Assembly: GCA_946545475.1 (NCBI GenBank)
Contig: CAMNNO010000002.1
Span: forward strand, 1-45,796
Origin: an uncultured Blautia sp.
GTDB lineage: Bacteria > Bacillota > Clostridia > Lachnospirales > Lachnospiraceae
Length of the DNA: 45,796 nt
Reading direction: 5' to 3'
Part shown: piece after piece, positions 1 to 45,796 of the stretch
How the letters are laid out: each line of letters begins with the position of its first letter
Numbering within the stretch: the first letter of the stretch is position 1
Program-made: the position numbers and the translations under genes
The notes under the pieces: model-generated
Told to the model about the DNA's origin: nothing
What the model saw: only the letters and a program-made list of their open reading frames with translations
The model's database searches: none

Positions 1-170
1 AGGTAAGCGTAAAATAGAAGCCTTAAAGGGAGCATGGCGCACCCAAAACCTACCGCCAGGTAAGCGTAAAATAGAAGCCTTAAAGGGAGCATGGCGCACC
101 CAAAACCTACCGGCAGGTAAGCATAACCCAGAATGCTCTACAGGGGGCGATGGGGTCTCCCCAAAAAACG
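1..170. repeat. 57-bp tandem repeat, two near-identical copies plus a decayed third
   Basis: Positions 1-57 and 58-114 are the same 57-nt sequence except for one base near the end (CCGCC versus CCGGC). A third copy starts at 115 with AGGTAAGC but diverges after about 9 nt, keeping only scattered matches to about 170. Each unit begins AGGTAAGC and ends CCTACCG(C/G)C, so a short imperfect inverted repeat forms at each junction. No convincing coding frame crosses it. The array may extend to the left of the window. Confidence 0.85.
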
Positions 171-201
171 TGAGTTTACCCTGGAGTCCCCATTTTCCTT
201 G

Positions 202-230
202 TTGATTTTAAAGGCATTTGCATATATACT
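202..230 (+). promoter_or_regulatory. sigma-A promoter of the GH43 gene
   Basis: A -35 box TTGATT (202-207) and a -10 box TATACT (225-230) are separated by exactly 17 bp. The expected transcript start, near 237, gives a leader of about 50 nt before the GTG start at 290. Confidence 0.6.
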
Positions 231-289
231 TACAGGGAATAGGCACAAAGAGGTAAAGTCAAGAGATAGTGAAAAGGAGGCTGACGAAT

Positions 290-1756
290 GTGAAGAACCA
301 GGCTTTTAATCCTTATCTGCCTTCCTGGGAGTATGTGCCGGATGGGGAACCGCATGTTTTCGGAGACAGGGTATATGTCTATGGCAGCCATGATGCCTTC
401 GGCGCCCCCATTTTTTGTGTGAACAACTATGTGTGCTGGTCAGCTCCTGTGGATGACCTGTCTGACTGGCGATTTGAGGGGACCATTTATAGGAAGAGGC
501 AGGACCCCGGCAACCCCTTCGGCATCCGCTCCCTCTATGCGCCGGATGTCACCAGGGGGCCTGACGGGCGGTATTATCTTTACTATGCCTTCGACTTTAT
601 GGGGGAGATCGGCGTGGCGGTCTGCGATACGCCGGCGGGTTCCTATCAGTTTTACGGCAAGGTCCGCCATGCTTCCGGAAAAGTCTGGGGCAAGAAGAGC
701 GGCGAACAGTTTCCCTTCGACCCTGCGGTCCTGACGGATGAAGACGGCCGCGTGTGGCTCTATTCCGGTTTTGCCACAAAGGTGCCTTTTATCGCCTCGC
801 GCTGGCACAACCTTCGAAATGACGGCGGAGTGGTCATGGAGCTTCTGCCGGATATGATCACCATCAAAACCGAACCCAGGGTTTTATTCCCCATCAAGGG
901 AAAGCCGGGGGCCTTTCCGGGCCATGCTTTCTTTGAAGCCTCCTCTATCCGCAGAGTGGATGACAGGTACTGCTTTGTCTATTCCAGCGAGCACAACCAT
1001 GACCTGTGCTATGCCATGAGCAGCCGGCCCGACGGCGGATTTGAATACGGCGGCGTCCTTGTCGACCTGGGCGACCTGTATCTGGATGGAAACACAGATG
1101 AAGCGCATGCCGCCAACTATCTTGGCAATACCCACGGCGGGCTTCTCTCCATCGGCGCGGACTGGTATATCTTCTATCACCGGCAGACCAACCGCTCCTC
1201 CTATGCCCGGCAGGCCTGCGCGGAAAAACTGAGGCGCCGGCCGGATGGCGGCTTTTATCAGGCAGAAGTGACCTCCTGCGGCCTGAATGGCGGCCCGCTT
1301 TCCGGCACCGGCACATATGAAGCGCGTATCGCCTGTAACCTGTGGAGCCGGGAAGGCACGGGGCGCTATGACTGCAAAAACCCGAGAAAAGCCTTTGCCG
1401 CCCATCCCTACTTTACCCAGTCGGGACGCGACCGGGAAGGAGACGGCGACCAGTATATTGCCAACATGAGGGACGGCGCGGTGGCCGGGTTTAAATATTT
1501 TCTTTTTGACGGGACCGAGCGTGAGATCGGGATCAGCGTCCGCGGAAATGCCAGAGGACATATGATCGTCTCTCATAATAAAAATCTTTTTTTTGATAAA
1601 GATCTCTCATCCGTCGCCGCAAAGCTCCCCCTTAACCTTAACGGACAGCTATCCTCCGTCCGGGGGCCTTTCCGGGCTATCGCCGGAAAGCAGGCCTTGT
1701 TCTTTGGCTATGAAGGCGAAGGAAGCATCGATTTTCTTTCCTTCACCATGGACTGA
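290..1756 (+). CDS. glycoside hydrolase family 43-type glycosidase (beta-xylosidase/arabinofuranosidase-like)
   Basis: Predicted glycosidase of the five-bladed beta-propeller GH43 type, probably removing xylose or arabinose from plant or related oligosaccharides. The GTG at 290 is chosen because AGGAGG (275-280) lies 9 nt upstream; an in-frame GTG at 269 has no ribosome site. The protein is 488 aa and has no signal peptide, so it is cytoplasmic and would act on imported oligosaccharides. The three expected acidic positions are visible: D18 in the N-terminal VPDGEPHVFGD motif (general base), D144 in FPFDPAVLTDEDG (pKa modulator) and E216 in FFEASSI (general acid). The catalytic domain spans roughly residues 5-320. 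The rest is a beta-rich C-terminal region I cannot assign, possibly CBM6-like. It is apparently monocistronic. The family call is solid; the substrate is inference. Confidence 0.88.
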   Translation: MKNQAFNPYLPSWEYVPDGEPHVFGDRVYVYGSHDAFGAPIFCVNNYVCWSAPVDDLSDWRFEGTIYRKRQDPGNPFGIRSLYAPDVTRGPDGRYYLYYAFDFMGEIGVAVCDTPAGSYQFYGKVRHASGKVWGKKSGEQFPFDPAVLTDEDGRVWLYSGFATKVPFIASRWHNLRNDGGVVMELLPDMITIKTEPRVLFPIKGKPGAFPGHAFFEASSIRRVDDRYCFVYSSEHNHDLCYAMSSRPDGGFEYGGVLVDLGDLYLDGNTDEAHAANYLGNTHGGLLSIGADWYIFYHRQTNRSSYARQACAEKLRRRPDGGFYQAEVTSCGLNGGPLSGTGTYEARIACNLWSREGTGRYDCKNPRKAFAAHPYFTQSGRDREGDGDQYIANMRDGAVAGFKYFLFDGTEREIGISVRGNARGHMIVSHNKNLFFDKDLSSVAAKLPLNLNGQLSSVRGPFRAIAGKQALFFGYEGEGSIDFLSFTMD

Positions 1757-1772
1757 GGGAGGATATCATACT

Positions 1773-1815
1773 AGAAGTACTTGAAAATTACCCCGGTAAT
1801 TTTCTTGGTACTTCT
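1773..1815 (+). other. inverted repeat between GH43 and phosphoesterase genes
   Basis: AGAAGTAC-TTG-AAAATTACC (1773-1792) pairs with GGTAATTTT-CTT-GGTACTTCT (1795-1815) with a small mismatch in the middle. It forms a long A/T-rich stem with a very short loop. No T-run follows, so it is a weak terminator candidate; it could instead be an operator or processing hairpin. Confidence 0.5.
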
Positions 1816-1886
1816 GCATATACCGCGGCGCAGAATTAAAAAGTGTTCTTTTATTGTGTTCGCGAGTATGGAGAGGAGGAACGGAT

Positions 1887-2594
1887 GTGAAGGTATTAGT
1901 CATTCCCGATATTCACTTAAAGCCCTGGATGTTTGAGAGGGCTTCATCTCTGCTTAAGGAAGGCATTGCCTCCCGCGCCGTCTGCCTTATGGACATTCCG
2001 GATGACTGGGGGCAGCAGATGAATATTGACCTGTATATCCGCACTTATGATGCCGCCATCGCGTTTGCCAGGGCGTATCCGGAAACGCTGTGGTGTTATG
2101 GCAACCACGATGTCTGCTATCTTTGGGGTCAAAGGGAAAGCGGCTACTCTGTCGCCGCGGCGCAGACAGTGTGCCGCAAGCTTGGCGCCCTGCAAAAAGA
2201 GCTGGAGGATGGGCAGCGGCTTGCCTTTGTGCATAGGATCGACAATGTCCTGTTTTGCCACGGAGGAATAGCAAACGAGTTTGTGTATGAGCATATCCCT
2301 GTTAAAGATTATGACGATACGGACAAAGTCGTAAAAACGATCAACAGCTTTGGCTGCCGCGAAATGTGGAAAGACATTTCTCCGGTCTGGTACCGGCCGC
2401 AGTATTCCGAAGTAAAAATGTACAAGGATGAGGAAATGCTGCAGGTGGTGGGGCATACGCCGGTAGAAGACGTAAAAAGAAAAAGAAATGTGCTTTCCTG
2501 CGATGTCTTCTCCGCTTATCGGGACGGTACGCCGATCGGAACGCGCACGTTCCCGGTTTTGGATACCGAGACGTGGGATCATCAGTGTGTTTGA
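1887..2594 (+). CDS. calcineurin-like metallophosphoesterase (PPP-type)
   Basis: Predicted two-metal phosphoesterase of about 235 aa; the natural substrate is unknown and could be a phosphoprotein, nucleotide or other phosphoester. The GTG at 1887 is preferred over the in-frame ATG at 1854 because AGGAGG (1874-1879) sits 7 nt before it and the protein then begins with the family's first strand. The metal-binding motifs appear in the usual order: PDIH (D8, H10), DIPDDW (around 37-42), GNHD (72-75), CHGG (H125) and VGHTP (H190). The second motif reads DIPDDW rather than the usual GDxxDRG, which makes it a divergent member. There is no signal peptide. A TetR-type regulator starts 48 nt downstream, so read-through is possible. 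Confidence 0.82.
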   Translation: MKVLVIPDIHLKPWMFERASSLLKEGIASRAVCLMDIPDDWGQQMNIDLYIRTYDAAIAFARAYPETLWCYGNHDVCYLWGQRESGYSVAAAQTVCRKLGALQKELEDGQRLAFVHRIDNVLFCHGGIANEFVYEHIPVKDYDDTDKVVKTINSFGCREMWKDISPVWYRPQYSEVKMYKDEEMLQVVGHTPVEDVKRKRNVLSCDVFSAYRDGTPIGTRTFPVLDTETWDHQCV

Positions 2595-2642
2595 AGCTTT
2601 TGACTCATTCCGTTTTTTGAAAGGATATATGGCAGGTTCCCT

Positions 2643-3209
2643 ATGTCAGCGTTTACCAAACAAGCCATCAAGGACACGTTTATGCGCCTCCTCGAGGAGC
2701 GCCCTCTTCGCGAGATCACGGTAAAGATGATCGCGTCCGAGTGCGGCATCAACCGCAACACCTTTTACTACCACTATCAGGATCTGCCCGAACTTGTGGA
2801 GGAGATCCTCTTTGACGAGGCCGACCGGATAAAGCGGGAGCATCCCACCACCAGTTCTGTGCAGGAGGCCCTGGATACGGCTATCGCCTTTGCCTCCCAG
2901 CACCGGAAGGCCATTCTCCACATTTACGATTCGGTCAACCGCGATATCTTTGAACGCTATTTATGGAAGGTCTGCAACCAGGGCCTGGACGATTACATCC
3001 ATTCGGCTGCCGATTTCCGTGAGGTCTCTTCCTCTGACGCCGAACTTGTCGGGGCATTTTACAAGTATGCCTGCTTTGGCATGATCATGGCGTGGCTTGG
3101 CAGCCACATGGCTTCCGACATCCACGCCCAAGTCGACCGTTTCTACTTTCTTCACAGAGGAATGGCCGATGAAATGCTGCGCCGCGCCAGAGAAAATCCT
3201 GTTGTCTGA
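2643..3209 (+). CDS. TetR/AcrR-family transcriptional regulator
   Basis: A 188-aa protein with an N-terminal helix-turn-helix of TetR type: residues about 5-50, with ITVKMIASECGINRNTFYYHY covering the HTH and the signature following helix. The C-terminal ligand/dimer half (about 75-185) is helical and resembles the TetR_C_8 (DhaS-like) group often found in Firmicutes. TetR regulators usually sit beside the exporter they repress, so the MmpL-type operon starting at 3367 is the natural target. A strong terminator between them means the two are transcribed separately. The ribosome site is weak (AAGGA about 18 nt upstream). The family call is firm; the target is inference. Confidence 0.87.
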   Translation: MSAFTKQAIKDTFMRLLEERPLREITVKMIASECGINRNTFYYHYQDLPELVEEILFDEADRIKREHPTTSSVQEALDTAIAFASQHRKAILHIYDSVNRDIFERYLWKVCNQGLDDYIHSAADFREVSSSDAELVGAFYKYACFGMIMAWLGSHMASDIHAQVDRFYFLHRGMADEMLRRARENPVV

Positions 3210-3217
3210 CGCTCGCG

Positions 3218-3275
3218 ATAGTCAAAAATAGTCCCGCGCCTGATTTTTAGGCACGGGACTATTTTTGACTATTTT
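3218..3275 (+). terminator. strong terminator hairpin after the TetR gene
   Basis: A 24-nt arm (3218-3241) and its complement (3249-3272) match at all but one position (a G-T pair), with a 7-nt loop GATTTTT. TTTC follows, and A-tracts precede. It may act in both directions. It also places inverted sequence just upstream of the transporter promoter, where a TetR protein could bind. Confidence 0.8.
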
Positions 3276-3290
3276 CGAAATTCCCTTCTC

Positions 3291-3299
3291 TGTTATACT
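3291..3299 (+). promoter_or_regulatory. extended -10 promoter of the MmpL-type operon
   Basis: TGTTATACT is an extended -10 element (TGnTATACT). No good -35 is seen at 17 bp; TTGACT at 3265-3270 is 23 bp away. The start point would be near 3306, immediately before the CIRCE element. Confidence 0.55.
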
Positions 3300-3309
3300 G
3301 ATAGGCGTG

Positions 3310-3336
3310 TTAGCAGTCGCACAGCATGAGTGCTAA
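3310..3336 (+). promoter_or_regulatory. CIRCE-type HrcA operator
   Basis: TTAGCAGTC (3310-3318), nine spacer bases, then GAGTGCTAA (3328-3336). The known CIRCE consensus is TTAGCACTC-N9-GAGTGCTAA, so 17 of 18 arm bases match and the spacer length is exact. It lies directly downstream of the predicted -10, the usual place for HrcA repression of groESL and dnaK operons. Here the downstream genes are a transporter and a secreted protein, not chaperones. Confidence 0.85.
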
Positions 3337-3366
3337 TCGTCCGATAAGAACAAAAAGGGAGGGAAT

Positions 3367-5481
3367 ATGATGAAATTTTCAAAAGCGGTCGTCAAAGGCC
3401 GTATCCTCATCCTGGCTGCCGCCATCCTTCTGATGATCCCATCCGTCATGGGATACCTTGGCACCAGAGTTAATTATGACATGCTCACCTACCTGCCCTC
3501 CGACATGGAAACCGTCATCGGCCAGGAAGAGCTGATGAATGACTTCGGCAAAGGAGCCTTTTCCTTTGTCATCCTGGAAAACATGCCGGAAAAGGATGTC
3601 GCAGCGCTGAAAAAACAGATCGAGCAGGTTCCCCATGTGGAATCCGTCCTCTGGTATGATTCCTTCGCCGACCTGTCTGTCCCGATGGCCGCCTTGCCGG
3701 ACACGGTTATGAAGGCCTTCAACACGGACAACGCCACGATGATGGCGGTTTTTTTCGACACCGCGACCTCCGCAGCCCCCACCATGGAAGCCATCCGTCA
3801 GATCCGCTCTGTGGCCGGGAAGCAGGCTTTTGTGTCCGGCATGGGGGCCCTCGTCACCGACTTAAAAGACCTCTGTGAAAGAGAAGAGCCTATCTATGTG
3901 GGCATTGCCGTGGCTATGGCGCTCCTGGCGATGATGGTCTTTATGGACAGCTTTCTGGCTCCGGTCATCTTCCTTGTCTCCATCGGCATGATGATCGTCA
4001 TGAATCTGGGCTCCAACTATTTTCTCGGCGAGATATCCTACATCACCAAGGCCCTCTCAGCCGTACTGCAGCTGGCCGTCACCATGGACTACTCCATCTT
4101 CCTCTGGAACAGCTACAACGAAGAGCGCTCCCGCCTTGAGAGGGGCGGCGCCAGATCAAAGGACATCCCAGGGGAAGCCATGGCCTGCGCCATACGATCT
4201 ACGCTGGAGAGCGTCATCGGCAGCTCCATCACCACGATCGCAGGCTTCATCGCCCTGTGCTTCATGTCCTTCACGATGGGCCGGGACCTCGGTATCGTTA
4301 TGGCAAAGGGCGTGCTGCTTGGCGTTATAGGCTGTGTCACGGTCCTGCCATCGCTTATCCTTCTGTTCGACAGTCCCCTGCAGCGCTCCCGGCACAGGCC
4401 TCTGCTGCCGGATATGGAGCGTTTCTCCAAAGGCATTATGAAGATCTTTCCCGTCTTTATCTGCCTTTTTGTCCTGCTCCTTCCTCCGTCCTTTGCCGGA
4501 TACCAGAAGACAAACCGCGAAGTCTACTATGATATGGGCCAATGCCTGCCGAAGGACATAGAATATGTTATTGCCAATACAAAACTCCGCGAGGATTTCG
4601 ACATCGCCTCGACCCACATGGTCCTGGTCAACAGCAGCATCCCGGCAAAGGATATCCGCCAGATGGCTGCCGAAATGGAAGCCGTGCCCGGCGTCCGCCA
4701 GGTCCTTGGCCTTTCCTCCCTCATCGGCTCCATGGTGCCGGAAGAGATATTGCCGGAGAGCCTGACGGGCATGCTCCGCAGCGGAAAATGGGAGCTGATG
4801 CTGGTCAGCTCGGAATACAAGGTAGCCAGCGATGCCGTCAACGAACAGGTTTCCGCCCTCAACGACATCCTGAAAAGCTATGACGCCGGCGGCATGCTCA
4901 TCGGTGAAGCCCCCTGCATGAAGGATATGATCGAGACGACCGGCCACGATTTCCAGGTCGTCAACATCGTTTCCATCCTGGCGATCTTTTTCATCATCGC
5001 TTTTGTGGAAAAGAGCGTAAGCCTTCCCTTTATCCTGATCGCCGTCATTGAGCTGGCTATCTTCATCAACCTCGGACTGCCTCATTACCTTGGACAGAGC
5101 CTGCCCTTTATCGCGCCTATCTGCATCAGCACCATCCAGCTCGGCGCGACGGTCGACTATGCCATCCTCATGACGACGCGCTACAAGGCTGAACGGCTGG
5201 GCGGCAGCCCGGCAAAAGAGGCCGTCACCACGGCCCTCCGCTTTTCCATCCCCTCCATCATTGTGTCGGGGATGGGGCTTTTTGCCGCCACGTTTGGCGT
5301 TGCCGTCTATTCCAACATTGACATCATCAGCTCCATGTGCATGCTGATGGCCCGAGGAGCCGTCGTAAGCGCCATCCTCGTCATCTTTATCCTGCCCTCG
5401 CTCCTTCGCCTGTGCGATGGCCTTATCTGCCACACCACGCTGGGGATGCGGTCCTGTCATCAAGGAGGTAATCAGAAATGA
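3367..5481 (+). CDS. MmpL/RND-family membrane transporter
   Basis: A 704-aa polytopic membrane protein with the duplicated MMPL layout: TM1 (about 11-31), an extracytoplasmic domain (about 32-175), TM2-6 (about 176-345), TM7 near 357-377, a second outer domain (about 380-535) and TM8-12. It was recognised by two Asp-Tyr pairs in equivalent helices, D241-Y242 (VTMDYSIF) and D597-Y598 (ATVDYAIL), matching the proton-relay pairs of MmpL-type proteins. Such proteins export lipids, peptides or hydrophobic compounds using the proton gradient; the cargo here is unknown. The start is 3367 or the next codon, ATG 3370; GGGAGGG (3357-3363) is better spaced for 3370. Its TGA overlaps the next ATG by 4 nt, so translation is coupled. 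Regulation is probably by HrcA at CIRCE and perhaps by the upstream TetR protein. Confidence 0.9.
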   Translation: MMKFSKAVVKGRILILAAAILLMIPSVMGYLGTRVNYDMLTYLPSDMETVIGQEELMNDFGKGAFSFVILENMPEKDVAALKKQIEQVPHVESVLWYDSFADLSVPMAALPDTVMKAFNTDNATMMAVFFDTATSAAPTMEAIRQIRSVAGKQAFVSGMGALVTDLKDLCEREEPIYVGIAVAMALLAMMVFMDSFLAPVIFLVSIGMMIVMNLGSNYFLGEISYITKALSAVLQLAVTMDYSIFLWNSYNEERSRLERGGARSKDIPGEAMACAIRSTLESVIGSSITTIAGFIALCFMSFTMGRDLGIVMAKGVLLGVIGCVTVLPSLILLFDSPLQRSRHRPLLPDMERFSKGIMKIFPVFICLFVLLLPPSFAGYQKTNREVYYDMGQCLPKDIEYVIANTKLREDFDIASTHMVLVNSSIPAKDIRQMAAEMEAVPGVRQVLGLSSLIGSMVPEEILPESLTGMLRSGKWELMLVSSEYKVASDAVNEQVSALNDILKSYDAGGMLIGEAPCMKDMIETTGHDFQVVNIVSILAIFFIIAFVEKSVSLPFILIAVIELAIFINLGLPHYLGQSLPFIAPICISTIQLGATVDYAILMTTRYKAERLGGSPAKEAVTTALRFSIPSIIVSGMGLFAATFGVAVYSNIDIISSMCMLMARGAVVSAILVIFILPSLLRLCDGLICHTTLGMRSCHQGGNQK

Positions 5482-7169
5482 AAAAAACATATCCCATGAG
5501 GCTGCTTTCTGCCCTGTGCCTGGCCGTGTGCCTGCCGCTGTCCGCCTTTTGTGCCGTCCAGGAAAATGAAAATGCGCCGGGCGGCCTGTATAAAGACGAA
5601 TCCGTTTATGTCATCGCCAATGCGTCGGGAGATGTCTCCCGAATAATCGTCAGCGACTGGCTCAAAAATCCCGATTCCCTGGATGAGATCACCGACCGCT
5701 CCTTCCTGGCGGATATCCAGAATGTGAAGGGCGACGAAGCGTTCACCGAGGGTGAGGATCATGCCATCACCTGGGAGGCTTCCGGACAGGATATCTATTA
5801 CCAGGGAGAAGCCTCCCAGGAACTTCCCGTCAGCATCCGCGTCACCTGCTTCCTGGACGGCCAGGAGCTTCCCTGCGATGATATGATGGGAAAAAGCGGG
5901 CATGTCACCATTCGTTTTGAGTATGAAAACAACTGCCGCGGCACGGCATCGGTAAACGGCCGCGAGGAAGAGCTGTGCGTGCCGTTTGCTGTGCTGACCG
6001 GCCTGCTTTTTGACGATGACACGTTCGAAAACATCCGTGTCGAGCACGGCCGCCTTCTGAATGACGGCTCGCGCACGGCCGTGGCCGGGATCGCCCTTCC
6101 CGGGTTCGAGGAGAGCCTTGGCCTTGACGCGGACGTTCTCAGGCTGCCGGACTATATGGAGATTTCTGCGGATACGGAAAGCTTCAAAATGCCCGTAGCC
6201 TACAGCCTGGCTGTGCCTGTTCCTGAGCGCGGTCTTTTTGGCCCTGTCCTTTCTTCCGATGATCTTGATGCGCTCGGAGAGGAGCTTTCCGGTTTCCTGG
6301 ACGGGGAAAGCCTTGCTCTGCCTTCTTCTTTTGGCGAGGCCATCTCTTCCCTGTGGGAGGGTATCGACACCCTATCTGACGGCGCGGGCCGGCTTTCGGA
6401 CGGGGCGGCCAAACTAAAGAGCGGCACGGAGGGCGTGGATACGCTGGCCGGCCAGGTTCAGGAATCAAGCGGCGCCATGGCTTCAAGCCTCTCGGCCCTC
6501 TCATCAGGAAGCAGCCGCCTGCTGCCCGAAGCGCAGAAAGGTTTCGAGGCCATGCTTTCGGATACCAGGGAAAAGCTTCTTGCGGCCGGGATCGAAGTTG
6601 AAGCGCTGACGCCGGATAATTATCAGGAAGTCATGGAAGGCCTGCTCACCTCCCTTGGCATCGAGGAAATGCCGCAGCCCAAGTCCTCCGAGCAGGATAG
6701 CGGGGGCATTACGGTTTCCTTCGGAGGCGGAGCCTCCTCACCGGTATCCGTATCTTTCGGAAACGGTACGGAAAACGACACGGACGAAAGCCCAGAGGAA
6801 GACCCGGATGCGTCCCTTGCCCGGCAGCTTTACCAGTCCCTGATCGACTATCAGGCCTTCTGCACAAGCCTTGAAGACTATACAAAGACCGTTGCGCAGC
6901 TTTCCCGCGACGCCTCCAACCTGAAAGGCAGCAGCTCCATGTTAAAGATCGCCTCCTCCGCCCTCGCCTCGGGAGCCGGCGAGATGTCTGACGGCGTTAA
7001 CACGCTGCAGTCCTTTATCACAAGCCTGACCGGGACACTGACAAAAGACGTGCGCCCGGTCACGGAACGCCTCCTGGCTATGACGGAACTCTCGAAAGAC
7101 TATTATAACTTCTCCGGCATCGCCGACGGGATGGATGGACAGGTCAAATTCATCTATCGCATAGAGTAA
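5478..7169 (+). CDS. exported xxxLxxG heptad-repeat protein (YhgE/Pip-like), partner of the MmpL-type transporter
   Basis: A 563-aa protein with a clear signal peptide (KKTYPMRLL..., cleavage near AFCA, about residue 25). The N-terminal half (about 40-290) is a beta-rich exported domain I do not recognise. From about 293 come xxxLxxG heptads (LSDGAGRLSDGAAKLKSG), then a helical segment, an acidic/serine linker (about 395-445), and a second helical part with LASGAGEMSDGVNTL near 495. These heptads are known from YhgE/Pip-type proteins, which are often encoded beside MMPL transporters. AAGGAGG (5464-5470) lies 7 nt upstream, and the ATG overlaps the transporter stop. No C-terminal membrane helix is seen, so it may be secreted or held by the transporter. 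Function unknown; an accessory subunit is the best inference. Confidence 0.75.
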   Translation: MKKTYPMRLLSALCLAVCLPLSAFCAVQENENAPGGLYKDESVYVIANASGDVSRIIVSDWLKNPDSLDEITDRSFLADIQNVKGDEAFTEGEDHAITWEASGQDIYYQGEASQELPVSIRVTCFLDGQELPCDDMMGKSGHVTIRFEYENNCRGTASVNGREEELCVPFAVLTGLLFDDDTFENIRVEHGRLLNDGSRTAVAGIALPGFEESLGLDADVLRLPDYMEISADTESFKMPVAYSLAVPVPERGLFGPVLSSDDLDALGEELSGFLDGESLALPSSFGEAISSLWEGIDTLSDGAGRLSDGAAKLKSGTEGVDTLAGQVQESSGAMASSLSALSSGSSRLLPEAQKGFEAMLSDTREKLLAAGIEVEALTPDNYQEVMEGLLTSLGIEEMPQPKSSEQDSGGITVSFGGGASSPVSVSFGNGTENDTDESPEEDPDASLARQLYQSLIDYQAFCTSLEDYTKTVAQLSRDASNLKGSSSMLKIASSALASGAGEMSDGVNTLQSFITSLTGTLTKDVRPVTERLLAMTELSKDYYNFSGIADGMDGQVKFIYRIE

Positions 7170-7175
7170 GGGCGG

Positions 7176-7237
7176 GAAGAAAAGGGGGCAGTTCTTTTTT
7201 CTAAAAGACAAGAAAAAAGAACTGCCCCCTTTTCTTC
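7176..7237 (+). terminator. perfect 27-bp terminator hairpin after the transporter operon
   Basis: Left arm 7176-7202 and right arm 7211-7237 are perfectly complementary over 27 bp, with an 8-nt loop AAAAGACA. The stem carries internal T-runs (CTTTTTT) on the left and CCCCCTTTTCTTC on the right. It isolates the transporter operon from the giant gene downstream. Confidence 0.85.
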
Positions 7238-7262
7238 ATGCCCCCATTTTCCCTGATTTTAG

Positions 7263-7291
7263 TTGTCATTCTTTCTTCTGTATGCTACAAT
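7263..7291 (+). promoter_or_regulatory. sigma-A promoter of the giant adhesin gene
   Basis: The -35 box TTGTCA (7263-7268), a 17-bp spacer and the -10 box TACAAT (7286-7291), preceded by TGC, form an extended -10. The start near 7298 would give a leader of about 370 nt before the ATG at 7669. Confidence 0.65.
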
Positions 7292-7382
7292 TGAAGGGGA
7301 GAAAAAGTTTACAGCATGGGGAATGGGATTATTCTTCTTTTCCCGTATAAAGATATAGAGAAAGGAGGGATGAGCCAAAAAA

Positions 7383-7451
7383 ATGTTCGGCAGATACTTT
7401 CATGATAGTAATGAGGGCGGGTTATCTTGCGGTCGGTCAGTGGCCGCATAG
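7383..7451 (+). CDS. possible 22-aa upstream ORF in the giant-gene leader
   Basis: An ATG at 7383 opens a 22-codon frame (MFGRYFHDSNEGG...) ending TAG at 7449-7451. AAGGAGGG lies 13 nt upstream, somewhat too far. A competing ATG at 7370 directly abuts that site and gives only 11 codons. No homology is known to me. It may be a leader peptide or chance. Confidence 0.2.
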   Translation: MFGRYFHDSNEGGLSCGRSVAA

Positions 7452-7551
7452 AAGGCCCTCAGCGACACAGGCAAGCGGGCAAACGGATTTCTGAGCTTGG
7501 ATAAAACGGGCAAAAGAACTCCGAAGTAACTATCCATTTCATTTATAGTAA

Positions 7552-7580
7552 ACGAATAAAACGCTTGCGTTTTGATTCGT
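7552..7580 (+). other. hairpin with dispersed motif in the giant-gene leader
   Basis: ACGAATAAAACGC (7552-7564) pairs with GCGTTTTGATTCGT (7567-7580) with a single bulged C. The left arm belongs to a 26-nt stretch (7543-7568) that recurs with two mismatches at 35071-35096. It also overlaps an imperfect match to the CcpA cre consensus (11 of 14). Confidence 0.6.
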
Positions 7581-7584
7581 CTAC

Positions 7585-7636
7585 CGCACCGAATTTTCGC
7601 CGCGCACGCGGCATCATTCCATTGAAAATTCGTGCG
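7585..7636 (+). other. nested hairpin just upstream of the giant-gene ribosome site
   Basis: The outer arms CGCACCGAATTTTC (7585-7598) and GAAAATTCGTGCG (7624-7636) pair with one bulge. Inside them GCCGCG (7599-7604) pairs with CGCGGC (7607-7612). The structure ends 22 nt before the AGGAGG at 7658-7663, so it could influence translation or mRNA stability. Confidence 0.55.
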
Positions 7637-7668
7637 CATACTTTGTCTTAAAAAGACAGGAGGAGTCC

Positions 7669-10600
7669 ATGGACGTGAAACAAAAGAATATGGCAAGAAG
7701 ACTAAGCGCCTTATTGCTCTCTTCTGTTATGACGCTGAACTCTTTCGCTGGATATCTCCCCGGCAGCGTTGTCGCTTACGCACAGGAAGACGCCGCCGTT
7801 GAGGCGCTGGAAACGGAAGCCGTTTACACCGAAAGTGTGGAAGAGAGCTACGAGCCCTCCGGCTATGCTGAGATTGTTTACCAGGACGACTATGCGGAGA
7901 GCATGGCCTCGGAGAGTTACGCGGCAAGCGTGTCGGCGGAAGTTCCGGTGGAGACTGCCGTAGCGAACGCAGCGGTGGAGATTCCGGTGGAAACTGCTGC
8001 AGCGCTCGCTCCGGCGGAAATTCCGGCAGAGGTCGCTGCGGAGAGCGTGCCGGCAGAAGCCCCGGCAGAGGTCGTTGCGGAGAGTGTTCCGGCAGAAGCC
8101 CCGGCAGAGGTCGCTGCGGAGAGCGTGCCGGCAGAAGCCCCGGTGGAGATTGCCGCGGAGAACGATCAGGCAGCGGAAACAGAAGAAAGTGAGCCAGAGA
8201 TTCCGGCTGAGATCAACAATTCTTCCGAAGCGGCTGTTTCAGAAGAGGCATCTGAGGAAGTCGGAGAGGAAGGAACATTCCTTCCGGAAGAAAAGGTCGA
8301 AGAGACTGAGACAGGCCTTCCGGAGACGGAAGAGGTTCCGGCAGCGGAAGAGCTTCCGGCAACAGAAGGAGTTCCGGCAGCGAAGGAGCTTCCGGCAGCG
8401 GAAGAGGCTCCGGCAACGGAAGAACTCCCGGCAGCGGAGGAGCTTCCGGCAACAGAAGAAGTTCCGGCGGCGGAGGAGCTTCCGGCAGCGGAAGAGGCTC
8501 CGGCAACGGAAGAACTCCCGGCAGCGGAGGAGCTTCCGGAAACGGAAGAAGTTCCGGAAACGGAAGAGGTTCCGGAAACGGAAGAGGTTCCAGCAGCGGA
8601 AGAGCTCCCGGCAGCGGAGGAGCTTCCGGCAGCAGAAGAAGTTCCGGCGACGGAAGAACTCCCAGCGGTGGAAGAGCTTGCCGCGGCGGAGGAGCTTCCG
8701 GCTGTGGAGGAGCTTCCGGTGGAGCCGGAGGCGGTTATGGCGGGAACGGATTCCGCCGTGGAAATGGAAGTCGTGATGCCTGAGGACAAGAGTGCCCCCA
8801 TAGTCGTACCGGCTGGGGGAACCGGCTCTGCAGGCAGTTTTGTCTCTCTGGAGGAAGCGGCTGCCAAGGCGAGCCTGCCCTCCGGCGCGGACGCATCGGA
8901 TGGCGAGAGGGTTTCTTCGGAAGAAACCCAGGAGACACCGGAAGGCGATGAGGTGACGGCTGCGGGCGAAGAAGCGGCCGGGGAAGACGCCTCATCCGGA
9001 GAGAACACAGAAGCCGCGGCCGGGGAGGATGCGGTTCCTTCCGTTGCGGGCAACACCATCAGCGCCCTGCAGCAGGAGATCAACGACAAGATCGCCTCCC
9101 TCGCCGCACTCAACGAGCGCATCACCATCATCCTCAAAAAAGATACCACCTACCAGGGCGATATCGAGATCGCGAAGGATGACAAAAAGACCTACGGCGA
9201 AGGCTTCGGCGTGGATCTGGTGGCCGAGGACGCCGGGGACGACGGGCTCTCCTCCGGGGGGACCAGCACCGTGGACGGCAGCATCAAGATCAAGGGCATC
9301 GATGTCCTGATGAAGGGCGTCGTCATGGCCCTGAACAGGAACATCACCGTTCAGGGCGCTTCTCTCGAGTATTACGGGACCAAAAAGGACGACACCGTTA
9401 ACATTGATGTGAACAAGGACGGCTCCGTCACCATGAAGACCGGAGCCGGCGACGATACGGTCAGCATGCTGATGCTGGAAAACGCGACTTCCGCCGCGAT
9501 CGAGGCGGGGGAGGGCGACGATAAGATTTCTGTCATCGCAAACGACGGCATCCTCACCATCGACGGCGAGGCGGGGGGCGACACCATCACCGTGGAAGCT
9601 GCGAGCACCGAAGACGACCCGGTCACGATCTCGGGCGGCGACGGGGGCGACACCATAAATGTCACCGTGTCCTCGTCCGGCGGCATGACGGTAAACGGCG
9701 GCGACGGGGGCGATACCATCACCCTCACAGCCGGGGACGGCGCCAGCGGCGTTGCGGTTTCCCTGGGCGGCGGCGACGACACCATGACCCTTAAGGCTCT
9801 GGACTCCGCCGTATCGTCATTAAACACCATCAAGATCAATACCACCGCCGGCATGAACGTGGTCAATGTGGACATGTCCACCTCCGGGGTCTTCCGGCAG
9901 GTTGACATAACCGGCGGCGAAGGCGTGGACGAGCTCCATTTCACCGGAAGCCTGACCGGCAGCAGCTCTGTAGACGCCAAGGACCGCATTAAGGGGACGG
10001 CAGAGGACCTGACCTTCATCGCCGAAAACGGAAAGGCCCTGAACGTCATATCCTCCTCCATCGAGCGCCTGACGGATGACCTTAATAATAAGCGGACGGT
10101 TGAGCTTAAGCCGGGAAGCACGGCGGACAGCTACACCTACACGATCGATGGGAGCCCGGACTTTACCAACTATGTCTTCCGGACGCCGGTCAACCATCTC
10201 AGCATGATCCGCGTTGTGACAGCCGAGGGCGGTGCGCCGCTTCTTGCCAATGTGGTCATCGACGTTAACAAGACCAGGGACGACGACAACCACCTCATCC
10301 TGCACGATGTGGATGCCCGCGGGCTTAACCTCTTTGTTCAGGGCGAGGTCATCGACTTTGAGGGGACGGTTAAGGCGGGCGACATCCGGGCCGAGGCCCG
10401 CGATTCGTCGCAGCTGCTTAGCTTCTCGCAGTACATGGATAACGCCGGCACCGGGAACAAGTTCTTTGATGCCGTCGTCGGCGGCACCAACATGCTGCTG
10501 GACATGTTCACGGTTGAACACGAGGCAGCCGTCAACGTAAAAAAGGATGCTTCTCTCTACAGCTCCGGCAACATCTCGCTTAGCGCCCAGGTCGACCAGT

Positions 10601-13600
10601 CCGGCGCCATGTTCGGGCTGCCCGACAGCTTTAACCTGGTGAACGTGAAGCTCGGCGAGGCCCACATCGATGTGGCCGGCAAGGCCTATGCGGGTTACGA
10701 TTTTGACCAGAACAAGGTCGGCAGCGGCATGGGATCGTTCTCGGCCTCCGCAAAGATCGCCACGACGATCGGCTATGACAAGAACGGCAAGGGCTATGAG
10801 GGCCTGCCGCTGGCCATCAGCGTGGTCCTCCAGGACGCGGATGTTACGGTCGAGGAAGGCGCTGTTATTGAAGCGGCCAGGGACATCAGTCTCTCCTCGG
10901 ATGGAACCGCAAAGGTCTATTCCCGGGCGGATTCCGGGCTCGGCGGCCTGCCTGTGGCGATAGCGGTGAGCGTTGTCAACGCCGATGTGCGCACCGAGGT
11001 CAAGGGAAGCCTTAAGGCCGGCGGCTCCGTCAAGGCGGCCGCAAGCGGAAACGTTGATGTTGTTACCATCGCCGACAAGGGCGGCGGCCAGAAGAGCAAC
11101 TCCGGCGGCTATGTGGCCGTCGCTGTGGTCGACCAGGATGTAAAGGCCATCATCGCCGGCACGGCCGTGGTGGAAGCCAAGGGCAAGGCGGCCCTCTCCG
11201 CCAGCGCCAAAGAATCCGTCAAGACCACCTCCGCCTCCAATAAGCAGGAAGGCGGGGAAGAGGGCGCGGCTACGACCATCAGCTCGGCCCTCGACTTTGT
11301 CACGACGAACTGGCAGGCGATCAAGGAATTTATCAAGAGCCCCAGCGCTGCAGAAAAGCTCGATGCCTCCATCGCTAAGATGGGCAAGTCCTCTACCGAG
11401 GTGAAGCTTGACGGCGACGCCGGTAAGAAGGGCGAGGCAAAATTCGACACCAAGACGACGGACGGCAAGAAGGTTGTCACCGTCACCGTTACGCCGTGGC
11501 CCGGCTATAAGGTCAAATCCGTTTACTGGCGCGGCCTTATGCCCGGCGACAGCACCTACACCCGCGCAAAGGCCACAAAGATGGAGGAAAGGAACGGCAC
11601 GGAAACCTGGTCCTTCCCCGTAAGCGTTTCGAATGTCACGATCTTCGTGGAATACGAGGAGAAGACCGTCGGCGAGGAGATGGACGAGGAGCTGGCCATG
11701 AACCCCTCCGACCTCTTTGAGGACAAGGACCCGCAGGATGCCGAGATCGACCGGCTCTTTAACGCGGCCACTGGCGGCGCGGAGGATTCCGGCGACGACG
11801 AGGACGATTTCGCGGGCTTCGCGGAAATGTTCGACAGCATCCCCTTAACCCTTCCGGGCGACGGGGACGGCGCGGTCCTGACATACCTTGAGGACCCGGA
11901 AAAGGAAGGCCACAGTCTCTCCAAGATCGTCCCGGGCCAGAAGGTGGAGCTGGTGCCGAACCCCTCCTCTGGCAAGGTCCTCAAAAAGGACAGCCTGACC
12001 ATCACCTATAAGGTCAACGACGGAACGGGCAAGCTTGTGACGAAGACGACTGTCGTCAAGCAGAACGGCAATGGCCGCTATATCGCCGAGATCCCGGAAA
12101 ACGCCGAGGAGGGCGTGATCGTAAAGGCCGCCTTCGTCGCCTCCGGCAGCACCGACGCCGAGCCCGACGAGACGAAGACCCAGGCCAACGGCGCCATCAC
12201 CGTGACGGTAGCCAATAACGACGGCCTGGCCGTCATCGAGAGCGGCGCACGCGTCACAGCGGGCACGGTAGCCGTGACCAGCAAGGGCACGACAAACGCC
12301 GTCAGCACGGCGGACGGCTCGGCCGGCGGAAAGAGTACTTCAGGCTCTTCCGGCAGCACGGCCAACGACAAGGCGCTCAAAAAAGCCGAGCAGAAGACCT
12401 ACAGCGAGTACATGGCCGGCGGGGCGGAGTATGCCCTGGTCATCGCGGCGACGGAAAACGGCGAGGTCGTCTATGATAAGGGCGATGTCGGCGGATACAT
12501 CTACCGGCTTGAAGCAAAGCCGGATGAGGGCTATTCGGTGACGACCGCCATGTTTGCCTACTACGCGGACGGAAAGCGGAAGACCCTGACGCTTGTGCCG
12601 GATTCCGATGGAAAGTACAAGGTTGACCTGACAGGGGTGTCCGGCATGGACAAGGGGTCCCTTGGCGAAGTGATCTTCGGCTTCACAAAGGAGGGCGACT
12701 TTAGCACAAATTCGACCCATGAAGCCCAGGTCATTGTCGCGAACCCGATCAAGGTCAGCTACAATACCCTGAAATTCGACAAGACATTAGACCCCTCCAA
12801 TGATAAGTACGACTATATCGGAAAGGTCTATTGCACAAAGACGGCCGACGGCGAATACCGCTTTACCGTCTCGCCGGACGAGAGCCGCGGCTATACCATA
12901 AACGCTGCGGGCAAGGACGGCAAGTCCAACAAGGAGGCCCTCTTTGTGTCCTGGAAGGACAGCAGGGGAGCCGAGCAGAAGGCCGAGCTTAAGAAGAACG
13001 GCACCGGATGGTCCTTAAACCTTTCGGGCAAGGATATCCCCGTGGGCGCCCTTCTTACCGTCAACGCCGTGTTTACCGAGAACAGCCACACCTTCCAGAT
13101 CGACAAGGACTTTAAGGCGGACGCGGCCCACGGCACGGTCAAGCTCTACGATAAGACTGTCAAGACCTCCGACGAGGTCACCATCTCGGTGAAGCCGGAC
13201 AGCGGCTACGCGGCGGATAAGATCGTGGTGTCCTACATGTCGCCGGCCGGGACAAAGACCATCGAGATCGGTCAGGACAAGATCAAGGACGGCGACGCCA
13301 AAGTCACCATCCCGACCCTTATGGATGGCAGCACCATCAACGTCTCCGCCGTCTTCGCAGAGAAGAACATCGGCCTCGAAAAGAGCGTCGTGATGGATGG
13401 CAAGGCCTCCTCCGAGGGGAATGTCACCCTGTCCGAGAGCATTGTCAATACCGGAAACAAGGTCACGCTGACCCCGAAGTCGGATCTTGTGTCCAAGGGC
13501 TACAAGGTCGACAGCATCGAGATCACCTATACCGATAATACCGACGCGAAAGCGACGAAGACGCAGACCTTCAGCGGCAGCAGCTTCACGGTGCCGAAGG

Positions 13601-16600
13601 ATGTCAGCACGGAAAAGACTAACGGCCGCAATCCCCAGGTACAGGTCAAGGCGACCCTCGTCAAGAAGGAGCTTGCCCTGGAGACGGCTGAGCTTGACAA
13701 GGGAAAGCTTAAGCCGCAGACCGCAAGGGCGGACCGGGGCGACCTGGTGACCGTAAAGGTCGACGCCAATGCGGGCTACAAGGCCAAGAAGGGGACCGTA
13801 AAGGCCATCATCAAGGACGCTTCCTCCTCCTACGAGGTCGTTCTTGACCGCAAGGACGATACCACCTACACCTTTGTGGTGCCGGGAGATATCGAGGATC
13901 CTGACAAGGTCACGATCAGCTTTGAAGGCGAATTTGAGGAAGGCACGCCCTCCGGAGAGCTGGATACGAGCCTCGGGGCCAGCGTCGCGGTCACGGTCGT
14001 GAACGCGGAAAACCGGGCCGAGGTCGAGAGCGGAAGCCATATCACCGCGACAAAAGCCCTGAACGTGGAAGCCGAGATCGGCGGCGGATCTAAGACCGAC
14101 ACCAAGGCCGGCTACAGCGCGGGCAACATCGGCATCGGCGGCGCGATCTCCGTACAGGTCGCATCCCTGGATGCCAATGCCCTGATCCACAAGGGAGCCA
14201 ACATAGAGGCCGGAGGCTTTAGCCTTGGCGCGACCTCAAAGCTTGACTTTGCGGTAAACGCCAACGCCGCAGGAACCGGGTACTCCGAAAAGACCGGTGT
14301 CGGCGCGGGTATCGCTGTCGCTGTCAACGGCGCGGATGCCGTGGCGGCCGTTGAGGACGGCGCCAATCTTTCGGGCGTCAAGGACGCCGAAGGGAAAGCC
14401 GGGGATTATTCGGACATCAGCTTAAAGGTTAAGCAGACGATCAAGGATTCTGTCACCGCCAAGGCAGGCTCGCGCGGCGGCACCTCCGTCACCCCCGTGG
14501 TGGCTGTGGATGTGACCGGCAGCACGGCGTATGCCTACCTGGGGCGCCTCTCCGGAAACCGTGAGAAGGCCACGGGAACGGTCAGCCTCTCTGCGGAAAA
14601 CAGCAGCACCCATACCATATCGGCGGACGCCTCGGCCTCCGGCAAGAGCACGGCCATGGGCGGCGCCTTCGATGTCGCCGTGGTCTCGGAAAGCGCGGTC
14701 GCCAAGCTGAACCAGAGCCTTGAAGCCAAGAAGATCACCGTCGCGGCCGCGACGACGAGCACCCTGACCAGCACGGCCACGGCCTCCGCCTCCGGCGGCG
14801 AGAAGGGCAAGAGCAGCGAGAGCGGCAAGAGCGGCAAGGCCGACAAGCAGACGGACGGCCTGCTGGGCGGCGCCTCCTTCCTGGCCGGGCAGAACAAGTC
14901 CAAGAGCGTATCCTCCGGAAAGGTCGGGAGCGCGGCCACAAACCGCCAGAAGGCCCAGACCAGCGAGGGCAGCGCATCCGGCGCCGGCGCCATTGTCGTC
15001 AATGTGCAGGGCTCCGAGACTGTCGCCGAGGTCCTTAACGGCGTGAACCTTAAGGCTTCGGACCTTATCTCCGTCACGGCCCAGAACCGCACGGTCTCCA
15101 AGGTGAAGGCGAACGCCAGCACCACCAAGTCCAATACGGGCGTGGGCGTGGGCATCGCCGTCAACGTGGTCAACCTGGACAACATTGCCCGCATCGGCGA
15201 CGGCGAGATCGAAGCCGCCATGCTGGTGGTTTCCGCCACCATCAAGGAGGAAGGCAAGAAGGCGACGGTCGTCAAGGAGATCAAGACAAAGGACGGCCTT
15301 GTCAAGGAACTGACCGATAAGATCACGGAATATGTCAACCTGCTTGTGGCGGAGCTTGGCCTCGGGCAGTATACCGCTTTCACCGGAGACTACTTGAGCC
15401 AGTTCATCAATTCCCTGGTGGAGCCCCTGGTCACCGACCTTATGGCGGCCAGCGGCCTTGATAAGCTCCTGGGGGACGGCGGGATCTCCGCAAAATATGA
15501 CAAGGCGGCAGCCCTCCTTAAGAAGAGCGAGGATGGCCTTCTGTCCATGCCAAAGCTCCTTGTGCAGCCCTTCCTTGAGCTTATAGAGGATAATGAGTCC
15601 TTGACTGACCTCACGGTCCAGGATCTTGAGGACCTTGGGGAGGTATTCCTGGACGAGCTGACCACGCAGATGCTTACCCGCCTGGAAAAGGCCGGCACGG
15701 GCATCTTAGACCGCACTAAGGACGGCATGATCAAGTACGTCACCGACAATCTCGGCGACATCCTTTCGGGCCTGGTATCCGATGGCCTTTCAAAGACCAA
15801 GGATGACGCGGTCAAGAAGCTTAAGGAGACAGTTACGGCGGCTGTCAAGGCCGAGCTTTACGCCCTCGCCATGGATGCCTATAAGGACACCGTGCTCAAG
15901 ATTTCGGAAACCCTTCCCTTTATCAACGAGCAGAACATAGATAGACTGTATAACGGCATCGAGGCATCCTGGGACGCCTACACGGAAAAATCGATGATGG
16001 ACATCCTGGGGAACGCGGCCAGCTATGCGGCCGATATCTTCAAGGAGAATGTCTTTGATTATGAGGCGATGATCGTCGCCCTGACCGAGAAGGATTTCAA
16101 AAAGACCATTACCGACGCCTTCCGGAAAGCCGCCAAGGACAGCATGGTCACCATGACCAACACCGTGACCAGCACCCTCCTGGGGCTTGCGGACGTAGGC
16201 CTTACGCCGGAGGAGCTGGGGAATAAGCACATCATCGACACTCAGGCCATTTCCGGCTCCGGAGCCAAGGATACGGGCGTGGCCGGCAGCATCGCCATCA
16301 CGGTGCTTAATGCCGATACCATCGCCGGGATCGCGGACGGCAGCGGCAAGATCGCTGTCACCCAGGGCATCACGATGGATGCCACAGAGCGCCGCAAGAT
16401 CAACAACGTCGCCTCCGCAGCTCTCGACGCCAAGGGCAATGCCGCGGCCAATAAGAACGCGGATAAGAAGAGCAGCAGCGACGCCGGCGGGAGCGATGCC
16501 GGAAAGGGGTCTCTCAGCGGCAAGGGCGTGACGGTTAACGTGGGAAGCGGCGGCAAGGCTGCGATCCACGAGAATAACAAAAATGACGAGAAGCCTTTCA

Positions 16601-19600
16601 TCTACCTGACGCCGGATACCGGCTTCAAGGCGGCCGGGAAGGCGACCTACACCTACCAGGACGAGAACAACGACGCCGAGGTCCACGGCACCGTGGATGT
16701 CAAGTTTGACAGCCAGGGCCGCGCCTACATTGACCCGAAGAGCGGGGACCTTGCCAGGGCGAAGGGTTCTGTCGCCCTGGATGTGAGCTTTGTCGAGGAT
16801 CTCCACACGGTCGGCGGCATCGTCTTCGACGAGGATAAGATAAGCTTAAGTGCGGATAGCCGCACCCTCTCTGACGACAAAAAGGCCGCCAAGGAGAACG
16901 TGGACAACAGCTCCATGAGCGACAGCGAAAAGACCGCGGCAAAGGAGAAGATCGACAATGCGGCTGCCCTTGCCAAGGAAGGCGACCTGGTCTACATCAA
17001 GATCAAGAAGGAGCCCGGCAAGCACGTCAGTTCTGTCAGCATAACCGTTGACGGCAAGATGATCGACCTTGAGACCATCTCCTCGATGACGAAGGACGAG
17101 GTCGTTTACGCCTTCGAGATGCCGGGGTCGGATGTCAAGGACATCCTGGTCCTCTTTGACGACGGCGAGGACGACATCCAGTCCGATTCCGAGGCCAAAG
17201 ACGATACCGGCAAATCCGTCGGCGTCGGCGCAGCCTTCTCCATGATCTACGGCGGCTCAGATGTCACGGCGACGATCGGCAGCCGCGCAGGAAAGGTCAG
17301 TGGCGGCAGCGTTTCCGTCAAGGCGACCTCCGAGCATGAGGAGGACATTAACAGCGCATCGGGTACCGACCCGCTCGCCGGGACGGACGATGAGATGATC
17401 AAGGATACGGCCGTGGACGCTTCCATCGCCCTGAATATCCTGGACAACGATGTCCGCGCTGCGGTAAACTCCACTGTCACCACCACCGGCTATACCGGGA
17501 AGGACGACAAGGGAGAAACGGCCGATTTTGCCGGCGATGTGACCATCGCATCGGAAGAAAGGTCGATCACCGGCATCCGCTCCAGCGCTTTCGCGACCGG
17601 AAGCTCGACAGCGGTCGGCGCTACCGCTTCGGTCAACGTGGCGCTTACGGATGTCAAGGCTGTCCTTAATGGCGGCGTTACCGCCTCCGGCAAGGTCGGC
17701 GTGACGGCCAGGACCACCAGTGAAGACAACACCAAGGCAACCGCAACGGCCATGGGCGCCGATGTCCAGCGCATGCTGAACAAGGTCGCCAAGGGGGCCA
17801 AGACGACACAGGACTCCGCCAACAAGCTCATGAACGGCTCGTACATGGACGAGAAGGCGAAGGACACTAACGATAAGAAAAATTCCAACAACGCAACCTC
17901 CAAGAAGATCACGGACCGCCTGAACGCGACAAAATCGTCGGACGGCGATTCGGCTTCCGAGAAGCTTTCCCTCTCCAGCAACATTGCCAGGACGCAGGGC
18001 ATCGACACCTCCAGCGCCTCCAAGGCAGCGGAAGCGAAGAAGAACGCAACCGACTCTATCAAGGATAAGACGGGCCTTGATGTTTCCGGCCAGGACGACA
18101 AGGAGGAGGAAAAGCTCCAGGTCGCCGCGGCTATCGCTGTCACCGTCGCCAAGCACGCGGCGGGCGTAACGGTCAGCGGCCCGGTGACGGGCACGTCTGT
18201 TGCCATCGCGACGGATAACAACGCCAACTTCAACACCATGGGCACGGCGGCCTCCATGAGCCTCGCGAAAAAGGGAAGCTCCATCGCGGCCGGTATCGCG
18301 GTCAGCGTGAACCTGAACGAGGCGGTAACGGATGTCAGCGGCGATGTCGTCGCGACAGAAGGCGATGCGGCCATCACGGCCAATCAGACCCTTAACATGG
18401 ACGGCGAGTACAAAGGCAAGCTCGGCGCCCAGGCCCTTGCGGGCGCGGTGTCCGGCAGTGACAGCGACTACTCCATCGGCGGATCTGTCGCGGTGCTTGT
18501 GAGCCGCGGCAAGATATCGGCAACCATAAGCGGCGGCACCGAACAGACCGACCGTAAGGTCGAGGGCAAAAACGTCGCCATCACGGCGACAGACAAGAGC
18601 AAGCTTGCGGCCCGCGCGGGCGGCATCAGCATCTCCAGGGGCTCGGCCACCGGCCTTGGCCTCGCGGTTGCGGCTGTCTCCGGGCACAACGAGATCGCGG
18701 CTTCTGTTGGCGACCACACGGCCATCACGGCAACGAAGGGCGTGACGATCGCATCTAAGAAGCTGGCCGTGACGATGGACGACTATGAGTCGGCCGTGGG
18801 CCTCTCTAACTTCGTCACCGATTCCTCCAAGCTCGATGCGGCCAGCCGTGAGAATGCCAATACCGGCATCTTCGACCTGCATAAGAGCGAAGGGGAGAGC
18901 AACTATACCGTAAAGGTCAATCTGAGCACCGACAGGCTGCTCGGCCTCGTGGATGCCTTAAACTTCCTGACCTCCACCAACTACTACGCGGAAGCCATAG
19001 CCGGCTCCCTCATGCTCGGCGGCGACACGGAGAGGAACCTGGCCGGCTCCTTTGCCATCGTGGACGCGGACAATAAAGTCACGACCACTCTCGGCAAGGC
19101 GGTTAAGGTTAAGGCCGGAGAGGATAAGGACAGCCACGTAGCCATCGAGAGCGCGGCCGAGACCAACGCCCGCATCATCGGCGGCGCGGCGGCCATAGGT
19201 TCCGGCAAGACGAGCGTTGGCCTGACCTTTACCTACCTGGGAAGCGAAGACCAGGTGAAGACGAATGTCGGGGACAGCGCAAACGTGACGGCCGGCGGCA
19301 ATATCACCCAGTCGGCGACGGCGGATGCCTACATCCAGAACTTTAACGTGGCCGCTTCCGTGACCCTCGATACAGATTCTGAAAATACGGTGGGCGGCGC
19401 GGTCAACGTGATCCTCACCAAGAACATCACGGAAAACACCATCGGCAATAACGCTGTCTACACGGCAGCTAACGGGAATGTTGACCTTAAGGCCAAGGCG
19501 GACATGGACATGACCCTTGTCTCTGTAAGCGCGGCGGGAGCGCTTCGCGGCACGGCCGCGGGCGGCACGCTGGCCGTGATCGTAGACAAGGCCCAGGCCA

Positions 19601-22600
19601 ACACGGCCGTCGGCCACAGCGCGGCCCTGACCGCCGGAAAGGATATTAACATCACCGGAGCCGTGACGGACCATATGACCTCTGTCCTGGCCAGCGCCTC
19701 CGCGGCCCTTTCCTCCAGCGCTAAGGCCTATGCCGGCGCGATCAATGTCCTGATCTCCAATGCCAAGGGCAAGGTCAGGGTCGGCGAAAAGGGAGCCGCT
19801 GCGGAAAAAGAGGCTTCCCTGACCGCCAAGACGGGCAATGTGAGCATCAAGGCCGACACCGACACCCGCGCCGTCAATGTGACCGCTTCGGCGGCCGGCA
19901 GCGCAGGCGGGGCCGTGGGCCTGTCGGTCAACGTGAACGTCTTCGACCGGGAATCCATCCTTGAGGTCTACGGCGGAGCCGAAAAGAACCTGAATATCAA
20001 GACGGAAGGAGCCGATGGAAAGGTCGGCATCCATGCCTCCGGACGCGACACCACCGTCCTGGCCGGGCTCGCCCTGGCAGGCGCTGTGGCGGGAAATGCC
20101 TACACGGGCAACCTCCCGGTCATCGTCGGCAGCAGCAAGGTGAAGGCTCTCCTGGACAAGACAGCTATCGACAGCCAGAAGGATGTCGAGGTGGATTCTG
20201 TCCTTAAGGACCACACCTACGCCATCGCGGGCAGCATCGCCCTCTCCGCCACGGAAAGCGCCGTCGGCGCCACCGCCGTGACGATCGTGAAGGGCAGCGA
20301 GGTGACGACCGATCTTGGCGAGAGCCAGGTCGCGGGTTCCTCCGTCGCTGTTAAGGCGGATGTTGAGGATACGACCATCGCGGCAGCGGCCGGCATTTCC
20401 CTGGCTGCCGCCAACGGCGTCTCCATCAATGCCTCCACCGTTGTGAACAGCAACACCGTTACGGCGGACAGCCGGAAGGCGGATCTTACCGCAAAGGTTT
20501 CCGATATCGTCCAGGAAGCCGTGAACGATACGGTGATCCGCATGCTGGCGGGCGGCATCAGCTTTGGCCTCTCCAACGGCGCCGGCGCCTCGGCCGTTAC
20601 CCTGGTATCCGGCAAGACCGTGGAATCGCACATGGGCAAGGCGACCGCCGCAGAGAATGTGACGGCGAAGGCGGAAAACGAAGACGACATCATGATGCTG
20701 GCCATCAGCGCCGGCGGCGCGGGCAATATCGCGGTCCAGCTGGGCGCGGCTATCCAGGTCATGAAGAGCCGGGTGCACGCCTACGCTTACAAGGACCAGA
20801 CCGCAACGGCCGGCACCATCACCCTGGCGGCAAAGAATACCACAGACCTTGTGAACGCGGCCATCGCCGTAGCCGGCGCGGGCAACGCGGCCATAAGCCC
20901 CGTGGGTGTTGTGACGTACTTCCAGGGCGAGACCTTTGCCGAGACCATGGACGACAGCACATCCCCCATCATTATGACGGCGGGGAAGGATATCAATATT
21001 ACAGCCAACTCCGGCAAGACGATCAGCGAATATACCATCGGCGCTTCCTTCGCGGGCTCCTTCGGCCTCTCCGGCGCGGCGACCATCGCGGTTGCCAAGG
21101 ACTCTACCAGCGCGGCGGCGGGACGGTATACGACCCTTAACGCTTCTGCCGGCAAGCTCGCCATCGACGCGGACGGCTCCTACACCCTCCGCGCGAACAG
21201 CGCATCCATTGCGGGCGCGGGCGGGGCGGCCGTTGCCATCAACGCGGTGGTCAGCGTCCTTAAGGGCAAGGCGGAAGCCTCCCTTGGCGGAAAAGCCACG
21301 GCAAGTGATGTCACGGTACGCGCCCAGGCCTCCCGTGACGTGCGCAATATCGCGGCAACACTCTCTGCCGCGGGCGGAGTTGCGGTTGGCGCCACCGTCA
21401 TGGTCCTTGTGGCCGGCGAGAAGCTCGGCCAGGATGCGGCGGATACGCTGACATACGGCAATGCCGAGGAAAAGACCGACGACAACAAGACCTTTGACGC
21501 GGCGGCGTTCATCCGTACAGCCGACCAGCAGGGCCTTGATGTGTCCGACCTTGTGGAGAAGGACGAGGACGGCAATGTCGTCCGCGATGAGAACGGCCAG
21601 ATCGCCTCCACGGTCCTGACCAATGACCTCGCAGGCGACAACAAGTATGACAGCAAATCGTCTGTCGGCAACCAGGGCAAGGCCTTTGACGCCGATTCCG
21701 GCTACCGCAGCAAGGAATTCGACCGGAAGTCCAAGAAGGATACGGACGAAGAGCAGCGCGGCGAAGGCCAGGAGATGGCCGAGAGCAAGAACATCCAGAA
21801 GGCCAAGGAGCAGGGCGTCAGAAAGCTCGCCGGGACGATCCAGGATGCCGTGACCGCGACCATCACAAAGAACGCGGTCGTGACGATCACGGACGGCACG
21901 GTGGAGGTTCTCGCCGTACAGCCCACCATGGCTGACCTCTTCGGCGGAACAGCCGCCCTCTCCGCCGGGGCATCGGTCGGCGCCAGCGTAGCCATCGCCC
22001 AGATGCGCAGCAACGTGGCGGCCTCCTCCCTCGGCACGATCAACACAAATGGCGGAACGGTCAAGGTCCTTGCGGATTCCTACGCGAACAGCGAGAAGAT
22101 CGCCGCAGGCAGCGAGGAAGCGGACCGCATGGCGAGGATCCGGGAGAACGCGGACAGCAGCCTCCTTGAGGGACTGGACCCCAGCAAGAGGTCCATCCGG
22201 GCCATCGGCCTGGCTGTTGCGGGCGGCCTGGTCGGCGTCGGAGCGGCGGTTTCCGTCGTCCGCGCGGACAATGTGACGAACGCGACCCTCGGCGGCAATG
22301 TCACCGGCGTCTCCAAGGTCGATGTCCAGTCGAACTCCGACTACGACAATGTCCTTGCGGCCACTCTCTCCATCGGCGGCGGCGTAGCGGGGCTTTCGGC
22401 CTCGGTCGCCAGCTCCCAGGCGCAGGGCACGGTCAGCGCGAAGCTTGACAGCACCGCCAACATCACCAGTGAGAGAAAAGCGGATATCTCGATCAAGACA
22501 AACACCATCCAGAACGTCAATGTCATCGCGGCCGGCGCGGCGGCGGGCCTTGGGGCTCTTAACGGGGGCCTTGGCATGGCGCAGAACCGCCTGACCCAGA

Positions 22601-25600
22601 ATACCGGCATCGACCGCGGCGCGAAGATCGACGTTGGCGACGGCAGCACCGTCGTTGTCCACGGCACCTCCGGCACCCGTGCCGACGCGGGCGTCCTCGG
22701 CATCGCGGGCAGCCTCTTCGCCTCGGCGAACATCAACGGAGCCCTGGCCTATGTGAAGCCCGTCATCCACACGGGCATCGGCAACAACGAAGGCGGCGAG
22801 GGCCAGACCGTCATAAAGACGGGCGAAAACGGCTCTGTCACTGTCTCCAATGCCATCACAAGCTCGGCGACGCCGAAGCTTGCCGCCATCTCCGTCGCCC
22901 TCGGCGCGGGCCTTAACGGCGCGGCCATGCTGGCGATGAACGATTCCGACGCGGACGCGACGATCTCCCATGTGGACCTTGATACGGGCGACCTCACGGT
23001 CAACTCGGTCCTTAGGGCAACGGGGACATCGGAGCTTCTCTCGGTAACCGCCGGCTCGGTCGCCATGGGCATCAATGCCAACTATGTGGACCTGAACGCC
23101 CAGAACAGGGCCATCCTGGATACCACGGGCAGCGCCATTAACGCCGCAAAGAGCGTGAATGTGATGACCGGGCAGAGGAGGGCTGTCGGCTCCGGAGCGA
23201 CGGGTTCCGTGGGGGCCTCTCCCGAAGAGGAAGGCACGTTTAACGGATACATCTACGACAGCTACAGCAACGCGAAGACCGCGACACTGACGGCTGCCGT
23301 GGGCCTTATCACCTCCGGGAACAATACGGCCATTTCCCGCAACCGGTCCGTCAACGCGGCCGAGATCATCGGGAACGGCAGCTTTGTCAACGGCGGCACC
23401 ACATCCGTCACGGCCTTCGGAAAGGGCACGGCGGTCACAAGCGTGACGGGCATGACCTTATCCCTTCTGGATATCAGTATCGCCGAGAAGGAAACAGACG
23501 AAGAAGCCAAAGAAAAGAAGAAGAACTTCAGCGTGGCCGGCACCACCTCCGAGGCCATCAACGAGGCCAACTCCCTGGCGGTTATGCACCTTAGCGGAGA
23601 GACATTCGAAAACAAGGGCGACCTGGTCTTCGGTTCCGGCGTGGCCGGAAAGACGGACAGCGCTCTTACCCTTGGCGGCGGCTCCCTGTTCAGCGCCAAG
23701 ACGAGCGTCGCGGCTGCTTACGGGCGGACCCGGTCCCTCATCGATGTCAGCCTTTCTAAGGCGCCGGAAGGCAGGATCGGCTTCATCACAGCGGAAAACT
23801 ATGGCGAAGACCGGGTGAGCGCAAACGTGAAGAATGAAGCGTTCAGCGCCATCAGCCTCACCGGCCTGGCGGGCGTAGCCTTCAACCAGGACGAGTATCA
23901 GACGAAGATCGCCCTTGGCGGCGGTGTCTACAACACCAGCGGCCTGAAAGCCACGACGGACGCCGACACGGCCTCAGAGGCGATCATTGCCCCGTCGCAG
24001 GGCGGCCTCTCCGCAAGCCTGGCCGGCCTTTCCATCAACATAGCCGCCGCGCGCAACACGGCCTACCTGAACACGGAGCTGGATCTCAACAACGCCACGC
24101 TGAATTCGGATGACAGCGTTGAGGTGCTGACCAGCGGAAAGGAAACGACCGAAGCCAGGGTCAAGGGCTCCAAGCTTACCGTTTCCGCCGTGTCGCTGGG
24201 CCTGAATACGGCTAACGCCGACCTGTCCACCAGGCAGGCCGCCATGGTCCGCCTGAACGAGGGTATCCTCAGCGCGGCCAATAACGTAACCGTCAACAGC
24301 ACCACCACCAGAGCCCTGGCCGATGCGGAAACCGGCAGCATGGGCAGCGAGGATTCCGGTGTGGAGCTCACGCTGGTTTCCGGCGCCATCAACAAGTCCA
24401 CCGCCAAGCAGAACGCCGAGAGTACCTCCGGCATCATGGGAAGCGGGACGACCGTAAACCGTGTGACGGCAAAGGAGCTGGAGCTGTCCTCCCTGTCCGG
24501 AGCGGCCAACAAAGCCACCGCCTCCAACACGGCGCCGGCTTCGCTCGGGCTGTTCACGGCGGGCAACACGGAGTCGGTTGCGCTCAGCACGGAGAGCCAC
24601 ATGACCATGCTGACCGGCCTGACGGCCAACATCGACGGCGATGCCATCGCCAGGGCCAGGGCCTATTCGCTGGCCGACAGCACCGGGTCGTCGCCCGGAA
24701 ATGTGTCCGCGGTATCGGCTTCCAAGTCGACGATCCGTTCCGGCATCGGAAGCGAAGAGGATAAGCAGAGGGCCCAGGTCGTGGTCGGAGAGGACCTTAT
24801 CCTTACCGGCAAAAACATGCTCTTTGAGGCCAACAACTCCGGCGATGCCGTAGCCGCCATACACAAGGGCAGCAGCTTTGCCGCGGGGTCTATTTCAAGC
24901 TCCTCGCAGCCCACAGAATCCTGGTATGAGACCGGCGTTGCCATCGGGTTCGGCGCGTCCCTCCGGGCGACCGAAACCATGACCATCACGGCACTGGAGC
25001 GCATGGGCGGACAGTCCCACGTGAACGGCGATCAGACGGGCATCCTCTTCAACCTGAACAGCATGATGGGCAGCAACACCATGCACGGCGACAGCACCAT
25101 CTCTGTCGGGGAAGGCGCTGAGCTTTCCAGCAATGAGGATATGACCCTGGCTGCCATAAGCAACGCGGACGCGAACGCATCGTCTGTCTACAACGGCGGC
25201 TTCGGGTTCTTCAGCGGAAGCCAGGTGCAGTCCAAAAATACCATTGACCGGAAGATCAAGGTAAACATCGGCAACCATACCCAGATCGAATCGCTGGGAG
25301 GCAAGGTCTATATTGCTACGGCCAGCGGCATGAAGGACAACATCAATACCCTGAGCCAGGTGAAGACCAGCGGCCTCATTGCCCTGAGCAAAGCGGCATC
25401 TGAGACAGACCTGATCAGCGAGACCAAGATCAACATCGGCGGCGATGTCACCATCGAAGGCGGCGATACGGTTGAAATCCTGAACACGGCAACATCCCAC
25501 GGGGCGGTTCCCGAGGATTTCCCGGACTTTACGGGCGTTTCGATCGGATGGATCAGGGACCTTCTGGAGCTTATGGCAAGGTCTGCCCTGGTTACGCCGG

Positions 25601-27645
25601 GTGTCTATACCTCGGCCGGCGTCAATGCCAACGGCGCGGGCGTTGATCCGGAAGCCATTGCCACGACCACCCTGAACCTTGACACGGCGATCAACATTGC
25701 CAAGGGCTGGGATGGCGACCCGACCTACATCGGGTCCGATATCCAGGAGAGGGGAAGCTCGATCCGGGCGACCAACCGGCTCCTGAACATTGAGACCAAC
25801 GCATTCGCGGTCGGCAAAGCCGGCGTCGGCGCATCGACAGCCGATGCCCATACAACCGCCAACATGACCAACACAATCTATGTGGACAATGCTGTCCTGG
25901 CCTCGGGCGACGATTACCGCATCCTGACCGCGGACAACGGCGAGGATTATCCGGCCTACCTTAGCACCACGGGCCGGGCCGAGCTCTATGCGGCCGGCGG
26001 TTCGGTGAAGCCCATTGCCATCATTGACGGCAGGATCCGCAATTACATCCTGACCAGCGACAAGACTGAGGTTGACGGCGGCGAGTTCTTTGACGACGAT
26101 GCCCACAAGGTGGAGGATCCGGCGGAAACCGTCAAGGTCTCTCTGGAGTCCTCCTATGACAGGCTCTCGGTTAAGGTCTTCGGCTGGGAGATCACAACGA
26201 CGGTTGAGAGATCCAAGCGAGAAAACAATCTTAAGTTCGACTTCGCCTGCGATTTCTGCAACTCCAGCATTCATGATGACGACGTGATCGACGATCAGGA
26301 TACTGCTGCCGATACCGCCGAGGAGATCGCCAACGTGGTCAACACGGCTATCGCCCGGGCGGAGGAGCGCCTGCGTACCCTCAGGGAGGTCTTTGAGAAA
26401 GCCCTTGCCGAGCTCCTTCCCATTCCGGTAGCGGAGGACGAGGATCTGTGGGACGCCATTTTTAAGGCCGATTACACAGGGGATGCGCTAAAGGATGCCA
26501 TCAGCCTTAACTTCCATGTCGGCCTCCAGGCGGTCCTTAAAAAGGATGTGACCCTTACCGGGGACAGCCTTTCCCGCTACTATCTGTGGAATAACCTGGT
26601 GAACAGGGAGGATGTCTACCTGCTGCCCAACGCCACAAGGCTTATGAGCGACGCGGGAAGCCTGCGCTATGTGAGCGAGATCCTGCGCGGCGATGCCCTT
26701 GGGAACGGGAATGCGCAGATCATCGAAGTCATCACGGCTCTTTCAAAGAACGCCTACAGTAACCCGAGCGTTGCCATCAGCAAGGGTACTGCGCTCAACT
26801 TTGCCGGCGGCGTGCTCAGGCTTTATGAAAGCTCTGAAATGGACCTTTACGATTACGAGGTCTCCGCGTCGTGGCTGCGCAGCAAGGTGCAGGAAGGCTT
26901 CCTGCGCGTCCTGTCTGCCGATTCCGATGCGATCACGGCCGTTGTCACGAACCACTCCGAGCCCGCGGGCGATATCCTGGAAGGCCTTAAAGAGGATCCG
27001 GACGCCATGGATAACCTCGGGGACATCCGCTTCTACTGGCTCGGCCAGACGCCGGATGAGGCGGCCGACGACGAGACCATGCTCTACTTCATGCTTGTTG
27101 ACGACAAGGCAGACGAAGCGCACATGTACCGGACCAGCCGGAAGATGATCGCCGAAAAGGCCACTCCCGCCCGGCAGTCCCTGTATCTGTACCGGAACAG
27201 CAAATCTGACCGCATGGGTATCGAGAAGTACGATATCGTCTTCTACGATACGCCGGAAGGGAAGAAGAATACCGTGCGTGTGACCACGGACGTGATCTAT
27301 GATCGTAAGATGGAGCTCCCGAGAGCCCTGAATATCACGCTCCGCGCCTTCGCGGTCAAGGGCTGCGACCTGCCGGCCTACAGCATTTCGGACCACATCT
27401 TTGTCATGAACGACGGGACGAAGGGCTCGGTCGACCTGTTTGACGGCTTCTACAAGGCCGTCTTCGACGGCACCATCTTCGAGTCGGACTATACCCGCAT
27501 CGAAGGCGTCAGGAACCGCGACCTCCTGGCAACCATCAAGGAAAACCAGGTGATCTGGCCGGAAATGGACGGCGAGGACGAAGCTGTTGACCTTAACGGG
27601 ACGCATTATGTCCTGAAAGATAACACATGGACGGAAAAAGCCTGA
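7669..27645 (+). CDS. giant secreted filamentous adhesin (LktA/FHA-like), 6,658 aa
   Basis: One uninterrupted frame with AGGAGG (7658-7663) 5 nt before the ATG; estimated size about 0.65-0.7 MDa. Layout by residue: signal peptide 1-38 (cleavage after AYA); acidic Pro/Glu/Ala repeats 40-350; Ser/Glu-rich linker to about 460; start of a beta-helix; spaced GGxGxD/GxGDD RTX-like turns about 573-764; then dozens of 60-100-aa units of the pattern 'AVAVxVxNADxxAxVxxGAxIxAxGxVxVxA', typical of filamentous hemagglutinin/leukotoxin-A-type passengers. Ig-like 'bacterial repeat' (InlB-type) modules interrupt at about 1257-2095 and 2975-3169. A helical segment lies at about 2525-2860, and charged linkers at about 3363-3488 and 4578-4744. 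The C-terminal 500 residues look globular. I saw only about four cysteines. No LPxTG, SLH, GW, choline-binding, TPS or autotransporter domain was seen. Probably a surface or secreted adhesin; a toxin role is unproven. Confidence 0.85.
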   Translation: MDVKQKNMARRLSALLLSSVMTLNSFAGYLPGSVVAYAQEDAAVEALETEAVYTESVEESYEPSGYAEIVYQDDYAESMASESYAASVSAEVPVETAVANAAVEIPVETAAALAPAEIPAEVAAESVPAEAPAEVVAESVPAEAPAEVAAESVPAEAPVEIAAENDQAAETEESEPEIPAEINNSSEAAVSEEASEEVGEEGTFLPEEKVEETETGLPETEEVPAAEELPATEGVPAAKELPAAEEAPATEELPAAEELPATEEVPAAEELPAAEEAPATEELPAAEELPETEEVPETEEVPETEEVPAAEELPAAEELPAAEEVPATEELPAVEELAAAEELPAVEELPVEPEAVMAGTDSAVEMEVVMPEDKSAPIVVPAGGTGSAGSFVSLEEAAAKASLPSGADASDGERVSSEETQETPEGDEVTAAGEEAAGEDASSGENTEAAAGEDAVPSVAGNTISALQQEINDKIASLAALNERITIILKKDTTYQGDIEIAKDDKKTYGEGFGVDLVAEDAGDDGLSSGGTSTVDGSIKIKGIDVLMKGVVMALNRNITVQGASLEYYGTKKDDTVNIDVNKDGSVTMKTGAGDDTVSMLMLENATSAAIEAGEGDDKISVIANDGILTIDGEAGGDTITVEAASTEDDPVTISGGDGGDTINVTVSSSGGMTVNGGDGGDTITLTAGDGASGVAVSLGGGDDTMTLKALDSAVSSLNTIKINTTAGMNVVNVDMSTSGVFRQVDITGGEGVDELHFTGSLTGSSSVDAKDRIKGTAEDLTFIAENGKALNVISSSIERLTDDLNNKRTVELKPGSTADSYTYTIDGSPDFTNYVFRTPVNHLSMIRVVTAEGGAPLLANVVIDVNKTRDDDNHLILHDVDARGLNLFVQGEVIDFEGTVKAGDIRAEARDSSQLLSFSQYMDNAGTGNKFFDAVVGGTNMLLDMFTVEHEAAVNVKKDASLYSSGNISLSAQVDQSGAMFGLPDSFNLVNVKLGEAHIDVAGKAYAGYDFDQNKVGSGMGSFSASAKIATTIGYDKNGKGYEGLPLAISVVLQDADVTVEEGAVIEAARDISLSSDGTAKVYSRADSGLGGLPVAIAVSVVNADVRTEVKGSLKAGGSVKAAASGNVDVVTIADKGGGQKSNSGGYVAVAVVDQDVKAIIAGTAVVEAKGKAALSASAKESVKTTSASNKQEGGEEGAATTISSALDFVTTNWQAIKEFIKSPSAAEKLDASIAKMGKSSTEVKLDGDAGKKGEAKFDTKTTDGKKVVTVTVTPWPGYKVKSVYWRGLMPGDSTYTRAKATKMEERNGTETWSFPVSVSNVTIFVEYEEKTVGEEMDEELAMNPSDLFEDKDPQDAEIDRLFNAATGGAEDSGDDEDDFAGFAEMFDSIPLTLPGDGDGAVLTYLEDPEKEGHSLSKIVPGQKVELVPNPSSGKVLKKDSLTITYKVNDGTGKLVTKTTVVKQNGNGRYIAEIPENAEEGVIVKAAFVASGSTDAEPDETKTQANGAITVTVANNDGLAVIESGARVTAGTVAVTSKGTTNAVSTADGSAGGKSTSGSSGSTANDKALKKAEQKTYSEYMAGGAEYALVIAATENGEVVYDKGDVGGYIYRLEAKPDEGYSVTTAMFAYYADGKRKTLTLVPDSDGKYKVDLTGVSGMDKGSLGEVIFGFTKEGDFSTNSTHEAQVIVANPIKVSYNTLKFDKTLDPSNDKYDYIGKVYCTKTADGEYRFTVSPDESRGYTINAAGKDGKSNKEALFVSWKDSRGAEQKAELKKNGTGWSLNLSGKDIPVGALLTVNAVFTENSHTFQIDKDFKADAAHGTVKLYDKTVKTSDEVTISVKPDSGYAADKIVVSYMSPAGTKTIEIGQDKIKDGDAKVTIPTLMDGSTINVSAVFAEKNIGLEKSVVMDGKASSEGNVTLSESIVNTGNKVTLTPKSDLVSKGYKVDSIEITYTDNTDAKATKTQTFSGSSFTVPKDVSTEKTNGRNPQVQVKATLVKKELALETAELDKGKLKPQTARADRGDLVTVKVDANAGYKAKKGTVKAIIKDASSSYEVVLDRKDDTTYTFVVPGDIEDPDKVTISFEGEFEEGTPSGELDTSLGASVAVTVVNAENRAEVESGSHITATKALNVEAEIGGGSKTDTKAGYSAGNIGIGGAISVQVASLDANALIHKGANIEAGGFSLGATSKLDFAVNANAAGTGYSEKTGVGAGIAVAVNGADAVAAVEDGANLSGVKDAEGKAGDYSDISLKVKQTIKDSVTAKAGSRGGTSVTPVVAVDVTGSTAYAYLGRLSGNREKATGTVSLSAENSSTHTISADASASGKSTAMGGAFDVAVVSESAVAKLNQSLEAKKITVAAATTSTLTSTATASASGGEKGKSSESGKSGKADKQTDGLLGGASFLAGQNKSKSVSSGKVGSAATNRQKAQTSEGSASGAGAIVVNVQGSETVAEVLNGVNLKASDLISVTAQNRTVSKVKANASTTKSNTGVGVGIAVNVVNLDNIARIGDGEIEAAMLVVSATIKEEGKKATVVKEIKTKDGLVKELTDKITEYVNLLVAELGLGQYTAFTGDYLSQFINSLVEPLVTDLMAASGLDKLLGDGGISAKYDKAAALLKKSEDGLLSMPKLLVQPFLELIEDNESLTDLTVQDLEDLGEVFLDELTTQMLTRLEKAGTGILDRTKDGMIKYVTDNLGDILSGLVSDGLSKTKDDAVKKLKETVTAAVKAELYALAMDAYKDTVLKISETLPFINEQNIDRLYNGIEASWDAYTEKSMMDILGNAASYAADIFKENVFDYEAMIVALTEKDFKKTITDAFRKAAKDSMVTMTNTVTSTLLGLADVGLTPEELGNKHIIDTQAISGSGAKDTGVAGSIAITVLNADTIAGIADGSGKIAVTQGITMDATERRKINNVASAALDAKGNAAANKNADKKSSSDAGGSDAGKGSLSGKGVTVNVGSGGKAAIHENNKNDEKPFIYLTPDTGFKAAGKATYTYQDENNDAEVHGTVDVKFDSQGRAYIDPKSGDLARAKGSVALDVSFVEDLHTVGGIVFDEDKISLSADSRTLSDDKKAAKENVDNSSMSDSEKTAAKEKIDNAAALAKEGDLVYIKIKKEPGKHVSSVSITVDGKMIDLETISSMTKDEVVYAFEMPGSDVKDILVLFDDGEDDIQSDSEAKDDTGKSVGVGAAFSMIYGGSDVTATIGSRAGKVSGGSVSVKATSEHEEDINSASGTDPLAGTDDEMIKDTAVDASIALNILDNDVRAAVNSTVTTTGYTGKDDKGETADFAGDVTIASEERSITGIRSSAFATGSSTAVGATASVNVALTDVKAVLNGGVTASGKVGVTARTTSEDNTKATATAMGADVQRMLNKVAKGAKTTQDSANKLMNGSYMDEKAKDTNDKKNSNNATSKKITDRLNATKSSDGDSASEKLSLSSNIARTQGIDTSSASKAAEAKKNATDSIKDKTGLDVSGQDDKEEEKLQVAAAIAVTVAKHAAGVTVSGPVTGTSVAIATDNNANFNTMGTAASMSLAKKGSSIAAGIAVSVNLNEAVTDVSGDVVATEGDAAITANQTLNMDGEYKGKLGAQALAGAVSGSDSDYSIGGSVAVLVSRGKISATISGGTEQTDRKVEGKNVAITATDKSKLAARAGGISISRGSATGLGLAVAAVSGHNEIAASVGDHTAITATKGVTIASKKLAVTMDDYESAVGLSNFVTDSSKLDAASRENANTGIFDLHKSEGESNYTVKVNLSTDRLLGLVDALNFLTSTNYYAEAIAGSLMLGGDTERNLAGSFAIVDADNKVTTTLGKAVKVKAGEDKDSHVAIESAAETNARIIGGAAAIGSGKTSVGLTFTYLGSEDQVKTNVGDSANVTAGGNITQSATADAYIQNFNVAASVTLDTDSENTVGGAVNVILTKNITENTIGNNAVYTAANGNVDLKAKADMDMTLVSVSAAGALRGTAAGGTLAVIVDKAQANTAVGHSAALTAGKDINITGAVTDHMTSVLASASAALSSSAKAYAGAINVLISNAKGKVRVGEKGAAAEKEASLTAKTGNVSIKADTDTRAVNVTASAAGSAGGAVGLSVNVNVFDRESILEVYGGAEKNLNIKTEGADGKVGIHASGRDTTVLAGLALAGAVAGNAYTGNLPVIVGSSKVKALLDKTAIDSQKDVEVDSVLKDHTYAIAGSIALSATESAVGATAVTIVKGSEVTTDLGESQVAGSSVAVKADVEDTTIAAAAGISLAAANGVSINASTVVNSNTVTADSRKADLTAKVSDIVQEAVNDTVIRMLAGGISFGLSNGAGASAVTLVSGKTVESHMGKATAAENVTAKAENEDDIMMLAISAGGAGNIAVQLGAAIQVMKSRVHAYAYKDQTATAGTITLAAKNTTDLVNAAIAVAGAGNAAISPVGVVTYFQGETFAETMDDSTSPIIMTAGKDINITANSGKTISEYTIGASFAGSFGLSGAATIAVAKDSTSAAAGRYTTLNASAGKLAIDADGSYTLRANSASIAGAGGAAVAINAVVSVLKGKAEASLGGKATASDVTVRAQASRDVRNIAATLSAAGGVAVGATVMVLVAGEKLGQDAADTLTYGNAEEKTDDNKTFDAAAFIRTADQQGLDVSDLVEKDEDGNVVRDENGQIASTVLTNDLAGDNKYDSKSSVGNQGKAFDADSGYRSKEFDRKSKKDTDEEQRGEGQEMAESKNIQKAKEQGVRKLAGTIQDAVTATITKNAVVTITDGTVEVLAVQPTMADLFGGTAALSAGASVGASVAIAQMRSNVAASSLGTINTNGGTVKVLADSYANSEKIAAGSEEADRMARIRENADSSLLEGLDPSKRSIRAIGLAVAGGLVGVGAAVSVVRADNVTNATLGGNVTGVSKVDVQSNSDYDNVLAATLSIGGGVAGLSASVASSQAQGTVSAKLDSTANITSERKADISIKTNTIQNVNVIAAGAAAGLGALNGGLGMAQNRLTQNTGIDRGAKIDVGDGSTVVVHGTSGTRADAGVLGIAGSLFASANINGALAYVKPVIHTGIGNNEGGEGQTVIKTGENGSVTVSNAITSSATPKLAAISVALGAGLNGAAMLAMNDSDADATISHVDLDTGDLTVNSVLRATGTSELLSVTAGSVAMGINANYVDLNAQNRAILDTTGSAINAAKSVNVMTGQRRAVGSGATGSVGASPEEEGTFNGYIYDSYSNAKTATLTAAVGLITSGNNTAISRNRSVNAAEIIGNGSFVNGGTTSVTAFGKGTAVTSVTGMTLSLLDISIAEKETDEEAKEKKKNFSVAGTTSEAINEANSLAVMHLSGETFENKGDLVFGSGVAGKTDSALTLGGGSLFSAKTSVAAAYGRTRSLIDVSLSKAPEGRIGFITAENYGEDRVSANVKNEAFSAISLTGLAGVAFNQDEYQTKIALGGGVYNTSGLKATTDADTASEAIIAPSQGGLSASLAGLSINIAAARNTAYLNTELDLNNATLNSDDSVEVLTSGKETTEARVKGSKLTVSAVSLGLNTANADLSTRQAAMVRLNEGILSAANNVTVNSTTTRALADAETGSMGSEDSGVELTLVSGAINKSTAKQNAESTSGIMGSGTTVNRVTAKELELSSLSGAANKATASNTAPASLGLFTAGNTESVALSTESHMTMLTGLTANIDGDAIARARAYSLADSTGSSPGNVSAVSASKSTIRSGIGSEEDKQRAQVVVGEDLILTGKNMLFEANNSGDAVAAIHKGSSFAAGSISSSSQPTESWYETGVAIGFGASLRATETMTITALERMGGQSHVNGDQTGILFNLNSMMGSNTMHGDSTISVGEGAELSSNEDMTLAAISNADANASSVYNGGFGFFSGSQVQSKNTIDRKIKVNIGNHTQIESLGGKVYIATASGMKDNINTLSQVKTSGLIALSKAASETDLISETKINIGGDVTIEGGDTVEILNTATSHGAVPEDFPDFTGVSIGWIRDLLELMARSALVTPGVYTSAGVNANGAGVDPEAIATTTLNLDTAINIAKGWDGDPTYIGSDIQERGSSIRATNRLLNIETNAFAVGKAGVGASTADAHTTANMTNTIYVDNAVLASGDDYRILTADNGEDYPAYLSTTGRAELYAAGGSVKPIAIIDGRIRNYILTSDKTEVDGGEFFDDDAHKVEDPAETVKVSLESSYDRLSVKVFGWEITTTVERSKRENNLKFDFACDFCNSSIHDDDVIDDQDTAADTAEEIANVVNTAIARAEERLRTLREVFEKALAELLPIPVAEDEDLWDAIFKADYTGDALKDAISLNFHVGLQAVLKKDVTLTGDSLSRYYLWNNLVNREDVYLLPNATRLMSDAGSLRYVSEILRGDALGNGNAQIIEVITALSKNAYSNPSVAISKGTALNFAGGVLRLYESSEMDLYDYEVSASWLRSKVQEGFLRVLSADSDAITAVVTNHSEPAGDILEGLKEDPDAMDNLGDIRFYWLGQTPDEAADDETMLYFMLVDDKADEAHMYRTSRKMIAEKATPARQSLYLYRNSKSDRMGIEKYDIVFYDTPEGKKNTVRVTTDVIYDRKMELPRALNITLRAFAVKGCDLPAYSISDHIFVMNDGTKGSVDLFDGFYKAVFDGTIFESDYTRIEGVRNRDLLATIKENQVIWPEMDGEDEAVDLNGTHYVLKDNTWTEKA
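8026..8142 (+). repeat. three 39-bp in-frame repeats (AEVAAESVPAEAP)
   Basis: Units at 8026-8064, 8065-8103 and 8104-8142 encode the 13-residue motif AEV(A/V)AESVPAEAP three times with few base changes. Degenerate related units precede them from about 7945. They lie in the acidic N-terminal stalk of the giant adhesin. Confidence 0.85.
8320..8718 (+). repeat. 18-bp coding minisatellite (PAAEEL/PATEEV hexapeptides)
   Basis: About 22 consecutive hexapeptides of the form P-(A/E)-(A/T/V)-E-E-(L/V/A), each 18 bp, with long blocks nearly identical at DNA level (the block PAAEEAPATEELPAAEEL occurs twice). Because the unit is a multiple of three, slippage changes stalk length without breaking the frame. 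Confidence 0.9.
9385..9960 (+). repeat. RTX-like GGxGxD turns within the beta-helix
   Basis: About eight turns such as GAGDDTVSM, GEGDDKISV, GEAGGDTITV, GGDGGDTINV, GGDGGDTITL and GGGDDTMTL occur every 20-25 residues. They resemble the calcium-binding nonapeptides of RTX proteins, but they are spaced one per beta-helix coil, not in uninterrupted tandem. Calcium binding is inference. Confidence 0.65.
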
Positions 27646-27677
27646 TCCGGCCATGATGGAATAAGTGATTCCCGTGC

Positions 27678-27736
27678 TATCCGCCGGGAGGCGGCCTTAC
27701 CCTGGCCGCCTCCCGGCGGATAACGCTATTTTTTTA
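27678..27736 (+). terminator. strong rho-independent terminator after the giant gene
   Basis: A perfect 19-bp GC-rich stem, TATCCGCCGGGAGGCGGCC (27678-27696) with its complement at 27704-27722, and a 7-nt loop, followed shortly by TATTTTTTTA (27728-27736). Confidence 0.92.
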
Positions 27737-27765
27737 TCTCAGTGGGAGAGACCCCCACTGAGATA
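27735..27765 (+). other. second hairpin, leader of the GIGGG gene
   Basis: TATCTCAGTGGG (27735-27746) pairs perfectly with CCCACTGAGATA (27754-27765) across a 7-nt loop. It follows directly on the terminator's T-run and ends 43 nt before the next ATG. It could be a second terminator on the opposite strand, an attenuator or an operator. Confidence 0.6.
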
Positions 27766-27808
27766 AACGCTCCGCGAGGCGAGACTTGAATTTAACAGGG
27801 AGAAAAAA

Positions 27809-30800
27809 ATGAAGCGTTTACAGGCAAAAAAAAGAGCCATTCCCGGCGTGCTGCTGCCTGTCTTCCTTATGCTGGCGCAGTTTTGGCCGGCACAGGCCGC
27901 AGAGGGGGTCGTCTATATAGACGAAACCGGTCATGAGGCGGTCTGCACCGGCTACTACGTCGTGGAAGAAGATACGGCCGTGTGGGATAAGGAATGGTAC
28001 GTGGCCAGAGGGAACCTGACGATCAGCCAAAGAGTTAAGGTTTCCGGGAACGTACACCTGATATTGATGGACAATGCGTCCCTGACGGTGACAAAGGGGA
28101 TCGAGGTCAATGTCGATTCGCAAAACAGCAGCTTTTCTGTTTATGCCCAGGCGAAAGGGAACGGAAGCCTGACGAAAGGGAACGGAAGCCTGACGGCAGG
28201 AACGAACATGGGCTCGGGCGATGCCGGCATCGGTGGAAAATCCGGGTGCGCCGGGGCGCCCATCGCCATCTACGGCGGATATGTGACCGCCAATGGCGGC
28301 AATTATGGGGCGGGCATCGGCGGCGGCCAGTACAGTGATGCCACAAGCCTCCTGATCGCCGGAGGAGAGGTCACGGCCAATGGCGGAGCACGTGCCTCCG
28401 GTATCGGCGGAGGCTACCAGGGCGGAGGCGGCGATATCGTCATCCGGGGCGGCACCGTGACGGCGGTAGCCGGGAAAAGCAGCGGCAAAAAAACGCCGGC
28501 CGGGGCCATCGGCGCCGGGATGGGTGCGACAGCCGGACATGGCACGCTGGACATTTCCGGCTATAACTGCGCGGAGATCCGCGCCGGGGCCAGCGCCTCG
28601 GATACCCTGGCCTATTCCAACAATGAGGCCGGGCTGGCTGCCTGCCATGACAATGTTTATGTCCACATGGAACAGGCCGAGACAGGGATCAGCTATATCG
28701 ATAAGGATGGAGGATCCTACACGCTCAGCGACGATATCTATGAGGAGCTGTCCGCGGATACCCGGGAATGGACAAACACCTGGTATGTCATGAAGGGAAG
28801 CTTTACGGTTTCCGGGCGGATCACGGTTTCCGGTCATGTGAGCCTTTTGCTTTCCGACGGAGCAGAACTGACCGCGGCCGGGGGGATCACGGTGCCGCCG
28901 GGCAGCACGCTGACTATCTTTGGCCAGGAAGGCCAGAGCGGCATCCTGACGGCCGATGCCGGCTCCCTGCCTTCTGCTGCGGGCATCGGAGCCGGAGCGG
29001 AGGCATCCTTCGGGACGATCGAGATCTGCGGCGGCCAGGTGACGGCTATCGGCGGAGAGGGAAGCGCCGGCATCGGATCGGCGGGCAATGCCGCGGATGG
29101 AAGCGCAGGGACCATCCGCATCGGCCTTATGGGCGAAGGCTCTGTCACGGCCACAGGCGGCTCGGGCGGCGCCGGCATCGGCGGCGGCAGCACAGGAGCT
29201 GCGGCCGGGACATATGTGTCCATCACAAGCGGAAAAGTGACAGCTACGGGAAGCGTCGGCGCCTCTGGAGGCGGCGGTGCCGGCATCGGCGGCGGCTTTT
29301 CAAAGGACGGCGGCATTATAGAGATCCTGGGAGGCACTGTCACGGCGACGGGTGCTCCGGGCGGTGCCGGCATCGGCGGCGGCGCGACCGGAAATGGCGG
29401 GACCATCACCATTTCCGGAGGCACAACGGACGCTTCCGGCAATGACGGCGGTGCCGGCATTGGCGGCGGAAACGGCGGCAACAGCGGGACCATTACTCTT
29501 TCCGGGGGAAATGTCAGGGCTTTTGGCGGCGCTTATGGCGGCGGTATCGGTGCCGGCCGCTTTGGCGAGAACTGCCAGGTGACTATTAACGGCGGCTCCA
29601 TCGTGGCCCATGGGTGCGACGGAGCCGTGGCTATCGGCAGCGCTCTTTCGGATAGAAACCTTATTCTGGGCGATGTGCGCGCCTCCGGCGGAAATTCGGC
29701 CAGCATCCTGGATGGGGGAGGCGTATTCGCAAATTATGATTCACGCTTAAGTGTCTGCCTTATGCCTTATGCGAGAATCGAGCCTTGCGCTGAGCATACG
29801 CCGGATACGGAGCATTTTTTCAGCAATGAAAGGGGCCACTGGAATGTCTGCTCCCTGTGCGGAAAGCCCCAGAACCTGGGCCTTCACGGTTATCCCACAT
29901 ATGGGCAGGATGAAAATGAAGAGCCCCTTTATTACTACCCGGACCCGGAGGAGGAACAGTATCACCGGCGCGACTGCACCGTATGCGGCTACGCGGACAA
30001 GGCTTACCACGAATACAGCTATGAATGCCAAAATTGTATCATCTGCGGCGGCGGGCCTCTCGTGGTCTCCTATGTGGATGCGAATGGAAAGCCTCAGCAG
30101 CATGTGGGCTGCCAGGAGATCCACTCCTCTGACATCTCAAATTCCGGCACCCTGGATCTTAACATGGAGGTTGCGGGAGGCTGGTATATGCTCCGTGAAC
30201 AGATTACGTTTACCGGGACGGTCGAAACTGATGGAAACATCAATCTTGTCCTTTGCGACGGTGCCTATCTGGAAGTGGATGGCGGCGTTATTGTCAATTA
30301 TGGCAACAGCCTGACGATCTGGAGCCAGGAAGAGGGAACCGGGACCCTTAGAACCTGGGGCGGCGAAGCCGCCGCCGGCATTGGAGGGGAAGAGGGAAAC
30401 CGCGGCGGCAATATTACCATCAATGGCGGGACGATATACGCCTATGGCGGCTACAATGACGATGATGACGACTATCACAATTATCATGGGGGTGCCGGGA
30501 TCGGTTCCGGAAGCATGTATGCCAACGGCCTGGTTAACGAAGGCGCCTATCAGGCCTGCAGAGGACCGGGACCGGCCTCAGTCACCATCGCGAATGGTAC
30601 CGTTAAAGCCGAGGGAGGCCAGCAGGCAGCCGGCATCGGCGGCGGCACCTATAGCTCCGGCGGGAATATCACCATCACAGGCGGTATTGTACGCGGCGAC
30701 GCCGGCACACCCGACGCGTCAGGAATCGGAGGCGGAAAATACGGCCCTGCCGGCAATATCACGATCACAGGCGGAAAAGTCTCTGGAATTGGATGCGGAG

Positions 30801-33800
30801 CGGGCGCCGGCATTGGCGGAGGCTACAACGGCTATAATGTGGCAGGAAGCGCCATAAGCACGGCATCGGTCATCAGGATTTCCGGCAATCCCGATGTCTT
30901 TGGCTATTCAGGCCGTGGCGCCGGAATCGGCACTGGGCTCCTTAATAATCCTTCGGCAGGCTACAGCACGGTTTCTATCCTCGGGGGAGTTGTGACAGCC
31001 AATAGTGAAACGGCCATCGGCCTGGCGCATGGACAAAAAGGATCTGAAATGGATAACAGATCGCCCCATTCAACGGTGGAGGTCGGCTGGCAGCCGCATT
31101 CACAGCAGCTTTTGCTGGAAGGCTCTACGAAGAGCAACGGCATTGTCCCGCAAATCATAAATCTGACCAATTCTTATCGGGACCAGGCGAGCGGCGTCAT
31201 TTACAGCGCGGGAACCTATTCGGCCTGGCAGCTGGAGGGCCTGAACCTGGTTCCGGCAGACAGCTGTCTGGTCACTTTTGAAGAGGGTAGAACCGCGATA
31301 GACTATAGCATCTATATGCCGCCTGTCGCTACCGCCATGAACCAGCCTTACTTCCCTCCGGACAGCCCGTTTCATGTTCCTTATAACAAGTACTTCAGCG
31401 GCTGGCAGGTGAGTTGGGACGGCTCCTTTGTCCCTAAGGGAGAGTCCTTTGACATAGGCGATCATACAGAAGTGACACTGACAGCACAGTATGCCATGGG
31501 TGATAATATCTGGGTTGGCGGCAATCTGATCACGGCCGAAAACCGCAGCGACGTGCTGGGGGACGGCACGGTTTCCTATGACGCCGGGACAGGTGTGCTG
31601 ACGCTTTGCAATCTTAAAGGACTGTCGGAAACTCCTAAGACGAAGGATATCTGGGCTTATCTTAGTGATCCCAAGCTGCCGGATGCCGCGATCGTTGCGA
31701 GGAACAGGGATCTGACGGTCCATATACAGGGCAGCGTATCCCTGGGAAGCGAAAACACTTCATATGCCATTTTCGTGGAGGACGGGGACCTCTGCATCGA
31801 TGCCCTGGGCGAAGGGGCAAGCCTATCCTGCCAGGGAACGGTGTGCGCCATCCACGCGGAAAAAGGGATGACCCTGTCGGGCCTTGAGACGCTTACGCTG
31901 TCGGGAGGAGGGGGCATTGCTGCTGAGGCAGGCCTTACGGTTTCCGGGATCGAAAAACTCGATGTATCGGTACAGGCAGAAAACGGATACGCCCTTTACT
32001 CAGGAGCGAAGATGACCCTCTCCGGGATCGGGGAGATAGATTTAAGCGCATCGGCGATGGGAGGACGGGGTCTTTCCTCGGCCGGGGATATGAAGATCTC
32101 TGAGTGCGGGACATTTCATGCTGTCATGGAAGGGACCGAAGGATACGGGATCTTTTCAGGCGCTTTTCTTAATATCACCGATGTGGAAAATCTTCTGGTA
32201 AAGGCCGAGGAGCCGGGCAGCTATGGCGTTTATGCCATAAACAGCCTGACACTCAAGACTTCTCTGCCAGGCACCTATCCTTCAGTGGTCCATACCGTCA
32301 GAGGAAAAAAGGCCGGCCTGTATTCACAGAACGGAAATGTCGTCATTAATGACATAACTCAGCTTACAGCCGAGGCCTCTGCCGATGACAGCTATGGCAT
32401 CTATGCGGGCTCCTCGGTGAATATTGTCAGGTATCACAGCGCGACAAAGGTGGGAACCTCGGGCGGAAAGGAAGGCATCCATTCCCCCGGCTTCATGAGC
32501 ATACGGGATGCCACGGTCTACGCCAGAGGCGCGGATTACGGCATAAACTGCCTCCACACCCTGAGGATCGAGCAGGACAAGACGCAGGCCGTTGTGGAGG
32601 CCGAAGGCAATAATACCGGCATCCATGCCAACTGGCTCTGGATCTGGAACGCGACGGTCCATGCCCGGGGCGGGCAGGTCGGCATGGCCGCCGAGGACAG
32701 TGTGACGCTGGACTGGCGGAAGAGGGATTTCCACGATTTTGAGATCGAGGCGAACGGCGGTGTAAAGGCGGTCGACGCCAAGCTGGTCATTGATGATTAT
32801 GGGATAGGGATCTATCTGCCAGAGGGAGGAGCCATCGGCACGGACGGAAGGCTGCGGGATGCCTCCGGCCAGGAGCCGCTTATCATGCGGGCCGCGCCCT
32901 TGATCCGTGAGCTTTCCTTTGATCCCGGCGAGGGCTTTGGCGAGATGGAGGCTTTCACGGCACCTTCCTATGCGTATGTCACTCTGCCGGACGCTTTCTT
33001 TGACCCTCCATCGGATGGTTATGGCTTTGCCGGATGGAAGATAGGCAGCCGGATCTATCAGGCCAAGGAGGAGTACCGCCTTTCGGACCCGGCGACCGCT
33101 GTCGCCACATGGAAGCTTTTCCGGCCCGGCTTCGCGGGATGCCGCTTAAGGCTTTCGGGCACGCCTGGCCTTTCCTTCTATCTTGAGATGCCCGAGGACT
33201 TTGACGGGACGGGCGCCGCGATGGTCTTTGACATTCCCGGGCAAAGCCGCCTTACGATCGGCTATGGCAGCGCGGATACGCAGACCGTTAACGGGAAAAC
33301 GTACAAGGTCTTTGAATGCCCGGTATATGCTTACCAGATGGCCGATACGGTCACGGCGGCCTTCCATTACGGGGACGCTCAGCAGGTTGTGAAAACCTGC
33401 TCGGTCGACGAATGCCTCTCCTCCCTTGAGGAGACGGCCAGCGGCTATTACCGGGAAAGGATCCTCTCCCTTGTAAGGGCCGCAAGGCTCTACGGCTCCT
33501 GCCTCCAGCCTTACCTGTCGCGCATTGGTATCTGGGCGGCTGGCTATGCCCCTGTTGGGATGGCTGGCGAAGGAACAGTCGACATAGAGGCAGCCAGGGA
33601 AGGCAGCGCGCTCTACGGCTATGCCGTGTCCCTCATGGATCCGTCCCGGGTTGCCTCTGCGGTCTTCTGCCTTGACGTGAGCGCCGGGACGGATCTTACC
33701 GTCTCCATCCGGCTTGCCGGCGAAGCCTCTGGGAATGTGGCGGCAGCCGTCGGCGCTGTGCCTGTCCGGACAGATGCCGGAAATGCCATTCTTCCCGGCG

Positions 33801-34048
33801 ATGGCGAGGATGCCATCCTCACCGTCAGCGGGAACCTCTGCACGGTGTCCATCCGCAACATCAGCGCCGGCAACCTGGGCACTTCCCGGGAGGTGAGCTT
33901 CTCGCTTGACGGGACAGATATATTTGCCATCACGCTCTCGCCGATGTCTTACGTGAATCAGATCCTGTCGGACGAGGGCGCTCCGGAGGATGAAAAGAAG
34001 GCTATGGCGGCCCTGTATCATTACTATGCGGCCGCAAAGGCTTATTAA
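27809..34048 (+). CDS. large secreted GIGGG-repeat beta-helix protein, 2,079 aa
   Basis: Signal peptide 1-31 (ends AQA-AEG); AGGGAGA lies 7 nt before the ATG. Three homologous modules follow (about 31-290, 292-660 and 752-1120). Each starts with a beta-domain holding a W-Y-(V/M) motif and 'SGxVxLxLxDGAxLxxxGGI', then coils of 'GAGIGGGxxGxGGxIxIxGGxVTAxGG', which suggest a glycine-rich right-handed beta-helix. Between modules two and three lies a cysteine cluster (about 661-748: CSLC, CTVC, CQNCIIC with nearby His) that may bind zinc. After an InlB/Flg_new-like module (about 1150-1230) comes a fourth, divergent helix (about 1232-1700), another such module, and a C-terminal domain ending in a helix (ALYHYYAAAKAY) of a kind often seen in clostridial surface proteins. 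There is no LPxTG or other anchor. The next gene begins within 20 nt, so an operon is likely. Function unknown; a surface or carbohydrate-contact role is inference. Confidence 0.8.
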   Translation: MKRLQAKKRAIPGVLLPVFLMLAQFWPAQAAEGVVYIDETGHEAVCTGYYVVEEDTAVWDKEWYVARGNLTISQRVKVSGNVHLILMDNASLTVTKGIEVNVDSQNSSFSVYAQAKGNGSLTKGNGSLTAGTNMGSGDAGIGGKSGCAGAPIAIYGGYVTANGGNYGAGIGGGQYSDATSLLIAGGEVTANGGARASGIGGGYQGGGGDIVIRGGTVTAVAGKSSGKKTPAGAIGAGMGATAGHGTLDISGYNCAEIRAGASASDTLAYSNNEAGLAACHDNVYVHMEQAETGISYIDKDGGSYTLSDDIYEELSADTREWTNTWYVMKGSFTVSGRITVSGHVSLLLSDGAELTAAGGITVPPGSTLTIFGQEGQSGILTADAGSLPSAAGIGAGAEASFGTIEICGGQVTAIGGEGSAGIGSAGNAADGSAGTIRIGLMGEGSVTATGGSGGAGIGGGSTGAAAGTYVSITSGKVTATGSVGASGGGGAGIGGGFSKDGGIIEILGGTVTATGAPGGAGIGGGATGNGGTITISGGTTDASGNDGGAGIGGGNGGNSGTITLSGGNVRAFGGAYGGGIGAGRFGENCQVTINGGSIVAHGCDGAVAIGSALSDRNLILGDVRASGGNSASILDGGGVFANYDSRLSVCLMPYARIEPCAEHTPDTEHFFSNERGHWNVCSLCGKPQNLGLHGYPTYGQDENEEPLYYYPDPEEEQYHRRDCTVCGYADKAYHEYSYECQNCIICGGGPLVVSYVDANGKPQQHVGCQEIHSSDISNSGTLDLNMEVAGGWYMLREQITFTGTVETDGNINLVLCDGAYLEVDGGVIVNYGNSLTIWSQEEGTGTLRTWGGEAAAGIGGEEGNRGGNITINGGTIYAYGGYNDDDDDYHNYHGGAGIGSGSMYANGLVNEGAYQACRGPGPASVTIANGTVKAEGGQQAAGIGGGTYSSGGNITITGGIVRGDAGTPDASGIGGGKYGPAGNITITGGKVSGIGCGAGAGIGGGYNGYNVAGSAISTASVIRISGNPDVFGYSGRGAGIGTGLLNNPSAGYSTVSILGGVVTANSETAIGLAHGQKGSEMDNRSPHSTVEVGWQPHSQQLLLEGSTKSNGIVPQIINLTNSYRDQASGVIYSAGTYSAWQLEGLNLVPADSCLVTFEEGRTAIDYSIYMPPVATAMNQPYFPPDSPFHVPYNKYFSGWQVSWDGSFVPKGESFDIGDHTEVTLTAQYAMGDNIWVGGNLITAENRSDVLGDGTVSYDAGTGVLTLCNLKGLSETPKTKDIWAYLSDPKLPDAAIVARNRDLTVHIQGSVSLGSENTSYAIFVEDGDLCIDALGEGASLSCQGTVCAIHAEKGMTLSGLETLTLSGGGGIAAEAGLTVSGIEKLDVSVQAENGYALYSGAKMTLSGIGEIDLSASAMGGRGLSSAGDMKISECGTFHAVMEGTEGYGIFSGAFLNITDVENLLVKAEEPGSYGVYAINSLTLKTSLPGTYPSVVHTVRGKKAGLYSQNGNVVINDITQLTAEASADDSYGIYAGSSVNIVRYHSATKVGTSGGKEGIHSPGFMSIRDATVYARGADYGINCLHTLRIEQDKTQAVVEAEGNNTGIHANWLWIWNATVHARGGQVGMAAEDSVTLDWRKRDFHDFEIEANGGVKAVDAKLVIDDYGIGIYLPEGGAIGTDGRLRDASGQEPLIMRAAPLIRELSFDPGEGFGEMEAFTAPSYAYVTLPDAFFDPPSDGYGFAGWKIGSRIYQAKEEYRLSDPATAVATWKLFRPGFAGCRLRLSGTPGLSFYLEMPEDFDGTGAAMVFDIPGQSRLTIGYGSADTQTVNGKTYKVFECPVYAYQMADTVTAAFHYGDAQQVVKTCSVDECLSSLEETASGYYRERILSLVRAARLYGSCLQPYLSRIGIWAAGYAPVGMAGEGTVDIEAAREGSALYGYAVSLMDPSRVASAVFCLDVSAGTDLTVSIRLAGEASGNVAAAVGAVPVRTDAGNAILPGDGEDAILTVSGNLCTVSIRNISAGNLGTSREVSFSLDGTDIFAITLSPMSYVNQILSDEGAPEDEKKAMAALYHYYAAAKAY
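28153..28194 (+). repeat. 21-bp in-frame duplication in the GIGGG gene
   Basis: GAAAGGGAACGGAAGCCTGA plus C occurs at 28153-28173 and again, identically, at 28174-28194. It encodes KGNGSLT twice, and perfect identity suggests a recent slippage event. Confidence 0.9.
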
Positions 34049-34065
34049 AAAAGGAGGCGATGAGA

Positions 34066-34614
34066 GTGAAGAAAACATTAGCTGCGGCCATGGCGGCCAT
34101 CCTGATGGTATTCGCGCCGGCTGCCCTGGCAGACGATGGCATCGCGGTTACGGTCGCCCGTATCGATGGAGCCAGCGCCGTCATGCTCGTGCCGGAAACG
34201 CCGGAAGATATCGGAGGGGATGACGGCCCGGCGGATCTTATCCTGCCGCGGGGCCTGGTCACGATCGAAGAAGAGGCTTTTGCCGGCATCGCGGCGAAGA
34301 GCGTGGAAATCCTGGAAAACGTATCGGCCATCGCTTCCCGCGCCTTCGCCGGCAATGCCCTCCTGGAAGAGATCACGATCCCCGCGGGTGTTACGTCCAT
34401 TTCAGATGATGCGCTGGACGGCTGCGGGAACGTCACCATTTACGGCACCCGGGGCACCGAGGCCGAGGCATTTGCCCAGAGGAACGGCTTTACATTCATA
34501 GACAGGGCAGAGCCCACCCCGACCCCGATCCCGCTCACATTCGAGCAGCCGCCCGTCCCCACGCCCGGCCCCCTTCTGCCGGACATCGTGCTTCCCTTTA
34601 CACCTGTCCGTTAA
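34066..34614 (+). CDS. small secreted BspA-type leucine-rich repeat protein
   Basis: About 182 aa. The GTG at 34066 is preferred because AAGGAGG (34051-34057) lies 8 nt before it; an in-frame ATG at 34060 is only 2 nt from that site. A signal peptide (KKTLAAAMAAILMVFAPAALA) is followed by a short stretch with LRR_5-type pattern (LVTIEEEAFAG, VSAIASRAFAGNALLEEITIP, VTSISDDALDGC), about residues 60-125. A YG...GTEAEAFAQRNGFTFID cap follows, as is usual for these proteins, and then a Pro/Thr-rich tail of about 35 aa with no anchor motif. There are only about three repeats, so it is a minimal member. It sits 17 nt after the GIGGG gene and is probably co-transcribed. Likely exported; role unknown. 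Confidence 0.78.
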   Translation: MKKTLAAAMAAILMVFAPAALADDGIAVTVARIDGASAVMLVPETPEDIGGDDGPADLILPRGLVTIEEEAFAGIAAKSVEILENVSAIASRAFAGNALLEEITIPAGVTSISDDALDGCGNVTIYGTRGTEAEAFAQRNGFTFIDRAEPTPTPIPLTFEQPPVPTPGPLLPDIVLPFTPVR

Positions 34615-34652
34615 GAATGCAGGGATCAACGGGAAATATCTAAGGAGGAAAT

Positions 34653-35087
34653 ATGAAACATTTACAGATAAAAAAAGCAGGATTGGCCGGCGCACTGTTT
34701 TTCCTTCTTATGGCAGCGCAGCTTCTGCCACGGGACGCATCGGCATCGGCGCCGGCCAGTACAGCGATGCCACAAGCGTCCTGATCGCCGGAGGAGAAGT
34801 CGCGGCCAATGGCGGAGCGCGCGCCTCCGGCATCGGCCGCGGCTACCAGGGCGGCGGCGGCAGCTGTAGCGCCGGCGGGACTATCACCATCACCGGAGGC
34901 AATGTGACAAGCGAGAGCGGCACTTCCTACCCTCATTCCGGCCAATGTCACATCCATTATGAACGACGCGCTGGAGGGATGCGAGGGCGTTACCGTCTAT
35001 GGCATACCCGGTACCGAGGCCGAGGCGTTTGCGAACAGGAACAGCATTCCGTTTATGGACAGTACAACTCTTATAGGAAACGAATAA
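34653..35087 (+). pseudogene. broken chimeric gene: GIGGG-type start and coils fused to an LRR-type end
   Basis: AAGGAGG (34642-34648) and an intact ATG at 34653 begin a signal peptide (KHLQIKKAGLAGALFF...) resembling that of the GIGGG protein. The frame stops at 34782-34784. From about 34748, in another frame, the sequence continues as GIGAGQYSDATSVLIAGGEV; this DNA is roughly 90% identical by eye to 28325-28432 of the intact GIGGG gene. From about 34940, back in the first frame, it reads IPANVTSIMNDALEGCEGV...GTEAEAFANRNSIPFMD, matching the C-terminal LRR cap of the gene at 34066, and ends TAA 35085-35087. So two frameshifts and a large internal deletion separate the parts. The upstream ORF could still make a 43-aa secreted peptide. 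Confidence 0.82.
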
Positions 35088-35193
35088 AACGTTTGCCATA
35101 TAACAATCGAGTAGGAGGGGGAATCCCCTCCTGCTCGCCCGCGGGGCGGCGTTCGCCGCTAGGCGATAATTTCCTTACGCCGCCCCTGCGATA
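35088..35193. other. highly structured intergenic DNA
   Basis: No gene is seen. CGAG-T-AGGAGGGG (35108-35120) pairs with CCCCTCCT-G-CTCG (35125-35137) around a GAAT loop. Further on, a GC-rich left arm around 35140-35152 pairs with a right arm around 35178-35190 with one bulge, enclosing a smaller GGCG-TTCG-CCGC hairpin. The stretch begins with the end of the motif shared with the giant-gene leader (35071-35096). It looks like a palindromic repeat element or a stable RNA tail. Confidence 0.55.
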
Positions 35194-35235
35194 AAAGAAA
35201 GGCTGCCGCAGCATATGCTGCGGCAGCCTTTCTTT
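35194..35235. terminator. perfect bidirectional terminator between convergent genes
   Basis: A 42-nt perfect palindrome (21-bp arms: AAAGAAAGGCTGCCGCAGCA then T, and its complement) centred on CATATG. A-rich on the left and T-rich on the right on both strands, it serves the plus-strand pseudogene/LRR operon and the minus-strand ATPase gene. Confidence 0.9.
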
Positions 35236-35265
35236 AAGAGAGATTGGGAAAGAATGGTGGAAGTA

Positions 35266-36420
35266 TCAGAAATCGTAATTCTTACACATCGGGGCGTTAT
35301 CGTTAAACGCCTGCTCGTCGAACCAGATCAGGTTATTCCCGGTTTCCTTGTCGAACAGCTGCATAAGCTTGGGCTGCGTGGTGAAGGGGATGGTCTGGCC
35401 GATGGAAACGTCGACCTCCAGGTCCATGGTGGGAATGACCATGACAACGGGGTCGCTTCCGCATAAGGCGTGGAGGTTGGCCTCGGTGCCCAGCATTTCG
35501 CTGACCTCGATATTGGCGGTCAGCTCGCCCTCGCCCACGGTGATGTGCTGCGGGCGGACGCCTATGGTAATGGGGCAGGGTTTCTGGTTGTTGGCGGTGA
35601 GGGCCTTCTGCTGGAAGTCGTCCAGCTTATATTTAACGCCGCGGAGGATGGCATAGTAGGTACCGCCTTCCAGCGTAAGCTGGCAGCCTTCAAAGAAGTT
35701 CATGACGGGCATGCCGATAAAGCCGGCAACGAAGATATTGACGGGCTTATTAAAAAGTTCCTGGGGCGTGCCGATCTGGTTGACAAAGCCGTCCTTCATG
35801 ATGACGATGCGGTCGCCCAGCGTCATGGCCTCGGTCTGGTCGTGGGTGACATACATGAAGGTGGTGTTGATGCGCGCCCGGAGCTTGATGATCTCGGCCC
35901 TCATCTGGTTGCGCAGCTTGGCGTCCAGGTTGGAGAGCGGCTCATCCATCAGGAAGACCTTCGGGTCGCGGACCATGGCCCGTCCGATGGCGACGCGCTG
36001 GCGCTGGCCGCCGGAAAGCGCTTTGGGCTTGCGGTTCAGGTACTGGGTGATATCCAGGATCTCCGCAACCTCGCGGACCTTTTTGTCGATCTGCGCCTGA
36101 GGCGTGCGCTTGAGCTTCAGGGCAAAAGCCATGTTTTCATAGACAGTCATGTGGGGGTACAGGGCATAGTTCTGGAAGACCATGGCAATATCCCTGTCCT
36201 TGGGGGCAATGTCGTTCATCAGGTTGCCGTCGATGAGGAGCTCGCCGCCGGAGATATCTTCAAGGCCGGCGACCATGCGAAGCGTGGTGGATTTTCCGCA
36301 GCCGGAAGGCCCGACCAGCACGATGAACTCCTTGTCCTTGATGTGAAGGTTGACGTCGTGGACAGCGGTTACTTTGTTGTCATAGACTTTTTTCAGGTTT
36401 TTTAAGATAACCTCAGACAT
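35266..36420 (-). CDS. msmK: sugar ABC transporter ATP-binding protein (MsmK/UgpC/MalK family)
   Basis: A 384-aa ATPase that powers carbohydrate import, probably for the binding protein and permeases encoded divergently at 37015-40180. All nucleotide-binding motifs are present: Walker [10 protein letters not shown] (37-45), Q-loop Q83, signature LSGGQRQR (135-142), Walker B VFLMDEP (155-161), D-loop SNLD (163-166) and H-loop H193. Residues about 235-384 form the TOBE-type regulatory domain of this family. MsmK-type ATPases are known to serve several sugar importers, so others outside the window may also use it. Length is normal. The ribosome site before ATG 36420 is poor. It ends at a terminator shared with the convergent operon. 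The family is certain; the exact symbol is by analogy with the streptococcal msm operon. Confidence 0.93.
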
Positions 36421-37014
36421 AAAACCATACTCTGGCAGGCCGGCCTCCGCCGGAATGCCTTACGGCGCCCGCTCCGCGCTATATGGGGGAAAAGCGCCGC
36501 TTTTACAGCAGGTCTCCACACTGCCGCACCGCGAGTAACACGGAATGAATGACCCTCCTTTTTTTATGCGCGCATGCCATGACTGTGGAGTGGATATGCG
36601 CCATGATACTGTTGGGCTGCCGGGCTGTGGCCGGAAAAGGGAACGCCTTTTGCCGGCCAGGGCCTTCTCATGCCCGTATTCATTATAGATGAAATACGAA
36701 AGAAGCATATGGCTAAATGTGAGACGCATATAGCATTATGTCATTTCCTTGGCCTTTTGCCCGGAAGCGACCGGAAAATAATGCCAAAGAAAACAGAAGA
36801 ATACCGGAAAGCACTGACACTTTTGCTGGTTGTCCGGGCGCTTTTTGCAAAAAGGGTGGCGTATTTGACGGGACAGCTGACATAAAGCCATATTTCGGCA
36901 ACATTGTTCTATATAACATTTGTCCATACCGGTTTACAATAACTGCGATGGCCTTCCTTCATCGGGGAGGCACCAGCCCAAGTATTTTTCTATATGACAC
37001 AGGAGGATAAAACA
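36421..37014. other. divergent regulatory region between ATPase and binding-protein genes
   Basis: About 590 bp with no supportable gene; short open frames on both strands lack family features. It must hold promoters for both directions. It contains a strong hairpin at 36629-36658 (GGCCGG-AAAAGG pairing with CCTTTT-g-CCGGCC), a small one at 36490-36504 (AAAAGCGCCGCTTTT), and a LacI-type palindromic core ACCGGT near 36928-36933. The length is unusual for such a gene pair. Confidence 0.5.
36865..36894 (+). promoter_or_regulatory. candidate promoter for the sugar importer operon
   Basis: TTGACG (36865-36870) is an excellent -35. With an 18-bp spacer the -10 would be CATATT (36889-36894), matching four of six positions. 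It is the best candidate seen for the plus-strand genes, but other AT-rich -10-like stretches follow (TATAAC near 36912, TACAAT 36935-36940). Confidence 0.3.
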
Positions 37015-38346
37015 ATGAAGAGAAGCATCCTTATTCTTTCCGGCCTGGTTCTGGCACTCTCGCTTTCGGCATGCGGCGGTTCCTCAGGCGGCTCCTCGAA
37101 CACTTCCGGCACATCGGGCGGCACATCGTCTGCCTCCAAGACACTGACTGTCAATATCTGGGATTCCAATCAGCAGGCAGGTCTTCAGCAGATCGCGGAT
37201 GAATGGTCCAAGACATCCGGCGTTACGGCTAAGATCGAGGTCGTCGACTGGGATAATTACTGGACGCTTCTGGAAGCCGGCGCTTCCGGCGGCACCATGC
37301 CGGATGTGTTCTGGACCCATTCGAATACAGTCCAGCTCTACATGGACAATGATGTCCTGCTTAAGCTGAATGACTATATTGAGAAGGATGAGGCGATCAA
37401 CCTCGACAATTACTATGAGGGCATCGTTAAGCTCTACACCCGCTCCGACGGCAATGTTTACGCCCTGCCGAAGGATCACGACACCATTGCCCTTCTGTAC
37501 AATAAGGCTATTTTTGATCAGTACGGCGTTGCCTATCCGACCGCGGAATGGACATGGGAGGATATGTACGAGGCGGCCAAGGCCATCACGGAAGGCTCCA
37601 ACGGCGATGTCTACGGCATGGCCATGAATACCTCCAACAACCAGGACGGCTGGTACAATGTCGTTTACGATTACGGCGCCGAGATCATTAACGAGACCCA
37701 CGACGGCACCACCATCGGCTCCGATGAGGGCAAGGCCGCCATGGAGATGGTCCGCAAACTTCTGACCGTGGGCGCCCCGCAGTCGGTCGTTGCCGAGACC
37801 GGAACCGATTCCCTGTTTATGTCGGCCAAGTGTGCCATGATCAGCCAGGGCTCCTGGATGATCAACGCGTTCTATACCGCGGAAAAACACGAGGACTACG
37901 CCTGGGCTCTGCTGCCCTATGCGGACCTTAACGGCAACGGCGCCTGCGACGACGGCGAGCGCTACTCGGCTTACAACGGTCTTGGCTGGGCGGCTGCGGC
38001 TTCCACCAAGAATCCGGATGCGGCCTACAGCCTGATCTCCTACTTCTGTTCCGAGGCCGGCCAGAAGAAGCAGTCTGAGCTTGGCGTGACCATGGGCGGC
38101 ATGAAGGGCGTGTCGGAAGCGTTTGCCAACGCGTTCCCGGGCATGGATGTTTCTCCGTTTATTGAGGCGGAAAGCTACAGCCTGTTCTTCCGTCCCTACA
38201 CCCGCAAGACGACAGTATGGGAGGATGCCCTCCAGCAGGCCGGCGGTTTCCTTGACGCCTGGCAGAACCCCTCCGATCCGGCTGTGATGGAAAAAGCCTG
38301 CGAGAACGCCCAGGATATCATTGAGAAGGCGATCGCGAAAGAATAA
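37015..38346 (+). CDS. sugar ABC transporter substrate-binding lipoprotein (MsmE-like)
   Basis: A 443-aa extracellular binding protein (SBP family 1) for the importer. The ATG at 37015 is chosen because AGGAGG (37001-37006) lies 8 nt upstream; an in-frame ATG at 36994 would put residues before the signal peptide. The lipobox LSAC gives lipid-anchored Cys20, followed by a Gly/Ser/Thr-rich tether to about residue 45. The mature part begins TLTVNIWDSNQQAGLQQIADEW, then shows the family's usual features (VDWDNYWTLLEAG, DGNVYALPKDHDTIALLYNK, MISQGSWMI). From its neighbours (GH36 alpha-galactosidase, AraC regulator) the ligand is probably raffinose, melibiose or stachyose, though this is inference. 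It heads an operon with two permeases; the 84-nt gap before the first permease contains a 9-bp repeat array. Confidence 0.92.
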   Translation: MKRSILILSGLVLALSLSACGGSSGGSSNTSGTSGGTSSASKTLTVNIWDSNQQAGLQQIADEWSKTSGVTAKIEVVDWDNYWTLLEAGASGGTMPDVFWTHSNTVQLYMDNDVLLKLNDYIEKDEAINLDNYYEGIVKLYTRSDGNVYALPKDHDTIALLYNKAIFDQYGVAYPTAEWTWEDMYEAAKAITEGSNGDVYGMAMNTSNNQDGWYNVVYDYGAEIINETHDGTTIGSDEGKAAMEMVRKLLTVGAPQSVVAETGTDSLFMSAKCAMISQGSWMINAFYTAEKHEDYAWALLPYADLNGNGACDDGERYSAYNGLGWAAAASTKNPDAAYSLISYFCSEAGQKKQSELGVTMGGMKGVSEAFANAFPGMDVSPFIEAESYSLFFRPYTRKTTVWEDALQQAGGFLDAWQNPSDPAVMEKACENAQDIIEKAIAKE

Positions 38347-38361
38347 GGGCCAGCCATTAAA

Positions 38362-38406
38362 GGCAACAAAGGCAACAAATGCAACAAATGAAACAAATGC
38401 AAAAGG
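38362..38406 (+). repeat. 9-bp tandem repeats between binding-protein and permease genes
   Basis: GGCAACAAA, GGCAACAAA, TGCAACAAA, TGAAACAAA and TGCAAAAGG follow one another, five degenerate 9-bp units. They lie just upstream of the permease ribosome site, in an mRNA stretch where A-rich unstructured sequence could affect translation. Confidence 0.8.
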
Positions 38407-38430
38407 AAAAGAAAGGGGGCCGATCCTATT

Positions 38431-39318
38431 ATGAAAAAACAGCTTTCGGCCGCGGCGAAGAATGAATCGCGGTGGGCATGGGCTTTTATCGCTCCGACCA
38501 TGCTGGGGCTTATCGTCTTGAACTTTTACCCGGCTATCAACACGGTCTACCAGTCATTTTGCAAGACCGGAGACTTCGGCCGGGGGAATGTGTTTATCGG
38601 GGTGCAGAACTACATCGAGGCTTTTGGCGCCAGCGAGACCTGGCATTCGATCTGGAATACGATTAAATATGCCCTCATCGAGGTTCCCTTTGGCGTATGT
38701 ATAGCCCTTATCCTGGCCGTTTTCCTGAACAAGAAGCTCAAAGGCACGTCCGCGTTCCGGACGATCTTTTTCCTGCCCATGGTCTGCGCGCCCGCCGCTG
38801 TGGCCATGGTCTGGAAGTGGCTGTATAACCAGCAGTTTGGCCTTCTGAACAATATCTTCCATACGAAGATCGCCTGGATATCGGACCCGAAGATCGCCTG
38901 GATATCCATCGGCGTGATCGGCGTCTGGTCGGTGATCGGCTATAACATGGTCCTGTTTATTTCCGGCCTGCAGGAGATCCCGGGGGATTACTACGAGGCG
39001 GCCGAGATCGACGGCGCCACCGGCATCCGCCAGTTCTTCCACATTACGGTGCCGCTGCTCAGCCCGACGACCTTCTTTATTGTGCAGACACGCGTGATCG
39101 GAGCCCTGACGGTGTTCGACCTGATGTTCATGGTCATGGACAAGACGAACGTGGCCCTGCAGAATACACAGTCCATTGTTTATCTCTTCTATACCTATGC
39201 GTTTACCAACGGCGACAAGGGTTATGGCGCGACGCTGGTGGTCATCCTGGTGGCCTTCATCATGCTGGTCACGGTGATCATGCAGAGGGCCGAGAAGAAA
39301 TTTGTTTTCTATTCATAA
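38431..39318 (+). CDS. sugar ABC transporter permease (MsmF/MalF/UgpA-type)
   Basis: A 295-aa membrane subunit with six predicted helices, the first at about 15-38 (WAWAFIAPTMLGLIVLNFYPA). The EAA loop that docks with the ATPase is YYEAAEIDGATGIRQFFHIT (about 188-207). The start ATG 38431 is preceded by AAAGGGGG. It forms a heterodimer with the next gene product. Odd point: an 8-residue in-frame duplication (KIAWISDP then KIAWISIG, about 145-160) in the loop after the third helix, matching a 19-nt DNA repeat. Only 19 nt separate its stop from the next permease start, so translation is probably coupled. Confidence 0.93.
   Translation: MKKQLSAAAKNESRWAWAFIAPTMLGLIVLNFYPAINTVYQSFCKTGDFGRGNVFIGVQNYIEAFGASETWHSIWNTIKYALIEVPFGVCIALILAVFLNKKLKGTSAFRTIFFLPMVCAPAAVAMVWKWLYNQQFGLLNNIFHTKIAWISDPKIAWISIGVIGVWSVIGYNMVLFISGLQEIPGDYYEAAEIDGATGIRQFFHITVPLLSPTTFFIVQTRVIGALTVFDLMFMVMDKTNVALQNTQSIVYLFYTYAFTNGDKGYGATLVVILVAFIMLVTVIMQRAEKKFVFYS
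38864..38906 (+). repeat. 19-nt direct repeat causing an 8-aa duplication in the permease
   Basis: CGAAGATCGCCTGGATATC is present at 38864-38882 and 38888-38906, offset 24 nt, so the frame is kept. Confidence 0.88.
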
Positions 39319-39337
39319 GGAAGGAGGCGGCAGACGT

Positions 39338-40180
39338 ATGGAAAATGTCCGTACCAGAGACAGGGTTAACAAGATCATTATGTACGCCATCCTGGTCATT
39401 ATGGCCTTCATCATGCTGGTTCCTTTTGTCTGGATGATCCTGACCGCGGTCAAGACCAACCAGGAGGCGATCTCGGTCAGCCCCTTCTATATTTTCCCGC
39501 AGAGCGGCTGGCACTGGGAGAATTTTGCCAAGGTCTGGCAGAGCTACAATTTCATTATTCTTTATAAGAACACGCTCCTGATGATCTTCTTCCGCGTGGT
39601 CTGCGCCTGCCTGACCGCCACCATGGCCGGCTACGCCTTCGGGCGCCTTAACTTCCGCGGAAAAAAGGTGATGTTCTCCCTGGTGCTTATCCAGATGATG
39701 ATCCCGTCGCAGATCTTTATCATCCCGCAGTACCTGATGGTGTCGAAGATGGGGCTCCTCAATACGGTCTCGGGCCTTGTGTTCCCCGGCATTGTGACCG
39801 CGTTTGGCACCTATCTTCTGAAAACCGGCTACCAGGGGCTTCCCAAGGACCTGGAGGAGGCGGCTTCCATTGACGGGTGCAACATCGGGCAGAGGTTCCT
39901 GCGCATTATGATGCCCCTGACCCGCTCTTCCATGGTGTCGCTGGGCATTTTCACCGCCCTGTTCGCGTTTAAGGACCTGATGTGGCCAATGATCGTGTGC
40001 ACCAGGGCCGAGACGACCACGCTGTCCGCCGGCCTTGCCAAGATGCAGGGCCAGTACGGGAGTGATTACCCGACCATGATGGCCTCGGCTGTGCTGGCCA
40101 TCATCCCGATGATCGTTATCTACATTATCTTCCAGAAGCAGTTCGTGGAAGGCATTGCCACCTCGGGCGGTAAGCTTTGA
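39338..40180 (+). CDS. sugar ABC transporter permease (MsmG/MalG/UgpE-type)
   Basis: A 280-aa membrane subunit with six predicted helices and the partner EAA loop LEEAASIDGCNIGQRFLRIM (about 176-195). The ATG at 39338 is chosen because AGGAGG (39322-39327) lies 10 nt upstream; an in-frame ATG at 39302 lies inside the preceding gene. It pairs with the first permease and MsmK to form the channel. A terminator hairpin follows, so the importer transcript ends here and the AraC gene is transcribed separately. Confidence 0.93.
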   Translation: MENVRTRDRVNKIIMYAILVIMAFIMLVPFVWMILTAVKTNQEAISVSPFYIFPQSGWHWENFAKVWQSYNFIILYKNTLLMIFFRVVCACLTATMAGYAFGRLNFRGKKVMFSLVLIQMMIPSQIFIIPQYLMVSKMGLLNTVSGLVFPGIVTAFGTYLLKTGYQGLPKDLEEAASIDGCNIGQRFLRIMMPLTRSSMVSLGIFTALFAFKDLMWPMIVCTRAETTTLSAGLAKMQGQYGSDYPTMMASAVLAIIPMIVIYIIFQKQFVEGIATSGGKL

Positions 40181-40190
40181 GGTGAGGGAC

Positions 40191-40246
40191 AGCCATTCCT
40201 GCCGGCAATGTTGAGGGACATTTGCTGGCAGGAATGGCTTTTATAT
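40191..40246 (+). terminator. terminator after the importer operon
   Basis: AGCCATTCCTGCCGGCA (40191-40207) pairs with TGCTGGCAGGAATGGCT (40223-40239), one mismatch in 17, followed by TTTATATT. Confidence 0.8.
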
Positions 40247-40267
40247 TCATAAGTATAAAAAGAATGG

Positions 40268-40296
40268 TTGTTTGAGGCATATGCGCATGTTATAAT
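40268..40296 (+). promoter_or_regulatory. promoter of the AraC-type regulator gene
   Basis: A -35 box TTGTTT (40268-40273), a 17-bp spacer and a perfect -10 TATAAT (40291-40296), preceded by TGT as an extended -10. It is the best-matching promoter in the window. Confidence 0.75.
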
Positions 40297-40328
40297 AGAA
40301 AAGGGAAAAATCTGTCAAACAGCCGGGG

Positions 40329-41222
40329 ATGAGGACAATGGATGTGAACAGGGATTTTGAACTTTTTGAGACCGAAAAATACCGCTGCCTGGTTTACCAG
40401 CAGAAGCAGACGGAAGATATTTACCTGACGAGCTGCGGCGTGGAAAGCTGCCTGCCGAATTATGAATTTAATACAGGCGGGAGGAGCGGCTATCACCTGC
40501 ATGTGATCATGTCCGGCAAGGGGACTCTCTATGTGGAGGGGAAGGAGCAGAGCCTTCATTTCGGCCAGATGTTTATGACAAAGCCGGGGGAAGACACGCG
40601 CTACCGTGCGGATGGAAAGGATCCCTGGGCCTACTGCTGGATGACCTTTGACGGCAGCAACGCTGTTAAGTACACGGAGAGTGCCGGCTTTAAGGAAGGC
40701 ATCAACCAGCTGGAGTGCCATGTGGAGCAGGCCAGGTTTTATGGCTATGTGCGTGAGCTCCTCGACTTGAAGGAGCTCACGCTGGCTAACGACCTGTCAC
40801 GCCTGGCGTTTCTCCTTAATTTCCTCAGCCTGGCGATCGAGTCCCATTACCGCAGCCAGAAGCCGATGCAGCGGGAGTACGAGTATTCCGTGGATGCCTA
40901 CGTGGAGTATGCCGCCGGCTTTATCCAGGCGAACTTTGCCAGCGCCAGGGTGGGCGATGTGGCCAGGGCCGTCAACCTGCACCGGAGCTACCTGACAAGC
41001 ATATTTAAAAAGAAGCTTGGGATCTCTCCCCAGGGATACCTTATGCAGTGCAAGATGCGCAGGGCAAAGCAGATCCTGCTGGAATCGGACTATCCGGTCC
41101 AGGAAGTCGCCCGGATGGTGGGATACGAAAATCCTCTGACTTTTTCCAAAATCTTTAAGGAATATTATGGAAGCAGCCCACGGGATTACCGGAAAGAGAA
41201 CGGGAAGAACAGCCCGCACTGA
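40329..41222 (+). CDS. AraC-family transcriptional regulator (MsmR/RafR-like)
   Basis: Up to 297 aa. The N-terminal half is a cupin-type sugar-sensing domain (about 15-165: GYHLHVIMSGKGTLYVEGK..., PGEDTRY). The C-terminal ~100 residues hold two helix-turn-helix motifs, the first around VGDVARAVNLHRSYLTSIFK and the second around VQEVARMVGYENPLTFSKIF, with the terminal F-K-x-x-x-G-x-S-P signature. Its place between the importer and the alpha-galactosidase strongly suggests it activates them in response to an alpha-galactoside, as MsmR does. The start is uncertain: ATG 40329 has no ribosome site, ATG 40338 is very close to GAGGA (40331-40335), and GTG 40344 is the best spaced (8 nt). It has its own promoter. 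Confidence 0.9.
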   Translation: MRTMDVNRDFELFETEKYRCLVYQQKQTEDIYLTSCGVESCLPNYEFNTGGRSGYHLHVIMSGKGTLYVEGKEQSLHFGQMFMTKPGEDTRYRADGKDPWAYCWMTFDGSNAVKYTESAGFKEGINQLECHVEQARFYGYVRELLDLKELTLANDLSRLAFLLNFLSLAIESHYRSQKPMQREYEYSVDAYVEYAAGFIQANFASARVGDVARAVNLHRSYLTSIFKKKLGISPQGYLMQCKMRRAKQILLESDYPVQEVARMVGYENPLTFSKIFKEYYGSSPRDYRKENGKNSPH

Positions 41223-41288
41223 ATTTCCGCGGCTTTGGCGGCATTATTTTTTTCATTCGCGAGTATAATAAAAACAAGGAGCGATTTT

Positions 41289-43481
41289 ATGAGCATACGC
41301 TATGATGATGCCAGACACTTACTGACACTGGAAACCCTAAATTCAAGCTATCAGATGAAGATAGACCGCTATGGCTACCTGCAGCATGTCTATTATGGAC
41401 ATCGGATATCCGGCCAGGATATGTCTTATATCTGCAAAGAATATGACCGCGGGTTTTCCGGCAACCCTTACGCTGCCAGAAATGACCGCGGTTTTTCGCT
41501 GGATACGGAGGGGCAGGAGTTTTCGACATTTGGCACCGGAGATTACCGCATCCATGGCCTGCGTGTCCGGAATGCGGACGGGAGCTGCCTCTCCTCCCTC
41601 TTTTACGAAAAGCATGAGATTGTCAAGGGAAAGTACAGCCTTCCGGGCCTCCCCGCCATGTATGGAGCCGCTGACGATGCCGAAACCCTGGTGGTGACGC
41701 TTTCCGACCGGGCGACAGGCCTCAAGGCAAGGCTTTATTATGGCGTGTTTGAGAGCCTGGATGTGATCACACGGGCGGCCGAGTTTGTCAATGAGGGGGC
41801 GGAGAGCGTCTGCCTTTTGAAGGCGGCCTCCGTGTGCCTGGATATCCCTTATGGCAGGTGGGATCTTCTGCATTTCCACGGGAGACATTGCATGGAGCGC
41901 CAGCCGGAGAGGGCTCCCCTGCCTCATGGCATTCAGGTGGTGAGCTCGGAGAGGGGCATGAGCAGCCACCAGCACAATCCCTTCATCATTGTCTGCGAGC
42001 GCGGGGCGGATGAATCCCACGGGGACTGCTACGGCCTTATGCTGATGTACTCCGGCAGCTTTAAGGCCGAGGCGGAAATGGACCAGTTCGGGAGCAGCCG
42101 CCTGGTGATGGGGATCAGCGACACGGGCTTTAGCTGGACGCTTGGCAGAGGGGAGTCCTTTTTTACGCCGGAGGCCGTCCTCTGCTTTGGCGAGGGGCTT
42201 GGGCGCATCAGCCACATCTGCCACGAGGCCATCCGCAGGCACATCTGCCGCAGCCGCTACCGCCTTGAGCACCGGCCGGTACTCATTAATAACTGGGAGG
42301 CGACGTATTTTAACCTGGATGAGGAGACGATCCTTGGCCTTGCCGGAGAGGCGGCGGCCCTTGGCATTGAGATGTTTGTCCTGGATGATGGCTGGTTCAG
42401 GGGAAGAAATGACGATCATGCCGGGCTTGGCGACTGGTACACCAACCACGAGAAGCTTCCCCACGGCCTTGGCGCCCTGATAAAGCGCATCAAGGCTCTG
42501 GGGCTTATGTTTGGCCTGTGGGTGGAGCCTGAAATGGTGAACGAGGAGTCGGACCTGTTCCGGGAGCATCCGGACTGGGTGCTGCGTGCGCCTGCCAGGG
42601 AGCCGGCGGCGGGCAGGAGCCAGTTTGTGCTGGACCTTTCCCGGGAGGATGTGCAGGAGCACCTGTACCAGGCTATGGCCAGGCTTCTTAAGGAGAATGA
42701 CATCGGCTATATCAAGTGGGATATGAACCGCTGTATCTGTGACCTGTATTCCGCAGCCTGCGAGAGCGGGCGCCAGGGCGAGGTGGGGCACCGCTATGTG
42801 CTGGGGGTCTACCGCCTGCTGGAGCGGCTGACGGGCGATTTCCCGGAGGTCCTGTTTGAGGGCTGCGCCGGCGGCGGCGGGCGCTTTGACGCCGGCATGC
42901 TGTACTATGTCCCGCAGATCTGGTGCTCAGACGATACAGATGCGCTGGAACGGGTGGAGATACAGTACGGCACCTCCTTCGGCTATCCTGCGAGCAGCAT
43001 GGGCGCCCATGTGTCCGCTTCGCCCAACCATCAGACCGGGCGGCATATGCCGCTTTCCACCCGCGGCGTTGTGGCTATGGCCGGGACGCTTGGGTATGAG
43101 CTGGACCTTCGGAAGCTGTCGGACGAGGATAAAGAAGAGATAAAGAGACAGATCCGGCAGTACCGGGAGGATGAGCCCCTTGTCCACGATGGCCTTTATT
43201 ACCGCCTGACGGACATGGAAACGCTGCCGTCGCACGCGGCCTGGCAGTATGTGAGCCGGGACAAAAGCACTTCCCTTGTGTCCGTTGTTGTCGCCAGGAC
43301 CCGGGCCAATGAGCCGCTTATCAACCTGCGCCTTAAAGGGCTTGACCCCGGGGCTATTTATGAGATCCGGGAAACCGGCGAGAAGATAAGCGGCGCGGCG
43401 CTGATGTACGGTGGCTATACCCTTTGGCAGATGCACGGGGATTTCCCGAGCGTGCAGCTGCACGTAAGAACGATAGATTAA
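41289..43481 (+). CDS. alpha-galactosidase, glycoside hydrolase family 36
   Basis: A 730-aa enzyme that releases terminal alpha-galactose from raffinose-type sugars or melibiose; no signal peptide, so it is cytoplasmic. The ATG at 41289 is chosen because AAGGAG lies 8 nt upstream; the frame opens earlier at 41235 without support. With this start, the nucleophile in IKWDMNR is D478 and the acid/base in WCSDDTDALE is D548. To my recollection these are the same numbers as in Geobacillus stearothermophilus AgaA, which supports the start. W336 (NNWEATYF) and A355 also correspond, A355 being the AgaA-type choice. Further landmarks are FVLDDGWF, GLWVEPEMVN and CAGGGGRFD. It has an N-terminal beta-sandwich (about 1-325), a TIM barrel (about 326-640) and a C-terminal beta domain. 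TATAAT (41264-41269) may be a -10. Confidence 0.95.
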   Translation: MSIRYDDARHLLTLETLNSSYQMKIDRYGYLQHVYYGHRISGQDMSYICKEYDRGFSGNPYAARNDRGFSLDTEGQEFSTFGTGDYRIHGLRVRNADGSCLSSLFYEKHEIVKGKYSLPGLPAMYGAADDAETLVVTLSDRATGLKARLYYGVFESLDVITRAAEFVNEGAESVCLLKAASVCLDIPYGRWDLLHFHGRHCMERQPERAPLPHGIQVVSSERGMSSHQHNPFIIVCERGADESHGDCYGLMLMYSGSFKAEAEMDQFGSSRLVMGISDTGFSWTLGRGESFFTPEAVLCFGEGLGRISHICHEAIRRHICRSRYRLEHRPVLINNWEATYFNLDEETILGLAGEAAALGIEMFVLDDGWFRGRNDDHAGLGDWYTNHEKLPHGLGALIKRIKALGLMFGLWVEPEMVNEESDLFREHPDWVLRAPAREPAAGRSQFVLDLSREDVQEHLYQAMARLLKENDIGYIKWDMNRCICDLYSAACESGRQGEVGHRYVLGVYRLLERLTGDFPEVLFEGCAGGGGRFDAGMLYYVPQIWCSDDTDALERVEIQYGTSFGYPASSMGAHVSASPNHQTGRHMPLSTRGVVAMAGTLGYELDLRKLSDEDKEEIKRQIRQYREDEPLVHDGLYYRLTDMETLPSHAAWQYVSRDKSTSLVSVVVARTRANEPLINLRLKGLDPGAIYEIRETGEKISGAALMYGGYTLWQMHGDFPSVQLHVRTID

Positions 43482-43495
43482 AGCGCTTGCGCTTT
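43478..43495 (+). promoter_or_regulatory. cre-like site and small hairpin at the end of the alpha-galactosidase gene
   Basis: TTAAAGCGCTTGCG (43478-43491) matches 11 of 14 positions of the CcpA cre consensus TGAAARCGYTWNCW. AAAGCG and CGCTTT (43480-43495) form a six-bp hairpin around CTTG. It overlaps the stop codon and lies about 85 nt before the next gene, so it could be a carbon-catabolite operator or a weak terminator. Confidence 0.35.
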
Positions 43496-43578
43496 CGCCT
43501 GCTTTTGCGCATAGCATAAAGGCTGATCAGAAAAAAAGCGTCTTCAAAAAAGAACACATCTTCAGAAAGGAAGCATGT

Positions 43579-44271
43579 ATGGCAAGATTCAGGTCCTGGC
43601 TGGATGAGGAGAGACAGAAGATAGCCGCCCTGCCGGGAAGAGAAAAGGCGGCTTATATATGGCAATATTATAAGATATGGATCGCGGGCATTGCGGCCAT
43701 CGTTTTTCTGGCCAGCTATCTGGCGGTCCGCATCCATAACAACATTCCGGGATGCTACCTTTACGTGGTCTTTGCCAACACGCGGGAGGAGGCTGCAAAC
43801 GGATCCGGCATTTGGCGGGATTTTGCCTCTTACGCCCAGTACGACCTCACAGAGAAACGCCTGGAATTTGACGATGCCTGTTATTTTGACTATCTGAAAA
43901 ACCAGGCGAGGGGAAACCGCTATTACGATGCCTTCATCGCCCTGACGGACGCTGGCGTCCTGGATGTGGTGGCCATGGAGAGCGCTTCCCTCTCCGCACT
44001 TGGACAGAGCGGCAGGCTCCTCTCCCTGGATGCGCCTCTTTGCCGGGACCTCCGGGAGAAGTATGCCGACCGCCTTGTGTATTACACGCCGGAGGAGGGG
44101 GAGAGCATTCCCGTAGGGATCGATGTTAGCGACAGCCTTCTGGTGACGCGCTACCACCTGTATGCCCAAAGCTGTGCCCTTGGCCTGGGAACGGAAACGC
44201 AGAACATCGATAATGTGGAGACATTCCTTTGCTTTATCCTGGAGGAGATGCCTGATGCGGGAGTGGATTAA
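43579..44271 (+). CDS. membrane-anchored protein of unknown function, YesL partner
   Basis: A 230-aa protein with a charged N-terminus, one transmembrane helix (about 35-51, WIAGIAAIVFLASYLAV) and an outer domain of about 175 residues. AAAGGAAG lies 6 nt before the ATG. The outer part shows alternating strands and helices (CYLYVVFAN, YYDAFIALTDAGVLDVVAMES, IPVGIDVSDSLL) that faintly recall a solute-binding fold, but I do not recognise a family. Its stop overlaps the start of the YesL gene by 17 nt, so the two are co-translated and probably act together at the membrane. YesL-type genes are commonly found in sugar-use operons, so a role in the alpha-galactoside system is plausible but not shown. 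Confidence 0.75.
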   Translation: MARFRSWLDEERQKIAALPGREKAAYIWQYYKIWIAGIAAIVFLASYLAVRIHNNIPGCYLYVVFANTREEAANGSGIWRDFASYAQYDLTEKRLEFDDACYFDYLKNQARGNRYYDAFIALTDAGVLDVVAMESASLSALGQSGRLLSLDAPLCRDLREKYADRLVYYTPEEGESIPVGIDVSDSLLVTRYHLYAQSCALGLGTETQNIDNVETFLCFILEEMPDAGVD

Positions 44272-45034
44272 CGGTTTTTTGAGCAATGAGAGCAGCTTCG
44301 GAAAGCTGATGACAAAATGCGGCATTATCATCGGGGCAAACCTTCTGTTTGTCATCGCGGCCCTGCCGCTTGTCACCATGGGGCCGGCCTGGGCCGCGCT
44401 CTGCCACGTGATGATGAAAACGCTGCGGGGCGATGGCGTCCTGAACCCGGTGCGGGAGTTTTTCCGGGGGCTGTGCGCCAACTTTAAGGCGGCTTTTCTG
44501 GTATGGATCGCGGCGCTTGCCATGGGCGCGGTCCTTTATCTGGATGTGCGGTTCTGTTATCAGGCGAGCGGATGGATCGGGGCTTTCCGCTATCCTGCCA
44601 TCGCTCTGGGGATCGCGGAGATGATCGTCCTCATTTATCTTTACCCGGTTCTGGTGTCCTTTGAAGGGAAAATTGGCGCACTGATCGGGCACAGCCTTTA
44701 CTTTGCCTTCCACAAGCCGTGGAAGATGGCGATCCTGCTCTTTTTTAATGTGTTTCCCATGTACCTGACTTTTACCGATCCGCAGGATATGCCGCTGTAC
44801 GCGTTCCTTTGGGCCTTTTTCGGCTTTGGGGCCATTGCTATGCTCAACATGCGCCTTCTGCTGCCGGAATTTCTCCCCTACCTGCCCGTGGTGGATTCGG
44901 CGGGTGATTTCATCCTGGATGAGCACGGGGAAAAGATACGCCCCGGGAGCGAGGAGGATACCGAAAACGGCCGGGGAGAAGAAGAAAAAACAGAGAAAGA
45001 GATCTTGAAAGAGATGGAAAAGCTTGGCATGTAA
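44255..45034 (+). CDS. YesL-family (DUF624) membrane protein
   Basis: A 259-aa integral membrane protein with about five helices, starting with the family's typical WINGFLSNESSFGKLMTK, then a helix ending PLVTMGPAWAAL. The ATG at 44255 is chosen because GGAGGAG (44241-44247) lies 7 nt upstream; the frame is open from 44162 inside the previous gene. DUF624 proteins are widespread beside sugar ABC transporters and glycosidases in Firmicutes, and their molecular role is unknown. The C-terminal ~45 residues are very acidic and charged (EEDTENGRGEEEKTEKEILKE as pieces) and cytoplasmic. It overlaps the upstream gene by 17 nt. Confidence 0.85.
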   Translation: MREWINGFLSNESSFGKLMTKCGIIIGANLLFVIAALPLVTMGPAWAALCHVMMKTLRGDGVLNPVREFFRGLCANFKAAFLVWIAALAMGAVLYLDVRFCYQASGWIGAFRYPAIALGIAEMIVLIYLYPVLVSFEGKIGALIGHSLYFAFHKPWKMAILLFFNVFPMYLTFTDPQDMPLYAFLWAFFGFGAIAMLNMRLLLPEFLPYLPVVDSAGDFILDEHGEKIRPGSEEDTENGRGEEEKTEKEILKEMEKLGM

Positions 45035-45087
45035 GCCGAGCGGCGGGAAGACATGAAAGCCGTTTCCCCGTCAACGAGGATGAAACG

Positions 45088-45669
45088 ATGATCAAAGAAC
45101 TGGATTTACAGGAACTGCAGGAAATATATGCTACGCGGATGCGCGATGACTTTCCTCCGGAAGAGATTAAGCCCTTTTCCTCCATTGCGGCCATGTACAG
45201 CCGCGGGGAGTATAAGGGGCTGGCCATGAAAAATGGGGAAGCCACCCTCGCCTACGCTTTTCTTGTCATATGCCGTATACCGGAACCGGCCGTGCTGCTG
45301 GATTACTTTGCCGTGAACAGGGAAACGCGGGGCCAGGGCATCGGCTCCGCCATGCTCAGCGCGCTGAGCGAAACCTTCGCCGGCACCCCGTTCCTTCTGG
45401 AATCAGAGAACCCGGACGATGCCCATGACAGCGAGGATCGCCAGAAACGCCGGAGACGGATCGCCTTCTACCAGAAGAACCACGCCCTGGACACAGGTGT
45501 CCGCTCCCAGGTATACGGCGTGGAATACGTCATCCTGCAGCTCCTTCCTCCCGGCCAGTCTCCCAATGCCTCATCCGCCCGACGCAGTCTGACCGCCATC
45601 TACAAAACCATGTTTCGCCCGGAACAGCTGGCAGCCAAAGTAAAGATCCACCCTGATCCCGGTCCTTGA
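45088..45669 (+). CDS. GNAT-family N-acetyltransferase
   Basis: A 193-aa predicted acetyltransferase using acetyl-CoA; acceptor unknown. The acetyl-CoA-binding motif A is clear: LLDYFAVNRETRGQGIGSAM (about 70-90), with RGQGIG as the pyrophosphate loop. A later YQKNHA...GVRSQVYGVEY segment matches motif B (about 130-150). The C-terminal ~40 residues (RSLTAIYKTMFRPEQL) are helical and common in small Firmicutes members of this family. GAGGA lies 6-7 nt before ATG 45088. It starts 53 nt after the YesL gene, so it is probably the last gene of that transcript, before the terminator at 45707. Confidence 0.88.
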   Translation: MIKELDLQELQEIYATRMRDDFPPEEIKPFSSIAAMYSRGEYKGLAMKNGEATLAYAFLVICRIPEPAVLLDYFAVNRETRGQGIGSAMLSALSETFAGTPFLLESENPDDAHDSEDRQKRRRRIAFYQKNHALDTGVRSQVYGVEYVILQLLPPGQSPNASSARRSLTAIYKTMFRPEQLAAKVKIHPDPGP

Positions 45670-45706
45670 AACCATTTTTGCATCGGGGAGGAAGCGATAA
45701 AAGTCA

Positions 45707-45740
45707 AAAAAGCCGTTCGTCTTAGCACGAACGGCTTTTT
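45707..45740 (+). terminator. perfect rho-independent terminator at the right end
   Basis: AAAAAGCCGTTCGT (45707-45720) and its exact complement (45727-45740) flank a 6-nt loop CTTAGC. The A-run and T-run make it usable from both strands. Confidence 0.92.
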
Positions 45741-45747
45741 CATGGCA

Positions 45748-45792
45748 GGGCCGCCCATAAGAAATTTGTCACCTGACGGTGACGGGCGGCCC
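45748..45792. other. nested inverted repeats at the window edge
   Basis: GGGCCGCCC (45748-45756) pairs with GGGCGGCCC (45784-45792), and inside it GTCACC (45768-45773) pairs with GGTGAC (45778-45783) around TGAC. It may be a terminator or leader of a gene beyond the window, or a palindromic repeat. Confidence 0.5.
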
Positions 45793-45796
45793 GCCG

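Follow-up and report, generated by a model that had tools for sequence, protein, structure and literature searches.

Descriptions of the HrcA repressor usually limit its role to a small set of chaperone genes. The locus described here raises the question of why a predicted HrcA operator (CIRCE) stands in front of an operon for an MMPL-family transporter and a probably exported partner, in the 45,796-nucleotide stretch of DNA that was analyzed (the window). The best explanation, which we consider probable, is a working HrcA operator on the mmpL-partner operon, to which control by a neighboring TetR-family regulator is probably added. The sequence itself shows CIRCE, hrcA, the operon with its terminator, the return of CIRCE in related hosts, the TetR gene, and a palindrome near it; HrcA binding, induction by stress, the direction of TetR control, and the substrate are the parts of this explanation that we infer.

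The mmpL operon and its promoter

The predicted HrcA operator, which is found before 6 of the 110 orthologues examined, lies at positions 3310 to 3336 (+ strand) and reads TTAGCAGTC-GCACAGCAT-GAGTGCTAA; as the sequence-only reading had described it, this 27-bp element matches CIRCE at 17 of 18 arm bases and has the exact 9-bp spacer. The consensus used was TTAGCACTC-N9-GAGTGCTAA, with membership set at within 1 to 2 mismatches, and the element falls inside it; the sole arm mismatch is in the left arm and may weaken HrcA binding at this site. It is the only CIRCE match at ≤3 mismatches in the whole window, such matches being present in 1 of 100 shuffled windows, and a uniform-base estimate gives a chance expectation of 0.003 sites at ≤1 mismatch in 3.33 Mb. 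The element is downstream of an extended −10 (TGTTATACT, 3291 to 3299, + strand, read from the sequence) and upstream of mmpL, and it likely overlaps the predicted transcription start of the operon; a scan of this promoter for a −35 recognized none. The layout is thus as first reported, with corrected spacings of 10 nt rather than 11 from the extended −10 to CIRCE, and 30 nt rather than 31 from CIRCE to the ATG at 3367.

The first gene (3367 to 5481, + strand) codes for a 704-aa transporter that resembles MmpL4 and MmpL5 by sequence. It contains two stretches of the MMPL domain (PF03176, E 1.8e-46) and two Asp-Tyr pairs, D241-Y242 and D597-Y598, that are invariant in 23 sequences, features that place it among the MMPL/RND transporters; the pairs presumably serve as a proton relay. 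The second ATG, at 3370, where orthologues begin, is the likelier start. The next gene (5478 to 7169, + strand) overlaps the mmpL stop, forming a two-gene operon, and codes for the 563-aa, probably exported partner, which is present near mmpL in all 88 loci searched (L048 and L172 being the same contig). This partner had been called YhgE-like, a label that holds only in part, and YhgE/Pip membership is rejected: no YhgE/Pip family model matched, and the only match is to the generic LxxG heptad repeat TIGR03057.

In an AlphaFold model (mean pLDDT 79, pTM 0.55), the partner has a signal segment, a beta domain, and a long helical hairpin, and its last strand goes back into the beta domain; a second model, made for a relative's partner (L167, 4860 to 6284), agrees with it. 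The best PDB matches of the beta domain are eukaryotic mu-homology domains of coat adaptors (AP-2, AP-4, and COPI delta), which account for 40 of 40 and 24 of 28 of the matches with E up to 0.001 in the two models; identity is about 10% and TM-scores are below 0.5, and we take the modeled likeness for no more than a resemblance. With a coiled-coil arm attached to a beta body, as modeled, the partner would suit a role as an extracytoplasmic adaptor.

A hairpin of 20 pairs with T-rich tails, terminator-like in both directions, closes the operon (7183 to 7230). Beyond it are two giant ORFs, 7669 to 27645 (6,658 aa) and 27809 to 34048 (2,079 aa). A Pfam scan of the 6,658-aa ORF in three pieces gave no match, and the 2,079-aa ORF contains a Beta_helix_3 repeat (Pfam). 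A 1,337-aa antisense frame inside the giant gene (18958 to 22971, minus strand) is probably an effect of repetitive composition. Elsewhere in the window there are sugar-use genes at 269 to 1756, 36994 to 39318, and 41235 to 43481, coding for a GH43 enzyme, an ABC binding protein and permease, and a GH36 alpha-galactosidase.

CIRCE sites in the genome and before mmpL orthologues

The repressor that the sequence-only reading presupposed is encoded in the same genome (PF01628, E 1.5e-64), and its gene carries its own perfect CIRCE. At ≤3 mismatches, the whole assembly (3,326,751 bases in 318 contigs, 91% complete) has four CIRCE sites, compared with none for a reversed control pattern, and these precede hrcA (C109), htpG (C42), clpB (C229), and the mmpL operon of the window; no groEL gene was detected in an assembly of this completeness. 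Seven relatives (G003, G027, G018, G057, G062, G063, and G014) have 48 CIRCE sites at the same threshold, and since the reversed control also matches 7 times in these genomes, loose sites may be due to chance. Altogether, 44 of the 52 sites in the eight genomes are assigned to hrcA, groES, htpG, Hsp20, clpB, dnaJ, or lon. A further six are assigned to mmpL, the only assigned target outside proteostasis, and the last two (G063:C70 and G014:C39) to no target. The assignments were made by eye from N-terminal sequence, and sites between divergent genes (e.g., L177, L181, L184, L196, and L200) were credited by eye to the proteostasis gene; Pfam confirmed examples of the htpG, clpB, groES, Hsp20, dnaJ, and lon targets, as well as the hrcA of the window's genome.

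Some of these sites have features of their own. Five of the genus's genomes have lon protease genes with a CIRCE (L174, L182, L187, L192, L195, and L197), and the CIRCE before clpB and Hsp20 genes often has the sequence ...TTGACAGTGCTAA (L004, L161, L180, L184, L190, L199, and others). This type has a −35-like TTGACA inside the element at the cost of one arm base and is alike in many genomes; operator and promoter appear to be fused at the clpB and Hsp20 sites.

Orthologues of mmpL were drawn from two sources. Within the genus, 64 genomes were searched and 44 have an MmpL match, with promoters compared in 32, without the 12 weaker matches; the G002 mmpL, at 51% identity, is outside this comparison. 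Among named genomes, the best 80 MmpL matches were taken. Two of the 112 loci were set aside, L048 because it shares a contig with L007 and L090 because it lacks sequence upstream, leaving 110 promoters, each with at least 200 bp upstream and including 78 from the best 80 named matches. In this set, CIRCE is matched with no mismatch in two promoters, with one in two, and with two in two; none has 3 to 5 mismatches, and the remaining 104 have 6 to 9. The six CIRCE-bearing promoters (the window, G027, G003, G062, G018, and G057) are all in the window's genus, so that the element stands before five genus orthologues besides the window's own, and it is present in 6 of the 8 genus genomes, window included, whose MmpL is at least 68% identical. 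The arms are kept among the six while spacers and flanks differ, and in each CIRCE is 10 to 17 nt downstream of a −10-like sequence (picked by eye). CIRCE is not present before mmpL in the related host G063, whose promoter otherwise has the same layout, or in G014, and none of the 78 named loci examined (from the best 80 matches) has it; CIRCE is therefore dispensable for the basic work of the transporter. In a scan of 397 genomes of the family, the matches were limited to the window's operon and a CIRCE site each for groES and htpG; the pattern used would miss longer-gap sites such as those of G027 and G003.

A CIRCE operator before the mmpL-partner operon would place it in the HrcA regulon, and this proposal of the sequence-only reading is upheld, at the level of sequence, by the element at the promoter, the presence of hrcA, the recurrence of the site, and the proteostasis assignment of 44 of the 46 other CIRCE sites.

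An HrcA tree (19 of 20 rows, without G014) puts the six hosts, G063, and G002 in one group, with support of 86/86, below the starred level. A quick MmpL tree with 111 rows separates the window's protein from the other five CIRCE-bearing proteins; with a careful tree of 37 of the 111 rows, an approximately unbiased (AU) test does not reject the six plus the G063 protein (L116) as one clade (p-AU 0.104) and rejects a clade of the six without it (1.2e-57). Since the window's MmpL does not group with the remaining CIRCE-bearing proteins in either tree, a single origin is only one possibility. The CIRCE elements of the window, G018, and G057 have a weakened left-arm end in common, and this could point to a common ancestry of their promoters; one gain with losses, two gains, and gene replacement are all candidate histories.

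TetR control and competing explanations

Upstream of the operon and codirectional with it is a gene for a TetR-family regulator (2643 to 3209, + strand; PF14278 TetR_C_8, E 8.7e-14, and PF00440), for which the nearest NCBIfam model, DhaS, is far below cut-off. G062 likewise has the TetR gene codirectional with mmpL; in G018, G003, and G057 the two are divergent, and in G027 the TetR gene falls beyond the contig. A long inverted repeat of 57 bases follows the gene (3217 to 3273; fold of −39.9 kcal/mol, z −13.7), and from its sequence may be the TetR gene's terminator, a TetR operator array, or both. Its core palindrome, CGCCTGATTTTTAGGCA (3237 to 3253), is upstream of the −10 and resembles a palindrome at a similar distance before orthologues, TGYCYRAnwTTYRGRCA, which occurs about 95 to 220 nt before many mmpL orthologues, with or without CIRCE. 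At ≤1 mismatch this motif is present in 15 of 64 TetR-adjacent loci and missing from the other 49, and it is present in 3 of 46 other loci (Fisher p 0.02; shuffles 0.0005), an association that is weak and post hoc, the motif having been written after these promoters were viewed. Read post hoc in this way, the palindrome is a candidate TetR operator, at which TetR could be either an activator or a repressor in the window, and gene and palindrome together suggest a second layer of control on the operon.

HrcA activity is reported to depend on GroE, and HrcA to be titrated under stress (PMC3842655, PMC3828012). At the mmpL promoter of an unstressed cell, GroE-activated HrcA would occupy CIRCE and block transcription; misfolded protein would tie up GroEL, HrcA would leave CIRCE, and its release would allow the transporter and the exported partner to be made alongside the regulon's chaperones and proteases. 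At the palindrome, which lies upstream of the promoter, TetR from the adjacent gene would probably add a further control that depends on a ligand, and the operon would then answer a membrane-active compound, such as a fatty or bile acid, as well as protein damage.

The same parts can be put together differently. A two-input stress exporter, for which the TetR and HrcA/GroE sensors must both agree and the partner is the extracytoplasmic adaptor of the pump, is a reading we regard as rather unlikely. We give equally little weight to the idea that the TetR neighbor alone runs the operon, CIRCE being a relic or an accessory site too weak to matter much. The mmpL-partner pair, often with a TetR gene, is widespread without CIRCE, the G063 promoter does without it, and the window's element has one arm mismatch and those of two relatives have two, all as this idea would have it; yet a relic would decay, and the six divergent promoters have kept both arms although their spacers differ.

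The remaining alternatives have far less in their favor. The inverted repeat, which lies in or beside the 5′ leader, might act as an RNA hairpin at the mRNA 5′ end, affecting stability or translation, rather than as an HrcA operator, but the window's element as RNA (−10.5 kcal/mol, z −1.3) folds no better than shuffles, 23 of 200 of which fold equally well, and what is conserved is the exact CIRCE sequence, something an RNA hairpin would not require; we consider this highly improbable. Slightly less credible still is the proposal, made in the sequence-only reading, that the exporter helps in the secretion of the giant proteins encoded beside it. The genes are indeed neighbors in the window, but they form separate transcription units, with the 20-pair terminator between them and a promoter-like site at 7263 to 7291 belonging to the giant ORF, and none of eight mmpL stretches in the genus (three of which are shorter than 9 kb) has a giant ORF, the largest being 806 aa. 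MMPL/RND pumps have lipids and small hydrophobic molecules as their known cargo, and they are not known to move proteins. FarE fits this description (PMC8844917). The proposal is accordingly dropped; envelope repair, the other role put forward in that reading, stays a candidate. Control patterns do occasionally match at ≤3 mismatches, which leaves a coincidental CIRCE match to be considered; with five further orthologues having the element in the same position, and with 4 of 33,000 promoter tests bringing permuted palindromes of identical composition to 0 to 2 mismatches, its probability is negligible and it is rejected.

Relationship to known systems

With a working HrcA operator and probable TetR control as the preferred explanation, related gut species place an MMPL-type exporter, beside a TetR regulator, under a chaperone operator. 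The CIRCE before this exporter suggests that the cells count membrane export within the protein-damage response. If HrcA controls the operon, a cytoplasmic sensor of misfolded protein would also govern membrane traffic, a possible reason being that membrane and proteins alike are damaged by fatty acids, bile acids, and solvents. The natural on/off spread, with six promoters having CIRCE and close relatives lacking it, gives promoter pairs for direct comparison. The parts are known, but the combination of CIRCE and MMPL is not in print as far as these searches go: neither HrcA, CIRCE, and MmpL together nor CIRCE before an MMPL gene was found in the literature searched, most subscription papers being outside it.

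MmpS is the partner of mycobacterial MmpL4 and MmpL5, and the window's system has none. It resembles these pumps, whose structures are solved, in the MMPL transmembrane part (MmpL4 best, E 1.6e-12), with the best stretches covering about 190 to 320 of the 704 residues, and it differs in operating without a mycobacterial envelope. A possible parallel in gene layout is FarE-FarR of Staphylococcus aureus, where a TetR regulator is encoded beside an MmpL-type pump, its operator sites falling between the two or close by; induction requires FarR, for which there are several operator sites (PMC12671165), and overproduction of FarE goes with phospholipid release (PMC8844917). No HrcA layer was found in the accessible parts of these two reports, and the window's pump, unlike FarE, is followed by a probably exported partner.

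The class I heat-shock regulon of Clostridium acetobutylicum, as reported (PMC3828012), has the same operator and repressor, with targets hrcA-grpE-dnaK-dnaJ, groESL, CAC2705, and htpG. The targets hrcA, groES, and htpG are common to both, whereas the window's genus also has CIRCE at lon, clpB, Hsp20, and mmpL. CAC2705 is a membrane protein of unknown function that shares the site of the adjacent groESL operon (PMC3828012), whereas the mmpL site of the window stands alone. A CIRCE combined with the site of a second regulator has a counterpart in Lactobacillus plantarum hsp1, which is reported to be under HrcA and CtsR (PMC3842655); the gene so controlled is a chaperone gene and both regulators are stress repressors, whereas the second regulator in the window would be a TetR protein encoded beside an exporter.
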